Of a DNA stretch of 64,000 nt, positions 1 to 64,000 are shown in pieces. A model generated the notes under the pieces. That model made no database searches. It worked only from the letters and a program-made list of their open reading frames with translations, and was not told the origin of the DNA. This DNA is from Thermovirga lienii DSM 17291 (lineage in GTDB: Bacteria > Synergistota > Synergistia > Synergistales > Thermovirgaceae): positions 1,762,501-1,826,500 of the forward strand of contig CP003096.1 of the NCBI GenBank assembly GCA_000233775.1, in the 5' to 3' direction. Both the position numbers and the translations under genes were made by a program. The number at the start of each line of letters is the position of its first letter. Positions within the stretch are counted from its first letter, which is position 1.

Positions 1-454
1 TGAAATAGAAGAACATGAGTATAGCTCCCACGAAAACGCTGCTCTGTGAGTAGACCATGGGGATCATCAAGGTGCTTGAAAGTTGCCATCTGGTTATTCC
101 CCACTTAAAGTAACCCCAACCCCAATAGACCATCATCCCCGATAGAATCACCGATAAGGCAGATATGAAGACTTTGAACCATATGAGCTTTTTGGGATCC
201 TTTATAATGACCTGCATGAGGTCTGCCTTGATGTGGATCCTTTCCGCCGTCCCCCAAGAAGCCCCCATGAAGTACAGCCAGAAACCTACCATGGTCGCTA
301 TCTCTTCCACTCCCATCAGGGGCATCACGAAAATGTATCGCAGCGCCACCTGTACTAGGACTAGAGTAAGGATCGTCATGGAAGAAAGGATCATTATGCC
401 CTTTTGGACATATTCCAGAAACTTCCAAAGCTTAGTGTTCATTATCCAAAGCAT
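1..454 (-). CDS. dctQ: TRAP transporter small permease (DctQ family), 3' end cut by window edge
   Basis: About 151 residues are visible and the frame stays open to base 1, so the C-terminus lies outside. Reading starts at ATG 454-452, preceded by an AAAGGGGG Shine-Dalgarno (SD) six bases upstream. A hydrophobic segment at about residues 18-40 is followed by a short charged stretch, and further membrane segments lie near 50-67, 92-110 and 130-150. The order and the LRYIFV motif after the first segment are typical of DctQ, the four-helix partner of the large TRAP permease. It starts 93 bases after the ortB stop on the same strand and may be co-transcribed with ortAB, suggesting import of an amino acid or organic acid. 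The substrate cannot be read from this subunit. Confidence 0.85.
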   Translation of the reverse strand, partial: MLWIMNTKLWKFLEYVQKGIMILSSMTILTLVLVQVALRYIFVMPLMGVEEIATMVGFWLYFMGASWGTAERIHIKADLMQVIIKDPKKLIWFKVFISALSVILSGMMVYWGWGYFKWGITRWQLSSTLMIPMVYSQSSVFVGAILMFFYF

Positions 455-547
455 TCAATTGCCCCCTTTCTGTTGCTTTAATATAATATCATAATCGCTA
501 TATAGCCTTACAATATTGTGAAAGACTTAATTTAAACACCCCCTCCA

Positions 548-1969
548 TTACTCCACCACAACCTCGTTCTCTGCCAAAAGCCTTAGCACTTCATCTTTGT
601 CAAGTCTTGAGTCCTCGGCCAAAAATTCCACATCCACTTGAGAAAGCTTCCTCTCCTCTCCCAAGCTCGAACAAGCATGGCGCACGTACGACTCCCTAAG
701 CTTATTCAAAGAAATCTCCGTGCAGGCTATCTGTTCTGGTCTTTCGGGTATCACTATGTTTTTACCTGGGACCTCATCCTTCGGGTTGCCTCTTTTCACT
801 TCCACTCCCATCTTTTTGGCGAAGGCCAACTGGGCATAAGGGTGCTTCCCCGCTCCGGTGTACTCCGTCTCGTTTACCACCACAACATGGTCTTCAGGAA
901 GGGTCCGAGCTAGAGCGAAAGCCGCTGTAAGGGAGGTATTGCCAGCAGGCCCTCTTTCAAGCCCCTCCAGCTGGGCGAGGGCCTCAGTTATATAAAACAC
1001 TGAACCCTGCGTCACAGTCACGTAACCATCCAAGTACCTCAAAACCCTAGCGGCATTGCGGGGCACGTCGGAACGATCTGGCCAAACTGCAAAGGGAATC
1101 CCAAACCCTGTGTGGCCCGTAGTGAAGGACTTCCTGTTGAAGTCCCTATCCGATGCCATGTGGAGGCCCTGGAGGTTCACACTTGCGCCTATGATCTTGG
1201 TGCCAAAACTTCCCGCTTTTAGCACACCCCTGGCTGTGCCAGTCGTTATACCTCCTCCTGCATGGGTGCTGACTATGTAATCAGGATCTTTACCTGTCAG
1301 GTCCCTGACCTGTTCCACTATCTCTGTCCCCAAGGTCTCTATACCGGCAATGGAAAAGGGAGTGTACAAGGAGGCGTTGAAATATCCCGTGTCCTCCAAT
1401 ACCAAAAGGAACATGTAGAAAAGTTCCGGTCCAACGGAAAGCTGCAGCACTTCCGCTCCATAGGCCTCACAAGCTCTTCCCTTCTCGGCTATCTCTGGCT
1501 GCTCATATCCTCTGCTGTCAAACATCTCCTGTACTATGATGCAACCAAGGTTACTTCTCGCAGCCTGGCTTGCCACGGCTGCTCCGTAATTGCCACTGGT
1601 GGCGGCCACCACACCTGGGTAACCTGCTCTTTTGGCGTGAAAAACCGAAAGGGAAGCCCTTCTATCCTTGAAGGATCTAGCGGGGTTGTTGGCTTCATCC
1701 TTTACAAATATTCTTGCTCCATAGCCTGGCTCCGAGAGTTTCCTCACCAATGATGTGAGGTTTTTCAGTTCAATAAGAGGCGTATTGCCGACATTGGCCT
1801 CCTTCTGGATCCTTTTGACTTCCTCCAGGGAGTAGCCTGTTTCCTTCATCATTCTCTCGTAATCGAAGGCAAGGCGGCCTATGCTGTATTTGCTGTAGTC
1901 TATACCTACAGATGCCCGCATTATTTCCCCTCGTCTGGCCATAACGCTCTTGTAATCCCTAGGCTTCAT
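548..1969 (-). CDS. ortB: 2-amino-4-oxopentanoate thiolase, beta subunit
   Basis: PLP-dependent large subunit of the thiolase that splits 2-amino-4-oxopentanoate with CoA into D-alanine and acetyl-CoA, the last step of the clostridial ornithine oxidation pathway (established for OrtAB). The 473-residue protein is a fold-type II PLP enzyme: SFKDRRAS with Lys101 as the expected Schiff-base lysine, TSGNYG near 124-129 and a glycine-rich AGGG loop near 235. I start at ATG 1969, which overlaps the ortA stop as TGATG; a TTG two codons upstream is possible but unnecessary. The adjacent OrtA makes the assignment secure. Other ornithine genes (racemase, aminomutase, diaminopentanoate dehydrogenase) are not in this window. 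Confidence 0.92.
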   Translation of the reverse strand: MKPRDYKSVMARRGEIMRASVGIDYSKYSIGRLAFDYERMMKETGYSLEEVKRIQKEANVGNTPLIELKNLTSLVRKLSEPGYGARIFVKDEANNPARSFKDRRASLSVFHAKRAGYPGVVAATSGNYGAAVASQAARSNLGCIIVQEMFDSRGYEQPEIAEKGRACEAYGAEVLQLSVGPELFYMFLLVLEDTGYFNASLYTPFSIAGIETLGTEIVEQVRDLTGKDPDYIVSTHAGGGITTGTARGVLKAGSFGTKIIGASVNLQGLHMASDRDFNRKSFTTGHTGFGIPFAVWPDRSDVPRNAARVLRYLDGYVTVTQGSVFYITEALAQLEGLERGPAGNTSLTAAFALARTLPEDHVVVVNETEYTGAGKHPYAQLAFAKKMGVEVKRGNPKDEVPGKNIVIPERPEQIACTEISLNKLRESYVRHACSSLGEERKLSQVDVEFLAEDSRLDKDEVLRLLAENEVVVE

Positions 1970-2280
1970 CAGCAATCACCGCCTTTCAGGATTTTTCTCA
2001 GCTCTTCCCCCACGCTTCTTAACTCTGCCGGAGGAGGGCCGTAACTTATGTCATAGGAAGGGTTGATGGCCACGAGGGTTCCCTCCAATACTCTCCCTAC
2101 AGCAGTCCTTATGGACACAGTGTCCCCCAAAGATGCCTCTTGGTCCAACAATGTCCCTTTGACCTTCATTTCCAGGGGAACTTGTGCCGTATCTTCGGGC
2201 ACTTGGGGAGCTCTCTCTCCTGCAGGAAGAACTATCTTGTGAATCTGCACCCAATCGCCTTTTTGGGCCTTATCTGGCAT
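1969..2280 (-). CDS. ortA: 2-amino-4-oxopentanoate thiolase, alpha subunit
   Basis: Small (103-residue) partner of OrtB. The family signature is plain: a GDWVQIHKIVLPAGERAP stretch at about residues 8-25, then VPLEMKVKG and a C-terminal NPSYDISYGP segment. Start chosen at ATG 2280 because GGAGG sits seven bases upstream; the open frame extends eight codons further but would run through that SD. The stop overlaps the ortB start by one base, implying translational coupling and a fixed subunit ratio. Both subunits are needed for the thiolase in the ornithine pathway (family knowledge). Together they suggest that ornithine, or arginine via ornithine, is fermented to acetyl-CoA and alanine. Confidence 0.92.
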   Translation of the reverse strand: MPDKAQKGDWVQIHKIVLPAGERAPQVPEDTAQVPLEMKVKGTLLDQEASLGDTVSIRTAVGRVLEGTLVAINPSYDISYGPPPAELRSVGEELRKILKGGDC

Positions 2281-2487
2281 ATCCACACCTCCAATGAACA
2301 CCACTAGAACAGAAAAGTTGAAAATTTACGAATAACAAGTTAACATAACTGAAGAGCATCTTTTTACCAAAGCGCAGAACAGAACCAAAACCTCTTTTCC
2401 GTATGTTTGTATAATATGCAATATTATGGTGTGGGTGTCAAAGGGCAATATTAAATTATACTGTATACACAAACTGGGGTGATCTCC

Positions 2488-3525
2488 ATGCAATCTGTAA
2501 TTCCTGTACAAAAGGTGGCCTTAGCAAACCTTCCCACTAAGATCCATCCCCTCCTGCGCGTCTCTGCTTGGCTTGGAGGGCCAGAAATATGGATAAAAAG
2601 GGATGACCTGACGGGGTGTGCCCTCTCCGGCAACAAAGTAAGGAAACTGGAATACCTGGCCTACGACGCCACCAAGAAAAAATCAGACGTATTAATAACG
2701 TGTGGAGGCATCCAGTCCAACCATGCCAGAGCCACCGCCGCCGTTGCGGCGCAGCTGGGAATGAAGTGCCACCTGGTCCTTTCTGGACATGAGGAAGATC
2801 TACCCGATGGCAACCTTTTTCTGGATATGCTCTTTGGAGCGCAGGTGGCCTTTGTTGAGGGTGCTGACCTTTCTCGGCTGGACCATGCAATGGAGGAGGT
2901 TGCTCAAAAATATAAGGCAAAAGGTCTCAACCCCTACATAGTCCCCTTGGGCGCCTCCAATGCCCTGGGAGCTTTGGGCTATGTCGAAACAGCGGCGGAA
3001 ATAGCAATGCAAGCAGGAGAGCTCAACGTACGATTCGATCACGTGGTTCTCCCCTGCGGATCCGCTGGAACTTTGGCGGGGCTCGCCACAGGCTTTTCTC
3101 ATCTTGAGAGCAAAACCCAAATTTGGGGCATCAGCGTAAGCTTCGAAAAGCAGTGGATTAAGGATAAGGTTTCTGAACTAACTCAAGAGATCAAAAAGTT
3201 CTTCCTACCTCAACTCAATACCCCTCTGGAGAACTTTCACGTCCTGGACAGCTACATAGGGGAAGGTTACGGGAAGACCACACCCCAGCAGCTAAAGATG
3301 ATCCATGAAATAGCCTCCATGGAGGGCATTGTCTTGGACCCTGTGTATACAGGGAAAGCCTTCTGGGGCTTAAAAGAGGAGATTCAAAGAGGGACCTTCA
3401 AAAAGGGGCATAAAGTCCTATTCCTCCACACGGGTGGGATTTTCGGCCTCTTTGCAAGGCACTACAAAGAGATGTTAACAAGTGACATATTGAGGCCTGA
3501 AAATTCGCAAACTAATACACCTTGA
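2488..3525 (+). CDS. D-cysteine desulfhydrase / ACC deaminase family PLP enzyme
   Basis: 345-residue fold-type II PLP enzyme of the DcyD/ACC-deaminase family, which eliminates ammonia (and H2S for D-cysteine) to give 2-oxo acids. Visible features are RDDLTG near 38-43, SGNKVRKLEY with Lys50 as the PLP lysine, QSNHARA near 74-80 and a CGSAGTLAG phosphate-binding loop near 190-198. The ATG at 2488 is preceded by GGGGTG with a six-base gap; an upstream in-frame GTG falls inside that SD. It is divergent from ortAB. D-cysteine, D-serine or another D-amino acid is plausible; family members differ in substrate and sequence alone does not settle it. Confidence 0.78.
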   Translation: MQSVIPVQKVALANLPTKIHPLLRVSAWLGGPEIWIKRDDLTGCALSGNKVRKLEYLAYDATKKKSDVLITCGGIQSNHARATAAVAAQLGMKCHLVLSGHEEDLPDGNLFLDMLFGAQVAFVEGADLSRLDHAMEEVAQKYKAKGLNPYIVPLGASNALGALGYVETAAEIAMQAGELNVRFDHVVLPCGSAGTLAGLATGFSHLESKTQIWGISVSFEKQWIKDKVSELTQEIKKFFLPQLNTPLENFHVLDSYIGEGYGKTTPQQLKMIHEIASMEGIVLDPVYTGKAFWGLKEEIQRGTFKKGHKVLFLHTGGIFGLFARHYKEMLTSDILRPENSQTNTP

Positions 3526-3550
3526 CAAAAAAGCCCCTAATAAATAAACT
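3522..3550 (+). promoter_or_regulatory. Candidate sigma-70 promoter for the class III aminotransferase gene
   Basis: A perfect TTGACA (3522-3527) is followed after 17 bases by TAAACT (3545-3550), which matches four of six -10 positions. The -35 box overlaps the stop codon of the upstream gene. A second AT-rich TATATT lies about 40 bases downstream and could be the true -10 of another start. Pattern match only. Confidence 0.4.
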
Positions 3551-3622
3551 TCTTCTCAATAACGGGGCGACTGTAATAGTGTATATTATTTTAAGGGCAA
3601 GAGGAGTGGGAGGTAAAAAGCC

Positions 3623-5014
3623 TTGAACTGGAGAGAACTAAAAAAACTCACAAAAAAGAACATAGAGAAATGCTGCCAGGTGATTGAAAAGGAAGAGAAT
3701 CTCCTCCCAGAAGCAATAGCCATCAAGTACTTCCCTACCGTCGTAGAACGGACAAAAGGTGCAGAAATATGGGACATCGACGGGAACCGTTTTATCGACT
3801 TCCTATCCAGTGCGGCCGTGTACAACATAGGCCACAGTCATCCTGCGGTGGTAGAGGCGGTGAAAAATCACATTGAGAAGATACAAAACTACACCATCGT
3901 CTACTTCTACAACGAAGAACCAGTTAAGCTCGCAGAGCTTTTGACCCAATCCACACCTGGCGATTTCCCCAAAAAGGTGGCTTACGGTTTCTCTGGCTCG
4001 GACAGCGTGGACTCGGCCATAAAGGCCGCCAGGGCCTTCACTGGCAAGAAATATATAATAAGTTTCAAGCATTCCTACCATGGAATGACCTACGGCTCTC
4101 TGTCAGCCACCGGGATAATAGACCAGGAAACCAAGAAGGTCATCTGTCCCGATGAACACATTGTGTTTGCTGAATATCCCGATCCTTATCGCAACAAGTG
4201 GGGCATAGATGGTTATGCTGAACCGGACCTATTATCCCAAAAAGCCCTGCTGGAGATAGAAAAGCTGATAGAGGACCTACAGGGCGATGTGGCTGGCGTG
4301 ATCATAGAGCCTGCACAGGGAGATGGAGGAATGATATTTCCTCCTGCGGAGTTCATGAAAGGCCTCAGAACTCTCACGGAAGAAAAGAACATAGTCTTCA
4401 TAGACGAGGAAGTTCAGACCGGAATGGGCCGAAGCGGCAAGATGTGGGCTATAGACCACTACGACGTAGCCCCTGACGTAGTGGTATCGGCAAAGGCTTT
4501 AGGAGGCGGCATGCCCCTTGGAGCCGTAATAGGCCGAGCCGAGATAATGGATGCAGTACCTGTCCCGTTTTTTGCCTATACCCATTCAGGACACAGTGTA
4601 AATTGTGCTGCCGCAGTGGCGGTGCTGGAAACCCTCAAAAAAGAGAACTTATTGCAGAAAGCAGAAGAAAGAGGGCTTTTCCTCAAAGAGTGGTTCAAAG
4701 AAAAGGCGTCCCAGTATCCCTTCATCGGGGACGTAAGAGGAAAAGGCCTTCTCATGGGCGTAGAGATCGTATCTGACAAGGCCTCAAAGACTCCCGACAA
4801 AGCCACTGCCCTAAAGATTTCTTGGGCTGCATGGGAACGGGGCTTGATATTGATAACTTTCGGCAAGAACGGAAACGTCCTAAGGGTAGCTCCTCCGATC
4901 AATATATCAGACCAGCTTTTGGAGGAGGCCCTTGAGATCATAGATGCCTCCTTTAAGGACACAGCAGAGGGCAAGGTGCCCGACGCAATACTGCCGTGCC
5001 TGAAGGGATGGTAG
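3623..5014 (+). CDS. Class III PLP-dependent aminotransferase or amino-acid racemase
   Basis: 463-residue fold-type I enzyme of the class III (ornithine/GABA aminotransferase) group. Visible are FSGSDSVDSAIKAAR near 123-137 (PLP phosphate site), YHGMTYG near 152-158, DEEVQTGMGR with Asp261 and SAKALGGG with Lys291 as the Schiff-base lysine. Translation starts at TTG 3623: GGAGGT lies eight bases before it and there is no competing ATG. The family includes 4-aminobutyrate, ornithine and lysine aminotransferases and also racemases such as isoleucine 2-epimerase; I cannot choose between these. Its closeness to ortAB and a D-amino-acid-type lyase makes an ornithine or D/L-amino-acid role attractive, but that is inference. 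A strong terminator follows. Confidence 0.82.
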   Translation: MNWRELKKLTKKNIEKCCQVIEKEENLLPEAIAIKYFPTVVERTKGAEIWDIDGNRFIDFLSSAAVYNIGHSHPAVVEAVKNHIEKIQNYTIVYFYNEEPVKLAELLTQSTPGDFPKKVAYGFSGSDSVDSAIKAARAFTGKKYIISFKHSYHGMTYGSLSATGIIDQETKKVICPDEHIVFAEYPDPYRNKWGIDGYAEPDLLSQKALLEIEKLIEDLQGDVAGVIIEPAQGDGGMIFPPAEFMKGLRTLTEEKNIVFIDEEVQTGMGRSGKMWAIDHYDVAPDVVVSAKALGGGMPLGAVIGRAEIMDAVPVPFFAYTHSGHSVNCAAAVAVLETLKKENLLQKAEERGLFLKEWFKEKASQYPFIGDVRGKGLLMGVEIVSDKASKTPDKATALKISWAAWERGLILITFGKNGNVLRVAPPINISDQLLEEALEIIDASFKDTAEGKVPDAILPCLKGW

Positions 5015-5047
5015 ATCCTCACTTCCACACTCCTCTTCTCTGCCTGT

Positions 5048-5077
5048 GGTCCCGGTCGCCCCACCGGGACCTTTTTT
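5048..5077 (+). terminator. Rho-independent terminator after the class III aminotransferase
   Basis: A nine-base perfect stem (GGTCCCGGT / ACCGGGACC) with a six-base loop is followed by six T residues. It lies between two convergent genes. The T-run exists only in the plus direction, so it serves the aminotransferase gene. Confidence 0.9.
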
Positions 5078-5078
5078 A

Positions 5079-5702
5079 TCAAGCCCCGCTAGAATTCAAC
5101 AAACCTCTGTAAACATAAGTAATGGCCAAAAACGTTACAGGAACCGTTATAAGCACTCCCACCCCAAACAGAAGGCTCCCTCCCAAATTGGCCAATACTA
5201 CAAGAACATCGAAGAAAAAAAGTTCCCAACGAACTTGCTTGGTGAGGGAAAGACTCTCCTTTAAAGCCTGAATAGGACCCATGCCTTTGTCCAATACAAG
5301 AAAAGGGGCAAATTGAAAGATTACCCCTAGGTAAAGCCCCGGCACCACAAAGAGCATAAGCCCCAAACCAAGCATCATTCCGTACAAAGTTGTGACGATG
5401 AAATAAGGGACAAACCTCCTAAGCATATGTTTAAAGGCATCAATACTGGCTCGTCCATTATCAAAGATGTGAAGGCACAAGCTCAAAAGCGCCATGGCCG
5501 ACACAATTCGCAAAAGGGAACCAAAAAGCATGGCCACATTATACAGGAGGCTTCCCTCATTCCAGTTCTTGGAATAGACTCCCAGAAGAAGCATCGGAAA
5601 AAGGAATATGGCAAAAAAACTCAAAAAAAAGAAGAAATTTCTAACAAAAGCCTCCCAGCCATATAAAAAACTTTCCTTTATTGCGACCGTGCCTGTCTTC
5701 AA
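5079..5702 (-). CDS. Multi-pass membrane protein of unknown function
   Basis: 207 residues, strongly hydrophobic, with about five or six membrane segments (roughly 22-43, 55-80, 98-130, 160-180 and 183-200). The central part (VVPGLYLGVIFQ, then FLVLDKG and ALKESLSLT) resembles poorly characterised bacterial membrane proteins of the DUF975/YciC-like kind; this is a loose resemblance. The start is TTG 5702, overlapping the buk stop (TTGA), with GGGAG eight bases upstream, so it is translationally coupled to butyrate kinase and is the last gene of the ilvE-buk-ptb-ptb-buk run. A link to acid export or membrane adaptation would be guesswork. Confidence 0.7.
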   Translation of the reverse strand: MKTGTVAIKESFLYGWEAFVRNFFFFLSFFAIFLFPMLLLGVYSKNWNEGSLLYNVAMLFGSLLRIVSAMALLSLCLHIFDNGRASIDAFKHMLRRFVPYFIVTTLYGMMLGLGLMLFVVPGLYLGVIFQFAPFLVLDKGMGPIQALKESLSLTKQVRWELFFFDVLVVLANLGGSLLFGVGVLITVPVTFLAITYVYRGLLNSSGA

Positions 5703-6775
5703 TCTAGATACTCCCTAGCCACTTCTTCCCCCCTCAATACCCGTAAGGCTCCTTCCGCCAGCGCCTTCATCTCATCTTCGCCAGGGTACACCTTCACAGG
5801 AGCTATAAAGGAGATCCTCTCTTCGATCTCCTTTATAAATCGCTGACTGTAGGCCAATCCTCCGGTCAAAACCACCAGATCCACCTTGCCACTCAGGGCC
5901 GCAGCGCGAGAAGCTATTTCCTTTGCCACCTGATACGCCATCGCCCTGAAGATTAGCTCGGCATGTTTGTCCTTTTCATCCATGCGTCTTTCCACTTCTC
6001 TAAGATCGTTGGTGCCCAGGTGCGCAACAAGTCCTCCCTTACCCGTGAGCTTTCTCAAAAGTTCGGTCATCTCTATTTTTCCGCTGAAGGCGTACTTTAC
6101 CAATTCTCCCGCAGGTAGAGAACCTGCCCGTTCTGGAGAGAAAGGGCCTTCTCCATCTAAGGCATTGTTTACGTCTATAACCCTACCCTTTTCGTGGGCG
6201 CCTACGGAAATTCCACCACCCATGTGGGCAACCACGAGGTTTACTTCCTCATACTTTTTACCCATTTCAGCAGCAGCTCGCCTGGCCACTGCCTTTTGAT
6301 TCAGGGCATGAAAGATGGACTTTCGGTCGATGCCTGGAAGACCCGAGAGTCTGGCCTCATCTATCATCTCGTCCACCACGACAGGGTCAACTATAAAGGC
6401 AGGCTTACCTCCCGCTTCATCCGCTAGATGTTTAGCCAAGGGTGCACCAAGATTGCTCGCATGAGCGCCGTACTTGCAAGACCTCAAATCTTCGAGCATC
6501 CTTTCACTTATGTTGTACGTGCCTCCCGGAATGGGACGAAGAAGCCCGCCCCTCCCGACGAAGGCATCTATGGTAGTTATGTCCTCGCCGTGTTTTTGGA
6601 GGGTCTTCTTTATCTCCTTGAGCCTGAAGGGTTCCTGAGCTGGTATGCCAGCATAGTGACTCAATACATCCACATCATAACGCTGGGTCTCGCTCCATTT
6701 CTCCTGTTCATCCTCGAAAAGAGCGATCTTAGTGCTGGTAGATCCAGGGTTTATTGCCAAAATCCTGAAAGCCAT
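5699..6775 (-). CDS. buk: Butyrate kinase (copy 1)
   Basis: 358-residue acetate/butyrate-kinase family member (ASKHA fold) converting acyl-phosphate plus ADP to the free acid plus ATP. The N-terminus has the phosphate-binding AINPGSTSTK, then GRGGLL...PGGTY near 75-88, AHMGGGISVGAH near 188-199 and VLTGGLAY near 300. ATG 6775 is preceded by a double GGAGGGAGGAG SD; the frame is open seven codons further, through the SD. A hairpin separates it from ptb copy 1 upstream. Given ilvE in the same run, the likely physiological products are isobutyrate, isovalerate or 2-methylbutyrate from branched-chain amino acids as well as butyrate (inference). Confidence 0.93.
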   Translation of the reverse strand: MAFRILAINPGSTSTKIALFEDEQEKWSETQRYDVDVLSHYAGIPAQEPFRLKEIKKTLQKHGEDITTIDAFVGRGGLLRPIPGGTYNISERMLEDLRSCKYGAHASNLGAPLAKHLADEAGGKPAFIVDPVVVDEMIDEARLSGLPGIDRKSIFHALNQKAVARRAAAEMGKKYEEVNLVVAHMGGGISVGAHEKGRVIDVNNALDGEGPFSPERAGSLPAGELVKYAFSGKIEMTELLRKLTGKGGLVAHLGTNDLREVERRMDEKDKHAELIFRAMAYQVAKEIASRAAALSGKVDLVVLTGGLAYSQRFIKEIEERISFIAPVKVYPGEDEMKALAEGALRVLRGEEVAREYLD

Positions 6776-6802
6776 GGTACTCCTCCCTCCACTCATAAAG
6801 AA

Positions 6803-6828
6803 GAGGGCCGCTCTCTGCGTCGGCCCTC
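6803..6828 (-). terminator. Hairpin between ptb copy 1 and buk copy 1
   Basis: An eight-base perfect GC-rich stem (GAGGGCCG / CGGCCCTC) with a ten-base loop is followed on the minus strand by TTCTTTAT. The T-run is imperfect, so it may act as a partial terminator or an mRNA-stabilising element that separates ptb and buk expression. Confidence 0.6.
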
Positions 6829-6842
6829 CAGGATACTTTCAC

Positions 6843-7763
6843 TTACTTGTTCTGATACACAGAAAGGGCAACCGCAGAGGCTATGGAAAGGAGCTTGGTC
6901 TCTGGAGTATCGGATCTGCTTGTCAAAACCACAGGGGCCTTGGCTCCAAGGACCAGTCCTGCCGTCTTATTGTTGCTGAAATAAACTATTGCCTTTGCCA
7001 TCATGTTTCCTGCCTCTATATCAGGGACAAGAAGGATGTCCGCTTTGCCGGCGACTTCGGAAACTATGCCTTTATGCTTGGCCGACTCCTCGCTTATGGC
7101 GTTGTCCAGGGCAAAGGGCCCATCAACAATGCAACCTTTTATCTGCTTACGACGGTTCATCTGAGAGAGAGCTGCCGCATCCAATGTGCAGGGCATGTCG
7201 GGGTTGACCACTTCCACAGCCGCAAGAACTGCGACCTTGGGCATCTCTATGCCGAAGGCATGAGCGAGCTGGACGGTGTTGTTTATTATGTTGACTTTCG
7301 TGGGAAGATCTGGATACATGTTGAAGGCTGGGTCACAAACGAAAAAGAGCCTATCGTAACCCTCTACCTGATGAATGTACACATGAGAAAGGGTCCCGCC
7401 GGTGCGAAGCCCAACTTCCTTGTTAAGCACTCCCCTGAGGAAGTTAGCCGTGGAAATCATGCCCTTCATCAGTATGTCTGCCTTGCCGGAGGAAACCAGC
7501 TTAACGGCCTCAATGCTGACCTCGTTCTGGCTGCCTTTTACGTCCACCACTTCGTAGTTGCTCAAATCTACGCCCATAGAATCGGCCACTTCCTTGAGCT
7601 TGTCTGCGTTGCCTACCAGGAATGCCTCTGCAATGCCTTCTTTCCTGGCATTTTCAACGGCCTCTAACACCTCTGGGTCTTCTGCCAGTGCCACGGAAAT
7701 TTTCTTGGGACCTACTTCCTTTGCGTATGCAAGAAGCTCTACAAGGGACTTGATCTGTTTCAT
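6843..7763 (-). CDS. ptb: Phosphate butyryltransferase (copy 1)
   Basis: 306-residue phosphotransacylase family protein that swaps CoA for phosphate on butyryl-CoA or branched acyl-CoA, feeding butyrate kinase. Recognised by LMKGMISTANFLRGVLN near 97-113, EVVNPDMPCTLDAAAL near 184-199, DGPFALDNAIS near 215-225 and PDIEAGNMMAK near 250-260. ATG 7763 has an AAGGAGG SD with good spacing. It is the second of two tandem ptb copies. Its C-terminal part is much closer to copy 2 than its N-terminal part, so the two may differ in acyl-chain preference (inference). Confidence 0.92.
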   Translation of the reverse strand: MKQIKSLVELLAYAKEVGPKKISVALAEDPEVLEAVENARKEGIAEAFLVGNADKLKEVADSMGVDLSNYEVVDVKGSQNEVSIEAVKLVSSGKADILMKGMISTANFLRGVLNKEVGLRTGGTLSHVYIHQVEGYDRLFFVCDPAFNMYPDLPTKVNIINNTVQLAHAFGIEMPKVAVLAAVEVVNPDMPCTLDAAALSQMNRRKQIKGCIVDGPFALDNAISEESAKHKGIVSEVAGKADILLVPDIEAGNMMAKAIVYFSNNKTAGLVLGAKAPVVLTSRSDTPETKLLSIASAVALSVYQNK

Positions 7764-7846
7764 TTATAGGACCTCCTTAGTAAAATGTAATTTATTTACG
7801 AAACAATATATTATCAAAACATAGCCAAATATCTATTGAGACTTAC

Positions 7847-8752
7847 TTATCTACTGGCCAAAACAGCCCCCAAAGCTATAGAGCGCAATTTGGTCGCCGC
7901 AGAATCGAACCGGCTCGTCAAAACTATAGGAGTCTTGGCCCCCAAAATAACTCCGGCGCCAACCCCTCCAGCCATGTACATCATGACCTTGCCCATCATG
8001 TTTCCTGCCTCTATATCAGGAACCAGCAGTATGTCCGCCTTGCCTGCCACTTCCGATACTATGCCCTTATGCCTTGCCGATTCCTCGCTTATGGCGTTAT
8101 CCAAGGCAAGGGGTCCGTCTACTATACAGTTCTTTATCTGGCCACGAAGGTTCATCTGTTTTAATGCTGCAGCATCAAGGGTACAGGGCATATCAGGGTT
8201 GACCACTTCCACCGCTGCCAACACAGCCACCTTGGGGCAGTCTACGCCAAGCTTCCTATAGCAGGAAACCGCGTTCTCTATGAGGGCTTTTTTCGTGTTC
8301 AAGTCGGGATACATGGTCATGCCTCCATCGGTCAGGGATACCACCCTTCCCAGCTTGGGGATGTAAAAGAGGAAAAGGTGAGACAACATGGCTCCCGTCC
8401 TGAGGCCCCACTCCTTGTTCAAGACCGCCTTGAGCAAAGTAGCAGTCTTGACGTTTCCCTTCATCAGGAGGTCTGCCTCTCCCGAAGAGACGGCCTTGAC
8501 TGCCTTCTCTGCTGCTTCACCCTCGGAGGAACAGGGTACCCTCTCGAAATTGGACACATCGATGCCTAGCTCAGCGGCGTAGGCATCCACCTTTTCCAGG
8601 TCACCGAAGAGCACAGGCTCAATTACTCCTTCTCTAGCAGCATCCCAAACTGCCTCAAGCACATCAATCCCTTGAGCTGCCGCTACAGCCAAGCGCATCT
8701 TTCTCCCAGCCTTGCTTTCAGAAATCAAAAACTCCAAATCTTTAAAGGACAC
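7847..8752 (-). CDS. ptb: Phosphate butyryltransferase (copy 2)
   Basis: 301-residue paralogue of the downstream ptb, with the same family blocks (LMKGNVKTATLLKAVLN near 95-111, EVVNPDMPCTLDAAAL, DGPLALDNAIS, PDIEAGNMMGK). The start is GTG 8752, with GGAGG about ten bases upstream; the SD overlaps the end of buk copy 2, whose stop is only three bases away, so the pair is coupled. From about residue 175 it is nearly identical to copy 1 while the first half has diverged, including the region between MLSH and MYPDL that differs entirely. This could reflect gene conversion or purifying selection on the C-terminal half. Confidence 0.92.
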   Translation of the reverse strand: MSFKDLEFLISESKAGRKMRLAVAAAQGIDVLEAVWDAAREGVIEPVLFGDLEKVDAYAAELGIDVSNFERVPCSSEGEAAEKAVKAVSSGEADLLMKGNVKTATLLKAVLNKEWGLRTGAMLSHLFLFYIPKLGRVVSLTDGGMTMYPDLNTKKALIENAVSCYRKLGVDCPKVAVLAAVEVVNPDMPCTLDAAALKQMNLRGQIKNCIVDGPLALDNAISEESARHKGIVSEVAGKADILLVPDIEAGNMMGKVMMYMAGGVGAGVILGAKTPIVLTSRFDSAATKLRSIALGAVLASR

Positions 8753-8755
8753 TTT

Positions 8756-9847
8756 TTACGCCTCCCGCCTTTTTATGGAATCACCGTAAATCCTAGGCTC
8801 TTCCTCACCTCTGAGCACCCTTAGTGCTCCTTCTGCGAGAGCTCTCATCTCATCCTCACCAGGATATCGCAAAACAGGCGCGATCCACTGCACCCGTTCC
8901 TGGACAAGGGCGACGAAATCGCTGTCGTGCGCTACTCCGCCGGTTATCAAGATAGCATCCACCTTCCCCTTGAGCGTGGCAGCGTACGATGCTATCTCCT
9001 TGGCAACTTGCAAGGCCATGGCCCTGTAGACCAAGAGAGCCTTTTGATCTCCTTCCGCTATGCGCTTTTTCACTTCCCTTACGTCGCTTGTCCCCAAGTA
9101 GCCCATCAAGCCCCCACTGCCTACCAGTTTTCTCCGTATCTCCTGCATGGTATACTCTCCGCTGAAGCAAAGCCTGACCAGATCACCTGCAGGCACTCCT
9201 CCCGCTCTCTCCGGGGAGAACGGGCCGAACTCGTTTGCGTTATTAAGATCCACCATGCGCCCCCCCGTATGGGCACATACCGTAATGCCTCCGCCAAGGT
9301 GAGCCACTATAACGTCCAACTCATCCCATTTCTTCCCCAGATCTTTCGCCGCTTTTCTAACCGTGGCCTTGACGTTCAACGCATGGGCCAAAGATCTTTT
9401 GGGAAGCTCTGGAAGACCTGTTATCCTGGATATGTCATCTAATTCGTCCACCGCCACAGGATCCACTATGAAAGCCGGTATTCCCCTCTCTGAAGCTATA
9501 GAATGAGCCAATATACCTCCAAGATTCGATGCGTGTTCCCAAGGCTTCCCTCTCCTAAGGTGTTCCAGCATAAGGTCATCCACCTTATACGTACCCCCCG
9601 GTATGGGATCCAATATGCCTCCTCTTCCTACCACTGCCGACAGCTCCTCCAGGCTGCTTCCTTTTTCCTCAACAACCTTAAGGACCGTTGTCAACCTATA
9701 CTCATACTGGCTTGCAACCGACTGGAAAGAGGCAATTTCCTCGGGATCATGGGATATGGATTCCTGCCAAACCTTTTCTTCATCCTTGAACCATGCCACT
9801 TTAGTGCTGATGGACCCTGGATTGATAGCCAAAATCTGAAAAGCCAT
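8756..9847 (-). CDS. buk: Butyrate kinase (copy 2)
   Basis: 363 residues, with the same signatures as copy 1: AINPGSISTK at the N-terminus, GRGGILDPIPGGTY near 80-93, AHLGGGITVCAH near 192-203, SPERAGGVPAGDL near 218 and LITGGVAH near 305. ATG 9847 follows GGAGGAGTGGGGAG; the open frame reaches 36 codons further upstream through a hairpin and is not coding there. It lies directly upstream of ptb copy 2. The gene order buk-ptb-ptb-buk is a mirror arrangement on one strand, which a simple tandem duplication of a two-gene unit would not give without loss or rearrangement. Confidence 0.93.
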   Translation of the reverse strand: MAFQILAINPGSISTKVAWFKDEEKVWQESISHDPEEIASFQSVASQYEYRLTTVLKVVEEKGSSLEELSAVVGRGGILDPIPGGTYKVDDLMLEHLRRGKPWEHASNLGGILAHSIASERGIPAFIVDPVAVDELDDISRITGLPELPKRSLAHALNVKATVRKAAKDLGKKWDELDVIVAHLGGGITVCAHTGGRMVDLNNANEFGPFSPERAGGVPAGDLVRLCFSGEYTMQEIRRKLVGSGGLMGYLGTSDVREVKKRIAEGDQKALLVYRAMALQVAKEIASYAATLKGKVDAILITGGVAHDSDFVALVQERVQWIAPVLRYPGEDEMRALAEGALRVLRGEEEPRIYGDSIKRREA

Positions 9848-9881
9848 ACTCCCCACTCCTCCATTTGCCTGACAAGTAAAT

Positions 9882-9906
9882 GGGCGGGAATAGAGATATC
9901 CCGCCC
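9882..9906 (-). terminator. Hairpin between ilvE and buk copy 2
   Basis: An eight-base perfect stem (GGGCGGGA / TCCCGCCC) with a nine-base loop lies between the ilvE stop and the buk copy 2 start. Only a short T-rich ATTTACTT follows on the minus strand, so it is probably a weak terminator or processing/stabilising hairpin and not a full stop. The genes may therefore be partly uncoupled. Confidence 0.55.
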
Positions 9907-9983
9907 TTAACTGCGTAAGTGCTCTGACGTGTCTTGAAATCGTATTTCGGACCAATTGCGGAATATAAAACGCTTTTTAACTA

Positions 9984-10856
9984 TTATATAGGATAACCTT
10001 CTTTTTTGACGAGCTCCATGAACAAACTACGGAGCTTCTTGGTTATCGGACCAGGCACACCTTCACCTATCTTCCTGGAGTCAACTTCCACAACGGGAAT
10101 CACTTCCGCTGCCGTTCCGGTGAAGAATATCTCGTCGGCGGTATATACATCGAAACGGTTCATGAAGGTTTCCTCTACTGGAATTCCTTCCTGCTCTGCC
10201 AGTTCCATTATGGCCTTTCTGGTTACACCCTTAAGGATTCCCACCGCCGGGTGAGGTGTCTTCAGGGTTCCGTCCTTCACGATGAAGATGTTGTCCCCTG
10301 TACCCTCGGTTACGAACCCTTCCCTGCTCATGCATATGGCTTCCAAGCAACCTGCAGTTATAGCCTCTATCTTGGCCATTATGTTGGGAAGGTAGTTGTT
10401 GCTTTTGACCTGGGGAGCCAAGACCTCACCATAGTTCCTTCTAGTGGCAGCGGTAATGGCTTTGAGACCCTTTTCATAAAACTCCTCAGGGTAGAGGGCG
10501 ATCTTGTCGGCTATACATACTATACTTGCATTGCCGTGACACTTGCGGGGATCAAGTCCCAAATCTCCCACACCTCTTGTTACCACCAAGCGAATATAGG
10601 CATCCTTGAGGTTGTTCTTCCTGCAGCTTTCCGCTACTATCTCCATCATTTCCTTCTTGGGGATCTTTATCTCGAGCCAAATCGCCCTTGCCGAGTCATA
10701 CAACCTATCTATGTGCTCCTCCAGCCTGAACACTCTACCGTTATATGCTCTGATCCCCTCGAACACCGCGTCTCCATAAAGAAAGGCATGGTCGAAAACC
10801 GAGACCTTTGCTTCCTCCTTGGGCACAAACTTGCCGTCAATATAAACCAAACCCAT
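9984..10856 (-). CDS. ilvE: Branched-chain amino acid aminotransferase
   Basis: 290-residue fold-type IV PLP transaminase. Signatures: an [15 protein letters not shown] segment at 26-40, [13 protein letters not shown] near 44-56, VKSNNYLPN with Lys151 as the PLP lysine, TEGTGDNIF near 186 and [12 protein letters not shown] near 250. ATG 10856 has a GGAGGAGG SD; six upstream codons are ignored. It transaminates leucine, isoleucine and valine to 2-oxo acids. Placed upstream of buk-ptb-ptb-buk, it probably works catabolically: 2-oxo acid, oxidoreductase to acyl-CoA (not in this window), then ATP by Ptb/Buk. A TATAAT (10900-10905, minus strand) upstream is a fair -10 box, with a poor -35. Confidence 0.9.
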
Positions 10857-11003
10857 ACTCTCAACCTCCTCCATATACTAAAACATCCAAAACAGGTTTA
10901 TTATAAACTAAAATCACTACAATTGAGATACAATGTGCTAATTTGCAAGTTTTTGTTGTATACTATCATATTATTCATTCGAAAGTAAGAGGGAGGCAGT
11001 ATC

Positions 11004-11828
11004 ATGCGCTTTTGCTACATGAATGGGAAATATACCGACCCCCACAAGACATATATCCCCGTAACAGATTTGTCAGTACAAAGAGGGGTAGGAGTCTTCG
11101 AGACTATACGAACGTACAACAGACGCCCCATGGCCCTTTCTATGCACCTCGAACGCCTGAAGGAATCAGCACGAAGATGCGGCATAAACATGCCCCTAAC
11201 AATGGAGGAGATGAACAAAATAATCCGAGAGGGGTTGAGCCGCTTCGAGGAAGACGCAAGAGCTAGGCCATACTTAACTGGTGGCGATATAGAGATGGGC
11301 GGGCAATTCCCAAAGGGAAGATTTTTTGTGTTTTTCGAACCCTTAAATCCACCTGATGAGAGGCTCTACAAGGAAGGGATAAAGCTTCTACCCATAGACA
11401 TGGAAAGGCCCTTACCCCACATAAAAAGCATAAACTACTTGCAAGGATACCTGCCACTTCGGGAAGATCCAGAGGCCGCAGAGGTTCTCTACTGCCCCAA
11501 CGGTGAAATAACAGAGGCATCCCACAGCAACGCCTTTATGGTCAAAGGCAAGGAGATAATAACTGCTCCCACAAGCAGGGTCTTGGCAGGAACCATGAGA
11601 AACATGGTCATTGAGGTGGCGAAGGAGGCAGGTTTCGTCGTTATAGAGCGATGCCCCAGAATGGATGAACTGCCCGAAGCGGAGGAATTTTTCATAACCG
11701 GGAGCGTAAAGGAAGTAATGCCGGTAGTGAAGGTTGGCAAGACAATCATAGGAAAAGGCAGGCCCGGCCCCGTCTCACAGATGCTCAGGCACCTGTATCT
11801 TCAAAATATCGAAAGGTGGTTGGAGTGA
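11004..11828 (+). CDS. Fold-type IV aminotransferase (BCAT / D-amino-acid transaminase / ADC lyase group)
   Basis: 274 residues. Signatures are QRGVGVFETIRTYN near 26-39, an HIKSINYLQGYL segment with Lys141 as the PLP lysine, NGEITEASHSNAF near 165-177 and FFITGSVKEVMPV near 232-244. ATG 11004 follows a GGGAGG SD. It is divergent from ilvE across a 147-base AT-rich region that must hold both promoters. The sequence fits the general class IV group; I cannot tell a branched-chain transaminase from a D-alanine transaminase or aminodeoxychorismate lyase by eye, and no folate-synthesis neighbours support the last. Confidence 0.78.
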   Translation: MRFCYMNGKYTDPHKTYIPVTDLSVQRGVGVFETIRTYNRRPMALSMHLERLKESARRCGINMPLTMEEMNKIIREGLSRFEEDARARPYLTGGDIEMGGQFPKGRFFVFFEPLNPPDERLYKEGIKLLPIDMERPLPHIKSINYLQGYLPLREDPEAAEVLYCPNGEITEASHSNAFMVKGKEIITAPTSRVLAGTMRNMVIEVAKEAGFVVIERCPRMDELPEAEEFFITGSVKEVMPVVKVGKTIIGKGRPGPVSQMLRHLYLQNIERWLE

Positions 11829-11892
11829 ACACTACCACCGTCTAAGAGGCAGGGCTTTTCAGCTCAAAAGATAAAAAGGCCAACCACAACAA

Positions 11893-12807
11893 CTAAAAAG
11901 ATATGTCGTACTCCACAAGCAGAGAGCTAAGCTCATCTATTTTCTTGTTGGCTTCATCCCGTTTTTGTGCCCCCAGTGCCGCAATAATCGCATCACATAT
12001 GGTCAAAAGAGAGCTGGAGCTGTAATGAGTGGTGTTTTGGGGTGCCAGCAACAATACCGTAGCCAACGGAGCAGCAATACTGGAGAGACTGTTGGTTATG
12101 AGTACTACCGGGATGCCTTTTTTACGAGCATAATCTATACATACCACCGTTCTTTTGGTGTAATGGGGGCTACCAGCCATTAGAGCCAAGAGAACGTCAT
12201 CTTTTTCCATGTCCAGCATTACATCCAAGATCGTGTCGGATCCCGTTGCATCGATCAAAAAAACGTCTCTCCTGAACTGCTGCAGTAAAGCATGGAGGTA
12301 AACGGCGATTCCCCTGGTAGACCTGAGCCCTATTATGTAAATCCTCCGGGCCGGAAGTAAGAGCTCAATGGCCTTGGGGAAGTTATCTTTGAGTTCAGAG
12401 GTGTTCATGGTTCTCAAGTTGCGTATATTCTCCTCTATTACCACATCTAAAATGTTCGAGTTGCTAATATCTGAAAAAGCGTCCTTTAGGCGGTCCAGTG
12501 GAGGAATGGACGTCTTGGTCAAAACCTCTTGAAGTTTTTCCCTTAACGCTTTATAGGACGGAAAACCCAAACTCGTTACAGTTCTAAAAACTGTTGCGTG
12601 ACTAGTGCCAGACTCCTTGGCAAGCTCATCAGAATTTAAAAAAGCCGCCTTTTGATAGTTATTCAATATATAGTTGCATACCAGTTGTTGTTTTTGAGGT
12701 AAATCTTTACTTTTAGCTCTTATATACTGGAAAATGCCTCCTGCATACTTTTCCGGCATGGTCGTTTTGTCTCTTACAAGGGGTGTTTCATCGTTTATTT
12801 TGCCCAT
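11893..12807 (-). CDS. RpiR/MurR-family transcriptional regulator
   Basis: 304 residues: an N-terminal HTH_6 domain at roughly 25-105 (DELAKESGTSHATVFR recognition region near 60-75, then LGFPSYKAL) and a C-terminal SIS sugar-phosphate-type domain at about 130-275 (IYIIGLRSTRGIAVYL, LLALMAGSPHYTKRTV). RpiR proteins usually sense phosphorylated sugars, but many in amino-acid fermenters sit by amino-acid transporters. It is divergent from the TAXI-TRAP / opine-type enzyme operon, with an inverted repeat between them, so control of that operon is likely (inference). It ends 64 bases from the convergent aminotransferase gene. Confidence 0.88.
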   Translation of the reverse strand: MGKINDETPLVRDKTTMPEKYAGGIFQYIRAKSKDLPQKQQLVCNYILNNYQKAAFLNSDELAKESGTSHATVFRTVTSLGFPSYKALREKLQEVLTKTSIPPLDRLKDAFSDISNSNILDVVIEENIRNLRTMNTSELKDNFPKAIELLLPARRIYIIGLRSTRGIAVYLHALLQQFRRDVFLIDATGSDTILDVMLDMEKDDVLLALMAGSPHYTKRTVVCIDYARKKGIPVVLITNSLSSIAAPLATVLLLAPQNTTHYSSSSLLTICDAIIAALGAQKRDEANKKIDELSSLLVEYDISF

Positions 12808-12921
12808 ATTGATAAACTCCTCTCACCGTAAACATGTGGATACATTATGCAATATTGTTTTCCCTTTCACAACATTGACCTCTAGAATAGATTTTGCTAA
12901 ATTGCATACTGATATGTTTGG

Positions 12922-12946
12922 GTATCAATATACTAAAACTTGATAC
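12922..12946. promoter_or_regulatory. Inverted repeat between rpiR and the TAXI operon, candidate operator
   Basis: Perfect seven-base arms GTATCAA / TTGATAC separated by 11 AT-rich bases, about 70 bases before the TTG start of the binding-protein gene and 115 bases from the regulator start. Spacing and position suit an operator for the adjacent RpiR protein; no binding data exist here. Confidence 0.4.
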
Positions 12947-13015
12947 TTAAATATGTCAAACTTAACATCCCACAAGCTTTATTTTACAAAATATTCAAAA
13001 AGGAGGCGACGGAAA

Positions 13016-13969
13016 TTGAGTTTAAGGAAGTTGGCGGCATTGTTTTTGGTTGTTGCTCTGTTAGGGGTAGCTGGAGCAGCATCGGCAGTTGAGAGGCTGT
13101 CTTTGGCTACAGGCGGAACGGCAGGAACGTACTATCCCATAGGCTCAGCCATAGCATCTATTATCAACAAATACGTCCCAGGTGTAGAGGTAACGGCAGA
13201 ATCCACAGGCGCTTCCGTGGCAAACCTCAAAATGCTGCGAAACAAAAACGTGGACATGATGTTGGGCGCAGCAAACACATCTTTCGCTGGATACCAAGGC
13301 CTGCCACCATTTGACGACAAACCCGTCAAAAACATCAGAGGAATTGCCTGCCTTTACCCTGAAGTTTTCCAGTTCATCGTTCTTGAGAACTCAGGCCTGA
13401 AAACAATCTACGATCTAAAGGGCAAAAAGGTCGCCGTGGGCGGAGCAGGAAGCGGCACTGAAAGAACTGCCAAGCTAGTACTGGAAGCTCATGGTCTCAC
13501 CTATGACGACATCGATGAGCAGTTTTTGAAGTTCGGAGAGGCTGTCACAGCTCTAAAAGACAGGCTGATTGACTGTGCCATAGTGGGCTCAGGCCTTCCA
13601 ACTTCTGCGGTGGTTGATGTTTCAACAACTCTGGACATAGCCATGTTGTCGGTGGACGAAAAGGTAATGAAACCCTTCCTCGCCGACAAACCCTATCTGA
13701 TGCTCTACAACTTGCCCTCTGGCATATATAAGGGCGTAGACGAAGAAGTCCTTACCGTAGCCAGCCCTGCCATTTTGAGCTGTGATGAAAGCTTGAGCGA
13801 AGAAACGGTCTATAAGATCACCAAAGCCCTGTTCGAACACACCGATGAATTAGCTGCAGCCCATGCCCAGGGCAAAAACATAAAGCTGGAAACCGCATTG
13901 AGCGCCATGTCTGTGCCCCTCCACCCCGGTGCAGAAAAATACTACAGAGAAGTAGGACTTCTCAAATAA
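13016..13969 (+). CDS. TAXI-family TRAP transporter solute-binding protein (system 1)
   Basis: 317 residues if started at TTG 13016, which has AAGGAGG upstream and gives a proper signal peptide (SLRK, then a hydrophobic core ending AASA before VERLS). The open frame extends 21 codons further with no SD. The mature protein begins LATGGTAGTYYPIGSAIA, the TAXI family hallmark, followed by ESTGASVANLKML near 65. TAXI proteins bind carboxylates such as glutamate or 2-oxoglutarate and hand them to a fused DctQM permease. It is the first gene of a five-gene operon with DUF1850, permease, an opine-dehydrogenase-family and an ornithine-cyclodeaminase-family enzyme, so an amino-acid-derived or opine-like ligand is plausible. 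Confidence 0.9.
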   Translation: MSLRKLAALFLVVALLGVAGAASAVERLSLATGGTAGTYYPIGSAIASIINKYVPGVEVTAESTGASVANLKMLRNKNVDMMLGAANTSFAGYQGLPPFDDKPVKNIRGIACLYPEVFQFIVLENSGLKTIYDLKGKKVAVGGAGSGTERTAKLVLEAHGLTYDDIDEQFLKFGEAVTALKDRLIDCAIVGSGLPTSAVVDVSTTLDIAMLSVDEKVMKPFLADKPYLMLYNLPSGIYKGVDEEVLTVASPAILSCDESLSEETVYKITKALFEHTDELAAAHAQGKNIKLETALSAMSVPLHPGAEKYYREVGLLK

Positions 13970-13980
13970 CAATCCCTCTT

Positions 13981-14010
13981 TTGAGGCTTGGGGGAAACCC
14001 CAAGCCTCAA
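13981..14010 (+). terminator. Perfect 13-base hairpin with GAAA tetraloop after the TAXI-1 binding-protein gene
   Basis: A perfect 13-base stem (5' arm 13981-13993, 3' arm 13998-14010) is closed by a GAAA tetraloop, eleven bases after the stop codon. No T-run follows (AAACGGAGCAGG comes next), so it looks more like a 3' stabilising or processing hairpin than a full terminator. Confidence 0.7.
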
Positions 14011-14031
14011 AAACGGAGCAGGTGATATAAG

Positions 14032-14556
14032 ATGTTTTCTAAAAATAAAGGCTTAATACTTTTGTTGATATTTGCTATCGCAACCACATCGATTCTACTT
14101 TTATTTCATAAGGTAACGGTTCTCACCATTGAAAATTACGAGAACGGTAACGTGCTTTTTAGAAAAATAGTACCCGAAGGATATACTTTTGCTACAGTCA
14201 TTCGACACTCCGTCCATCTAAGCCCTGTTTACGAATATTACTCCATTGACAAAAGCGGAAAAATGTACCTGACGTCAACAAAACTGCAGGATTTGGGTTG
14301 GGGCGTACCTTCAACGTACAAGAATAAAGGCAAGTTCGAAAAAAATTTCCTTGTAATTGAGGGGATCAATAAACCTATCGATTTCCTCCCCTTCAGAGTA
14401 AGTTACATCGCTAAGCCTGCACTACTTATGGACCACTGCGAAAAGAAAGTAGACCTTACAAAGGCTGTTAACGATGGAGAGCGAATCGACATAAGCACCA
14501 CAAAAACCTACCTATGGAAATTCTTGACTTGGGGTGATGTAAATGTCCTTTTTTAG
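14032..14556 (+). CDS. DUF1850 protein of TAXI-TRAP operons
   Basis: 174 residues with one N-terminal membrane segment (about 7-26). The rest is extracytoplasmic and carries the DUF1850 pattern: IRHSVHLSPVYEYYSID near 63-79 and a GWGVPS segment near 95. DUF1850 genes are commonly found beside TAXI-type TRAP permeases; the function is unknown, though an accessory subunit role is usually assumed. The gene sits between binding protein and permease, and its stop overlaps the permease start by 14 bases. It follows an AGCAGGTGATATAAG SD region. Confidence 0.82.
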   Translation: MFSKNKGLILLLIFAIATTSILLLFHKVTVLTIENYENGNVLFRKIVPEGYTFATVIRHSVHLSPVYEYYSIDKSGKMYLTSTKLQDLGWGVPSTYKNKGKFEKNFLVIEGINKPIDFLPFRVSYIAKPALLMDHCEKKVDLTKAVNDGERIDISTTKTYLWKFLTWGDVNVLF

Positions 14557-16540
14557 AAAGAAAAAGGCATCAAAGGAAATAACCATTGAAGAGCTGAACG
14601 AGAAATTAGAAAACAAACGGAACCTCGTTGGTATAAGCGCAAAAGTCTGTTCTATATTGGCGATAATAATGTCATTGTTTCATCTGTATTCTTCAGGATT
14701 CAGCATGCTCCCGCAGATGCAACACAGAGCCATACACCTGGCTTTCGCTCTCGCTCTGACGTTTTTAGTTTTCCCATCATCAAAAAAATACAAAGACAGA
14801 GTTCCCTTGTTCGATTGGGCAATAGTTATTTTTTCTCTGGGTACAGGTGCTTATTTGGTCCTTGATTATTTGAACATAGTAATGCGAGCAGGAGACCCGC
14901 TTATGAGAGACCTTGTCTTAGGCGCTATAACAATTCTTACAGTGCTGGAAGCCAGCAGAAGAACCATGGGGTGGCCTCTCGTAATAGTATCATCTATCTT
15001 CTTGCTATATGCCATATTTGGCCATCTTATCCCCGGCGAACTAGGACATCGTCCGTACGGCTTGGACAGAATAATCGAGCACATGTTCCTCACAAGTGAG
15101 GGCATATATGGTGTAGCTATTTACGTCACGTCAACCTTTGTGTTCGTTTTCATATTATTGGGTTCCTTCTTAACAGAAACAGGTGGAGCTCAAGCCTTTA
15201 TAGACCTAGCTTTTTCCATCACAGGACGCTATCGCGGAGGCCCTGCTAAAGCCGCCGTCGTAGGAAGCGGATTAATGGGCACCATATCTGGAAGCTCCTT
15301 CGCAAACGTTGCAGGTACAGGAACCTTCACCATACCCTTGATGAAAAGCGTAGGATACAAGCCCGAATTTGCTGGCGGTGTTGAAGCAGCATCGTCATCA
15401 GGAGGGCAAATCATGCCTCCCATCATGGGTGCCGCAGCATTCATCATGGCTGAAATGACTGGCGTTCCATACGGGAAACTGATTGTTCACGCAGCTATAC
15501 CTGCTGTGCTCTATTATCTCGCTGTCTTCCTCATGGTTGACATTGAAGCTGCCAAAATGGGCCTGAAAGGACTAACCAAAGATAAGCTCCCAAGCTTCAT
15601 TGAAACAATCAAAAAGGGAGGATTTTTACTTCTGGCTCCCTTAAGCATAGTTTATATGCTCCTGGCAGGATACTCCCCTATCAAAGCATCTTTCAGCGCT
15701 GTCATGTTGGTAATAGTAGCAAGTTTCATAAGGAAGGAAACCCGGTTGAACCTCCACAAATTCCTTAGAGCTCTAGAGTTAGGCGCCAAAGGAGCATTAA
15801 GCGTAATAGTGGCATGCGCTGTAGCGGGCCTGATAGTGGGTACAGTAACCTTAACAGGCATAGGGCTAAAATTTGCCGATTTGATAATTACCATTTCCAA
15901 AGGTTCTCTATACCCTGCCCTAGTTCTAACCATGCTGGCTTCCATCATCATGGGCATGGGTATGCCCACAACGGCACTGTACATAATCTTGGGTTCCATG
16001 GTTGCCCCTGCCATTGTCAAGATGGGCGTGCCTGTTGTTGCCGCACACCTTTTCATTTTCTACTTTGGGTGCATGGCCTCGGTAACACCACCTGTAGCAT
16101 TAAGTTCCTACCTGGCGGCCTCAATAGCAAAAGCAGACCCGGTAAAAACGGCGTTGAATGGTCTAAAACTTGCATTGGCAGCATTTATACTACCTTTCAT
16201 ATTTGCTCTGGAGCCTAAGCTGCTTTTGTTGGACACCAACATCTCGGATGCGGCAATAGCCACCACAACCGCCGTATTGGGAGTAATAGCCATGGCTAGC
16301 TGCATTGAAAATTACTTCTTCGGCGTTCTCAACGTTTTTCAGAGGTTCTGCCTAGGCGTGGCAGCTTTATCCATGATCTACCCGGAAATATACACTGACC
16401 TCCTAGGCCTCGGACTTATAGTGGCTATTTATCTAACCCAAAAGCTTAAAAGAAAACTCCATGGCGATTCGGCCTCTGGAAAAGTACACCATTCAATAAA
16501 TTCCGCGGCTCAAGCAAGGGAGGAATACAAAAATGACTAA
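14543..16540 (+). CDS. TAXI-TRAP fused small/large permease (DctQM), system 1
   Basis: 665 residues. The N-terminal DctQ-like part (about 35-155, four membrane segments) is fused to a DctM domain (about 155-560) with a conserved FTIPLMKSVGYKPEFAGGVE run near 268-287 and the GGQIMPPIMGAAAFI motif near 292-306. A second repeat carries IIMGMGMPTTALYI near 468-481 and FYFGCMASVTPPVALSSY near 505-522. The C-terminal tail has extra hydrophobic segments and ends in a polar stretch. It uses an ion gradient to import the ligand delivered by the TAXI binding protein. The start overlaps DUF1850 and the stop overlaps the next gene by eight bases, so the operon is tightly coupled. Confidence 0.92.
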   Translation: MSFFRKKKASKEITIEELNEKLENKRNLVGISAKVCSILAIIMSLFHLYSSGFSMLPQMQHRAIHLAFALALTFLVFPSSKKYKDRVPLFDWAIVIFSLGTGAYLVLDYLNIVMRAGDPLMRDLVLGAITILTVLEASRRTMGWPLVIVSSIFLLYAIFGHLIPGELGHRPYGLDRIIEHMFLTSEGIYGVAIYVTSTFVFVFILLGSFLTETGGAQAFIDLAFSITGRYRGGPAKAAVVGSGLMGTISGSSFANVAGTGTFTIPLMKSVGYKPEFAGGVEAASSSGGQIMPPIMGAAAFIMAEMTGVPYGKLIVHAAIPAVLYYLAVFLMVDIEAAKMGLKGLTKDKLPSFIETIKKGGFLLLAPLSIVYMLLAGYSPIKASFSAVMLVIVASFIRKETRLNLHKFLRALELGAKGALSVIVACAVAGLIVGTVTLTGIGLKFADLIITISKGSLYPALVLTMLASIIMGMGMPTTALYIILGSMVAPAIVKMGVPVVAAHLFIFYFGCMASVTPPVALSSYLAASIAKADPVKTALNGLKLALAAFILPFIFALEPKLLLLDTNISDAAIATTTAVLGVIAMASCIENYFFGVLNVFQRFCLGVAALSMIYPEIYTDLLGLGLIVAIYLTQKLKRKLHGDSASGKVHHSINSAAQAREEYKND

Positions 16541-17615
16541 CGTAACCGTTGTAGCAGCAGGGAACGGCGGAGCAGCCATAGCTGCTTGGCTTTCTCTCAA
16601 AGGATGCAAGGTTAAAATCTACGACAAATTTGAATCTCAACTGGCAGAAATCAAAAAAACTGGAGGGATTCTATTAAGGGGCCACTATCTTTCAGGCTTC
16701 GCTCCCATCACGAAAGCTACCACAAATATTGAAGAGGCACTGGAAGACAGCGAACTGATAATGGTAGTAACTCCTGCATTTGCACATGCCGAAATAGCTA
16801 GATTATGTGCACCTTATTTGATCCACGATCAGATAGTTGTCCTAAATCCTGGAAGAACCGGTGGGGCTATAGAATTTAACAAAACGGTAAAAGAAATCAA
16901 TCCAGAGGCTTCATTTACCGTTGCAGAAGCCCAATCACTCATTTTCGCCTGTAGAATAACAGGTCCAGCTGAGGTGACCATATATGAAGTGAAACGGAAA
17001 ATGGCCGTAGCCGCCATGCCTGCATCGGAAACACAAAGGGTCGTATCAAAACTCAATCCTTATTTCCCCCAATTTACTGCCGCCAAAAACGTTTTGGAAA
17101 CAAGTTTGGCCAACATAGGGGCAATATTTCACCCTGCCCCCACAATTTTGAACATCGCAAGAATTGAGGCAAAAAAGACTTTCGAGTACTACCGAGAAGG
17201 AATCTCCCCTTGTGTCGCCGAAGTTCTAGAAGAACTCGACAAAGAACGGCTTGAACTCGCCAAACGGATAGGAATAAATATCCCTGACGCAAAAAGTTGG
17301 CTTCAAGATGTTTACGGAATTCCAATTGCGCCCTCTGAAAGCTTGTACGAGGCTATCCAAAAACAAAAGGCATATAGGGGAATACTTGCACCTAAGGATC
17401 CCTTTGCAAGATATATAACAGAAGATGTTCCTATGAGCTTAGTCCCCCTCTCTGAACTGTCCAAAGCTTTCGACGTCAAGACTCCTGTAATGGACAGCAT
17501 CATTTGCATAGCCAACGCACTCCACAAGTGCGACTACAGATCCATTGGCCGCAACCTAAAAACGTTGGGTTTGGAAGGAAAAACCAAAGAACAAATAATT
17601 GATCTTGTTTCATAA
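16533..17615 (+). CDS. Opine (octopine/nopaline) dehydrogenase-family oxidoreductase
   Basis: 360 residues. N-terminal Rossmann domain with VVAAGNGGAAIAAWL near 6-20, VVTPAFAHAEIA near 78-89 and VLNPGRTGGAIEF near 103-115; the C-terminal octopine-dehydrogenase domain has IFHPAPTILN with His200 as the expected catalytic histidine. Enzymes of this family make or split N-(carboxyalkyl)amino acids with NAD(P)H. Its start overlaps the permease stop, so it belongs to the import operon, and the next gene is an ornithine-cyclodeaminase homologue. A role in catabolism of an imported opine-like or related amino acid is likely (inference); biosynthetic use, as in staphylopine-type metallophores, is not supported because no nicotianamine-synthase-like gene is nearby. 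Confidence 0.82.
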   Translation: MTNVTVVAAGNGGAAIAAWLSLKGCKVKIYDKFESQLAEIKKTGGILLRGHYLSGFAPITKATTNIEEALEDSELIMVVTPAFAHAEIARLCAPYLIHDQIVVLNPGRTGGAIEFNKTVKEINPEASFTVAEAQSLIFACRITGPAEVTIYEVKRKMAVAAMPASETQRVVSKLNPYFPQFTAAKNVLETSLANIGAIFHPAPTILNIARIEAKKTFEYYREGISPCVAEVLEELDKERLELAKRIGINIPDAKSWLQDVYGIPIAPSESLYEAIQKQKAYRGILAPKDPFARYITEDVPMSLVPLSELSKAFDVKTPVMDSIICIANALHKCDYRSIGRNLKTLGLEGKTKEQIIDLVS

Positions 17616-17644
17616 AAAATCGGAGAAAGGGTGAAAATCAGACA

Positions 17645-18685
17645 ATGAGTAAACAAGTTAAGTTTTTGTATCTTAATCAAGACGAGGTAATTCAGTGCGG
17701 AGCTCTAGATATGTCCATGGTCATGGAGCAGATAGAGTTGTTTTTCTCACTCCACGATAAAGGAGAAACAATATCCCCAGATAAAGTAACTTTACGGTGG
17801 GGAGATGCAGATTCTGAGGCCATCCATGGAAGGATTAATGCCATGCCGGGCTTTGTAGGCGGAGAAATAAACACCGCTGGAATCAAATGGATAGCAAGCA
17901 AACCTCAAAACCCAATGAAGTACGGCTTACCCAGAGGCTCTGCACTTACAATATTGAACTCCCCTGAGACAGGTCTTCCCATAGCTGTAATGGACGGAAC
18001 CGTAATAAGCGCTATGAGAACCGGTGCCGTTACGGGAGTTGCAGCCAAATATCTCGCCAACAAAGATGCCAAAAAAGCAGCGTTTATAGGAGCCGGAACA
18101 CAAAATCACACCCAGCTGATGGCTGTTAAGACAGCGGTCCCCTCTCTAGAAGAAATAACCATTTGCGACATATCAGAAGACAGGGTAAATAATTTTATAG
18201 AATTTGAGAAAAAAAGACATCCACATATGCAAATTAAAGGAACGACATCTGCAGAGGAAGCGGTCGCCGACGCAGACATCGTCGTCACGGCCACAACAAG
18301 CCTCAAGCCTATAATAAAATCTAATTGGATCAAAAAGGGCGTATTTCTTGCAAATGTAGGTAATTACGAGTTCGAGTTTGATGCTGTCAAAAAAGCAAAC
18401 AAAATAATTGTAGATAATTGGGAAGCATTGGTACACAGAGGGATACAAACTCCCGCCATAATGGCGAAGGAAGGATTGTTGAGCGAAAAAGACCTCCACT
18501 CCGAATTAGGTGCCATAGTAAACGGCAAAAAACCAGGCCGTGAAAGCAAAGAAGAGATTACTTACTTCTGCGCAGTAGGTATGGGAGCAGAAGATGTAGC
18601 AGTAGCAAAGAGGGTTTATGATGAAGCTATTTCAAAGGGTCTAGGAGTCTACTTAACTCTTTGGAATGAGCCCCTATGGATATAA
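17645..18685 (+). CDS. Ornithine cyclodeaminase / mu-crystallin family protein
   Basis: 346 residues. Visible are INAMPGFVGG near 64-73, KWIASKPQNP near 81-90, SAMRTGAVTGVAAKYL at 122-137, the dinucleotide loop FIGAGTQ at 147-153, a TATTSLKPII segment near 218-227 and the C-terminal GMGAEDVAVA. The family covers ornithine cyclodeaminase, alanine dehydrogenase of the mu-crystallin type, and imine or ketimine reductases. Combined with the preceding opine-dehydrogenase homologue it could process the amino acid or imine released from an imported compound. A GTGAAAATC stretch and weak GAAAGG SD precede ATG 17645. A strong terminator follows. Confidence 0.83.
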   Translation: MSKQVKFLYLNQDEVIQCGALDMSMVMEQIELFFSLHDKGETISPDKVTLRWGDADSEAIHGRINAMPGFVGGEINTAGIKWIASKPQNPMKYGLPRGSALTILNSPETGLPIAVMDGTVISAMRTGAVTGVAAKYLANKDAKKAAFIGAGTQNHTQLMAVKTAVPSLEEITICDISEDRVNNFIEFEKKRHPHMQIKGTTSAEEAVADADIVVTATTSLKPIIKSNWIKKGVFLANVGNYEFEFDAVKKANKIIVDNWEALVHRGIQTPAIMAKEGLLSEKDLHSELGAIVNGKKPGRESKEEITYFCAVGMGAEDVAVAKRVYDEAISKGLGVYLTLWNEPLWI

Positions 18686-18698
18686 ATCCCAACTACAC

Positions 18699-18734
18699 GG
18701 CATGGGGGAAGCACCAGTCGCACTCCCCCATGCC
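18699..18734 (+). terminator. Terminator of the TAXI-1 / opine enzyme operon
   Basis: A ten-base perfect stem (GGCATGGGGG / CCCCCATGCC) with a 16-base loop is followed by CCCTTT. It closes the operon that began with the binding protein. Confidence 0.75.
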
Positions 18735-18870
18735 CCCTTTCGTAAAAACACAAATTCCTAAGGGGCTTTTTTCTACTCAACCACAAATTCATCCTTGCCT
18801 TCCCCCCCATATAGTATAATATGATTAAAGATTTAAAAAACCAGCATCTATCTGGCAGGAGTTGGGAATT

Positions 18871-19788
18871 ATGGGCTTTATCTCCCTGGAAGTTCAGGCG
18901 TGGGTGGCTGCTTTGGCATCCCTTATGGTTCAATCATTCTACCTGGTCCTGCTTTTTTTCATGTTCAGCCTAAAGACAAACCTACCTTCACCAAAGATGA
19001 GCGAGACAAAAGAACTTAAAAACCTTCCTGCTTCTCCAGCAGAAACAGGTTACCTGTATCATGCAGATTACCATGACTCCTGTCTTGTTGCCACTTTGGT
19101 ACACCTAGCCATAGAAGGGGTCACTTCTATATCCGATCATTACCAAGGATGGCTGATCCAAATGGAAGCACCTTGCCCATCAAGCCGCACATCCGAAGAA
19201 CGATTGCTTTTCCAAGAAATGTTCAAAAACCAAAAGACCTTCCTCGTGGAAAGAGAGAAACCCAACTCCTTCATCAAACTTAACGAATCCTTTCAAGCCT
19301 TCCTGGATAAGATCTACGGGAAGAAGCTAACCAGGCCTCACCTTGAAGGAGTCCTGGGTAGCGCAGTACTTGCAGTATTCGGTGGTTTTCTAACATGGAA
19401 CGCCAACAACTGTTCAGGCACTTTGATAACCACATACTCAGCGGTCTCTTTTATACTGGTCTGCATGGGCACTCAGATCCTCCGAAAACCTACTCCATAC
19501 CTGTTTCAAGGCTATGAAATGACTTCACGAATAAGGTCCAAAATCATGAAAGGGCCGGATTCCGCCAAGGGCACTGATGAAATATTGGAGGACTATTTTC
19601 TTCTCCTGCCTCACGCAATAAGCCTTGAAGCAGGAAGATTCTGGACCATAGCGACGGCAGAACTTCTCAAATCAAGGGGTGTTGATCCCACAACGATCGA
19701 GCCAGACTGGTATTCCGGGGGAAGTCGTGGTTTAATGGACATAATAAGCCTCATAGATGGCTTACTGGGATGTCTGAAAGCAAAATAA
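18871..19788 (+). CDS. DUF2207-like membrane protein, function unknown
   Basis: 305 residues from ATG 18871, which has AGGAG nine bases upstream; an in-frame TTG three codons earlier sits too near that SD. One hydrophobic segment at about 10-33 and two more near 155-190 suggest a membrane protein with cytosolic parts. The blocks ADYHDSCLVATLVHLAIEG near 64-82, RTSEERLLFQEMF near 105 and DYFLLLPHAISLE near 236 recall the C-terminal half of DUF2207 proteins; the usual large N-terminal extracellular domain is missing. It lies 49 bases before a sensor kinase gene and may be expressed with it. I do not recognise a function. Confidence 0.62.
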   Translation: MGFISLEVQAWVAALASLMVQSFYLVLLFFMFSLKTNLPSPKMSETKELKNLPASPAETGYLYHADYHDSCLVATLVHLAIEGVTSISDHYQGWLIQMEAPCPSSRTSEERLLFQEMFKNQKTFLVEREKPNSFIKLNESFQAFLDKIYGKKLTRPHLEGVLGSAVLAVFGGFLTWNANNCSGTLITTYSAVSFILVCMGTQILRKPTPYLFQGYEMTSRIRSKIMKGPDSAKGTDEILEDYFLLLPHAISLEAGRFWTIATAELLKSRGVDPTTIEPDWYSGGSRGLMDIISLIDGLLGCLKAK

Positions 19789-19837
19789 TCATTGTTATAA
19801 ACCTTAATAACCCTCTTCATGGAGGCATAAAGACTGA

Positions 19838-21430
19838 ATGGAATCGGGAACTAAACCTGGACTTCAGACCCAATTGATACTGGTCCTACTTTTAGTCTCC
19901 TTGATGGGGCTCTTGGTAGTTGGATTGGTGGGCGCTCAAACCATTGAGGCCCAGTTCAAGCGCATGATAGCCAAAAACGCCCGCAACATAGCCCTGCTGG
20001 TGGCAGAGCACCCCGAAATAAAAAAAGCCCTGAGCACGCCAAAAGGAGAAGAAATAATTCAACCAATAGCGGAAAAGCTCCGAAGGGAAACAGGGGTCAA
20101 ATCCATAATAATTACCGACGCTGAAGGAAGAATATATTCCCACCCTATTACATATGAACTAGGGACAAAATTCCAAGAGGAAGAAGAAGGCAAAGTCCTG
20201 GAGTATCTGCCTCAAACGAAGGAGTCTCAAACGATCATAGGCCCATCCATAAGATCCAAAGCTCCGATCATCAAAGATGGCGTAAAAGTAGGAGAGGTAA
20301 TAGTGGATGCCCTGGTCAACGAGATTCAAAGCACCAAATACAGCCTCTACGGCAAACTGCTCCTTGCCATATTTGCGGGCCTTCTGGTCTCCGTAATAGC
20401 CGCTGCAGTTTTGGCGCGCCGAGTCAAAAACATAATATATGGCATGGAACCCAGTGAAATAGCTCTCCTCTTAAAACAACGGGAGGGTATTATAGAATCC
20501 ATAAGAGAAGGCATCATAGCTATTGATTCAGACTCTAACATAACCTTGATAAACAGTTCCGCACAAAAACTCTTCGGGATAGACAAAGACGCCACAGGCC
20601 AACCCCTGGAACCCATCCTCCCCGGCACATCCCTCTCAGAAGTTCTGCGAACCGGAAAAGCTCAGTGGGACGTGGAGCTAAATATAAGAGGCAAAAAGTT
20701 TTTAGCCCAGCTAATACCCATATACAGAGGACAAAATATTGCAGGAGCCATCGGAAGCTTTAGAGACCTAACGGAAATCCGAGCTCAGGCAGAACAAATG
20801 ACAGGGGTCGCCTTATACATAGACGCCTTGAGAGCTCAAAACCACGAGTTTAAAAACAAGCTACAAACCATCGCAGGCCTGATACAACTTGAGGAACATG
20901 AAAAGGCCTTGTCGTTCATATCGGAAATCACTTCTGCCCAACAGTCTCAAATCTCTTTCATCTCCAAGAGATTCAAAAATCCGTCGGTCGGGGGTATCCT
21001 CCTTGGGAAAAGCTCAAGATGCTCTGAGCTCGGAATAGAGTTTTCCATAGACCCAGACAGCTTCTGCAGCGAACTGGAAGGCTTCGACAACCTCTCCTTG
21101 ATAATGATAATAGGCAACTTACTGGAGAACGCCATTGAAGCAGTGCAAAAACTGCCCAAGGAAAGGCGAAAGATCTTTTTCGGCTTGTTCGAAGAATCCG
21201 GTAAAATAATCATACACGTAAAGGACCACGGAATGGGAATCGCTCCCGAGGATCTACCTCACATCTTCGATAAAGGATTCTCCACCAAAGAAAACGCCCA
21301 ATCACGAGGATATGGATTATATAATGTAAAAAACAGGGTGGAGGAACTAGGCGGGGACATCGAGGTGGAATCCATTCCAGGCGAGGGCACCGATTTTCTG
21401 GTGATCCTACCCCATAGAGGTGACAGATAA
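19838..21430 (+). CDS. CitA/DcuS-type sensor histidine kinase
   Basis: 530 residues. First membrane helix at about 11-33, an extracytoplasmic PAS-like (PDC) sensor at 38-170 with IITDAEGRIYSHP near 91-103 and RSKAPIIKDG near 139-148, and second helix near 172-193. Then come a cytosolic PAS domain (about 215-320), an H-box in QNHEFKNKLQTIAGLI with His336 as phosphorylation site, and an HATPase domain (GNLLENAIEA near 426, DHGMGI near 466, GYGLYNV near 491). The layout is that of carboxylate sensors CitA/DcuS. The response regulator overlaps its stop (TAATG), and a TAXI-TRAP system follows, so the kinase probably senses that transporter's substrate. Confidence 0.9.
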   Translation: MESGTKPGLQTQLILVLLLVSLMGLLVVGLVGAQTIEAQFKRMIAKNARNIALLVAEHPEIKKALSTPKGEEIIQPIAEKLRRETGVKSIIITDAEGRIYSHPITYELGTKFQEEEEGKVLEYLPQTKESQTIIGPSIRSKAPIIKDGVKVGEVIVDALVNEIQSTKYSLYGKLLLAIFAGLLVSVIAAAVLARRVKNIIYGMEPSEIALLLKQREGIIESIREGIIAIDSDSNITLINSSAQKLFGIDKDATGQPLEPILPGTSLSEVLRTGKAQWDVELNIRGKKFLAQLIPIYRGQNIAGAIGSFRDLTEIRAQAEQMTGVALYIDALRAQNHEFKNKLQTIAGLIQLEEHEKALSFISEITSAQQSQISFISKRFKNPSVGGILLGKSSRCSELGIEFSIDPDSFCSELEGFDNLSLIMIIGNLLENAIEAVQKLPKERRKIFFGLFEESGKIIIHVKDHGMGIAPEDLPHIFDKGFSTKENAQSRGYGLYNVKNRVEELGGDIEVESIPGEGTDFLVILPHRGDR

Positions 21431-22113
21431 TGACTCAAAGGATCCGAATATTCATAGTTGAAGACGACCCCATGGTCGCCGATATACTGAAAAGGTTCGT
21501 GTCTACGATGAAAAATTTTGTGGTCGTAGGTTGTTCAAACAATGGAGAAAAAGCCCTGAAAGACCTGCAAAAAACACCTGTAGATTTAGTCTTTTTGGAT
21601 ATTTTTATGCCTGAAATGGACGGGCTCCAACTTCTGAAAGAACTTCGCTCCAGGGAAGTCCCTGTGGACGTCATAGTAATTTCCGCCGCCCAGGAGCCCG
21701 ATACCATAAACCAGGTAATCCGATCCGGGGCCTTCGACTATATAATAAAGCCCTTCCTCTTCGAAAGGCTGAAAGCATCCCTTGAGACTTATGAAGAATA
21801 TAGGAAAAAACTTTTATCAGGCAAGGAGGTGGTCTCCCAGGAAGAAGTAGACAGGCTCCTTATACTTAGAAGGGCAAAAAGTGCAAACTGCCTTCCAAAG
21901 GGACTGAACATTTCAACTCTAAAGAAAGTGGAAAACCTTCTTGAGGAAAGCCCCACTCCCTTATCAGCAGAGGAAACCGCAAGAGCCATTGGTATATCCC
22001 GGGTGACTGCCAGGCGCTACCTAGAATACCTCGTGGACCAAGGGAAAGCTGTCGTAGAAAGGAACTACGGTGAAATTGGACGCCCCATAAACACGTACAG
22101 TTCCATCAAATAG
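21430..22113 (+). CDS. CitB/DcuR-type response regulator
   Basis: 227 residues. Receiver domain at 1-120 with acidic Glu11-Asp12-Asp13, phosphoacceptor Asp57 (LVFLDIFMPEMDG) and the conserved Lys in YIIKPF near 104-109. A linker leads to a C-terminal helix-turn-helix (LSAEETARAIGISRVTARRYLEYL near 178-201), the form found in CitB/DcuR. It starts inside the kinase stop codon. Repeats of GTTCATT lie immediately downstream, before the TAXI-2 binding-protein gene, and are good candidates for its binding sites. Confidence 0.9.
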   Translation: MTQRIRIFIVEDDPMVADILKRFVSTMKNFVVVGCSNNGEKALKDLQKTPVDLVFLDIFMPEMDGLQLLKELRSREVPVDVIVISAAQEPDTINQVIRSGAFDYIIKPFLFERLKASLETYEEYRKKLLSGKEVVSQEEVDRLLILRRAKSANCLPKGLNISTLKKVENLLEESPTPLSAEETARAIGISRVTARRYLEYLVDQGKAVVERNYGEIGRPINTYSSIK

Positions 22114-22123
22114 CCCGACTTTC

Positions 22124-22198
22124 GTTCATTTTGTTCATTAGAGACAGGAAGAAAACTCCAACTTTTTCCAAATTATCTTCTAGACTTAATGAACAAAA
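22124..22198. promoter_or_regulatory. GTTCATT repeats and 12-base inverted pair, candidate response-regulator operator
   Basis: Two direct copies of GTTCATT (22124-22130 and 22133-22139) lie nine bases apart. The second is part of TTTTGTTCATTA (22129-22140), and its exact reverse complement TAATGAACAAAA occurs at 22187-22198. A further partial TTTGTTCTC lies near 22236. Such repeats at near-helical spacing, between the regulator gene and the transporter it probably controls, fit a CitB/DcuR-type operator. This is pattern evidence only. Confidence 0.55.
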
Positions 22199-22302
22199 CT
22201 TACAAAACATTATTTTACGGACAAAAACCTTGTTAATTTGTTCTCAAATATATAGCATGGTTGCAGGATTCATAAAACTTATAAGAAGGAGTGATAGGTA
22301 GT

Positions 22303-23277
22303 ATGAGAAAGATCGTTGCGCTTGCTTTGGTTTTCGCCCTGGTTTTGGCAGGGAGTGCCTTCGCTGCCCCAGCCAACTGGCCAGAACAGATCCGTTTCGT
22401 TGCTGGCCCTCCGGGTGGAAACTGGTTTGCCCTTGGGGGCACCTTGGCTGACATGTGGACCAAAAATGTCATACCTACCACCAGCGGAACCGGAGGTGGA
22501 GTGAGCAACATAGTTAACGTAGACCGCGGTAAGGCCGATATGGGTCTTTCCGTCGCCTCGGTCGTTGGTGCTGCTCAGGCAGGAGAGGCACCATTCAAGA
22601 AGCCTGCAAACAACGCCACGATATTCGCAAACCTTTACAGGCAGTACACCTACTTCATTATGAGAAAAGACTACGCAGAAGCCCATGGCATCAAAAGCAT
22701 TGGGGATATAATAGAGAAGAAACTTCCCATCAGAATGGCCACATTGAAGCCCGGAACTTCTTCAGAGTTCGTCATCAGATCCATCTTCCAGAGAGGATTT
22801 GGGGTATCTTGGGACGACATCAAGTCCTGGGGTGGATCTGTAGAATACGCCTCCTACAGCGATGGAGCCAACCTTCTTGCTGACAACCACATCGACATGT
22901 TCGCCTTCGCGGTAGGCAGGGCCGCTTCCATCGTCATGAAGATCGAGTCACAGACCGATATAGTCATCTTACCCGTGGACGAGAAAGCAAGGGTTGCCAT
23001 GCAGAAGGCCCTGGGAACCACGACGTTCGAAGTGGACCCCAAGGTTTACAAATCCGTCACTGAGCCCGTACCTGTAGTTGGAGATTACACCTGTATAATC
23101 GTGCGCGGAGACCTTCCTGAGGACCTGGTCTACTCCATGGCGAAGGCCCTGTGGGAGCACAAAAACGACCTGGCTGCCTCCATCAAGGACATCGCAGAAC
23201 TCAACCCACAGGAAGCCGTATCTGATGCCGTAAAGGCCCATCCGGGAGCAATAAAGTTCTGGAACGAAGTTAAATAA
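22303..23277 (+). CDS. TAXI-family TRAP transporter solute-binding protein (system 2)
   Basis: 324 residues from ATG 22303, with a clear signal peptide (MRKIVALALVF... ending GSAFA). The mature part starts with FVAGPPGGNWFALGGTLA, a TAXI-type motif, followed by TTSGTGGGVSNIVNV near 65. A GTG four codons earlier lies inside the GGAG SD. The ligand is unknown; the family binds carboxylates. It follows the two-component genes and precedes a fused permease, so the two-component system probably controls its expression. It differs clearly from system 1, so the two importers likely serve different substrates. Confidence 0.9.
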   Translation: MRKIVALALVFALVLAGSAFAAPANWPEQIRFVAGPPGGNWFALGGTLADMWTKNVIPTTSGTGGGVSNIVNVDRGKADMGLSVASVVGAAQAGEAPFKKPANNATIFANLYRQYTYFIMRKDYAEAHGIKSIGDIIEKKLPIRMATLKPGTSSEFVIRSIFQRGFGVSWDDIKSWGGSVEYASYSDGANLLADNHIDMFAFAVGRAASIVMKIESQTDIVILPVDEKARVAMQKALGTTTFEVDPKVYKSVTEPVPVVGDYTCIIVRGDLPEDLVYSMAKALWEHKNDLAASIKDIAELNPQEAVSDAVKAHPGAIKFWNEVK

Positions 23278-23297
23278 ACATAAAACAAACCTGGCTG

Positions 23298-23340
23298 GGG
23301 CAAGGGGTGGAGTTTTTCGTACCCTTGCCCTGCCTTTTTT
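23298..23340 (+). terminator. Terminator-like hairpin between TAXI-2 binding protein and permease
   Basis: A nine-base perfect stem (GGGCAAGGG / CCCTTGCCC) with a 15-base loop is followed by TGCC and a run of T. It stands between two genes of the same transporter, so it is probably a partial terminator that lowers permease expression relative to the binding protein. Confidence 0.75.
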
Positions 23341-23354
23341 CAGAGGTGTATGAG

Positions 23355-25223
23355 ATGCGCAAACTAGAAGGCAAAACTCAGACTTTCATGTACGTATATG
23401 TCATTTTAATGGGTTTATTTCACCTATACACTGCTGTCTTTGGCAACTTTGAGGCTTACCTGCAGCGAACCATACATCTTACCTGGGTGCTGCCCATGGC
23501 CTTTTTGCTGTATCCTGCGACCAAATCCTCTCCCAAGGACAGACCTACCCTGCTGGATTGGTTTTTGGCAATCTTGAGCACTGCACCTGGAATTTATGGG
23601 ATCGTTAACTACAACGAGATAGTATCCAGGATAGTACAAGTGGACCCACTAACCCAGACGCAGCTTATCCTTGGGGTACTGCTGACTATAATGCTTCTTG
23701 AGGCAACCCGTAGGGTAGTCGGTCTTCCCCTCGCCATAATTGCAGCATTTTTTGCAGGGTACATGTATTTCGGCTCTTACCTGCCGGGAGTACTTAAGGG
23801 CCTCCAGTTTACCCTTGCGGAAGTGGTAGAGGAAATATACCTCACAGGAGAAGGGATCTTCTCCATCCCCTTGGGGGTTTCTGCTACCTTCGTAATCATA
23901 TTTCTCATCTTCGGCGGATTCCTGGAGAAAAGTGGTATTGGAGAGTATTTCATGGAGTTCGCTCAGGCCTTCGCCGGTACCACTCCTGGTGGACCAGCGA
24001 AGATAGCAGTGGTAAGCTCTTGTCTTTTTGGGTCCATATCTGGTTCAGCCGTGGCAAACGTCTATGGCACTGGAACCTTCACCATACCTCTCATGAAACG
24101 CCTAGGGTACCCTGCCTATTTCGCGGGAGCGGTAGAGGCCGTTGCAAGTTCCGGCGGCCAAATAATGCCCCCTATCATGGGTGCTGGAGCCTTTATAATG
24201 GCTTCGCTCTTGGGTATCCAGTTCAGAGAGGTAATAATAGCTGCCGCTTTCCCAGCTCTTTTGTATTACGGAGCAGTATTCTTGATGGTTCACTTGAGGG
24301 CCGTTAAAACTGGAATAAAAGGATTGAAGCCAGAGGAACTACCTTCAAAAAGCTACGTCCTTAAAAACATATACAAGCTGATCCCCATAGTGGGGCTTTT
24401 GTGGATGCTTCTTACAGGCTATACTCCAATGCTTGCTGCTGTGATAGGCATCATGATGGCATGGGGAGTTTCCCTTTTCGATCCCAAGCGCCGCATGGGT
24501 ATAAAATCCATACTGGACGCCATCTATACCGGCGCCCTCAACATAACCGTTGTGGCGATAGCATGCGCAGCAGCAGGCATCATCGTTGGCTCAGTTTCAT
24601 TGACAGGGTTTGGATTCAAGTTCGTGGGACTGGTATTCTCCCTTGCAAGGGACATTCCCTTCCTGGCCCTGCTCTTGATAATGATCGTGTCGTTGGTACT
24701 TGGAATGGGACTTCCAACCACGGGAGCCTACATCCTCGCAGCAGCTTTGGGTGTGCCCGCGTTGACCAAACTGGGCTTCGCTCCCTTGAGCGCCCACCTT
24801 TTCGTCTTCTACTTCGCCATAATCTCGGCCATAACGCCTCCTGTGGCCCTCGCAGCTTACGCAGCAAGCTCCATAGCTGGTGCTCATCCCAACAAAACTG
24901 GTTTCCAAGCCATGAGGCTCGGAATTCTAGCGTTTATCGTACCTTACGCTTTCTGCTACGACAAAGGACTCATCCTTCATGGTACCATGCTGGAAAACGC
25001 AGCCGCCGTAGCTGGAGGCATATCTGCAGCCTTGGCATTGGGATTTGCTATGGAAGGATTCATGACCAGAGCCTTAAAACCTTACGAGAGGGCGCTATTT
25101 ATATTGTCGGGCCTGGCGGCCTTTACCCCCATTCTGGCAATAAAGCTTCCTGCCGTTGCAGCAACAGTGCTGTTTATGCTCCTGTTCTCTAGGACACCAA
25201 AAATTTTAAGCGAGACCCCATGA
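23355..25223 (+). CDS. TAXI-TRAP fused small/large permease (DctQM), system 2
   Basis: 622 residues from ATG 23355, chosen because AGAGGTG is six bases upstream; the open frame runs 16 codons further through the terminator hairpin. The N-terminal part (about 15-130) is DctQ-like. The DctM part has YGTGTFTIPLMKRLGYPAY near 237-255, a GGQIMPPIMGAGAFIMAS run near 266-283, VLGMGLPTTGAYIL near 446-459 and FYFAIISAITPPVALAAY near 483-500. Its architecture equals that of the system 1 permease. No DUF1850 gene accompanies it. A terminator follows the stop. Confidence 0.92.
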   Translation: MRKLEGKTQTFMYVYVILMGLFHLYTAVFGNFEAYLQRTIHLTWVLPMAFLLYPATKSSPKDRPTLLDWFLAILSTAPGIYGIVNYNEIVSRIVQVDPLTQTQLILGVLLTIMLLEATRRVVGLPLAIIAAFFAGYMYFGSYLPGVLKGLQFTLAEVVEEIYLTGEGIFSIPLGVSATFVIIFLIFGGFLEKSGIGEYFMEFAQAFAGTTPGGPAKIAVVSSCLFGSISGSAVANVYGTGTFTIPLMKRLGYPAYFAGAVEAVASSGGQIMPPIMGAGAFIMASLLGIQFREVIIAAAFPALLYYGAVFLMVHLRAVKTGIKGLKPEELPSKSYVLKNIYKLIPIVGLLWMLLTGYTPMLAAVIGIMMAWGVSLFDPKRRMGIKSILDAIYTGALNITVVAIACAAAGIIVGSVSLTGFGFKFVGLVFSLARDIPFLALLLIMIVSLVLGMGLPTTGAYILAAALGVPALTKLGFAPLSAHLFVFYFAIISAITPPVALAAYAASSIAGAHPNKTGFQAMRLGILAFIVPYAFCYDKGLILHGTMLENAAAVAGGISAALALGFAMEGFMTRALKPYERALFILSGLAAFTPILAIKLPAVAATVLFMLLFSRTPKILSETP

Positions 25224-25230
25224 CCCTGAG

Positions 25231-25256
25231 GGGCCTCCATAAGAATATGGAGGCCC
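25231..25256 (+). terminator. Terminator after TAXI-2 permease
   Basis: A ten-base perfect stem (GGGCCTCCAT / ATGGAGGCCC) with a six-base loop is followed by TTCAATTTT. It lies between convergent genes. The minus-strand side has no T-run, so it mainly serves the plus strand. Confidence 0.85.
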
Positions 25257-25268
25257 TTCAATTTTGCC

Positions 25269-26978
25269 CTAATATATGCACTTCAGCCCCCTTTGCCGTC
25301 CAACAGCCACCCATTTGGGTACAGGAGGCACTAACTTGTCCTGTGTGGTTACTCTAAGAGTAATAAAGCACGGAGTCGTTGTTGAAAATACTTCTGTAAG
25401 GACTTGAGGTAATTCCTCGTGGTCTTTTACCTTGTAGGCTCTGATGCCAAACCCCTCGGCTACCTTTGAGTAATCCACTGGCGCAAAGTCAGTTGCAAAA
25501 GGCCCAAAACCACAAATCAGCGATTCTTCACCTCTTATCCAGCCGAAGGAATCATTCTGAAACAAAAAGACCTTGATGTTCCATCCCAGCCTAGATATGG
25601 TCTCCAGTTCGCCACAGGTAAACCCCATACTACCGTCACCGGTCATGACGACGGTACACCTTCCTGGTTCAGAAGCTGCAACGCCTATTGCACCTGGAAG
25701 AGCATACCCCAAGGCTCCCATAGAATAGTTGAAATACAGCCTCCTTCCTGCTTCTTCCTGTCTGAAAAAGGCAGCCGTATATATACCTCCGACACCTGGA
25801 TCGCATATTATGTGGCTCTGACTCGGCAGTTTTCTTGAAAGCTCCCTTATAAAAAATAGCGGGTTTATCAAACTTTCGTCACTATCTATATACTTGTTCA
25901 GTTCTTTCTCAAAATAAGCTCTTTTCCTTTTTATTTCTGCTTCTCTTTTCCGTATGGGGAACCTTCCTTTTTTCTTCGCGATCTTAACCATTTCTCTTAA
26001 GGTGGCCTTTGCGTCACCTATCAACACCACATCTAAGCTATACATGTTCCCCACGTCCACTCCAGCTATATCAAGCTGGATGAATCGTTTCCCTGAAGCA
26101 GGATCTGGAAGCCGCCAAGCATTGGTAGTCGCAGAGTCGGTGTTGGAACCCACATAGAATATGACATCTGCCTCCTCAACAAAGCTGTTGGAGAAGCTCG
26201 TACCGCCCCGGGAGCCTATCACTCCTATGGATAGGGGGTGGCTTTCAGGGAAGGCTCCTTTGCCTGTCATGGTAGTCCCCACAGGAATAGATAATATCTC
26301 CGCTAGCTCCACCGCCTCGTCCCAAGCCATTGAAACCAGCGCACCTTGTCCCAGACACATTAGTGGACTTTTAGCCTCCGAAAGTAAATCTATTGCCTTT
26401 GCCATTGCTTCGTACTCTGCAACACACCTGTGGGAAGGAAACTGGGCAAACTCTTTTTGCGCGTATATGTCTTTTACGTCGACATTTTGATAAAAAATAT
26501 CCTGTGGAATTCTTACATGAACTGGGCCCGGCCTACCGGTAGTGGCGATCCTGAAGGCCCTACGGAGCAAAAAGGGAATATCCTCTGCCTTGGTAACAGT
26601 CATGGATTCTTTTACGATGCCATTGAATAGGGCTGGTTGGTCGCACCCAGTTAGCATATTCCTTTTATCCCAATTGTAGGGTATATCAGAGGAAAAACAG
26701 ATCACAGGCATGGAGCCTTTGAAGGCCTCGGCAATGCCGGGAACGCAGTGGGTCACTCCGGGGCTGGGCACTTCAAAAACTCCAGGCTTGTTGGTCGCCC
26801 TGGCGTAGGCTTCAGCCATGAAGGACGCGCTCCGCTCATCTCTGACAAGTACATATTCTACATCTGGGAAATCTTTCCACTCCAAATACCATCCTAAAGT
26901 AGTCTCCCCCGGCAGCCCAAACACACACTTCACACCATAAGACCTAAGCATCTCAAGAATAATTCTCGCACCAGTCAT
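25269..26978 (-). CDS. Thiamine-diphosphate-dependent enzyme of the acetolactate-synthase-like family
   Basis: 569 residues from ATG 26978 (MTGARIILEM), with overlapping GAGGTG/AGGTG SD motifs; a second ATG 16 codons upstream (27026) has a weaker AAGGG and is possible. Domains in order: N-terminal PYR domain with catalytic Glu48 in VRDERSASF, a central Rossmann-like domain, and a C-terminal TPP domain with MTGDGSMGF followed by an FLFQNDSFG metal site near 455-485. The family includes acetolactate synthase, oxalyl-CoA and sulfopyruvate decarboxylases and others. No small regulatory ilvN gene is nearby and it stands alone, so a catabolic decarboxylase or ligase role is likelier than isoleucine/valine synthesis (inference). 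Confidence 0.8.
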   Translation of the reverse strand: MTGARIILEMLRSYGVKCVFGLPGETTLGWYLEWKDFPDVEYVLVRDERSASFMAEAYARATNKPGVFEVPSPGVTHCVPGIAEAFKGSMPVICFSSDIPYNWDKRNMLTGCDQPALFNGIVKESMTVTKAEDIPFLLRRAFRIATTGRPGPVHVRIPQDIFYQNVDVKDIYAQKEFAQFPSHRCVAEYEAMAKAIDLLSEAKSPLMCLGQGALVSMAWDEAVELAEILSIPVGTTMTGKGAFPESHPLSIGVIGSRGGTSFSNSFVEEADVIFYVGSNTDSATTNAWRLPDPASGKRFIQLDIAGVDVGNMYSLDVVLIGDAKATLREMVKIAKKKGRFPIRKREAEIKRKRAYFEKELNKYIDSDESLINPLFFIRELSRKLPSQSHIICDPGVGGIYTAAFFRQEEAGRRLYFNYSMGALGYALPGAIGVAASEPGRCTVVMTGDGSMGFTCGELETISRLGWNIKVFLFQNDSFGWIRGEESLICGFGPFATDFAPVDYSKVAEGFGIRAYKVKDHEELPQVLTEVFSTTTPCFITLRVTTQDKLVPPVPKWVAVGRQRGLKCIY

Positions 26979-27095
26979 GCACCTTGCACCTCTTTCTTGG
27001 CAATAGCCTTTCACTAACTTGTTCATCTACTTAACCCTTTATCTAAATTATATACTTTACTTCTACCCACTACTAATAAAGGAAGGAATAAAAAT

Positions 27096-27111
27096 AGTTG
27101 CATATACAACT
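27096..27111. promoter_or_regulatory. Near-perfect 16-base palindrome over the MATE promoter, candidate MarR operator
   Basis: AGTTGCATATACAACT is symmetric except for one base pair (C/A at the sixth and eleventh positions). It covers the -35 element of the MATE-marR promoter, the usual place for repression by a MarR dimer. Confidence 0.55.
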
Positions 27112-27126
27112 AAATGAGCTTATAAT
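27098..27126 (+). promoter_or_regulatory. Sigma-70 promoter of the MATE-marR operon
   Basis: TTGCAT (27098-27103), a 17-base spacer and a perfect TATAAT (27121-27126), 24 bases before the GTG start. The -35 box lies inside the candidate MarR palindrome. Confidence 0.7.
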
Positions 27127-27149
27127 GCCTCCTGATAGGAGGTGTTTCA

Positions 27150-28517
27150 GTGAAAAAGAGAGAAGCCATGCTTGCCAATGATTCAATAGGAAGACTAATT
27201 ATCCGCCTTTCTCTTCCTGCAGTGGTGGGCATGTTTGTAAATGGGCTTTACAACCTTGTAGATACCATCTACATAGGGCATTCGGTTGGTGCTTTGGGCA
27301 TAGCTGGCCTTTCCGTCTCCTTCCCTTTACAGATGTTGATAGGTGGTACTGGGGCCATGCTGGGCATAGGGAGTGCTTCTATAATTTCCCGCAGTCTGGG
27401 AGCAAAGAATTATAAAAGAGCAGAACGAACCTTGGGCAACAACATTTTTTCTGTAATGTTCTTAGGGGTTGCCTTCGCTGTATTGGGCAAACTTTTCCTT
27501 GACGATATACTAAAGCTTTTCGGCGCCACAGCAAACATTTTACCTTACGCCAAAGATTACATGGCTGTAATATTCTTGGGATCTCCATTGATACTTTTTG
27601 CCATGTCCATGAACAACATAATCCGCTCCGAGGGAGCTGCAAGGACCGCAATGGCCTCAATGCTCATAGGGGCTTTGACTAACATAGTATTGGATCCCAT
27701 ATTCATATTCATACTGGACATGGGAGTAAGGGGGGCTGCAATAGCGACTGTCCTGTCAAGGGTCTTGGTGGCAGGCTGGATAAGCCATTTCTTCTATTCA
27801 GGCAAAAGCATCATAAAACCAAAGCTAAACCAAATACACCCCGACAGCGGTATAATCAAAGAGATTTTATCTGTAGGATTTCCTTCTCTATTGCAGCACG
27901 CCTCTTCAAGCTTCGTGTTCGGATTGATAAACAACCTCGCAGGAATCTACGGGGGAGACCTGGCAATAACCATATTCGGCATAAGCAACCGCGTCATAAT
28001 ATTTTCAAGCATGTCCGTCATAGGGATAGCCCAAGGTATGCAGCCCATAGTGGGTTATAACTACGGCGCCCGCAAGTACTACAGAGCTGCAAAGGCTGTT
28101 CGCCTTTCGAACCTCATCGCAATGGGTATATGCGGAGCTGTCACCGTTCTTCTCTTACTTTTCCCAAAAGCCGCCTTGCACCTATTTACGTCTGATACCA
28201 ATGTCCTTGAAAAGGGGCCAGCAGCACTTAGAATTATGGTCTCAGGCTTCTTCCTAATGGGCTACAATAAAATAGGCGGTGTGTTCTTCCAGGCCCTAGG
28301 GAAAGCCAGACCGGCTTTCATCATAAACCTAGCAAGACCCATACTCTTCTTCGTGCCACTTTTGATGATTCTGCCCAGAATATTTGGCCTCAATGGAATC
28401 TGGCTTGCTTTCCCTCTGGCAGATGTACTTTCCTACCTATTGACCATGGCCTTTTTGCTTCCATACGAAAGGCGCCTTAAAAACCAATACATCCAAACTC
28501 AGGGTGATACTCCATGA
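27150..28517 (+). CDS. MATE-family multidrug/metabolite efflux pump
   Basis: 455 residues with about twelve membrane segments in two similar halves. The N-terminus has PAVVGMFVNGLYNLVDTIYIG near 20-40, and SVSFPLQMLIGGTGAMLG near 55; the second half repeats with QHASSSFVFGLINNLAG near 248 and GIAQGMQPIVGYNYGA near 292. This is the DinF/NorM-like MATE fold, which exports cationic drugs or metabolites against Na+ or H+. Start is GTG 27150 with AGGAGGTG seven bases upstream. The marR gene overlaps its stop (ATGA), so the pump is probably controlled by that regulator. Confidence 0.9.
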   Translation: MKKREAMLANDSIGRLIIRLSLPAVVGMFVNGLYNLVDTIYIGHSVGALGIAGLSVSFPLQMLIGGTGAMLGIGSASIISRSLGAKNYKRAERTLGNNIFSVMFLGVAFAVLGKLFLDDILKLFGATANILPYAKDYMAVIFLGSPLILFAMSMNNIIRSEGAARTAMASMLIGALTNIVLDPIFIFILDMGVRGAAIATVLSRVLVAGWISHFFYSGKSIIKPKLNQIHPDSGIIKEILSVGFPSLLQHASSSFVFGLINNLAGIYGGDLAITIFGISNRVIIFSSMSVIGIAQGMQPIVGYNYGARKYYRAAKAVRLSNLIAMGICGAVTVLLLLFPKAALHLFTSDTNVLEKGPAALRIMVSGFFLMGYNKIGGVFFQALGKARPAFIINLARPILFFVPLLMILPRIFGLNGIWLAFPLADVLSYLLTMAFLLPYERRLKNQYIQTQGDTP

Positions 28518-28960
28518 AGGACAATAACATAGGCATGCTGTTATCCATCATTCACCGCAATTTATCGGCTTTCATGGATTGCAGCATACCAGCCGAGGGG
28601 ATAGGCCATGGCCAAAAACGTCTGCTTATAGAAATAGCACTGAACCCTGGCCGCACACAGGAAGAGCTGTCAGAGTTACTTCTAAAAGACAAAACCACCA
28701 TTGCCCGTGCCATCAAGGGGCTGGAAGAACATGGTTACGTTAGAAAGGAACGCAACTCAAAGGACAAAAGAGAATTCCTTCTGTACCCCACAGAAAAGGG
28801 CCTTACTGTCTTACCTTTCGCACTAAAGGCAAGAAGCAAGGCCCTCATGGAGCTTACAAAGGGGTTTACTGACGAAGAATATTGCCTATTGGAGAATTTC
28901 CTCTGCAGGGTAGCGGAAAACGCCGTCAATCTGCGGAAGAGCAGCGCACCCCACCTATGA
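28514..28960 (+). CDS. MarR-family transcriptional regulator
   Basis: 148 residues with a winged helix-turn-helix: [17 protein letters not shown] near 37-53, then [19 protein letters not shown] near 56-74 and the wing [18 protein letters not shown] near 78-95. It overlaps the MATE gene by four bases and likely represses the pair through the palindrome at 27096-27111, relieved by a ligand. Its 3' end overlaps the convergent folD stop by six bases, so there is no room for a terminator. Confidence 0.87.
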
Positions 28961-29803
28961 AAAACGTTCGTACATCTCCAAGGTGTTTTCCAGCAACATC
29001 GCAATGGTCATGGGGCCAACGCCACCTGGCACAGGAGTTATCCAGGAAGCCCTAAGACGAACTCCATCGAAATCCACGTCACCCACAAGGCCACTTTCTA
29101 GCCTATTTATACCCACATCTACAACGACGGCTCCTTTTTTGACCATGTGCTGAGTTATGAAATGGGGCCTGCCGGCGGCAACCACCAATATATCTGCTTC
29201 CTTGGTTATATCTTCCAGGTTCCTGGTCCTACTGTGACAAATGGTCACCGTGGCGTTCTTCTGCAGCAAAAGATGGGCGACAGGTTTGCCCACTATGTTG
29301 CTACGGCCTACAACGACAGCATTTTTCCCTTCGATCTCTATGCCGTAATATTCCAGAAGATGCATTATTCCTTTGGGAGTACAAGGGACCGTACACGGAA
29401 GACCTGCAACGAGCTTGCCCAGGTTCATGGGGTGGAAACCATCCACATCCTTTTCCGGGCGAATGGCCTCTATTACCTCGGTCTCATTCAAGTGTTTGGG
29501 CAATGGCAGCTGCACCAAAATTCCATGGACGTTGGGATCTTCATTCAATTGACCCACCAGATTCAGCAGTTCCTCCTGGGTGGTCGCCTCAGGCAAATGA
29601 TACAGAAAGGATTCAAAACCTACTTCCTTGCAGGCTTTCTCCTTCTGCCCTACATAAACCTTGGAAGCAGGATTGTCCCCCACTAGGACCACTGCCAACC
29701 CGGGAGGCACCTTGCCACTTTCCCTTATCTCTTTTACCATAACCGCTATTCGTTCTCTTACCTCCGACGCAACCTTCTTCCCGTCCAGGATCTTGCATTC
29801 CAT
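28955..29803 (-). CDS. folD: Bifunctional methylenetetrahydrofolate dehydrogenase / methenyltetrahydrofolate cyclohydrolase
   Basis: 282 residues. Conserved blocks: [14 protein letters not shown] near 50-63 with the catalytic Lys, [10 protein letters not shown] near 98-107, the NADP loop [15 protein letters not shown] near 164-178, DVGINR near 228 and [15 protein letters not shown] near 254-268. It interconverts methylene-, methenyl- and formyl-tetrahydrofolate. ATG 29803 is one codon after an in-frame GTG that has slightly better SD spacing (GAGGTG, seven bases), so the start is uncertain by one codon. It is the last gene of the long minus-strand run and sits with glyA in that run, suggesting one-carbon units arise from the pathway encoded upstream. 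Confidence 0.94.
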
Positions 29804-29825
29804 CACTTAAAATCACCTCTTTTCA

Positions 29826-31190
29826 TCAATCCTCTCTCCTCAATCTTCCCAAAAAATGGCCTCTGCCTTCTTTTCCTGTAAACTCTCCTCTCTCTATTAT
29901 TACCTCTCCTCGAGTAATAGTATAAGCCACCTTGCCGCTAACCCTTAAACCTTCAAAAGGCGAAAAGTCCACGTTCATATGGAGGTTTTCTGCACTTAGT
30001 GTCCACTCTTTTTCAGGGTCAAAAATCACTACGTCGCCATCAGCACCGGGCAGCAATGTGCCTTTTTGGGGATAAAGGTCCAACAACTTCGCAGGAGCCG
30101 TCGATGTTATACGGACGAAGTCACTGAGTTTTATTTTCCCCTTCTTTACTCCCTCAGAAAACAGCAAAATCCTTGAGGTCTCCACGCCTGGGAGCCCATA
30201 AGGCAATTTTTTAAAGGAACCCTTCCACGCCTTTTGGGCCCTGGTAAAGGGACAGTGGTCGGTAGCTACCATATCAACAAAACCATTTGAAAGGCCCTCC
30301 CAAAGACGGCTGCAATCCGAAGATTTTTTCAAGCTGGGACTTGCGGAAAAAAGATGTCCTTCAAAAAGATCGTAAACCTCCTCAGTAAGCAAAAGATACT
30401 GGGGACACGTCTCTGCAGTTACCTTAATTCCCGCTTCTTTAGCCTTCTGAACTTCCTTTAGCCCCATAGCAGAACTCAAATGGACTACATGCAACCTGCA
30501 ATTGGTATATCCTGCTATCAAGGCAGCCTTTGATACAGCTGTGGCTTCACAGACATCCGGCCTGGTAAAGGCCAAGCTTTTCATGCTCTCCCACTGCTCT
30601 TTCGATAGGTTTTCCTCCAAGTACGATATTATCTCCTCATCTTCGGCATGTACTAAAGCTACCCCCCCAACAGAACTAATTTCCCTAAAGGCTTCAAGCA
30701 GTTGGCCATCTCTTGTTCTCCTGCCTGAGTCCCCATAGGCCATGAAAAACTTAAAGGTTCTAATGCCCTCCCTAAACACTTCCCTTAGCTCTTCAACTCT
30801 AGATCTCTTCCATCCCACAATTTCGGCGTGAAGTACATAATCCAAGACGCTTGACTTGGCATCCTCAAGCCTCTTGACCAGGTCCTCCTTCAGGGACGTA
30901 TGGGGGCTTCCTACAGTAAAATCTGCGATCGTAGTTATACCTCCGAAAGCTGCCGCAACAGTTCCAGAATAAAAGTCATCACTCGAACGAGTACCTCCCA
31001 CGGGAAGAGCCATATGAGTGTGCATATCTATACCACCTGGCAGAACAAGCATGCCCTCTGCACTTATAACCCTCTTTCCCTCAAGTTCTTTGCCAATTGC
31101 AGCTATTCTGCCTTCAGATATGGCTAAATCAGCAAAAAGGGTCCCTTTTTCCAGTGCTAAGGTTCCTCCCTTGATCACCAGGTCATACAT
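29826..31190 (-). CDS. Dihydropyrimidinase / hydantoinase-type amidohydrolase (HyuA/YgeZ-like)
   Basis: 454 residues, cyclic amidohydrolase superfamily. Metal ligands are visible: His57 and His59 in DMHTHMALP, the lysine expected to be carboxylated, Lys147, in RTFKFFMAYGD, His181 in HAEDEE, His237 in HVVHLSS and Asp311 in ATDHCPF. The family opens cyclic diamides such as dihydropyrimidines, hydantoins or, in the E. coli yge cluster, an as yet debated purine-derived intermediate. It directly follows two nucleoside-type ABC permease genes (one-base spacing) and is in the same run as ygeW- and ygeY-like genes, so a nucleobase-derived substrate is likely (inference). Confidence 0.87.
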   Translation of the reverse strand: MYDLVIKGGTLALEKGTLFADLAISEGRIAAIGKELEGKRVISAEGMLVLPGGIDMHTHMALPVGGTRSSDDFYSGTVAAAFGGITTIADFTVGSPHTSLKEDLVKRLEDAKSSVLDYVLHAEIVGWKRSRVEELREVFREGIRTFKFFMAYGDSGRRTRDGQLLEAFREISSVGGVALVHAEDEEIISYLEENLSKEQWESMKSLAFTRPDVCEATAVSKAALIAGYTNCRLHVVHLSSAMGLKEVQKAKEAGIKVTAETCPQYLLLTEEVYDLFEGHLFSASPSLKKSSDCSRLWEGLSNGFVDMVATDHCPFTRAQKAWKGSFKKLPYGLPGVETSRILLFSEGVKKGKIKLSDFVRITSTAPAKLLDLYPQKGTLLPGADGDVVIFDPEKEWTLSAENLHMNVDFSPFEGLRVSGKVAYTITRGEVIIERGEFTGKEGRGHFLGRLRRED

Positions 31191-31191
31191 T

Positions 31192-32112
31192 TTATCTTCT
31201 CTCCTTTACATAGGGCGTTCCGAGGTATGCGGGAACGTTAAAATGTTTCCTTGCTATGGTCGCAACTATAGTCAAAATATACGGCAGGGCAATTACAAAC
31301 TCGTTAGGTATTAACTTGAAGGCGGAAGTCTGTATGGATACAGCTACGGCATCGGCCAAGCCAAAGACTAAAGCCCCCACCAGAACGCCAAGGGGATTCC
31401 AGTTGCCCAAAAAGCAAATAGCAAAGGCTATCCAACCTCTTCCTCCTATTATGTTCTCCGTGAACAAACCCAGAAAACCAAGGGAATAAAAAGCCCCTGC
31501 CAAGCCGTTCATGGCACTGGAAAAAAGAACTGCACCATAGCGAACTCTCTCCACGTTGATTCCCGCCGCGTCCACCGCCTCCGGATTGGCACCTGTAGAG
31601 CGTACGACCAATCCCAACCTTGTATGGTACAAAATCCAATATCCCAATACGACTAGAATGAACGCCATGTACGTTAGGATGTTCTGATTGAAAAGTGCTT
31701 CGCCTAGTAGGGGAATTTTACTCAACAAAGGTATCTTCATACTTGAAAGAGGCTCCACGGTCAAAGGTATGAGAGGAACTCCGAAGAAAACCCTATAAAG
31801 GTACAGCGTAAGTCCAACGGAAAGGATGTTGAATGCCGTTCCCGTAACTATCTGGTGCTGCTTCAAGTAAACGGTAAAGTAGCCGTACACTGCCCCTACG
31901 ACAAAACCAGCCAACACGGCAGAAACAAGGCCTATTCCGATGCTTTTGGTCAGGTACGCGCCAACGAACCCCGCCCAGGCTCCTATGAGAAAAATCCCCT
32001 CTATGGCTATGTTCATTACACCTGTTCTCTCAACGAATACCTCCGCCAGGGCCCCTATAAGTAAGGGGGTACTCATCATCACAGCTCCTTTAAGGATACC
32101 CTCTACGATCAT
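31192..32112 (-). CDS. BMP-type ABC importer permease, second subunit
   Basis: 306 residues with about eight membrane segments. It opens with GAVMMSTPLLIGALAEVFVE and the GVMNIAIEGIFLIGA motif near 31-45, both typical of the nucleoside ABC permease YufQ/NupQ group, and has GANPEAVDAAGINVERVRY near 182-200, the conserved cytoplasmic loop that docks the ATPase. Start overlaps the preceding permease stop (ATGA). It works with the adjacent permease, ATPase and BMP lipoprotein-type binding protein. Confidence 0.9.
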   Translation of the reverse strand: MIVEGILKGAVMMSTPLLIGALAEVFVERTGVMNIAIEGIFLIGAWAGFVGAYLTKSIGIGLVSAVLAGFVVGAVYGYFTVYLKQHQIVTGTAFNILSVGLTLYLYRVFFGVPLIPLTVEPLSSMKIPLLSKIPLLGEALFNQNILTYMAFILVVLGYWILYHTRLGLVVRSTGANPEAVDAAGINVERVRYGAVLFSSAMNGLAGAFYSLGFLGLFTENIIGGRGWIAFAICFLGNWNPLGVLVGALVFGLADAVAVSIQTSAFKLIPNEFVIALPYILTIVATIARKHFNVPAYLGTPYVKERR

Positions 32113-33188
32113 TTGCGAGGCCCCTCCTTCCTCTCTTCGGCTTGCAACATTTTCTTCTCCATCCTTACTAGGATCCGCTCCTTAAGGAAATAGGAAAAAA
32201 TAACAGAAATCATTACCAGCCCCTCCATTATCCCTATGATGCTAGAGGGAATGGAAGAGGTCTGAACCACCAAGTTTCCTCCCACCTTAAGGGCTCCGAA
32301 AAGGATGGCCGCAAATATAATTCCCAGTGGATGGGCGTTGCCCAATATGGCTATTCCTATACCTTCAGCACCAAGATATGGGTTGAACCCTTGAACAAGC
32401 ATATGCTGAATTCCGTTGACCTCCATAAAGCCTGCAAGGCCCGCAAAGGCTCCACTTATGAAGAAAACCTCCACGAAAATCCGTTTTTCGTTTATCCCAG
32501 CGTACCGAGCGCTGTCCCTGTTCATACCAACTGCCCTTATCCTGAATCCCAAGGTAGTCTTCCATAAAATGAAATATGCCAGAGCAGCCACAACAACAGC
32601 CAGCACGAATCCCCAGTGGAGTCTGGTATGAGGTATTATTTGAGGTATCCACGCACTTTGGGTGATCACATCAGTTTGGGGATATTCTCCTTTGCTTTCA
32701 ATCAAAGGCCCTCTTATCAAGTAGTTCATAATGGCTATGGCAACGTACGTGGACATCATGCTTATCAAAAACTCGTTGGCATTGAACCTTGCCTTGGCAT
32801 AGCCCACCAAGGAGCCCCACAGCCCGCCAGCAGCTCCACTTACCACTACACAAAGAGGAAGCAACACCAAGGCAGGCAGGTTGCCCATAAACAAAGAACA
32901 AGCCACTGAAGCAAGGCACCCCATGTAAAACTGCCCCTGGGCACCTATGTTGAACAATGAAGCCCTGAAGGCGAACCCAAAGGCAAGACCCGTAAGTATA
33001 AGGGGGGTTGCCTTGGCGAAGATGTCCGCCACGTTGTAGGCATCTCTGAAAACAAAAATTAGCATTTTTTTATATACGACAAAGGGGTTTGCATCAAGAA
33101 GCAGCATAAGGATCCCGCTTAAAGCTAACCCCAGGAATACAGAGTAAACGGGAAAAAGGGAAAGAGCTATCTTCTTACTGCGTTTCAT
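32109..33188 (-). CDS. BMP-type ABC importer permease, first subunit
   Basis: 359 residues of the YufP/NupP branched-chain-permease superfamily, with about nine membrane segments. FRASLFNIGAQGQFYMG near 73-89 and the coupling loop VGMNRDSARYAGINEKR near 216-232 are diagnostic. It overlaps the ATPase gene by 14 bases and the next permease by four. Complexes of this type import nucleosides or, in some systems, other compounds. Confidence 0.9.
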   Translation of the reverse strand: MKRSKKIALSLFPVYSVFLGLALSGILMLLLDANPFVVYKKMLIFVFRDAYNVADIFAKATPLILTGLAFGFAFRASLFNIGAQGQFYMGCLASVACSLFMGNLPALVLLPLCVVVSGAAGGLWGSLVGYAKARFNANEFLISMMSTYVAIAIMNYLIRGPLIESKGEYPQTDVITQSAWIPQIIPHTRLHWGFVLAVVVAALAYFILWKTTLGFRIRAVGMNRDSARYAGINEKRIFVEVFFISGAFAGLAGFMEVNGIQHMLVQGFNPYLGAEGIGIAILGNAHPLGIIFAAILFGALKVGGNLVVQTSSIPSSIIGIMEGLVMISVIFSYFLKERILVRMEKKMLQAEERKEGPRK

Positions 33189-34719
33189 CGTTGGACACTC
33201 CCATCATTGCAAGGCCTATCTCATCAACTTTGGCGTCTTGCCTATTGAATACTTTCACTATCCTTCCTCTATAAATTACTCCTATCCTATCTGAAAGGGC
33301 CAATACCTCAGAAAGTTCAGTGGATATGAGCAGTATGGCCTTACCCTCTGATCTGGCTCGCAAAAGGGTCCTGTGAACGTAATCTATAGCTCCGAGATCA
33401 AGTCCCCTGGTAGGTTGCACTGCGACCAAAACAGTAGTGGCAATATCCATTTCCCTGGCTACCACGACCTTCTGCTGGTTCCCACCAGAAAGGCCTCTAA
33501 CTTTTACTTTCGATGAAGGAGCTTTTATAGCGTACTCACCTATAGCTTTTTGAGCATATTGATGTATGTTTTCCTGGAGCAGGACCCCCTTAGCAGAGAA
33601 CTTTTCGCTTTCAAACTTCCTCAATATCAAGTTCTCCTCTATGTTCATGTCCAGCACCAATCCTTCTCTGTGCCTGTCAGCAGGTATATAGCCAACTCCT
33701 TCGTTGATAATCTCCACAACTCTCCTACCGACTATGTTCCTGCCTTCAAGTAAAACCTCACCTCCCTCAACGGACCGCAAGCCACAAAGGGCCTCTGCCA
33801 ACTCCTCCTGGCCGTTTCCGCTTACACCAGCAATGCCGAATATCTCTCCTGCTCGAATATCCAAGCTCAATTGGTCCACGGCCATGTGACCCCTTGCGCT
33901 TTTGACCTTCAAGTCCCTTACGCTCAGGACAACTTCCCCTGACAAATTGCCTTCAGAAGGATTGGTTACCGTTATTTCCTCCAATTCCTTGCCGACCATC
34001 ATCCTAGCGAGCTCATTTTCGGAAGCCTCCTGCCTGGACAGCTCTCCTGTTACCATCCCATTCCTCATTACAACGATCCTGTCGGCAATCTCCATTACCT
34101 CGTTTAGTTTATGGGTTATGAACACGACGGAATTTCCTGCTTTTCTGAAGTCCCTTACGAACTCGAAAAGTTTCTTGGTGTTCTGAGGGGTCAAAACCGC
34201 CGTGGGTTCGTCCATTATCAATATTCTTGCTCCTGCATATAAGGCTTTGAGTATCTCTACTCTCTGTTGCATACCTACAGTGAGCTGGTTTACGTAAGCG
34301 TATGGATCTACCTCTAGGCCGTACTTTTTGCCGATTTCCTCTATCTCCTTGGCCACTTCAGATACAGAGGCTTTCCCTTTGGGAGTATTGAAGGCGCTTA
34401 GCAGCACGTTCTCCACGACCGTATGTACCGGAACCAAGGTGAAGTGCTGGTGAATCATGCCTATGCCTAGTGATAACGCGTCCTGAGGAGAGCGAATATC
34501 CGCTTTTTTGCCGTCTATCCAGATCTCCCCCTCGTCAGGCAAGTACATACCGTAAAGGATCTTCATCAACGTAGACTTACCCGCCCCATTCTCTCCAAGA
34601 AGGGCCAAAACTTCGCCTTTTTTGACCGTAAGGTTTACCTTGTAGTTCGCTACGGTCCCAGGGAAATATTTAGTGATACCTATAAGCTCTACGGCTTTGT
34701 CTTCACGCTCTATGGGCAT
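33175..34719 (-). CDS. BMP-type ABC importer ATPase (double-domain)
   Basis: 514 residues from ATG 34719 (MPIERED), with GCGGTG as SD; the frame is open further through a hairpin. It has two fused ABC domains. The first has Walker A GENGAGKST near 40-48, Walker B ILIMDEPTAVL near 165 and its own signature. The second has a degenerate Walker A (GVSGNGQEE) but an intact LSGGNQQK signature, the standard form in the nucleoside/sugar group. It energises the two permeases that follow. Confidence 0.92.
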   Translation of the reverse strand: MPIEREDKAVELIGITKYFPGTVANYKVNLTVKKGEVLALLGENGAGKSTLMKILYGMYLPDEGEIWIDGKKADIRSPQDALSLGIGMIHQHFTLVPVHTVVENVLLSAFNTPKGKASVSEVAKEIEEIGKKYGLEVDPYAYVNQLTVGMQQRVEILKALYAGARILIMDEPTAVLTPQNTKKLFEFVRDFRKAGNSVVFITHKLNEVMEIADRIVVMRNGMVTGELSRQEASENELARMMVGKELEEITVTNPSEGNLSGEVVLSVRDLKVKSARGHMAVDQLSLDIRAGEIFGIAGVSGNGQEELAEALCGLRSVEGGEVLLEGRNIVGRRVVEIINEGVGYIPADRHREGLVLDMNIEENLILRKFESEKFSAKGVLLQENIHQYAQKAIGEYAIKAPSSKVKVRGLSGGNQQKVVVAREMDIATTVLVAVQPTRGLDLGAIDYVHRTLLRARSEGKAILLISTELSEVLALSDRIGVIYRGRIVKVFNRQDAKVDEIGLAMMGVSNDETQ

Positions 34720-34757
34720 TGTAATCACCGCTTTGAAATAATTTTGTTCAATGGAAG

Positions 34758-34781
34758 GGTGGGGAAGAGGCCTTCCCCACC
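34758..34781 (-). terminator. Hairpin between BMP binding-protein gene and its ATPase
   Basis: A ten-base perfect stem (GGTGGGGAAG / CTTCCCCACC) with a four-base loop. No strong T-run follows, so a stabilising or partly terminating role is likely, allowing more binding protein than ATPase. Confidence 0.6.
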
Positions 34782-34796
34782 GTAGCATTTACATTA

Positions 34797-35789
34797 CTAT
34801 TCCAGTGGCTCTGGGAACTGGGAAAGGAACTTAAGTAATTGCCCTTTCTCTATGGCTTCTTCTGCTTGGGAGACCAAATCTCTTGTTTCCTGGGAAACTT
34901 CATCAGTATAAGCAACTTTTACTATCCCCTCGGCGATACCAGCTTCGTTGACTACCGGCTTGAGTTCGCCCTTCAGATACTTATCGACTGCCCAAACGTA
35001 CATAGCCTTGAAATCAAAGAACACACTGGCTACAACTGTCCCGGGAGCAACATCGTTCTGGTTGCTCGCGAAACCTACGAACTTGACGCCCTTCTCCTTT
35101 GCAGCCTGGATAGCACCAAGGCCAACCTGGTTGGCGTAGAAGAAGAGGACATCTGCTCCTTTTTCTATCATTGAAGTGGCCATCTGCTTGCCCAAAGCTA
35201 CATCGCTCCATGAATTGGCATAGGCGCGCATGGCCTTGACTTCCGGTGTGCCCACTCTTGCTCCATACTCGTAAGTGTTAAGCAGCCTTATCATAAGCTT
35301 GTTAGGAAATCCTCCAACAAGACCTATCTTGCCACTCTTGGTGGTCTTGCCCGCTATAATTCCGGCGAGGAAGCTCCCTTCATACTCCTTGGGCAAAATG
35401 GGGCAGACATTGGGCTCTTTCGCCACGACTCCGTTTATCACCATGAAGGTGGTTTTGGGGTAATTAGGTGCCACCCTCTGAGCTGGCTCATCAAACTGGG
35501 TTCCTGCTGCCATGATTAGGTCGTAACCCCTGTCCGCGTAATTTCTAAAGGTGGACTCGTAATCACTGGCTTGAACGTTTTCCACATACTCGATATTGGT
35601 GCCTAACTCCTTATTGGCCGCTAGCAAGCCTGCGTAGTTTGTGGCGTTCCAGCTCTGGTCGTTTATGGGCCCAGGCAATATGAGAACCATCTTGTAATCC
35701 CCCGGACTCTTAGCCATGGCGACCCCGCCAAAAACCATCACAAGACACAACACCATTAGGACTCCAACTATTCTCTTCGTTAACTTCAT
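34797..35789 (-). CDS. BMP-family ABC transporter substrate-binding protein
   Basis: 330 residues with a signal peptide (MKLTKRIVGVLMVLC... ending VAMA). The mature part has VLILPGPINDQSWNA near 34-48, AGTQFDEPAQRVAP near 95-108 and FVGFASNQNDVAPGTV near 237-252, hallmarks of the BMP/Med family. No lipobox cysteine is evident, so it is probably a periplasmic protein, as expected for a diderm. An AGAGGAGG SD precedes ATG 35789. BMP proteins bind nucleosides, although purine-binding and other members are known. Confidence 0.9.
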   Translation of the reverse strand: MKLTKRIVGVLMVLCLVMVFGGVAMAKSPGDYKMVLILPGPINDQSWNATNYAGLLAANKELGTNIEYVENVQASDYESTFRNYADRGYDLIMAAGTQFDEPAQRVAPNYPKTTFMVINGVVAKEPNVCPILPKEYEGSFLAGIIAGKTTKSGKIGLVGGFPNKLMIRLLNTYEYGARVGTPEVKAMRAYANSWSDVALGKQMATSMIEKGADVLFFYANQVGLGAIQAAKEKGVKFVGFASNQNDVAPGTVVASVFFDFKAMYVWAVDKYLKGELKPVVNEAGIAEGIVKVAYTDEVSQETRDLVSQAEEAIEKGQLLKFLSQFPEPLE

Positions 35790-35820
35790 GCTCTATACCT
35801 CCTCTATTGTTTTGTACTTA

Positions 35821-36807
35821 TTACCTTCCTCCCATGGTTAGGGCCATCACTGCCTTTGCGGTATGGAGCCTGTTCTCCGCCTCATCGTAAATTACCGAAT
35901 GAGGTCCGTCGATGACCGAATCCTCCACCTCGTTCACCCTGTCTGCCGGAAGAGCGTGCATGTACAGGGAATCCTTTGCGGTCAGGCTCATCATCTTCTC
36001 GGTGCATTTCCAGTGTTTGTTGGCCTCGAGAAGAGAATCTATGACGGCTGTGTCCTCATTGGTAACCCAATTGCCCCAGTTCTTGGGGAACACCACGTCC
36101 GCATCCTTGTAGGCCTCTTCCTGATCGTGGGTGATCTTGAGGGAGCCTCCATTTTCCTCTGCATACTTTTTGGCCTTTTCGATTACCCAATCAGGAAGGT
36201 CGTACCCTTCCGGATAAGCCAACGTCACATCTATGCCCCAGCGGGGGAACAAAAGCACCTGGCTCACCGGAACGGATATGGGTTTCTTGTGGGTTGTTGC
36301 ATAGGCCCAGATAATTGATACCTTGAGATTACGAAGATCTCTACCTTTTTTCTCTTGAATGGTCATGAGGTCCGCTATGGCCTGAAGAGGGTGATACAGG
36401 TCGTCCTGCATGTTTATGATCGGCACAGTGGAGTACTTGGCCATCTCCCTGAGGTACGCGTTGCCGACCTTCCAGAAGCAGTTTCTGCATGCTATGGCAT
36501 GGCCCATACGAGAAAGAATGACAGCCGTGTCTTTCGCCACCTCACCATGTGCTATCTGCATGTTGCTGGTATCCAGGAAGTGAGCGTGGCCTCCAAGCTG
36601 AGTGATACCAGCCTCCATGGAGTTTCTCGTCCTGGTGGACTGTTCGAAGAACATCAAAAAGACCGTCTTGTTGGGCAGGTATATGGTGGGTCTATCCACG
36701 GCAAAAGCTCTTTTCAGTTCGTACGAACACTCCAAAAGGGTCTCTATCTCCTCCTTGGTCCACTCAGTCAAAGTAATAAAATGTTTCCCTCTGAAAATCG
36801 TCTGCAT
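35821..36807 (-). CDS. YgeW-like (aspartate/ornithine) carbamoyltransferase-family protein
   Basis: 328 residues. Carbamoyl-phosphate site FFEQSTRTRNS with Ser57-Thr-Arg-Thr-Arg61, then GHAIACRNCFWKVGN near 102-116, HPLQ at 139-142 and HALPADR at 284-290. The last replaces the classical HCLP cysteine with alanine. Full-length E. coli YgeW is longer (about 396 residues), so this is a related shorter type and not a strict orthologue. The YgeW-type enzymes probably work in the phosphorolytic direction, giving carbamoyl-phosphate and then ATP. It lies between a YgeY-type hydrolase and the nucleoside-type ABC genes; no carbamate kinase gene is in the window. Confidence 0.8.
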   Translation of the reverse strand: MQTIFRGKHFITLTEWTKEEIETLLECSYELKRAFAVDRPTIYLPNKTVFLMFFEQSTRTRNSMEAGITQLGGHAHFLDTSNMQIAHGEVAKDTAVILSRMGHAIACRNCFWKVGNAYLREMAKYSTVPIINMQDDLYHPLQAIADLMTIQEKKGRDLRNLKVSIIWAYATTHKKPISVPVSQVLLFPRWGIDVTLAYPEGYDLPDWVIEKAKKYAEENGGSLKITHDQEEAYKDADVVFPKNWGNWVTNEDTAVIDSLLEANKHWKCTEKMMSLTAKDSLYMHALPADRVNEVEDSVIDGPHSVIYDEAENRLHTAKAVMALTMGGR

Positions 36808-36837
36808 TTTCTTTTCCCTCCTACTTTCTTCATGTTT

Positions 36838-38037
36838 TTAATAATTCTGAACATATATGGAAGGAATGACTGCGTACATCGCTGCAGCCTTCACCAGCTC
36901 ATCCTTCCATGTTCTCTCGTTTGGAGCATGCGCCTGATCCTCATGTCCAGGCCCAAACCCTATACATGGGATGCCGTATCTTCCCATTATGGAAACGCCG
37001 TTGGTTGAAAATCCCCATTTGTCCACAAAGGGGTCCTGACCAAAAAGGTTCTTATAGGCCTTTATGGTTGCTTGACACGCCGGGTGTTCCTCCTCAAGGA
37101 CCCATGCAGGGAAGTAACACTCGGTGGGATAAACCAATCCGGTATAGGAAGGTTTATCGTAGCTGTACATGGAGACTTCCGCGCCGCTTTCTTTTACGGA
37201 AGGTAGGTTGCGTATCTCTTGGAGGGCCTTTTCCCATGTCTCTCCCCACGTAAGTCTTCTGTCGATGGATATCCAGCAGCTGTCTGCGACGGCACATCTT
37301 GACGGGGAGGTGAAGAATATCTCAGAGACCGTAAGGCTACCCTTGCCAAGGAACGGGTCTTCGTGCAGGTTTTCGTGAAGGGCCCTCAGCTCTTGAAGTA
37401 TGGGAGCCATCTTGTAAATTGCGTTGTCTCCTCTTTCCGGGACTGACCCATGACAGCTAAGACCTTTGGTCTTGACTTTTATTTCCATCCTGCCTCGCTG
37501 TCCCCTATAGATATTGAGGGACGTGGGCTCAGTTATAACAACGAACTCAGGCCTTATTCCATCTTCCTCTATGATGTACTGCCAGCAAAGTCCATCGCAG
37601 TCTTCCTCCTGAACCGTTCCCGTAACCAATAGGGTATAGTCGTCCTCCAAACCCAGGTCCTTTATGATTCGGGCCGCATAAACCATGGAGGCCATGCCTC
37701 CTTCCTGGTCGCTGGTACCCCTTCCGACTATTACCTGGTCATCCTCGTAACCCTCATAGGGATCTACCTCCCATAGGCTCAAATCCCCCACTCCTACGGT
37801 ATCTATGTGGGCGTCCATGGCTATGAGCCTTAAGCCCTTGCCCACGTAACCCAAAATGTTACCCATGGGGTCTATTTCAACCTTATCGAAACCTACCTTT
37901 TCCATCTCTTCTTTGATGCGAAGGATCACATCCCTTTCCTGACAGCTTTCGCTAGGTATGGCCACCATGTCGCGGAGGAACTGGGAGATGTCCTTTCTGT
38001 ATTCTTCCGCTTTTTTCAGCACCTTATCAAACTCCAC
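36838..38037 (-). CDS. ygeY: YgeY-type M20 metallohydrolase
   Basis: 399 residues, M20/ArgE/DapE fold. Metal and catalytic residues are intact: [11 protein letters not shown] near 73-83 with His and Asp, [10 protein letters not shown] near 105-114, QEED with the paired Glu near 142, TEPTS near 168 and a C-terminal HAPNE histidine near 371. The pattern [12 protein letters not shown] matches the YgeY subgroup (selenium-metabolism-linked hydrolase in annotation). Start is GTG 38037 with AAGGAG about 11 bases upstream. In E. coli ygeY is co-encoded with ygeW, ygeX and hyuA; the same partners occur here, except that a different PLP enzyme may stand in for YgeX. Confidence 0.85.
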
Positions 38038-38085
38038 GATCGATCATTCTCCTTTCCTGGTTTTAAGAGACTAGTAAGCTTTTCC

Positions 38086-39378
38086 TCACCAAGGCGCGTA
38101 GCCCATGAGCCTTGGGAGGAAAAGGGGTATACCGGGAAATACAGTTATCAATATGAGAACAGAAACCACAACAAGAATAAAAGGGAATATCTCTCTGCTC
38201 AGCTGCTCTATGGTCAGCCTACTTATGCCACAGGCTACGAACAGGCACGCCCCCACCGGCGGAGTCATCAAGGCTATGTTGAGGGAAAGAACCATTATTA
38301 TGCCGAAATGGAGGGGATGAAAGCCCATCTTCACGGCCAACGGGTGAAGGATGGGACCAAGGATTATGAGAGCCGCCGCTATGTCCATGAACATTCCTAC
38401 GAAAAGCAGAAGAAGGAGTATCATTCCCATGACAACCCATTTGTTGGTGCTTATACCCAACATAAGATTAGCGACCTTTTCCGGAATCTGCTCCATGGTG
38501 AGCACCCACCCCAATATGGAGGCAGCAGCTATTACCAAGAAAACCACTCCGGTAGTTCTGGCCATCTTGATGAAAATGGGAACCAGGTCTCTCACGGTTA
38601 TGCTTCGATATACTACGAAGCCCACGAACAAGGCATAGGCAACAGCTACCGCCGCAGCCTCCGTCGGGGTAAAAACACCGCTTAGAATTCCACCCAGGAT
38701 GATTATGGGCATAAGGAGAGCCACAAAGGCCTCCTTAAAGGCAAGGATCATCTCTTTCAGCGTAGCCCGTCTTTGACCGACGGGATAACCTCTCTTTTTG
38801 GATATCCTCGCAGTTAGTATCATCAGTGCTACGGCAACCAGTATCCCCGGAAGGATGCCTGCCAAAAACAACCCAGCTATGGAGACCTGCATGAACGCCC
38901 CGTAGATGACCATTATGTTGGAGGGAGGGATTGTGGGCCCTATGATTGATGAAGACGCTGTAACTGCCGCAGAAAAATCCTTGTCGTACCCTTCCTCAAC
39001 CATGGCTGGAATAAGCATGGAGCCTATAGCTGCTGTATCGCTTACGGCTGCTCCAGTAAGTCCGGCAAAGAACACCGAGGCCACTATATTTGCATGTGCA
39101 AGCCCACCCTGAAGGTGCCCCACAAGTACGTTGCTGAACTTTACGAGCTTCTGAGTGATACCCGTCTTGTTCATTATGTCTCCAGCCAAGATGAAAAAGG
39201 GCATGGCCATGAGGGTGAACATATCCACTCCCGCAAAATATCGCTGGGGCACTAACTGAAGTATGGAGGGAACGTTCATCTTGAGCATGGAAAGAAGTCC
39301 AGTAACCCCCAAGACAAAGCCTATGGGCATGCCCACTACGAGAAATATCACGAACACGGCAGTTATAAAGCCAGTCAT
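38086..39378 (-). CDS. dctM: TRAP transporter large permease
   Basis: 430 residues with about twelve membrane segments. DctM signatures: MPFFILAGDIMNKTGI near 59-74, SGAT-like AGLTGAAVSDTAAIGSMLIP near 106-125, an IIGPTIPPSNIMVIYG segment near 145-160 and MTPPVGACLFVACGI near 374-388. Starts within the dctQ stop (ATGA). It completes the DctPQM importer placed in the middle of the sixteen-gene run, between the PLP enzyme and ygeY. Confidence 0.93.
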   Translation of the reverse strand: MTGFITAVFVIFLVVGMPIGFVLGVTGLLSMLKMNVPSILQLVPQRYFAGVDMFTLMAMPFFILAGDIMNKTGITQKLVKFSNVLVGHLQGGLAHANIVASVFFAGLTGAAVSDTAAIGSMLIPAMVEEGYDKDFSAAVTASSSIIGPTIPPSNIMVIYGAFMQVSIAGLFLAGILPGILVAVALMILTARISKKRGYPVGQRRATLKEMILAFKEAFVALLMPIIILGGILSGVFTPTEAAAVAVAYALFVGFVVYRSITVRDLVPIFIKMARTTGVVFLVIAAASILGWVLTMEQIPEKVANLMLGISTNKWVVMGMILLLLLFVGMFMDIAAALIILGPILHPLAVKMGFHPLHFGIIMVLSLNIALMTPPVGACLFVACGISRLTIEQLSREIFPFILVVVSVLILITVFPGIPLFLPRLMGYAPW

Positions 39379-39956
39379 CGCCCATCCCCCTTTAGAGTGG
39401 GTTCATCAAACTCTAGGTTTTCCTCCCTTTTAACCGTCGCAACTATATCCTCGGCCATAAGGATCTCGTCCAGGTCTTTGCGTCTTATGTCCAGGATCAT
39501 CTTGCAGATCAGCATGACTATGCAAAGGAGGGCACTCACAGGAACAGACATGAGCCACCAGTACATGCTAGTGTTAAGAGCCGTCGAAAGCTGCGCTTTG
39601 CCTCCCTCTGCCATTTTGAAACCGTAGACCACAAGGATATAGAGGAAAAACAAGATGAAGGCATTTGAGATGAATATTATCCCCTTGGCCAAAAGCCTCG
39701 GCAGCTTCTTTACGAACATGGTTACACCTACGTGCTCATGCCGCCAGATGCAAGGCGCAACGGCAAGGAGGGCCATCCAGATCATCATGTACCTTGAAAA
39801 TTCCTCAGTCCAACTCAAGGGAGAGACAAACACGTAACGGAACAAAACCCCCAAAAGAACGGTGAAGGTCATGATAACCGAGAGGATCAAAAGGGGAACC
39901 TCAAGGGCCTTCTCCAAGGCGTTACCTATTGTCTCTGCGGCTTTAAATATGGACAT
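39375..39956 (-). CDS. dctQ: TRAP transporter small permease
   Basis: 193 residues from ATG 39956, chosen for its AAAAGGATAAT SD; an upstream ATG (39974) has no clear SD. Four membrane segments (about 20-40, 48-68, 90-112, 125-150) in the DctQ order; LFRYVFVSPLSWTEE near 39-53 is the family motif. The C-terminal 35 residues are charged and cytosolic. The stop overlaps the dctM start. Confidence 0.9.
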   Translation of the reverse strand: MSIFKAAETIGNALEKALEVPLLILSVIMTFTVLLGVLFRYVFVSPLSWTEEFSRYMMIWMALLAVAPCIWRHEHVGVTMFVKKLPRLLAKGIIFISNAFILFFLYILVVYGFKMAEGGKAQLSTALNTSMYWWLMSVPVSALLCIVMLICKMILDIRRKDLDEILMAEDIVATVKREENLEFDEPTLKGDGR

Positions 39957-39990
39957 ATTATCCTTTTTGGGCATTTCTCATTTTTTCTAG

Positions 39991-40020
39991 GGAAAAGTAG
40001 GGCGTACGCCCTACTTTTCC
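39991..40020 (-). terminator. Perfect 30-base palindrome over the dctP stop codon
   Basis: Both 15-base halves (39991-40005 and 40006-40020) are exact reverse complements. The inner GTAGGGC/GCCCTAC stem is followed by TTTTCC on the minus strand, so it can act as a terminator or 3' stabiliser; the dctP TAG stop lies inside it. It separates dctP from dctQM. Confidence 0.75.
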
Positions 40021-41048
40021 TCCTTCACTATCTCGCTGATGGAGTCCAGATACTTGTTGGCAAGCTCCACACCTTCGTCTCCATAAGTGCTCTTGATGAA
40101 CTCCATAGCCGCTTTCCTTCCTATCTCCCTGAACTGCTCAAGAGCCTCAGGAGTAGGAGTATAAATCTCCATTCCTGCAGCCTGAAGGGCTGGCAGTCCC
40201 TTATCAGAGGCCTCTATTATCCTGTTAAGGCCTCTACCAGCAACGATCGCAGTCATGGCCGCACCGTCCACTATGGATTTTTCCTTGTCCGTAAGCCCCT
40301 CATAGAAATCTTTGTTCATGACCCAACAGTAGGTGCTGTAGAGGTGGTTGGTAAGTGTAAGATATTTCTGCACTTCATAGAGTTTCCCTGTGAGTATTAT
40401 GGGTATGGGGTTGTGCTGTCCGTCTACCACACCGGTCTGGAGCGCCGTATAGACTTCCGCCCAGGCAACAGGTGTTGCGGCAGCTCCATAAGCCTTCATC
40501 AGGTTCTGGTGAGAAGGCAAGGTCATGGTCCTCATCTTCAATCCCTTCATGTCATCAACGGTCTTTATGGGACGCTTGCTGTTGGTCAGCTGGAAGAATC
40601 CTCCCGCCTCTCCAAAGCCTAAAACCTTGAATCCCGCCTTTTTCTCTATGTCTGAAGCTAGGTACTGACCGAAGGGGCCATCAAAGAGCTTCCAAGCCAC
40701 ATTGTAATCGGGAATGGCAAAGGGTATATCCAAGACGCTGTACAGGGGATAGAAGGAGGCCATTCCCCCTGCAGAGGCTATGTAGCTCTGCACGACTCCT
40801 ACCTTGACCTGTTCCATGGTCTCCCGTTCGTTTCCAAGTTGCCCTGCAGGATAAATCTCCACCTTAAGTTCTCCGTTGCTCTGCGCCTCAACCATGCTCT
40901 TGAAAACAGCGGACATCGCAGCTGTTGCTACTTCAAAAGGCTGCTGCGGGTTCAAGTGAGACAATTTAATGGTCTTGGCCGCAAAGGCTCCGCTTGTTCC
41001 CACCATTATCATCACTGCAACCAATAACGCTACCCCAAACTTTCTCAT
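40011..41048 (-). CDS. dctP: TRAP transporter solute-binding protein
   Basis: 345 residues, signal peptide of about 23 residues (MRKFGVALLVAVM... ending GAFA). Mature features: KLSHLNPQQPFEVATAAM near 28-45, EIYPAGQLGNERETMEQVKVG near 65-85, LKMRTMTLPSHQNLMKAYGA near 167-186 with the conserved Arg that pairs with the ligand carboxylate, and GVVDGQHNP near 208-216. It belongs to the C4-dicarboxylate/sugar-acid DctP group. GAGGAGGGATGAGGT precedes ATG 41048. Ligand unknown; the neighbours suggest an amino-acid or ureido-acid type carboxylate. Confidence 0.92.
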   Translation of the reverse strand: MRKFGVALLVAVMIMVGTSGAFAAKTIKLSHLNPQQPFEVATAAMSAVFKSMVEAQSNGELKVEIYPAGQLGNERETMEQVKVGVVQSYIASAGGMASFYPLYSVLDIPFAIPDYNVAWKLFDGPFGQYLASDIEKKAGFKVLGFGEAGGFFQLTNSKRPIKTVDDMKGLKMRTMTLPSHQNLMKAYGAAATPVAWAEVYTALQTGVVDGQHNPIPIILTGKLYEVQKYLTLTNHLYSTYCWVMNKDFYEGLTDKEKSIVDGAAMTAIVAGRGLNRIIEASDKGLPALQAAGMEIYTPTPEALEQFREIGRKAAMEFIKSTYGDEGVELANKYLDSISEIVKEEK

Positions 41049-41137
41049 ACCTCATCCCTCCTCTTTTTCTCTACTGATCATCTTGGCTCTCCTAACCTCT
41101 TTTGTTCTCCCACTTCCACCTCCCCGCATGTGGGGTA

Positions 41138-42610
41138 TTAAAGGTTGTCCAGCACTCCTGTCATCTCGTTGAAGGCCTTTATCTTTTCATCGATGAGAGG
41201 AGCCATTTTATGCACAGAGCCCCAGTAATTTTCCGCGTCATACCACTGGGCATTGAGCTCCTCGATATCCTTTCCTTGCTGCTCTATCCACGTATAGTAC
41301 TTCAGGTTATGAATAGCTTTCTTGTCGTAATAAGTAAGCTCCTTCATCCAATCCACCGAAAGACCCATTATGTGTTTTTCAAAGTCAACGGCGGCCTGAA
41401 CCTTGGTATAAGGGCCGAACTCTTCCTCTAGCTCCTTGATCCTGGAGCGGTACAGCTCCATACTGTCCGTGAAGACCGTAAGGATTATGTCCTTCTCCGT
41501 TAGTTCATAGTATTTGGCCATCTTGATGGCCATTATCACGTTGGCTGCACTTGATATGCCCATCAGGTGGAGCTTTTCCACAACTTCATCAGGGACTCCC
41601 TGTTCCTTCAAGAACTCCTTCCCTATAGGTTCGTTGAAAAGCCTGATCATGGCCATGCTGTCGGCATCGTCCACTGCTATCACCATGTCGGTGTTCTTGA
41701 CGTTGTGTATCCAAGGAACGTGCTTGTCCCCTATACCCTCTATACGATGAGCTCCAAAACCGTTCATAAGGAGCGTGGGGCACTGAAGAGCTTCGCCAAC
41801 GGCTATTTTGCTCCCTGGGTAGACGTCCTTCATGTAGTCACCGCACCCCAATGTTCCTGCTGAACCAGACGTCAAGGTCACGCCGAAGAACTTATCCTGA
41901 GGCCCTGCGACCTCCTTTACGACCTCTTCCATGGCATGTCCCGTAACCTCATAGTGCCACAGGTGGTTGCCCAGCTCCTCGAACTGATTAAATATAACTA
42001 CGTTGTCCCTCGTTCTGCGGAGCTCCCACGTCTTGTCGAATATCTCCTTTACGTTGCTTTCGCTGCCAGGAGTGGCTATAACTTCCCCCGCCACGCTCTT
42101 CAGCCATTCAAAGCGCTCTTTGCTCATTCCTTCAGGAAGTATGGCTATGGATTCACAGCCTAAAAGCTGAGCGTTGTAAGCTCCTCCCCTACAGTAGTTT
42201 CCAGTAGAAGGCCACACAGCTTTCTGTGTCGTTGGGTCGAACTGACCGGTCACGAGGCGGGGAACCAAACAGCCAAAGGTAGCTCCAACCTTGTGTGCTC
42301 CCGTGGGGAACCACTTGCCGACTAAGGCTATTATCCTGGCCTTCACGCCCGTGAGCTCTGAAGGAAGCTCCAAGAAGTTGACTCCGTCGTACAGCCCCCC
42401 CTTGCTTTTGGGTTCGTTCTTCCAGGTTATCCTGAAAAGGTTGAGTGGGTTCACATCCCAAAGACCTACATCCTTCAGCTTTTCTTTGATTTTCTGAGGG
42501 ATCTTTTCTGGATCCTTCATCTGTTCAAAAGTCGGTATTACAATGCCTCGTTCCTTTGCCCTTTCAACCGTCCTACGCAGCTGTTTTTCGTTAACAGTTA
42601 GGTCTATCAA
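41138..42610 (-). CDS. Fold-type II PLP-dependent lyase-like enzyme of unknown substrate
   Basis: 490 residues from TTG 42610, with AAGGAG eight bases upstream; the open frame extends six codons further with no SD. GAHKVGATFG supplies the presumed PLP lysine Lys107, STGNYCRGGAYNAQLLG at 135-151 forms the substrate loop and LTSGSAGTLG near 252-261 the phosphate-binding loop. It resembles tryptophan-synthase-beta/diaminopropionate-ammonia-lyase relatives but is longer, with N- and C-terminal extensions of about 80 and 120 residues. By context it could replace YgeX (diaminopropionate ammonia-lyase), being in one run with YgeW- and YgeY-type genes. The actual substrate is not known to me. Confidence 0.78.
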   Translation of the reverse strand: MIDLTVNEKQLRRTVERAKERGIVIPTFEQMKDPEKIPQKIKEKLKDVGLWDVNPLNLFRITWKNEPKSKGGLYDGVNFLELPSELTGVKARIIALVGKWFPTGAHKVGATFGCLVPRLVTGQFDPTTQKAVWPSTGNYCRGGAYNAQLLGCESIAILPEGMSKERFEWLKSVAGEVIATPGSESNVKEIFDKTWELRRTRDNVVIFNQFEELGNHLWHYEVTGHAMEEVVKEVAGPQDKFFGVTLTSGSAGTLGCGDYMKDVYPGSKIAVGEALQCPTLLMNGFGAHRIEGIGDKHVPWIHNVKNTDMVIAVDDADSMAMIRLFNEPIGKEFLKEQGVPDEVVEKLHLMGISSAANVIMAIKMAKYYELTEKDIILTVFTDSMELYRSRIKELEEEFGPYTKVQAAVDFEKHIMGLSVDWMKELTYYDKKAIHNLKYYTWIEQQGKDIEELNAQWYDAENYWGSVHKMAPLIDEKIKAFNEMTGVLDNL

Positions 42611-42649
42611 CTTACCCACTCCTTCCAAAATGTTCGTATCTACGAAGCC

Positions 42650-43912
42650 CTACAGCTCCCAACCACCGTAAAGCGGGAAGGCTCTGCACAGCTCCAAAAC
42701 TTCCTCTCTTACTTTCTTCAGGTTTGCCTCATCGTCGGGAGCAGATGCAACTCTGTCCATCAGGTCGGCCAGGATCACCATCTCGCTGGGACCAAAGCCT
42801 CTACTGGTCACCGCTGGAGTTCCCACCCTGATGCCGCTTGTAATAAAGGGGCTTCGGGTCTCAAAGGGTATGGTGTTTTTGTTGACGGTTATCCCCGCCT
42901 TGTCCAAGGCTATTTCAAAATCCTTCCCTGTGATACCTCTATCAGTCAGATCCAGAAGCATCAGGTGGTTGTCCGTCCCCCCTGAAACCAGCCTGAAGCC
43001 TTTTTTAGACAGGGCATCAGCAAAAGCCTTGGCGTTTTCTACTATTTTCCTCTGATACTCCTTGAACTCGGGCTGCAGTGCTTCCTGGAAAGCCACCGCC
43101 TTGGCCGCTATTACATGCATCAGCGGTCCTCCCTGCATGCCGGGGAATATGGTCTTGTCAATAGCCTTGGCGTACTCCTCTTTGCACATGACCATACCGC
43201 CTCTGGGTCCCCGCAGGGTCTTGTGGGTCGTGGTGGTGACAAAGTCACACCACGGTATAGGATCTTTATGAAGGTCGGCAGCCACCAGACCGGCAATGTG
43301 GGCTATGTCGAACATTAGGTAAGCTCCCACCTTGTCCGCTATCTCGCGGAACTTTTCTGCGTCTATCTCCCTTGGGTAAGCACTGGCTCCGCACACTATC
43401 ATCCTGGGCTTGTGCTCCAAGGCCAGGCGCTCTACCTCGTCGAAATCTATGGTCTCCGTCTCCCTTGAGACTCCGTAAGGCACCACGTTGTAAAGCTGCC
43501 CCGAGAAGTTGACCGGACTTCCGTGGGTCAGGTGCCCTCCGTGGGACAAGTTCATGGCTAAAATGGTGTCACCGGGCTTCAAGACCGAGAAGTAAACGGC
43601 CATGTTCGCCTGAGATCCCGAGTGAGGCTGGACGTTCACGTGATCGCAGCCGAAAAGCTTCTTGGCCCTATCCCGAGCCAGGTCCTCTGCCTGATCCACA
43701 AATTCGCATCCGCCGTAATACCTCTTCGCCGGATAGCCTTCAGCGTACTTATTGGTCAACACAGACCCCATTGCAGCCAACACAGCAGGGGATACCACGT
43801 TCTCGGAAGCTATGAGCTCTATGCCCTCCCTTTCTCTCTTGAGTTCCGCCTCTATCACGGAGGCTATCGCTGGATCGACCTTCCTCAAGTATTCAAAAGA
43901 CCCCACAAACAT
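42650..43912 (-). CDS. glyA: Serine hydroxymethyltransferase
   Basis: 420 residues from ATG 43912, where GGGAG has an eight-base spacing; two earlier in-frame starts crowd the SD. Blocks: [14 protein letters not shown] near 32-45, [15 protein letters not shown] near 54-68, [11 protein letters not shown] near 97-107, [10 protein letters not shown] near 199 and [14 protein letters not shown] near 222-235 with the PLP lysine. It interconverts serine and glycine with tetrahydrofolate. Its position in the run, together with folD at the end, suggests that glycine or one-carbon units are handled by this pathway. Confidence 0.95.
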
Positions 43913-43925
43913 TTCCATCACTCCC

Positions 43926-45173
43926 TTATATTACGTTTCTCTCTTTCAATGCCTTCTCTAACCCCAAAAGACAAGGCTCAGTAACTATAGGCTGCCCCAC
44001 TGCCCTGCGGGCACCATCTATGTCCTTGAGCCCGTTGCCTGTCACCACTAACGCGACCCTTGCATCCTTGGGAAGCTTACCTTCCCGCGCGGCCTTTCGG
44101 AATCCCGCAAAAGCAGTAACGCCAGCAGGTTCCCCAAAGACCCCCGTTGTCCTGGCCAGTTCCGGTATGGCTGAAAGAATCTCATCATCCGATACCGCCA
44201 GCATATCACCTCCGCTGCTTCGAACACCGTTAAGAGCCTTGGCCCAGTTTCGCGGTGCCCCAACGGAGATACTGTCCGCGACGGTGGATGCCGGGCTAAA
44301 TTCCACCCTCGGGGCCCCTTCTTTGAATGCCTTGTATATTGGGCTTGCGCCCTCCGCCTGAACTCCCACTATATGAGGCACTCGCTCCGTTAACCCAAGC
44401 TTCACCAAATCAGAAAACCCCTTATACAACCCGCTTATTATGCAACCATCTCCGACAGATACGAAAACAAAATCTGGCGCATCCCAATTCAGCTGCTCCG
44501 CTATCTCCATGGCACAGGTCTTTTTTCCTTCAACTAGGTAAGGGTTTATCGCACAATTACGATTATACCAGCCCCAGCGCTCTATTGCCTCGGTGGCCAG
44601 GTCAAAAGCTTTCTCGTATGTCCCCTTTACCAAAACCACACATGCACCGTACACCAGAAGCTGGGTGATTTTGGCCACCGGAGCGCTTTCGGGAACGAAG
44701 ATAATGCTTTTAAGACCTGAGACTGCAGCAAATCCTGAAAGGGAACTTGCTGCGTTGCCAGTAGAAGCGCAAGCTATGACATCCCTTCCGTAATCCAGAG
44801 CCTTTGCAACGCCAACAGCGCTGGCACGGTCCTTCAGAGAGCCCGTAGGGTTGCGACCGTCGTCTTTCACGTAAACTTCTTTTACACCGTAAGTTCTGGC
44901 AAGCTTTTGGGAGCTGTAAAGGGGTGTCCAACCTGCCGCAAGAGGAGGAATGTTTTCGTCTTTCTCGACGGGCAGAACAGCCTTGTACCTCCAAAGAGAA
45001 AAATCATCGTTTTCTCTAAGCTTTTCTTTCGTTATCTCCTTTGCCGCCTTCTCGTAATCGTACAGCACGTGAAAAGTCCCATCCAAGCCGCAGTCAGGGC
45101 ACGTATAAAGGTTCTCTTCTGGCTCATATTCTTTTCCGCAAATGGCACATTTTAGCAATTGAGGTTTTGCCAC
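43926..45173 (-). CDS. thrC: Threonine-synthase-type PLP enzyme with N-terminal zinc ribbon
   Basis: 415 residues. Cys9, Cys12, Cys25 and Cys28 form a zinc-ribbon-like element, then GWTPLY near 81-86, [11 protein letters not shown] with PLP Lys114, [12 protein letters not shown] near 133-144 and SVGDGC near 236. The layout matches threonine synthases of the archaeal/bacterial short type, which turn O-phosphohomoserine into threonine. No homoserine kinase or dehydrogenase gene is near, and the run is catabolic, so another beta/gamma-replacement or elimination reaction is possible. Start is GTG 45173 with GAGGTG seven bases before; it begins one base after the preceding M20 stop. Confidence 0.75.
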
Positions 45174-45174
45174 T

Positions 45175-46377
45175 TTATTTCACCTCTTTCGCCAAGAGGG
45201 CACCGCGGGATATACCGAAATATCCCTCGCAAGCCTTCTGGAGATGCTCTATCTCTATGTATTCATCATCCACGTGGGCAAGGGTCTCCAAGGACCCGCC
45301 AAAACCAACGGTTGGAATGTTAGCCTTTCCGGCGTAGTAGCTTCCGTTGGTACAGAAGTAGTAATGGGATATTTGGGGGTGTTGTCCCACGGATCGAAGC
45401 CCTTCAAGGGCAGCAACCACGAAGGGGTGATCCTCAGGAAATATCCAGCCGGGGGCGAACCGTTCAGCTATTATGGGCTCTCCGGTATAGCACCTATCCT
45501 CCCCTACGGCCAGACTGACCTTATACCTAAACTGAGGGTCATCTCTTTCGACTACTGAAAGGAGATCTTTTACCTGCTCTAGTACTTCATCCTTGACTTC
45601 ACCTTCCAGCAATCTTCTGTCAAAGGTGCACCTACAACGGTCAGGCACCACACTGGCCCCCGGATAGGGATACGAAATGATGTCCGTTACTTCAAGAATT
45701 CCCTCCCCCAACACAGGGTGTCTTTTAGGCATGAATCCATCCTCTATGGCGAGAAGGGCTTTGGTCATCTTCTTTATGGCGTTTATCCCCACGGAGGGAT
45801 TTGAGGAATGGGCGTTCTTGCCGTAGGTCTCAAGGACCACCTCGGCTCGGCCCCTTTGCCCTCGCTTCAGAGTCAAGCCAGAGGGTTCACCTATAACGAC
45901 GCAATCAGGCCTGCTTATCTTTGCTATCTCCTCCGACGCCACACCTTCGAAGCACTCCTCATGCACACATCCTGCAACGTTTATCTCCCCATCCAGCTCT
46001 CCTGCAAGGTCCTCCTTGACAAAAGCCGCAGCCAAAACCATGGCGGAAAGGTTGCCCTTCATGTCCGTTGAACCTCTACCGTAAATTTTGCCGTCCTTTA
46101 TCTGGGCACCGTAGGGATCCACACTCCACTTGGACATGTCAGAAATTCCCACGTGGTCCATGTGCCCCTCGAAAAGTATCTTTCTCCCACCCTTGCCCAA
46201 TACGACGGTACCTATCACGTTGCCGTACCTGTCAAACTCCACCTTGTCGTATCCCAGGCTTTCCATTTCCTGGGCTATCCGCTGGGCAACCCCCTTCTCC
46301 TCTCCAGAAAGACTGGGGATCCTTATCAAATCCTGGCAAAACTTTATTAGCCTTTCTCGTCTGCTTTCACTCAACAC
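45175..46377 (-). CDS. M20-family metallohydrolase (ArgE/DapE/YgeY-like), intact
   Basis: 400 residues. All expected metal and catalytic positions are present: His72 and Asp74 in EGHMDHVG, Asp105 in GRGSTDMKG, Glu140-Glu141 in VHEECFEG, Glu164 in GEPSG and a C-terminal His in LAHVDDEY. The dimerisation domain holds KNAHSSNPSVG near 187-197. Start GTG 46377 with AGGAGGGG upstream. Family members deacylate or hydrolyse N-acyl/N-carbamoyl amino acids or dipeptides. The neighbour upstream is a close paralogue with altered ligands; they may form a heterodimer (inference). Confidence 0.85.
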   Translation of the reverse strand: MLSESRRERLIKFCQDLIRIPSLSGEEKGVAQRIAQEMESLGYDKVEFDRYGNVIGTVVLGKGGRKILFEGHMDHVGISDMSKWSVDPYGAQIKDGKIYGRGSTDMKGNLSAMVLAAAFVKEDLAGELDGEINVAGCVHEECFEGVASEEIAKISRPDCVVIGEPSGLTLKRGQRGRAEVVLETYGKNAHSSNPSVGINAIKKMTKALLAIEDGFMPKRHPVLGEGILEVTDIISYPYPGASVVPDRCRCTFDRRLLEGEVKDEVLEQVKDLLSVVERDDPQFRYKVSLAVGEDRCYTGEPIIAERFAPGWIFPEDHPFVVAALEGLRSVGQHPQISHYYFCTNGSYYAGKANIPTVGFGGSLETLAHVDDEYIEIEHLQKACEGYFGISRGALLAKEVK

Positions 46378-46408
46378 TAGACTTTCCCCTCCTATTCATG
46401 GCCCCTCA

Positions 46409-47611
46409 TTATAGCCCGTTTTCTGTGGAAAGAATCTGCTCTGCTATGCCGTAATATCCCATGCACCCCAGATACATTTCCTCTATTTCAATATACTCGT
46501 CACTCACGTGAGCCAGGCTTTCCCTCGACGGACCGAAAACTATGGTGGGTATGGAAGCAACCCCTCCGTAGTAGCACCCGTTGGTCCCAAAGCCTGCCCC
46601 CTCGGCCAGCCGCGGTGGTAGCCCCGCCCTCGACAGGCCTTTCAGGCAGCTTTTAACGAAAGGATGATCCTCGGGCAAAAGCCAGGCTGGCGCAAAGTGT
46701 TCTCCAGATATGGCAGCACCTGTATAGCACTGGTATTCCGAAGAAGAGATCCATGCTCTTGCGTTTAAAGAAGGAATATGTTTTGCCGCTTCCTCCAGGA
46801 GGCGCTCCACTTGAAGCAGAACGCTGGAACGAGTCTCTCCAGGCAAAAGCCTTCTATCGAAGATCGCCCTGCAGACATCTGGCACTATGCCCGTGGCGTT
46901 TTCCGGATATGAAACCAGGCTGGTCAGTTCCATGATGCCCTCGCCAAGAAATGGGTCTTTGGCAGGCTTGAAGTTGTCCTTGATGAAGCTCACAAGACGC
47001 GCCATGAGCACTGCTGCGTTCACACCATAATCTGGCCTGGCAGAATGAGCCTGTTTTCCTGAGACCTCTACGACTATCTCGGCTCTGCCTCGCTGCCCCC
47101 GTTCCAGGGCAAGACCCGACGCCTCACCGGTCACAACGAAATCTGGGGCACATTTTTCTGCTACAAGCATGGAGGAAACGCCTTCAAATTTTTCCTGACA
47201 AACTGTGGCTGAAACCACCAACCGCCCACAAAGATCCTTAAGACGGTCTTCCTTCAAGAACGAGGCGGCACACATCATCGCCGCAAGGGCACCCTTCTGG
47301 TCTGTAGCGCCCCTACCGTAAATTTTGCCGCCCTCCAAGAATCCTCCAAAGGGATAGTGATTCCATTGAAAGGGATTTCCTACGTCTACGTGGTCCAGCT
47401 GAGCCTCAAAGAGAAGACATGGGCCCTTGCCGAAATCCATGGTTCCTATTACGCTGCCGTAAAAATCAACCTGGACATCATCAAAGCCCATGCTCTGCAT
47501 GGTATCTCTTACGAAGGCCGCAAGGAGCCGCTCCTGGCCCGAAAGGCTTGGGATGCGCACCAGGTTACTACAAAGCTTCACTAGCTCCTCTTTTCGGCCT
47601 GAGGTTAGCAT
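46409..47611 (-). CDS. M20-family paralogue with lost metal ligands, probable pseudoenzyme
   Basis: 400 residues and collinear over its whole length with the neighbouring M20 protein, so it is not truncated. The metal site is damaged at two positions: EAQLDHVD has Gln71 where the paralogue has His72, and CQEKFEG has Lys141 in place of the second Glu of the Glu-Glu pair. Asp73, Asp104, Glu140, Glu163 and the C-terminal His are kept. The frame is intact and the SD (AGGAG) is good, so it is probably expressed; a regulatory or structural subunit for the active paralogue is my inference. It is the first gene of the sixteen-gene run. Confidence 0.82.
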   Translation of the reverse strand: MLTSGRKEELVKLCSNLVRIPSLSGQERLLAAFVRDTMQSMGFDDVQVDFYGSVIGTMDFGKGPCLLFEAQLDHVDVGNPFQWNHYPFGGFLEGGKIYGRGATDQKGALAAMMCAASFLKEDRLKDLCGRLVVSATVCQEKFEGVSSMLVAEKCAPDFVVTGEASGLALERGQRGRAEIVVEVSGKQAHSARPDYGVNAAVLMARLVSFIKDNFKPAKDPFLGEGIMELTSLVSYPENATGIVPDVCRAIFDRRLLPGETRSSVLLQVERLLEEAAKHIPSLNARAWISSSEYQCYTGAAISGEHFAPAWLLPEDHPFVKSCLKGLSRAGLPPRLAEGAGFGTNGCYYGGVASIPTIVFGPSRESLAHVSDEYIEIEEMYLGCMGYYGIAEQILSTENGL

Positions 47612-47698
47612 AGTTAGTTCTCCTGACTTTTAAATATGGAGATACATTATCTAATTGAAGTTTATCCTATAATATATTAATATCAATACGCAAAATCT

Positions 47699-47711
47699 TA
47701 TCGAAATGATA
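47699..47711. promoter_or_regulatory. Small palindrome in the divergent lysR / M20 intergenic region
   Basis: TATCGAAATGATA, perfect four-base arms with a five-base centre, lies between divergent genes in a very AT-rich 195-base region. It resembles the T-N11-A boxes bound by LysR-type proteins and could be where the adjacent LysR regulates itself and the long operon. Confidence 0.35.
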
Positions 47712-47806
47712 GGTTTTTCTTATAGCTTGAACGAAGCAATGTCTCATTGCCCGGCATTAAGTGAAGCAAGAGGTGTACACTTTTATTTGAATAGAGGAGA
47801 TGCCGT

Positions 47807-48724
47807 GTGATTACTTTCTTCCAATTGCAGACTTTCTGTGAGGTAATAGAAAGGGGGACTTTCAGTGCAGCAGCAGAAAAGCTGTATATATCCCAACCTT
47901 CCGTAAGCCAGCACATAGCGAACCTGGAAAAACATTTTGGAGTAAAGCTCTTCGACCGCCGAAAACGCAAGGTGCGCCTCACCCCTGAAGGCAGGGTCTT
48001 ATACTCCACGGCAAAAGAAGTGCTGGAGCAATTAGACAGGGCAAAAAAAAGGATAGACGACCTGAGGTCCCTGGAGGCGGGGACGTTGAACATAGGATGC
48101 AGCCACTACGTGGACTCCCTGCTTTTATGGCAGGTGCTACCAGAATTTGTCTCCCAACACCCTAAAGTCAGCGTGAGCACTTTTATAGGAACTATAGAAG
48201 AACTGAAAAGCGCGCTTCTTTCCTCCGATATAGAACTTATCTTTGCAGAGAGGACCCCTGACTTTGTGCCAAGCTCGCAATTTTCAAGCAAGGTAGTGGC
48301 CTCAGAAAAATTAGTTTTCGTGGCAACCTCAGACCTTGCAGGCAAAAAAACGTCTTTTTTCACTCCAAAAGATCTGGAAAGATATCCTCTTATAGGCTGG
48401 CATCCATCATCGTGCCTCTTTTCATACCTAAACGACTTTCAGATGCAAAATCAGCTCCGCCTCAGGCGCAAGATCACCGTATCAAGCATTGAGGCAGCCA
48501 GAGAGCTGGCCTTGAAGGGGCACGGGATAGCCCTACTGAACCTTCGCTCCGTAGAGGATGACATAGCCATGGGAAGGTTGATAAAACTGGAAGTAAAGAC
48601 CCCCCAACCGCTGAAACTGGACATCCTAGCCTTATTCCACCAAACCCAGGGCCTAACCTATGCAGGCTGGGAAATGATTAAATTCCTTGAGCGGAAACTA
48701 CTATTTAATGAAGGTTCTCAATAA
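47807..48724 (+). CDS. LysR-family transcriptional regulator
   Basis: 305 residues. N-terminal winged HTH at 1-62 (TFCEVIERGTFSAAAEKL, then SQPSVSQHIANLEKHFGVKLFDR split over 30-52), followed by a periplasmic-binding-type effector domain at about 90-295. Start GTG 47807 has AGGAG seven bases upstream. It is divergent from the M20-to-folD run, the usual arrangement for a LysR activator and its target; it could also act on the downstream tup genes, but these have their own riboswitch-like leader. Confidence 0.9.
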   Translation: MITFFQLQTFCEVIERGTFSAAAEKLYISQPSVSQHIANLEKHFGVKLFDRRKRKVRLTPEGRVLYSTAKEVLEQLDRAKKRIDDLRSLEAGTLNIGCSHYVDSLLLWQVLPEFVSQHPKVSVSTFIGTIEELKSALLSSDIELIFAERTPDFVPSSQFSSKVVASEKLVFVATSDLAGKKTSFFTPKDLERYPLIGWHPSSCLFSYLNDFQMQNQLRLRRKITVSSIEAARELALKGHGIALLNLRSVEDDIAMGRLIKLEVKTPQPLKLDILALFHQTQGLTYAGWEMIKFLERKLLFNEGSQ

Positions 48725-48776
48725 TAAGATAGCCAAAGATGTAGGTTGTATGGAGAGCCTTCATGTGCTATTTTCA

Positions 48777-48906
48777 TTGTGCCTCCGAGCTGAAGCTCCT
48801 AAAGGTCCAATCCTATGGAGCCCAGCCGAAGGGTATTCCTGGAAACAGGAGTGCCTCCCGTGTTTGGAAAGGAGGGATGAGCATGTTCATACGGGATGCC
48901 TCCTGG
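48777..48906 (+). ncRNA. Probable Moco/Tuco riboswitch upstream of tupA
   Basis: The 212-base leader before tupA contains TGCCTCCGAGC, a GCTCC...GGAGC stem, GCCGAAGGG, a CCTGGAAACAGG stem with GNRA-type tetraloop (48838-48849) and a second TGCCTCC (48852-48858), all in the order I recall for the Moco RNA motif. A CCTCCC/GGAGGG hairpin (48854-48859 with 48871-48876) and a CAGGAG/CTCCTG pairing (48846-48851 with 48900-48905) could be the alternative expression-platform structures. Moco-motif RNAs sense molybdenum or tungsten cofactor; the downstream tungstate importer favours the tungsten form. Boundaries are approximate and not confirmed by a covariance model. Confidence 0.65.
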
Positions 48907-48937
48907 AGAAGCAAACTTTGACAAAGGGGGAATGAAC

Positions 48938-49768
48938 ATGCGCAAATTTTTTGCCTTCCTGGTGAGCGTGGCACTGCTAATGGCCCTCGCCCTTCCTGGT
49001 GTAGCGGCCCCACAATATTTGATGATGGCCACCACCACCAGCACCGATAACACAGGGCTTTTGAACGTTTTGGCGCCAGCCTTTGAAAAGGCAACAGGCA
49101 TAGAGCTTCGCTGGACCGCCGTAGGGACTGGCAAAGCCTTGGAGTTGGGAAAAAACTGCGACGTGGATATCTTGCTGGTTCACGCACCCAACAAGGAGAA
49201 AAAATTCGTGGAAGACGGATACGGGGTAAACCGCAGGGAAGTAATGTACAACGACTTCGTCATAATAGGACCTCCTTCTGACCCAGCAAACATAAAGGGG
49301 CTTGACGTCATCTCCGCCCTGAAAAAAATCCGATCTCATGAAGCTTTATTCGTAAGCCGAGGAGATAACTCTGGGACCCATACGAAGGAGCTCAAACTCT
49401 GGAAAGAAGCAGGAATCAATGGACTGGACAAGGAAAAGTGGTACATACAGACCGGACAGGGCATGCTGAACACCATAAACATAGCAACGGAGCGCGACGG
49501 ATACACATTAACGGACAGGGGGACCTTCATAAAATACGAGGCAAACCACAAAGGCACTCCTCCTCTCGTGATACTGGTCGAAGGAGATAAGCTCTTGCTC
49601 AACCAGTACAGTGTCATAGCTGTAAATCCAAAGCGCTGTCCCAAGGTAAAATATGACCTGGCACTCAAGTTCATCGATTGGATAACCTCCCAAGAGGGAC
49701 AAAAAGTAATAGGCGACTTCCGCCTTATGGGAAAGCAACTTTTCGTGCCCAACGCTGCTGAACAGTAA
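48938..49768 (+). CDS. tupA: Tungstate ABC transporter substrate-binding protein
   Basis: 276 residues from ATG 48938 with GGGGG seven bases upstream; other ATGs six or more bases earlier lie on the SD. Signal peptide ends ALPGVAA. The mature start MMATTTSTDNTGLL is the oxyanion-binding TupA motif, followed by GTGKALELG, VHAPNKEKKFVEDG near 85-98, SRGDNSGTHTKE near 144-155 and GQGMLNTINIA near 177-187. TupA binds tungstate with high affinity and discriminates against molybdate. Tungsten is needed for aldehyde:ferredoxin oxidoreductases in amino-acid-fermenting anaerobes, which fits this organism. Confidence 0.93.
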   Translation: MRKFFAFLVSVALLMALALPGVAAPQYLMMATTTSTDNTGLLNVLAPAFEKATGIELRWTAVGTGKALELGKNCDVDILLVHAPNKEKKFVEDGYGVNRREVMYNDFVIIGPPSDPANIKGLDVISALKKIRSHEALFVSRGDNSGTHTKELKLWKEAGINGLDKEKWYIQTGQGMLNTINIATERDGYTLTDRGTFIKYEANHKGTPPLVILVEGDKLLLNQYSVIAVNPKRCPKVKYDLALKFIDWITSQEGQKVIGDFRLMGKQLFVPNAAEQ

Positions 49769-49788
49769 GGCATTCAGGAGAGGGTAAA

Positions 49789-50478
49789 ATGAACTACATC
49801 CTTGAAGGCTTCATAGGGGCTATCAATTTGCTTTTAACGAAAGATCCAGAAACCTACTCAGCCATCTGGACAACGTTGCGCATTTCCACCCTCTCCATAA
49901 CTTTCACTCTCCTGTTGGGCATCCCCCTGGGATTTCTTCTGGGACACTACTCCTTCCCTGGCAAAAGGGTCCTTAGGACCATTGTGGACACTCTGCTCGC
50001 TCTACCAACGGTGGTAGTGGGCCTTTTGGTCTACGCGTTCATTTCTAGGAGAGGGCCTTTTGGCGAATTGGGGCTTTTATTCACCATACCAGGCGTCGCC
50101 ATCGGACAATTCATCCTGGCTTTGCCAATAGTGGTCTCCCTTACTGCATCGGCAATAGAGGGAATGGATCCCAAAGTCTACCTGACCATCAAAACCCTGG
50201 GAGCTTCCAACAAGCAAGCGGCTATCGCCTCCCTGTGGGAGGGACGCTATGCGGTGTTAGCAGCTGCGATAACCGCGTACAGCAGGGTGATATCCGAGGT
50301 AGGCATTTCCATGATGATAGGCGGAAACATCAAATGGCACACCAGAACCATAACGACCGCCATTGCCCTGGAGACAGGAAAAGGGGAGTTCTCCATGGGG
50401 ATAGCCCTTGGAGCCGTGCTCCTTGCCTTCGCCTTTTTCGCCAACACCTTGGTCTCTTTCCTGCGAAGGAGGGCCTAA
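49789..50478 (+). CDS. tupB: Tungstate ABC transporter permease
   Basis: 229 residues with about five or six membrane segments; SALP-type coupling loop TIKTLGASNKQAAIASLWEGR near 142-162, preceded by ALPTVVVGLLVYAFISRRGP near 64-83. It lies 20 bases after tupA and one base before tupC in a compact tupABC operon. Unlike the other importers here, no hairpin separates it from the binding-protein gene. Confidence 0.92.
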   Translation: MNYILEGFIGAINLLLTKDPETYSAIWTTLRISTLSITFTLLLGIPLGFLLGHYSFPGKRVLRTIVDTLLALPTVVVGLLVYAFISRRGPFGELGLLFTIPGVAIGQFILALPIVVSLTASAIEGMDPKVYLTIKTLGASNKQAAIASLWEGRYAVLAAAITAYSRVISEVGISMMIGGNIKWHTRTITTAIALETGKGEFSMGIALGAVLLAFAFFANTLVSFLRRRA

Positions 50479-50479
50479 C

Positions 50480-51502
50480 ATGAAAGATATTTTCAGGCTG
50501 GAAAATGTAATTCACCAGTATTCTGGAAGGACGGTCCTGGACATACAAAACTTCGAGGTGAAGGAAGGAGAAGCTTTGGCCCTCTTGGGACCCAACGGAA
50601 GCGGCAAGAGCACCTTGCTGCGAATACTGGCCTTTCTTGAGAAACCCACGAAGGGCAGGGTTTACTACGACGGCAAGATGGTAAATGAACCTTCGTTCGC
50701 CCACAGAAGGGAAGTAACCCTGTTGCTGCAAAATTCTCCTCTGCTCAAAAGGAGCGTGGAGGAAAATTTATGCTATGGTTTGAAAGTCAGAGGCAAGACC
50801 AGCAACATGCAAGAAAAAGTGAGAACGGCCCTCGAAATGGTGGGCCTCAACCCTCAAAAATTCGCCAAAAGGAAATGGTTTGAGCTTTCAGGTGGGGAGG
50901 CACAGAGGGTGGCCTTGGCTTCAAGGCTCATTTTGAAACCGAGGGTGCTTCTCCTTGATGAACCCACTTCAAGCGTTGACTCTGAGAGCGCAAAGGTCAT
51001 GAAAGAGGCAATCCTAAAGGCAAAAAACCAATGGGGCTCCACCCTAGTGATAGTAAGCCACGACCTAGCGTGGATCTATCAGGTCACCGAGAGGGCCCTC
51101 TCACTCTTCAACGGCAAGCTCATAAACCACGTTCCAGAAAATGTGCTATCCGGAAACTGGGAACCCCGTAACGGCAGCCTTTTCGCCCTGAAACTTTCAG
51201 ATGGCCAGATCATAATGGGAGCTGGTAATCCCATGGAAAGTTCAACTGCCCTACTGGACCCCAAGGACGTGATAATCTGCGCAGAAAAACCCGAGGAGGA
51301 TTCTGCCCTGAACGCTCTTGAAGGGACCATAGTCTCCATGAACCTGGTAAGAGATACCGGCCAAGTACTGGTTAAAACCCTAGTTGGAGATAAAACCATC
51401 TCCAGCCTCGTCACCGAAAAATCCATGAAAAACCTCCATCTTCATCCGGGACTGAAGGTGTTTCTCCACTTCAAGGCCTCAGCCCTCAAGTGGTTACAAT
51501 GA
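50480..51502 (+). CDS. tupC: Tungstate ABC transporter ATPase
   Basis: 340 residues from ATG 50480, with AAGGAGGG upstream inside the tupB end. Walker A LLGPNGSGKST near 34-44, LSGGEAQRVALA near 137-148, Walker [11 protein letters not shown] near 157-166 and the SHD switch near 193. The C-terminal 100 residues (from about 235) form TOBE/MOP-like folds that may bind the oxyanion, as in molybdate ATPases, and could give feedback inhibition of import. Confidence 0.92.
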   Translation: MKDIFRLENVIHQYSGRTVLDIQNFEVKEGEALALLGPNGSGKSTLLRILAFLEKPTKGRVYYDGKMVNEPSFAHRREVTLLLQNSPLLKRSVEENLCYGLKVRGKTSNMQEKVRTALEMVGLNPQKFAKRKWFELSGGEAQRVALASRLILKPRVLLLDEPTSSVDSESAKVMKEAILKAKNQWGSTLVIVSHDLAWIYQVTERALSLFNGKLINHVPENVLSGNWEPRNGSLFALKLSDGQIIMGAGNPMESSTALLDPKDVIICAEKPEEDSALNALEGTIVSMNLVRDTGQVLVKTLVGDKTISSLVTEKSMKNLHLHPGLKVFLHFKASALKWLQ

Positions 51503-51596
51503 CCTTTTTGCCAACATCAGTTTAATTGAAAAAACTTACAGATGACCATATAATATTTTGTACGCATCGTTAACTGAACCAAGGGAGGTTTTAAAC

Positions 51597-52802
51597 TTGA
51601 CGCATCAGGTAATGCATGAACTAGTCCAAAAATACCGCAGTACCTTTATCGGTTACTGGAAGGATTTCCACAAACACCCGGAACCAAGCCACAAAGAGGT
51701 CAGAACGGCCGCCAAGGTCGCAGAGATATTGAAAAACCTAGGCATGGAAGTGAAAGAGGGCGTGGGAGGCACTGGTGTTGTAGGCCTATTAAGAGGAACA
51801 CAAACAGGCCCCACCATAGCCCTAAGAGCGGACATGGACGCCCTCCAGATAAAAGAGGAAACGGGCTGTGATTTTGCCTCCATGAACGAAGGAGTCATGC
51901 ACGCCTGCGGCCACGATTCCCACACAGCCATGCTATTGGGTGCCGCCCATGTGCTTTCAGAACTCAAGGCCCACATAAGAGGAAACATTAAATTCATCTT
52001 TCAACCCGCAGAGGAGGACAGCCCCGTGGGTGGGGCCCCAGCAATGATTAAGGATGGGGTATTAGAAGACCCCAAAGTGGAGGCCATATTCGGTATCCAC
52101 GTTTGGCCAACCCTGGAGACGGGCGTCATGGGAATAAAAGAGGGGGTAATGTCCGCCGCTTCGGACAGGCTTAAAATGTCCATATTGGGCAAATCCACTC
52201 ATGCAGCCACTCCTGAATTCGGTGTGGACGCAGTGGTTATAACAAGCCAAGTCATATCGGCCCTGCAGACCATTATCTCAAGAAACGTAAGCCCTCTGGA
52301 TTCTGCCGTCATAACCTTTGGGAAAATAGAAGGCGGAAGCAGGTACAACATAGTGGCAGACCGAGTAGACCTGGATGGAACGGTCCGGACCTTCAACCCG
52401 GACACGAGAAAATTGGTGGCGGAAAAGATATCCCAAATTGCGGAGGGCGTGTCAAGTAGCATGGGAGGAGATTGTATCGTAGATTATAAATGGGGGTATC
52501 CTCCCACCATGAACGACCCTTCAGTTACCCAAATAGCAAAAGAAACCATCTTGGAAACTTTAGGGGAAAACGGTCTCTATGAAATCTCCATGCCAAACCC
52601 TGGCGGGGAAGACTTCGCTTTCTTCAGCGAAAAAGTCCCCGCTGCGTTTGCGTGGTTGGGATGCAGACCCAAAGGCATCCCTCCAGAAAACTTCCCCAAG
52701 CTTCACAACAATAAGTTCTTGCCCGATGAGGAAGCTCTACCCATAGGGGTTACTTATCTCTGCCAGGTTGCCCTGGCCGCATTGGGGGCGTTATCCAAAT
52801 GA
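51597..52802 (+). CDS. M20D amidohydrolase (hippurate hydrolase / AbgB-like)
   Basis: 401 residues from TTG 51597, which follows GGGAGG by eight bases; the open frame runs 13 codons further with no SD. M20D signature MHACGHDSHTAMLLGAA near 101-117, with the Cys metal ligand typical of aminoacylase-1 relatives, then FQPAEEDSPVGGAP near 138-151 and HAATPEFGVDAV near 201-212. It probably removes an acyl or aroyl group from an N-acyl amino acid. The next gene is a clear AbgA homologue that starts within its stop (ATGA), then comes AbgT; in E. coli AbgA and AbgB form the p-aminobenzoyl-glutamate hydrolase, so this may be the AbgB partner. Confidence 0.85.
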   Translation: MTHQVMHELVQKYRSTFIGYWKDFHKHPEPSHKEVRTAAKVAEILKNLGMEVKEGVGGTGVVGLLRGTQTGPTIALRADMDALQIKEETGCDFASMNEGVMHACGHDSHTAMLLGAAHVLSELKAHIRGNIKFIFQPAEEDSPVGGAPAMIKDGVLEDPKVEAIFGIHVWPTLETGVMGIKEGVMSAASDRLKMSILGKSTHAATPEFGVDAVVITSQVISALQTIISRNVSPLDSAVITFGKIEGGSRYNIVADRVDLDGTVRTFNPDTRKLVAEKISQIAEGVSSSMGGDCIVDYKWGYPPTMNDPSVTQIAKETILETLGENGLYEISMPNPGGEDFAFFSEKVPAAFAWLGCRPKGIPPENFPKLHNNKFLPDEEALPIGVTYLCQVALAALGALSK

Positions 52803-54070
52803 ATTTAGAAGAGCTTACAAAATTGAGAAGGGACTTTCACAAGTTTGCTGAGGCAGGCTGGTGTGAATTCCGAACCACGTCAATAATTGCGGAGACCCTT
52901 TCAAAACTCGGATATGAAGTGCAGGTCGGAAAGGCGATCCTGGACGAGTCATCCGTTATGGGCCGTGACGAATCAATAGTGCCGAATGAAATCGAAAGAG
53001 CCTTAAGACAAGGTGCCGACCCCAAATGGATCGAAAAGATGGAAGGCTATACCGGAGCATTAGCCGTCCTTGATACAGGAAAAGAGGGCCCCACCATAGC
53101 CCTGCGCTTTGACATAGACGCCGTGGAAGTGAGCGAGGCAAAGGACGACAAACATCGCCCATATAGGGAGGGCTTTTCTTCCGTAAACTCCGGAGCCATG
53201 CACGCCTGCGGCCACGACGGCCATGCAGCCATCGGTCTTGGAGTAGCCCAAGTACTGGCTGCCGAAAAAGACCTCTTACGGGGCAAAATAAAGCTTATCT
53301 TCCAACCCGCGGAGGAGGGAGTGAGGGGAGGCAAGGCAATTGCAGAAAAAGGCATTCTTGACGACTGCGATTATCTCTTGGCCCTGCACCTTGGCCTTGG
53401 CCTTCCCACAGGCAAGATAGCAGGAGGTGTAGCTGGGCTTCTTTGTACCACAAAGTTCGACGTGTTCTACAAGGGAAAGGCTTCCCATGCAGGAGTGGCG
53501 CCCAATGAAGGTAAAAACGCCCTTTTAGGTGCAGCCAATGCCGTGATAAACCTCCAGGCCATAGCTTCCCATAGAAAAGGCACATCCAGGATCAACGTGG
53601 GAGTCTTGCACGCAGGGGAAGGAAGAAACGTAATTCCTCCAAAGGCCATGTTCAAGGCAGAGACCAGGGGAGAGACGGAAGAAATAGCTTCGTACGTGTA
53701 CGAGAGAGCCATGAAGATCGTAAAATCCTGTGCTTCCATGTACGACCTGGAATGCATCGTAAAGGAGATGGGTAAATCCACTACCGCAAAAAGCGACGGA
53801 GACCTGGTCGATTTGATATGCCAAGTCGCAGAAGAGACCAGGGAATTCAACAGTATAGAAAGCTTTTATAACATGGGAGGAAGCGACGACTTTTCATGGA
53901 TGATGAAGAGAGTTCAAGAGAAAGGAGGGAAGGCGTCTTACATAGCTTTGGGAGCTGACATAGAGGCAGGGCACCATAACGAATACTTCGACTTCGACGA
54001 AAAAAGCCTGCTCAAGGGAGTAGTTCTCATGAGTCAGCTAGTAGAAAAACTAACCAACTCTGAAAGCTAA
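52799..54070 (+). CDS. abgA: p-Aminobenzoyl-glutamate hydrolase subunit A-like amidohydrolase
   Basis: 423 residues. Closely follows E. coli AbgA in layout: an N-terminal LRRDFHKFAEAGWCEFRTTS stretch, the inserted DESSVMGRD segment near 47-55, HRPYREGFSSVNSGAMHACG near 119-138 with GHDGHAAIGLG, QPAEEGVRGGKAIAE near 165, KASHAGVAPNEGKNALLGA near 223-241 and HHNEYFDFDE near 392-401. It cleaves p-aminobenzoyl-glutamate, a folate breakdown product, to p-aminobenzoate and glutamate in characterised relatives. Overlap with the upstream M20D gene and the adjacent abgT support the same role. Confidence 0.88.
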   Translation: MNLEELTKLRRDFHKFAEAGWCEFRTTSIIAETLSKLGYEVQVGKAILDESSVMGRDESIVPNEIERALRQGADPKWIEKMEGYTGALAVLDTGKEGPTIALRFDIDAVEVSEAKDDKHRPYREGFSSVNSGAMHACGHDGHAAIGLGVAQVLAAEKDLLRGKIKLIFQPAEEGVRGGKAIAEKGILDDCDYLLALHLGLGLPTGKIAGGVAGLLCTTKFDVFYKGKASHAGVAPNEGKNALLGAANAVINLQAIASHRKGTSRINVGVLHAGEGRNVIPPKAMFKAETRGETEEIASYVYERAMKIVKSCASMYDLECIVKEMGKSTTAKSDGDLVDLICQVAEETREFNSIESFYNMGGSDDFSWMMKRVQEKGGKASYIALGADIEAGHHNEYFDFDEKSLLKGVVLMSQLVEKLTNSES

Positions 54071-54090
54071 AAGAAAGGAGGATTTTACAA

Positions 54091-55647
54091 ATGGTTCAAG
54101 AAAAGGAAAAACATGGTTTTTTGTATAGGATCATCAAGGGAATAGAAGTGGCAGGCAACAAATTGCCCCATCCGTTTTGGCTTTTCATGGGGCTTTGGGT
54201 CCTAGTCTACATACTGTCGGCGGTGTTCGCAGGAGCTCAGGTGGTAAAACCTGGAACGGACAAAACGATTCAAATTATAAACCTTATATCCCGAGAAGGC
54301 CTCGACTGGCAGCTGACTAGTTTGGTCAAAAACTTCTCGAGCTTCCCGCCCCTTGGACTGGTGCTAGTTATGATGATAGGCCTTGGGGTCACCACCAAAA
54401 GTGGCTTTCTTGAAGCTTTGATGAAGAGCATAGCCAAAGTTCCGGAGAAGTTCTTGATCTTCGCCGTCTTCCTGTTTGGAATATGTGGCAACCTGGCATC
54501 TGATGCAGCCATAGTCATAGTGCCGCCCCTTACAGGAGCTTTGTTCTTCTCCATGCGCAAAAACCCCATCTTCGGACTGGTTCTTGGGTACGGTGCTGTC
54601 TGTGCCGGATTCACGGCGAACCTTTTCATAGCTGGGACCGACGTTCTCCTTTCGGGAATATCCACCACCGCATACCAGATAGTGGTACCAGGAGGGGAAG
54701 TGTACCCCACCGCGAACTATTACTTCATGGTGATATCCACTCTAGTCATATCGGCACTAGGCGCCATCTTTGTGAGCAAGTTTTTGATGCCCTCCTTTGG
54801 CGCATGGGATAAAAAGTTCGACACATGCGATGCCGCGCTGGAAATGCACGGTTCTCAGGATTCAACAAAAGGCTTTGCTTTGACCCAAGAGGAAAGCAAG
54901 GCCTTCAAGAGCGCCCTTTGGTTTACCTTGCTATATTGGGCCGTCATGCTGGCAATGGTTCTTATCCCCGGTGGTCCCTTGCGGGATCCCGCAAAGAACA
55001 CCATTATCCCCTCACCGTTCATAAAAGGCATGGTCCCCCTTATGCTCCTTTACTTCATACTTGTCGGTGTGGTTTACGGACGTAAGGCAGGCACGATAAA
55101 GACCGCAAAGGACATGATCGATAGCATGGTTTCAAGCGTAGGTCACATGGCAAGCTATATAGTAATAATTTTGCCCATAGCAAACTTCATTGCGGCCTTT
55201 AAAAAATCTAACATGGCCATAGTCATGGCAGTAAAACTGGCAGGATGGCTCCAGGACATGGGCCTTACTGGCTTTGGACTCCTCATCGCCATAATATTGC
55301 TTTCCACCTTTGTAAACCTCTTTGTCACCAGCGGCTCCACCAAGTGGGCCTTCATGGCTCCCGTTATAATTCCAATGCTCTACTACCTAAACTACTCTCC
55401 GCAGCTCGCGCAACTGCTCTACCGTATCGGAGACTCCTCCACAAACTCCATAACACCTATGATGCCCTATTTCCCCATACTGCTCGGCTTCGCAGCAAGG
55501 TACGACAAAGAGGCCGGAATCGGAACCATTGTGTCACTGGGGATTCCCATATCCCTGTTCTTCATGGCTGTGTGGATAGTCCTCCTCGCCATATGGTACT
55601 TCTTGGGACTCCCACTGGGACCAGGAGCCGGCATATTCGTAAACTAA
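54091..55647 (+). CDS. abgT: AbgT-family p-aminobenzoyl-glutamate transporter
   Basis: 518 residues with about eleven or more membrane segments. Family marks: an LPHPFWLFMGLWVL stretch near 25-38, VLVMMIGLGVTTKSGFLEALM near 91-111, NLASDAAIVIVPPLTGALFFS near 131-151, an AGTDVLLSGISTTAYQIV region near 179-196 and NLFVTSGSTKWAFMAPVIIPM near 409-429. AbgT proteins import p-aminobenzoyl-glutamate; some homologues (MtrF, YdaH) export antifolates, but the linked hydrolases favour import and breakdown. An AAGGAGG SD precedes ATG 54091. Confidence 0.92.
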   Translation: MVQEKEKHGFLYRIIKGIEVAGNKLPHPFWLFMGLWVLVYILSAVFAGAQVVKPGTDKTIQIINLISREGLDWQLTSLVKNFSSFPPLGLVLVMMIGLGVTTKSGFLEALMKSIAKVPEKFLIFAVFLFGICGNLASDAAIVIVPPLTGALFFSMRKNPIFGLVLGYGAVCAGFTANLFIAGTDVLLSGISTTAYQIVVPGGEVYPTANYYFMVISTLVISALGAIFVSKFLMPSFGAWDKKFDTCDAALEMHGSQDSTKGFALTQEESKAFKSALWFTLLYWAVMLAMVLIPGGPLRDPAKNTIIPSPFIKGMVPLMLLYFILVGVVYGRKAGTIKTAKDMIDSMVSSVGHMASYIVIILPIANFIAAFKKSNMAIVMAVKLAGWLQDMGLTGFGLLIAIILLSTFVNLFVTSGSTKWAFMAPVIIPMLYYLNYSPQLAQLLYRIGDSSTNSITPMMPYFPILLGFAARYDKEAGIGTIVSLGIPISLFFMAVWIVLLAIWYFLGLPLGPGAGIFVN

Positions 55648-55660
55648 CTTGAACAAAGCT

Positions 55661-55686
55661 AAAGGGGCGCTCTGCGGCGCCCCTTT
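55661..55686. terminator. Bidirectional terminator between abgT and the M24 peptidase gene
   Basis: A ten-base perfect stem (AAAGGGGCGC / GCGCCCCTTT) with a six-base loop. Short T-stretches occur at both ends because the stem itself ends in AAA/TTT, so it can serve both convergent operons. Confidence 0.8.
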
Positions 55687-55713
55687 ACTATATCTTTATT
55701 ATGTGCTCTAAGA

Positions 55714-56826
55714 TTATGAGCTTAAAATCACAAGTTCCTTTGGGAAGCTAGTAAAGCTTTGGCATCCTTCGTCCGTCACGAAGACACAATTTTCTATCCT
55801 TATGCCCACTTTGCCGGGTATATAAATGCCTGGCTCCACGCTAAAGGTCATTCCTTTTTGGAGAGGGGTCCTGTTGCCTCTCATTATGTATGGTGCCTCG
55901 TGTATAGCTATACCTATTCCGTGGCCCACTCTATTGTTGAAATACATCCCGTATCCCGCTTTTACTATAACCTTCCTAGCTACCTCATCTACGAACTCCG
56001 CAGTCACTCCAGGCCTTACATGTTTTTCCCCTTCCTCTTGGGCCCTTCTAACTATTTCATACAGTTTGCGGATTTCAGGATCCGGTTCTCCAATGAATAG
56101 GGTTCTGGTCATATCAGAGCAGTACCCCTCAAATCTGCATCCAAAGTCTATTAGCAATGTATCCCTCTCCCTTATTACTCCGTCTCCCCCGGTGTAATGA
56201 GGCATGGAAGCGTGCTCACCCCGAGCCACGATGGGCGGAAAGGAAGCGCTAGTTGCGCCAAGGTCGTCCATCAGCTCCAAAAGCTTGCGCCTTATCTCTT
56301 TTTCCTTCCTTCCCGGTCTTATGAAAGAAAGAAGCGCTTCAAGGGCCCTGTCAGTAATCTCTCCTGCCTTCTTAAGTTTTGCAATTTCCTCTTGAGATTT
56401 AATTAACCTGAGGGGCTCCAACATCTGCCAGCCGTTTACCAAATGCACACCGTGGCGATTGGCGATCTCCACAGCGTCCATTGCGGCAACACCATCATTA
56501 ACTGCAATCTTTGTGCCTTCTCCAAATCCCCACTCTTTGAAGGCTCTCTCCAAAGCCTCAAAAAACCATTCTTCGTCAGCCCACTCGTAAATTTTCGTCC
56601 CCGATGGAAGGGCACGCTTAAACTCCTCGAGATACAGTTTGGACACCACTCCAAAGACTTCGCCTGTCGCAAGGAGAAAGACCCCGTTGAAGCGCTCGCA
56701 CTTGTGAACAGAGAGCCCAAAGAGGTACTCTAAATCCGCCGATGGACCCATTAGCAGGGCATCGCAACCTGCCTTTTTGATCTCCAATGCTGCACTTGCC
56801 AACTTATTATTGAAGTTCAAATGCAT
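55714..56826 (-). CDS. M24-family metallopeptidase (Xaa-Pro dipeptidase-like)
   Basis: 370 residues from ATG 56826 (MHLNFNN), with AAGGAG nine bases upstream; two further in-frame ATGs lie before that SD. An N-terminal creatinase-type domain (about 1-130) precedes the pita-bread domain. Metal ligands are visible: LLIDFGCRFEGYCSDMTRT near 222-240 with both Asp, VGHGIGIAIHEAPYI near 303-317 with His, SVEPGIYIPG near 331-340 and RIENCVFV with Glu near 347. It would cleave Xaa-Pro dipeptides or similar. It lies 20 bases after the ABC permease gene in the same operon, so the importer probably brings in its peptide-like substrate (inference). Confidence 0.87.
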   Translation of the reverse strand: MHLNFNNKLASAALEIKKAGCDALLMGPSADLEYLFGLSVHKCERFNGVFLLATGEVFGVVSKLYLEEFKRALPSGTKIYEWADEEWFFEALERAFKEWGFGEGTKIAVNDGVAAMDAVEIANRHGVHLVNGWQMLEPLRLIKSQEEIAKLKKAGEITDRALEALLSFIRPGRKEKEIRRKLLELMDDLGATSASFPPIVARGEHASMPHYTGGDGVIRERDTLLIDFGCRFEGYCSDMTRTLFIGEPDPEIRKLYEIVRRAQEEGEKHVRPGVTAEFVDEVARKVIVKAGYGMYFNNRVGHGIGIAIHEAPYIMRGNRTPLQKGMTFSVEPGIYIPGKVGIRIENCVFVTDEGCQSFTSFPKELVILSS

Positions 56827-56846
56827 TAACAATCTCTCCTTCATCT

Positions 56847-57956
56847 TTATGTTGCATTGAATGCTCGCTTTTTCTCCTGAAGACTTTGCCAAGCATGTAA
56901 GGCCAAAGCAACTCCGATGACCCCATAGGTCACAAACACCCTGAAATATTCACCTATCATGGCATCACCTATGAGGTTCTTACCCGCCAAAGGTGAAACT
57001 ATGAAGAGGGTGTGAAAGAGCAAGGTGCCCAAAAGGGCTTGCCCAATGGTGGCCTTTCTTACCGAAGCGCCGCCTATCAAGATGGCAGCAACGGCAAAGG
57101 TCCCAACTTGAACGTGGCTGCCATATGTGTTTATGTTACCCAGGTTCTGCAGAAAAACAACCTGGCCAATGGCTGCCAGGACCGTAGAAAAGATGACGGC
57201 CAGGACCCTTACTTTATCAACCTGTATACCTGCCACCTCCGCTATGTGCCTATCCTGTCCCACTGCTCTAAACTCCTGTCCCAACTTGGTCTTAACAATG
57301 AAGCGTATCAAAAGGCAAACAGCGGCTATCAGCAAAAGGGTTACCACAGGAATGGCTACGGGGAAAACGAATCCTGGGATTTTAATTTTTATCTTCCATA
57401 GGTTGTCCAAAGCATAATGCATGGATTTTATATCTATGGTATTTCTAAGACCAATGCCCGTGGAAAGAAGCATGGACTTTACTCTAATGGGTATGAGGTT
57501 GCCCATGAAGTAAAGGCATATGAGCTGGTAAACTCCGTTAGCGAAGAAACCCAGTATTATTCCCGTTATCATCTCCTTACCTTTGGCGCGATTGAACAGT
57601 AGCCCCGTAAGCCATCCAAACAGGATAGCCATTGGTATTGAAAGGACCAATGTCACCAAAAGGCCGTTCAATCCCGACATCTGCCAGTTTGTTGTAGCTA
57701 TGTAAGCAAACTGTCCAGCCATGGCCCCCAACACAATGCCAAAGTTTAGACCCATTCCGGCCAGTATGGGTATGATTAGAGAAATGACTAAGATGCTGTT
57801 TCTTCCGATTCTCGTAATGATCTCGTTCAGCAGAAACGGCAGAGAAAGTCCGCTGTAGTATCCTCCTATAATGCACAAAATCAGAAAAAACACAGGTACT
57901 GCGTTCTTTTTCAAAAACCATACTGGTTCAAAAGACTTTTGGGTATTACCTTTCAT
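56847..57956 (-). CDS. ABC importer permease, second subunit (DUF3798-linked system)
   Basis: 369 residues with nine or ten membrane segments, branched-chain-permease superfamily. The coupling loop AVGQDRHIAEVAGIQVDKVRVLA lies near 235-257. It is related to, but clearly different from, the BMP permeases at 31-33 kb. It overlaps the other permease start region by four bases (ATGA). Confidence 0.85.
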   Translation of the reverse strand: MKGNTQKSFEPVWFLKKNAVPVFFLILCIIGGYYSGLSLPFLLNEIITRIGRNSILVISLIIPILAGMGLNFGIVLGAMAGQFAYIATTNWQMSGLNGLLVTLVLSIPMAILFGWLTGLLFNRAKGKEMITGIILGFFANGVYQLICLYFMGNLIPIRVKSMLLSTGIGLRNTIDIKSMHYALDNLWKIKIKIPGFVFPVAIPVVTLLLIAAVCLLIRFIVKTKLGQEFRAVGQDRHIAEVAGIQVDKVRVLAVIFSTVLAAIGQVVFLQNLGNINTYGSHVQVGTFAVAAILIGGASVRKATIGQALLGTLLFHTLFIVSPLAGKNLIGDAMIGEYFRVFVTYGVIGVALALHAWQSLQEKKRAFNAT

Positions 57957-59032
57957 CGGACATCGCCCCCTATTTCCCGACGGGTAAGAGCATAGAGAAT
58001 TATGCCGTTACTTATGATTATCCTTACTACTTCGGCAAGGTTATCGGCCACAATAACGTTAGCTACAGGCATGGAAACCACAAGAATGGACTGGAAAAGA
58101 AAACATCCTATTATGGCGTTCCAAATGGTGGCTCTCTTAAGGGTGGCTCCTCCAATAAGGATAGATGCTACTGCGAAAAAGGCCATGAAAAGAGGTGCCA
58201 TGTACAACTGGATAAACCCAAATGTCTGGGCATACACCACAATTCCAATAGCCGCCAAAGCCTGAGATACCACCGAGCCTATTATGCGGTATCTATCGAC
58301 AGAAAGCCCGCATGACTCAGCAAAACGGGGATTGGCACCTACTGTGGATAGGGCAACTCCCGTTTTCGATCGCATGAACAGCCAAACCAAAAGGCAAAAC
58401 AATCCGAAGAAAAGCAAAAGCCCCGTAGGAACCTTAACTCCAAGGACACTAAAGGAGAGGAAGTTGTCCAAAACCTTGTCGAACCTATCTTGCAATGCTA
58501 TGGTCACCCTCAGGCCGTTGCCTCCATAGGGCCATATCATCTCCGGGCTTTTGAATGGAGCTAAAAACCAGAAAATACACATAAGGGAAACAATTGAAAA
58601 ACCAAAATAAGTACCTACCGTCATCTCCTGACCCTTTACCTTGTTGAGCAACAAACCGTAAAGATACCCAGACACCCCTCCCAGAACGGCACCAAGGCCT
58701 ACAGCAAAAAGAAACGCTTCAAAACCCCTCATATCAAGCTCGATACTTAAAACTGCAGCTATAAGTCCGCAGGATATACCTAGGGGAAGCCCGAAATTGG
58801 GCCCCGTCCCTGACTGAATGGTGGGTATCATTGCCAAAACGAGGATCCCGTTCATACCAAACCTTGCCAGCACGCTGGAAAGTATCTGGTCCATCGGCAA
58901 TTTAAGGAACAAGGCCAATACAACCAAAAACACTAGAAAGATTAAAATTATGGACCTTGCCAATCCAAAGCCCGCTGCTATCTCCTTCAGCCTATCAATA
59001 AAACTTTTATTGGCTCCATTATTGTTGTTCAT
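57953..59032 (-). CDS. ABC importer permease, first subunit (DUF3798-linked system)
   Basis: 359 residues, nine or so membrane segments, same superfamily; coupling loop TVGANPRFAESCGLSVDRYRI near 229-249, and GTGPNFGLPLGISCGLIAA near 73-91 early in the protein. It shares one base with the ATPase stop (TAATG) and overlaps the second permease, so expression is coupled. Confidence 0.85.
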   Translation of the reverse strand: MNNNNGANKSFIDRLKEIAAGFGLARSIILIFLVFLVVLALFLKLPMDQILSSVLARFGMNGILVLAMIPTIQSGTGPNFGLPLGISCGLIAAVLSIELDMRGFEAFLFAVGLGAVLGGVSGYLYGLLLNKVKGQEMTVGTYFGFSIVSLMCIFWFLAPFKSPEMIWPYGGNGLRVTIALQDRFDKVLDNFLSFSVLGVKVPTGLLLFFGLFCLLVWLFMRSKTGVALSTVGANPRFAESCGLSVDRYRIIGSVVSQALAAIGIVVYAQTFGFIQLYMAPLFMAFFAVASILIGGATLKRATIWNAIIGCFLFQSILVVSMPVANVIVADNLAEVVRIIISNGIILYALTRREIGGDVR

Positions 59033-60627
59033 TAGGATGCCTCCTTCCTATGGTGAGATAGCTCGCCAGCCATGAGGAGCCCAAACTCCTTGTCGCTTGC
59101 ATCAACCGGCAACACTCCCTCGAGACGTCCCTGGTAAATGATGGCAATACGGTCACAGACGGATCTAAGTTCTCCCAACTCCGAAGAAGTCATTATTATG
59201 GTCATACCAAGCTTTTGATTCAACTCAACCAAAAGATCAAGGACTATCTTCTTGGCACCTACGTCAATACCCCTTGTGGGCTCTGAAACGAAAAGGATCG
59301 AAGGTTCCAACGTTAAAGCTCTGGCGATACAAACCTTTTGCTGATTCCCTCCGCTTAGCCTTCTTACCAATTGATGAGGTCCTACACATCGTATATCCAG
59401 CTCTTTGATCATTTTATTCGCATGTTCCCTAATGGATTTTCTATCCATGATCTTTACCAATCCCTTTGTGAGAAACTTGTTTTGGCTTTGCATTGCCTGG
59501 ACGGCGATGTTCAGCTCAATGGACTCATCTAACAAGAGCCCTGTACCCCTTCTATCCTCAGATACGAAGGCCATACCGCTTTTCAAGGCTGAAATAGGAG
59601 AATTAAGTTTTATTTCCCCATAACCTTTAACCTCTACCCTTCCCCTTGCCGGATAAAGCCCCATTATTCCGTTTGCAACCCCTATCTTCCCGTGTCCCGC
59701 AAGTCCGCCTATGCCTAGGATTTCTCCCTTCATTACTTCAAGGGAAAGCCCTCTGACTCTCTCTCCCGGCATGTCCACGTACAGATTTTCTATAGTCATT
59801 GCGACCTCTGTCGCAGAAGAAGCTTTATGGCTTTTAGGTCTAATCTGCACCTTCCTACCCACCATAAGCTCCGCAAGCAATTCCACACTTGCATCCTTTG
59901 CAGCGAGCTCTGCCACTACCTCCCCATCCCTAAGGACGGTTATGTTGTCAGCTACTTCTATTACCTCGTCAAGTCTATGGGTTATGAATAGAATGGATAT
60001 TCCCTGCTCCTTTGCTAATTTTTTCATAACCGACATCAAGGTATCGGCTTCCGACTCGGTAAGCACTGCGGTCGGCTCATCCAAAACCAAAAGCTTTAAG
60101 TTATCCTTGTCCAATTCCCTTGCTATCTCTACAAACTGCATGAAACTCACGGGTAATCCGGCCACAGGGAGCATCTCATCCAGGTCAAGGTCCATGCGCT
60201 TTATGGCCTTTCTCGCATCCTCTCTCATCCGGATAAAATCAAGGGATTCAAGCTTTTTCCCAAAAATTTTACTGGCCCAATTTTCCTTGGTAATCTCTCT
60301 ATTTAATTTTATGTTCTCTGTAACCGTAAACCCTGGAAGCAGCATAAATTCCTGATGCACCATTCCTATACCCTCTGACATTGCTTGCTCGGGCGAATTG
60401 ATCTGAACAGGCCGCCCATCTACTAACACGGTCCCATTAAAACCTCCGGTGTTATGAATAACCGGCATGCCGAAGAGGATATTCATCAGCGTAGACTTAC
60501 CGGCACCATTCTCACCAACCAGTGCATGTATTTCTCCATCTCCCACGGTTAAATTTACCGACTTTAATACCTGGTTCCCGAAATACTCCTTGCTTATATT
60601 CTTCATCTCAAGACGGGGTCGACTCAT
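59032..60627 (-). CDS. ABC importer ATPase, double-domain (DUF3798-linked system)
   Basis: 531 residues from ATG 60627, with GGAGG eight bases upstream. The first ABC domain has GENGAGKST near 38-46 and Walker B LLVLDEPTAVL; the second has a degenerate Walker A (GLAGHGKIGV) and signature LSGGNQQKV near 430, then a second Walker B. This is the nucleoside/sugar-type fused ATPase. It follows the binding-protein gene after a strong hairpin. Confidence 0.9.
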   Translation of the reverse strand: MSRPRLEMKNISKEYFGNQVLKSVNLTVGDGEIHALVGENGAGKSTLMNILFGMPVIHNTGGFNGTVLVDGRPVQINSPEQAMSEGIGMVHQEFMLLPGFTVTENIKLNREITKENWASKIFGKKLESLDFIRMREDARKAIKRMDLDLDEMLPVAGLPVSFMQFVEIARELDKDNLKLLVLDEPTAVLTESEADTLMSVMKKLAKEQGISILFITHRLDEVIEVADNITVLRDGEVVAELAAKDASVELLAELMVGRKVQIRPKSHKASSATEVAMTIENLYVDMPGERVRGLSLEVMKGEILGIGGLAGHGKIGVANGIMGLYPARGRVEVKGYGEIKLNSPISALKSGMAFVSEDRRGTGLLLDESIELNIAVQAMQSQNKFLTKGLVKIMDRKSIREHANKMIKELDIRCVGPHQLVRRLSGGNQQKVCIARALTLEPSILFVSEPTRGIDVGAKKIVLDLLVELNQKLGMTIIMTSSELGELRSVCDRIAIIYQGRLEGVLPVDASDKEFGLLMAGELSHHRKEAS

Positions 60628-60654
60628 CGAAATCTCCTCCATAGCTGCCAAAAT

Positions 60655-60688
60655 GCTGCAGGGCCACCAATGACAGCAGCCCTGCAGC
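60655..60688 (-). terminator. Terminator-like hairpin between DUF3798 binding-protein gene and ATPase
   Basis: A ten-base perfect stem (GCTGCAGGGC / GCCCTGCAGC) with a 14-base loop is followed by ATTTTGG on the minus strand. It is probably a partial terminator that keeps ATPase and permease levels below those of the binding protein. Confidence 0.7.
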
Positions 60689-60743
60689 TTGCCTTTCTAT
60701 TTGACCTTTGTAACCTTTATTGCTGTTGAAAACAAAAAGAACA

Positions 60744-61868
60744 TTACTTATCAGCGCCAAAGATTATGGATTCTCCAACAACCAAAAGGAAGTTGTCCGC
60801 CTTTTCGCCGGTGTCTTTGTTTTCGTAGGTCCTTATCTTGATTTCGCCTGCGTGCTTCCTCAGCAAGTCCTCCATATGGGCCCTGTCAAATCCTTTGACT
60901 TTGCCTTCCCCTACGTCGAAACCATACTCCGTTGCGGCATAACAGAACGCCATGTTAATAGGCACCTTCCAAGTGGCAAAGCGGCCGGCTCCACCACCTT
61001 CTACTATCTTTTCCTCAATTGCGTTTAGAATAAACTCCACATCTCCTGCCTTGCCCTCGGGGATCTCAATACCCAAAGCCCCCGGATAAGCGTGGTATGG
61101 GCTTGGACAGCACTGTTCGGGATAAATGGCCCCTGTTTTCAGAACGGACTTGATCAATGGTTCCTGCATGCCGCAGTTGGTGCTGAAAAATGCAGTGTCC
61201 TTCCCGTATTTTTCAACCTGCCTGGGGACATCCTCAAGAATGAACTGCTGCGCGCCAGCTATACCTGCATCTCCCGTGGGGTCAGGAGCATTGACGAACA
61301 CCCACTGAATACCCCTTTTCTCGCATTCGGCCTTCATTATGTCCCGGCGCTCTGCAAGGAGGGGATAGGACATGTGACGAGGGAAGGATATGTGGACGAA
61401 AGTCTTGGCTCCCATCTTCTCAGCTAGCTCTATTATGGAGACGCCACGCATGGGGTTGTCCGTCTCAAGAACGATATCTGCTTTCTGGGCCGAGAGCATG
61501 GGGTCTTCGTGGGGGACTATGTTTATGAAAAACATATCAGGCCTGAATTCCTTGACCTTGTCGATAGCTGCTGCAGTACCTGGAACGCCTTGAACCAAAA
61601 CTATAGCCTTCACGTCGGGATCAGAAGCCATGCTCAATATCTGCTGAATGGTGGTCTCCTGCTCGTCCATGAACTTGTCCGGGTAGGTGACGTGTATAAC
61701 TCTGTCCTCACCATACTTTTTGATCATCTCCATTGCAGCCCTGTACTCCTCTTCACCCTGCGACGTGGTTCCCGTCATAATTCCAACCTTGGGTTGTCCC
61801 GCAAAAGCAAAACCACTGGCCGCTAAAACCAACATCAAAACCATAAAACACAAGGCAAGCTTTCTCAT
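60744..61868 (-). CDS. DUF3798-family substrate-binding protein
   Basis: 374 residues from ATG 61868 (AAAGGAGG SD), with a signal peptide ending GFAFA. The mature part starts GQPKVGIMTGTTSQGEEEY and contains VLVQGVPGTAAAIDKVKE near 96-113, FINIVPHEDPMLSAQKADIV near 121-140 and CCPSPYHAYPGALGIEIPEG near 263-282, the pattern of DUF3798, a family seen mostly in Synergistota and Fusobacteria. It has the two-lobe binding-protein style and heads an ABC operon, so it should be the ligand receptor. The ligand is unknown; the M24 peptidase at the operon end hints at a proline-containing or modified dipeptide. Confidence 0.85.
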   Translation of the reverse strand: MRKLALCFMVLMLVLAASGFAFAGQPKVGIMTGTTSQGEEEYRAAMEMIKKYGEDRVIHVTYPDKFMDEQETTIQQILSMASDPDVKAIVLVQGVPGTAAAIDKVKEFRPDMFFINIVPHEDPMLSAQKADIVLETDNPMRGVSIIELAEKMGAKTFVHISFPRHMSYPLLAERRDIMKAECEKRGIQWVFVNAPDPTGDAGIAGAQQFILEDVPRQVEKYGKDTAFFSTNCGMQEPLIKSVLKTGAIYPEQCCPSPYHAYPGALGIEIPEGKAGDVEFILNAIEEKIVEGGGAGRFATWKVPINMAFCYAATEYGFDVGEGKVKGFDRAHMEDLLRKHAGEIKIRTYENKDTGEKADNFLLVVGESIIFGADK

Positions 61869-62230
61869 ATTTAAACCTCCTTTGCTTTCCTGCACTGAGA
61901 TCCCTGCATGGTCCCCTTCATGCCACTCTGCTCCTTACACCTTTTAGTTCCACCTCCCCTTATCTCTCATCTTGGATATGCCCAACTTTCATAACTTTAT
62001 TGGCCGCACAAAAACTTCTTAATTGTCAATATTTTTTGCATGTGATATATTTGAGGTATATAAAAAATATACTGTTTTTAGTATTACAAACAATGGGACA
62101 ATCGTCAAGTTGCGCCAGTTTTTAGTTTTGATGTATAAAGTATGCATCCGCAATTTTGCGTATTGAAAAACCTATGTCCGTATGCTAGTTTAAGATTCAT
62201 GATTTAAACCAAGGGAAGAGGTTATCGAAA
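61869..62230. other. 362-base divergent intergenic region
   Basis: No gene is evident. The region is AT-rich and must hold promoters for the DUF3798 operon (minus) and the GntR gene (plus). It contains GTATA-N7-TATAC (62056-62072) and CGCAA-TT-TTGCG (62149-62160), both symmetrical and suitable in size for a GntR/FCD dimer. A TTGACA on the minus strand (62025-62030) has no clear -10 at the right distance. I see no tRNA or small RNA in it. Confidence 0.5.
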
Positions 62231-62947
62231 ATGATGGGACTTTACGCTCTACGTGGAAACAAATCGCTGAGAGAAAAAGTATACGACTTCTTAAAAGGGC
62301 AGATGAACGAAGGGAAGCTTGTGCCAGGTTCGATAATAAACCTTCAGGAGATCAGCAAGAACCTGGGCATAAGCATGACCCCTCTGCGGGAAGCCTTGGT
62401 AAAACTGGAAGTGGAGGGCTTTATAACCATAATTCCTCGCAGAGGAGTTGTGCTCAACACCCTTACCCTCTCCAAGATAAAGGAAATTTATCGGGTAATA
62501 GGCTCCCTCGAAGCAGCAGCACTAGAGGACTTTTATCCATTGATGAACGAAGAAACCTTATCCAACCTAAAAGAACTCAACACCAAAATGAGAGAAGCAC
62601 TGAAAAGCAAAGATTTCGACGGCTACATGGACATGAATCGCAATTTCCATGAAACATGGCTGGTAGGGTGCGGAAACGAGGAACTTTACAAAGTCGTCAA
62701 GTCCATGAAAGAAAGACTGTACGAATTTCCCCGCAACGTAGATTTGATCCTTGAGTGGGAGGAAGTGAGCCTTTCAGAGCACCAGATGATAATCCAATAC
62801 CTTGAGGAAAAGAATATCCAAAAGGCCGTTCACTACCTGAAAGATGTGCATTGGAGCTACCAGCAGCAGGAGTTCTACATAAAACAATACTATGCCAAAC
62901 ACCTGGAAAATTTAGAGAAAATGAGAAAGGGCTTCCCTACCCTCTAA
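62231..62947 (+). CDS. GntR-family (FCD-domain) transcriptional regulator
   Basis: 238 residues. N-terminal winged HTH at about 10-75 (ISKNLGISMTPLREALVKLEVEGF near 40-63 and IPRRGVVL) and a helical FCD effector domain at about 85-225, with FHETWLVGCGN near 137-147 and the metal-site His in SEHQMIIQYLEEKN near 179-192. FCD regulators respond to organic acids or amino acids. It diverges from the DUF3798 ABC operon and is its probable regulator (inference). SD GAGG lies nine bases before ATG 62231. Confidence 0.88.
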   Translation: MMGLYALRGNKSLREKVYDFLKGQMNEGKLVPGSIINLQEISKNLGISMTPLREALVKLEVEGFITIIPRRGVVLNTLTLSKIKEIYRVIGSLEAAALEDFYPLMNEETLSNLKELNTKMREALKSKDFDGYMDMNRNFHETWLVGCGNEELYKVVKSMKERLYEFPRNVDLILEWEEVSLSEHQMIIQYLEEKNIQKAVHYLKDVHWSYQQQEFYIKQYYAKHLENLEKMRKGFPTL

Positions 62948-62962
62948 CAAACACCAAAGAAT

Positions 62963-63715
62963 CTATGCAGGAACCACCACGGGATGGCCTTTTACCTTCT
63001 CCACCATGACCGGAAGACCGTAAACTTCCTCTATGACACGAGCTGAAACCTTGGACCTTTCAATTGCCGAAAATATCTTGCCGTCTTTCATGAACAAGAT
63101 CTTGTCGGCGAACCTCAAAGCAGAATTGATATCGTGGAGCGTCATTACGGCTGAGGTACCATGTCCTGATACGATGTGTCTTATGGTCTTCAATATTTCC
63201 TGTTGGTTTTTAAGGTCCAAACTGCTTGTTGGCTCGTCCAATAGAAGAACTTTGGGCTCTTGAACTAACGCCCTTGCAATGCTAACTTTCTGCAGCTCGC
63301 CACCGCTCAGCTCATCCAGAAACCTCAAAGAAAGCCCCTCCAACCCCAAGGTCTTGATAACGGCATCAGCTTTCTTTATGTCCTCATGGGTTGCCATCCA
63401 TTTTATATGCGGCTTTCGGCCTAGCAATACTGCATCAAAAACCGTAAGGCGACCTGTTTCACATCTTTGTGGCACATACGAAAGTCTATAGGCGATCATT
63501 CTCCTAGACATCTTAGATATGTCTCTGTCTTCGACCATGATCGCACCCTCTTCCGGACGTAAAGCTGCGTACAGACACTTGAGGAGCGTAGTCTTTCCTA
63601 CCCCATTGGGGCCAAGTATCACCAAAAGCTCCCCTGGGGCAACCTCAAAACTTACATTATTCAAGACTTGCCTGCTTTTATATTTGAAGGATACGTTACT
63701 GACCTTAAGAATCAA
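62963..63715 (-). CDS. Iron-siderophore/cobalamin-type ABC importer ATPase
   Basis: 250 residues. Walker [11 protein letters not shown] near 34-43, [16 protein letters not shown]-loop near 80-94, signature [15 protein letters not shown] near 137-151, Walker [13 protein letters not shown] near 157-168 and the switch His in [14 protein letters not shown] near 191-204. It belongs to the FecE/FhuC/BtuD group. Its start overlaps the permease stop (ATGA). With only part of the operon visible the ligand (ferric siderophore, haem or cobalamin) cannot be told. Confidence 0.9.
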
Positions 63716-64000
63716 CGTTTATACCCCTTTACTAGAAGATATAGGAAAACCGGAGCTCCCACGAAGGACGTCAAAATGGCCACCGGCAGGACCTGGGGCC
63801 TAAGCATCGTCCTTGCTATGGTGTCCGCAGCCAAAAGAAGCAAACTTCCCGCCACGCAGGAAGCTGGGATAAGGAACCTGTTATCGTCCCCTATGATTCG
63901 CCTTACCATATGAGGTGAGACCAAACCCACAAACCCTATTACTCCCACAAAAGATATGGTAACCGCTGTAACCAAAGATGCCACAGACATGGCGACAATG
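63712..64000 (-). CDS. FecCD-family ABC permease, 5' end cut by window edge
   Basis: The last 95 or so residues are visible and the frame remains open to base 64000. The fragment has [22 protein letters not shown], the FecCD coupling region, then [25 protein letters not shown], and ends with [18 protein letters not shown], the typical C-terminus of BtuC/FecD proteins. It pairs with the ATPase that follows. Confidence 0.9.

Follow-up and report, generated by a model that had tools for sequence, protein, structure and literature searches.

The stretch of DNA analysed here, 64,000 nucleotides of Thermovirga lienii DSM 17291 (contig CP003096.1, positions 1,762,501 to 1,826,500; hereafter the window), comes from a genome of 1,999,646 bases in two contigs. 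On the minus strand, positions 46409-47611 hold an ATG frame encoding a YgeY-family M20 protein of 400 amino acids, termed here the Q-type for its Gln71 and Gln139. A Shine-Dalgarno motif, AGGAG (47620-47624), lies eight bases 5' of the ATG at 47611, and the gene leads a minus-strand run from which a LysR-type regulator diverges on the plus strand (47807-48724; family match); an earlier note on this DNA had described just such an open frame of 400 codons, with a good Shine-Dalgarno sequence, as the first gene of a long operon. The gene following it on the minus strand, N1 (45175-46377), is a canonical YgeY paralog with the active-site residues His/Glu/Glu, as assigned by family match, alignment and tree. 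The minus strand then carries, as identified by family matches, a threonine-synthase-like (ThrC-like) fold-type II PLP enzyme (43926-45173), the serine hydroxymethyltransferase gene glyA (42650-43921) and a CysK-like PLP enzyme of 496 amino acids (41138-42628), followed by a DctP-DctQ-DctM TRAP transporter (38086-41048; DctP from its family match, DctQ and DctM from ORF sequence and position), a second canonical paralog, N2 (36838-38037; alignment), and an OTC/YgeW-like carbamoyltransferase (35821-36807) that falls under the curated cut-offs of both YgeW and OTC and appears intermediate between ornithine carbamoyltransferase and YgeW. Further along the run are a nucleoside-type ABC transporter, a dihydropyrimidinase/D-hydantoinase (HyuA-like; 29826-31190, minus strand; TIGR02033, 450 bits against a cut-off of 393) and FolD.

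Neighborhoods collected by tblastn indicated a usual order at Q-type loci of divergent LysR, Q-type, (N1), ThrC-like, (GlyA) and CysK-like genes, the last often followed by the TRAP transporter, YgeY/N2 and the carbamoyltransferase. The LysR gene is kept at nearly all of these loci, and the ThrC-like gene usually comes next after the Q-type gene or the Q-type-N1 pair. The CysK-like enzyme, which scored under every NCBIfam cut-off, was found in 74 of 188 Synergistota genomes and forms the core of a conserved operon. The ThrC-like protein is a second, catabolic-looking copy; the copy at C1:630440, 43% identical to it, is probably the biosynthetic one. Beyond the regulator, a Moco (molybdenum/tungsten) riboswitch (RF01055, 79.7 bits; 48771-48890) lies immediately before a tungstate-type ABC transporter (48896-51502). 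At 51558-55647, an AbgT-family transporter comes after two M20D amidohydrolase genes that overlap, an arrangement like that of abgA-abgB-abgT, and the window's second nucleoside-type ABC transporter set (56850-60651) lies beside a proline-peptidase-like gene. A role in defence was discarded, there being no PADLOC match.

The product of 46409-47611 carries both the catalytic (PF01546) and the dimerisation/lid (PF07687) domains of the M20 fold, and it belongs to the YgeY family by its match to NF009555 (366.1 bits over residues 3-395, curated cut-off 321). Its AlphaFold2 model (pLDDT 95.4, pTM 0.92) found its best PDB matches in the M20A enzymes DapE, ArgE and LysK (TM 0.69-0.82 to the query), with which it shares the fold and all pocket residues except the two Gln residues. 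A further match was 5-nitroanthranilate aminohydrolase, an M20-fold enzyme of non-amide chemistry and thereby a precedent for a re-tooled M20 site; the comparison with the Q-type covered the fold. With N1 and N2, the window thus contains three YgeY-family paralogs within 11 kb. N2, 74% identical to E. coli YgeY, is its true ortholog here; in the reductive breakdown of urate, the E. coli enzyme takes off the ureido group that remains (PMC12507026; PMC12990295). The Q-type resembles E. coli YgeY in family, fold and pocket residues and in partly common neighbors (hydantoinase, carbamoyltransferase), but has Gln in place of both His71 and the general base Glu139. N1 is the ortholog of the YgeY encoded in the dpaL-YgeY-D-aminoacylase clusters of Cetobacterium and Rhodovastum. 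These proteins, which outside the phylum are the closest canonical relatives (43-45% identical to the Q-type, 52-54% to N1), share a common ancestor with the Q-type, but they have His/Glu/Glu together with Cys342, and their partner lyase is DpaL rather than a ThrC-like or CysK-like protein.

The five metal ligands of active M20A enzymes, His/Asp/Glu/Glu/His, are H91, D123, E158, E185 and H425 in MsAA, and its catalytic residues are D93, E157 and H226, a Glu taking the proton from water (PMC11511702). Within the adjacent Glu pair, water is deprotonated by the first residue, and the second is a metal ligand (MsAA E157/E158, PMC11511702; ArgE E144/E145, PMC4320195), with E144 of ArgE serving as general acid/base (PMC4320195). 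Sequence, alignment and orthologs place the Q-type changes as follows. Codon 71 (CAG, 47399-47401) encodes Gln where the HxD motif normally has its metal-binding His (His72 in N1), as had been claimed. Codon 139 (CAG, 47195-47197) encodes Gln in place of the general-base Glu, the first of the pair, and codon 140 (GAA, 47192-47194) retains the metal-binding second Glu. The earlier note had instead read Lys141 as the altered second Glu and counted two metal ligands lost. That register does not hold, because Cys138-Gln139-Glu140-Lys141 aligns over His-Glu-Glu-Cys of N1, with Lys141 over the non-catalytic Cys, and the PDB alignment agrees (TVCQEK over TVGEEV of DapE 7uoi); alignment with both paralogs, 86 homologs and PDB chains ruled out Lys141 as a replaced ligand. 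What is missing is one ligand and the catalytic base. The Q-type therefore has four of the five M20A ligands; its Asp104/Glu140/His368 metal site is complete, and the other site is without its HxD His.

A search of 188 Synergistota genomes returned relatives at E <= 1e-90 in 53, and the proteins of these genomes, with YgeY/N2 proteins found nearby, formed the comparison set. The close family existed in two states without intermediates, His/Glu/Glu (n = 44) and Gln/Gln/Glu (n = 42). Gln71 and Gln139 were invariant in all 42 Q-type orthologs, and His occupied the HxD position in 44/44 proteins of the other clades. Both Gln codons were in use at each site (CAG 33 and CAA 9 at position 71; CAG 34 and CAA 8 at position 139), so it is the amino acid, and not the codon, that has been held. 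The alignment of orthologs that had been suggested as a check thus found both altered positions conserved, as Gln/Gln and not Gln/Lys, while close relatives with the canonical His and Glu, which would have spoken for decay, were looked for and none was found among the 42. Around these residues, Asp73, Asp104, Glu140, His189 (the trans His of the dimerisation domain), Arg254, Thr343, Gly345 and His368 were present in 42/42 Q-type proteins, and Glu163 and Asn344 in 41/42. Three further residues are invariant and particular to the clade: Gly340, Gly342 where N1 has Cys, and Tyr86 where the active forms have Asp. Position 346 is Cys in 97% of Q-type proteins versus Ser in N1; the replacements of Asp86 by Tyr, of Cys342 by Gly and of Ser346 by Cys are nearly invariant in the clade. 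No new conserved acid was found among the Q-specific positions.

In trees built without the diagnostic columns, a single clade (SH-aLRT 99) united the Q-type proteins, and it retained support of 96/84 in a careful tree with outgroups. N1 grouped with the canonical YgeY proteins from Cetobacterium and Rhodovastum, so the divergence of Q-type and N1 appears to predate the spread of N1 between phyla, with moderate support at that depth. The comparison with the nearest relative (G183) was saturated, and closer pairs were therefore used for dN/dS, which was 0.06-0.13 over 22 pairs. In the same genome pairs the Q-type has changed faster than N1, with mean identities of 54% and 67%, respectively. Outside the Synergistota, no Q-type protein was detected in a sample of about 200 genomes, which covered big phyla like the Bacillota in part and gave a single match, G209, of canonical form; in the phylum of G209, matches were read in 30 genomes and all had His/Glu/Glu. 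None was seen on plasmids, the best matches checked being His/Glu/Glu, and a contig scan reached only a Thermovirga relative (a MAG, 85% identity). Literature linking Synergistetes with YgeY was sought and not found, and a review of metallopeptidase pseudoenzymes does not discuss the M20 family.

The earlier note had proposed a retained pseudoenzyme. Retention under selection is strongly supported by the invariant Gln pair and the low dN/dS, and the conserved loss of catalytic residues among orthologs that marks pseudoenzymes is seen in the Q-type, in which Gln139 replaces the general base in 42/42. The pseudoenzyme designation is plausible, since that base is gone, but unproven. The reading favored here, to which we assign a probability of about one half, is that the Q-type is an ancient, hydrolysis-dead, ligand-binding derivative of YgeY with a binding, regulatory or scaffolding role beside PLP enzymes, and not an obligate subunit of N1. 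In an ancient YgeY-type M20 sub-branch, both the general-base Glu and the HxD His were replaced by Gln and the changes then fixed, while the other active-site residues (Asp73, Asp104, Glu140, Glu163, His189, Arg254, Thr343-Asn344-Gly345 and His368) have been kept on an intact M20 fold. Such a protein would hold at most one well-coordinated metal, at Asp104/Glu140/His368, and would be unable to activate water for hydrolysis, while presumably still binding the ureido- or amino-acid ligand of the pathway. It may thereby serve as a non-hydrolytic component that holds substrate, regulates or acts as a scaffold, next to the PLP enzymes of an operon for ureido-amino-acid catabolism under LysR control.

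The strict invariance of the entire pocket, both Gln residues included, is equally what a working, re-tooled site would be expected to display, and it counts against a mere binder. As the main rival reading, to which we give roughly one chance in three, the Q-type may accordingly be an active single-metal M20 enzyme. Its metal would sit at Asp104/Glu140/His368, where Gln71 may contribute weakly as a ligand, and Gln139 would orient the substrate for altered or non-hydrolytic chemistry on a ureido-amino acid of the same pathway. The Q-type and N1 swap in the slot before the ThrC-like gene between Q-only and N1-only genomes, which hints at related activities, and the 5-nitroanthranilate aminohydrolase match shows that unusual chemistry on this fold exists. 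The general base of M20A hydrolases is nevertheless gone, with no acid newly conserved at Q-specific positions, and the Q-type is evolving faster than N1. A bolder form of this proposal, and a somewhat more doubtful one, is that the Q-type represents a previously undescribed class of M20-fold enzyme, in which two active-site Gln residues and a single metal would replace the dinuclear hydrolytic center and the altered chemistry would feed the ThrC-like and CysK-like PLP enzymes of the Synergistota.

Alternatively, the Q-type could be an inactive subunit dedicated to the N1 enzyme next to it, lending His189 in trans to the N1 site and shaping its specificity. This is modeled on the p-aminobenzoyl-glutamate hydrolase AbgA-AbgB, in which two M20 paralogs form one heterotetramer (PMC5082436). 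As with AbgA and AbgB, the Q-type and N1 are adjacent, divergent M20 paralogs in an operon; the order 5'-Q-N1-3' occurs in the window and in nine other assemblies (G183, G182, G187, G179, G186, G185, G122, G009 and G010), and the trans His is kept throughout. However, the Q-type is of the M20A and not the M20D type, and with N1 scored at E <= 1e-90 the two co-occurred in 17 genomes, whereas 25 of the 42 Q-type genomes, near-complete assemblies among them (G032, G109 and G114), lacked N1, and 11 had N1 without the Q-type. Because of these 25 genomes, obligate pairing with N1 is ruled out, and the partnership that the earlier note had envisaged between the Q-type and its active neighbor is not supported as a general role. 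Obligate pairing with YgeY/N2 is likewise ruled out, N2 being found in 28/42 Q-type genomes and missing from 14/42; three drafts lacked both N1 and N2. A heteromer with N1 may form where both are present; as an account of the Q-type as a whole, the subunit proposal seems unlikely. The most constant companion is instead the CysK-like enzyme, found in 41/42 Q-type genomes (Fisher 8e-20, uncorrected for relatedness). Recent decay of an inactivated duplicate toward a pseudogene, suggested by two changed catalytic residues beside an intact paralog, is highly improbable and already refuted by the orthologs, the same two residues being fixed phylum-wide from one origin in intact frames with a dN/dS of 0.06-0.13.

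The LysR-controlled operon resembles those of ureido-amino-acid catabolism of the reductive urate type. It is not a full uricolytic cluster, because SsnA (best 157 bits against a cut-off of 455.5) and diaminopropionate ammonia-lyase (best about 43 bits against 276) are absent from the Thermovirga genome; its function is probably ureido-amino-acid catabolism, in which a ThrC-like or CysK-like protein would be the PLP lyase.

Transfer by homology would label all 42 Q-type proteins "YgeY family selenium metabolism-linked hydrolase." As these proteins are without the water-activating residue, that label is probably wrong for the whole sub-branch. Since 42 genomes across the phylum keep both identical replacements, the Q-type is a long-maintained and probably non-hydrolysing member of its pathway, not a decaying gene. 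Its two-state pattern, with the pocket otherwise the same and both states often in one genome, lends itself directly to testing how a binuclear hydrolase becomes a binder or a new enzyme. The Q-type further suggests that the Synergistota possess an unexplored route for ureido-amino acids, related to anaerobic urate breakdown, which in Thermovirga would operate without SsnA and diaminopropionate lyase.
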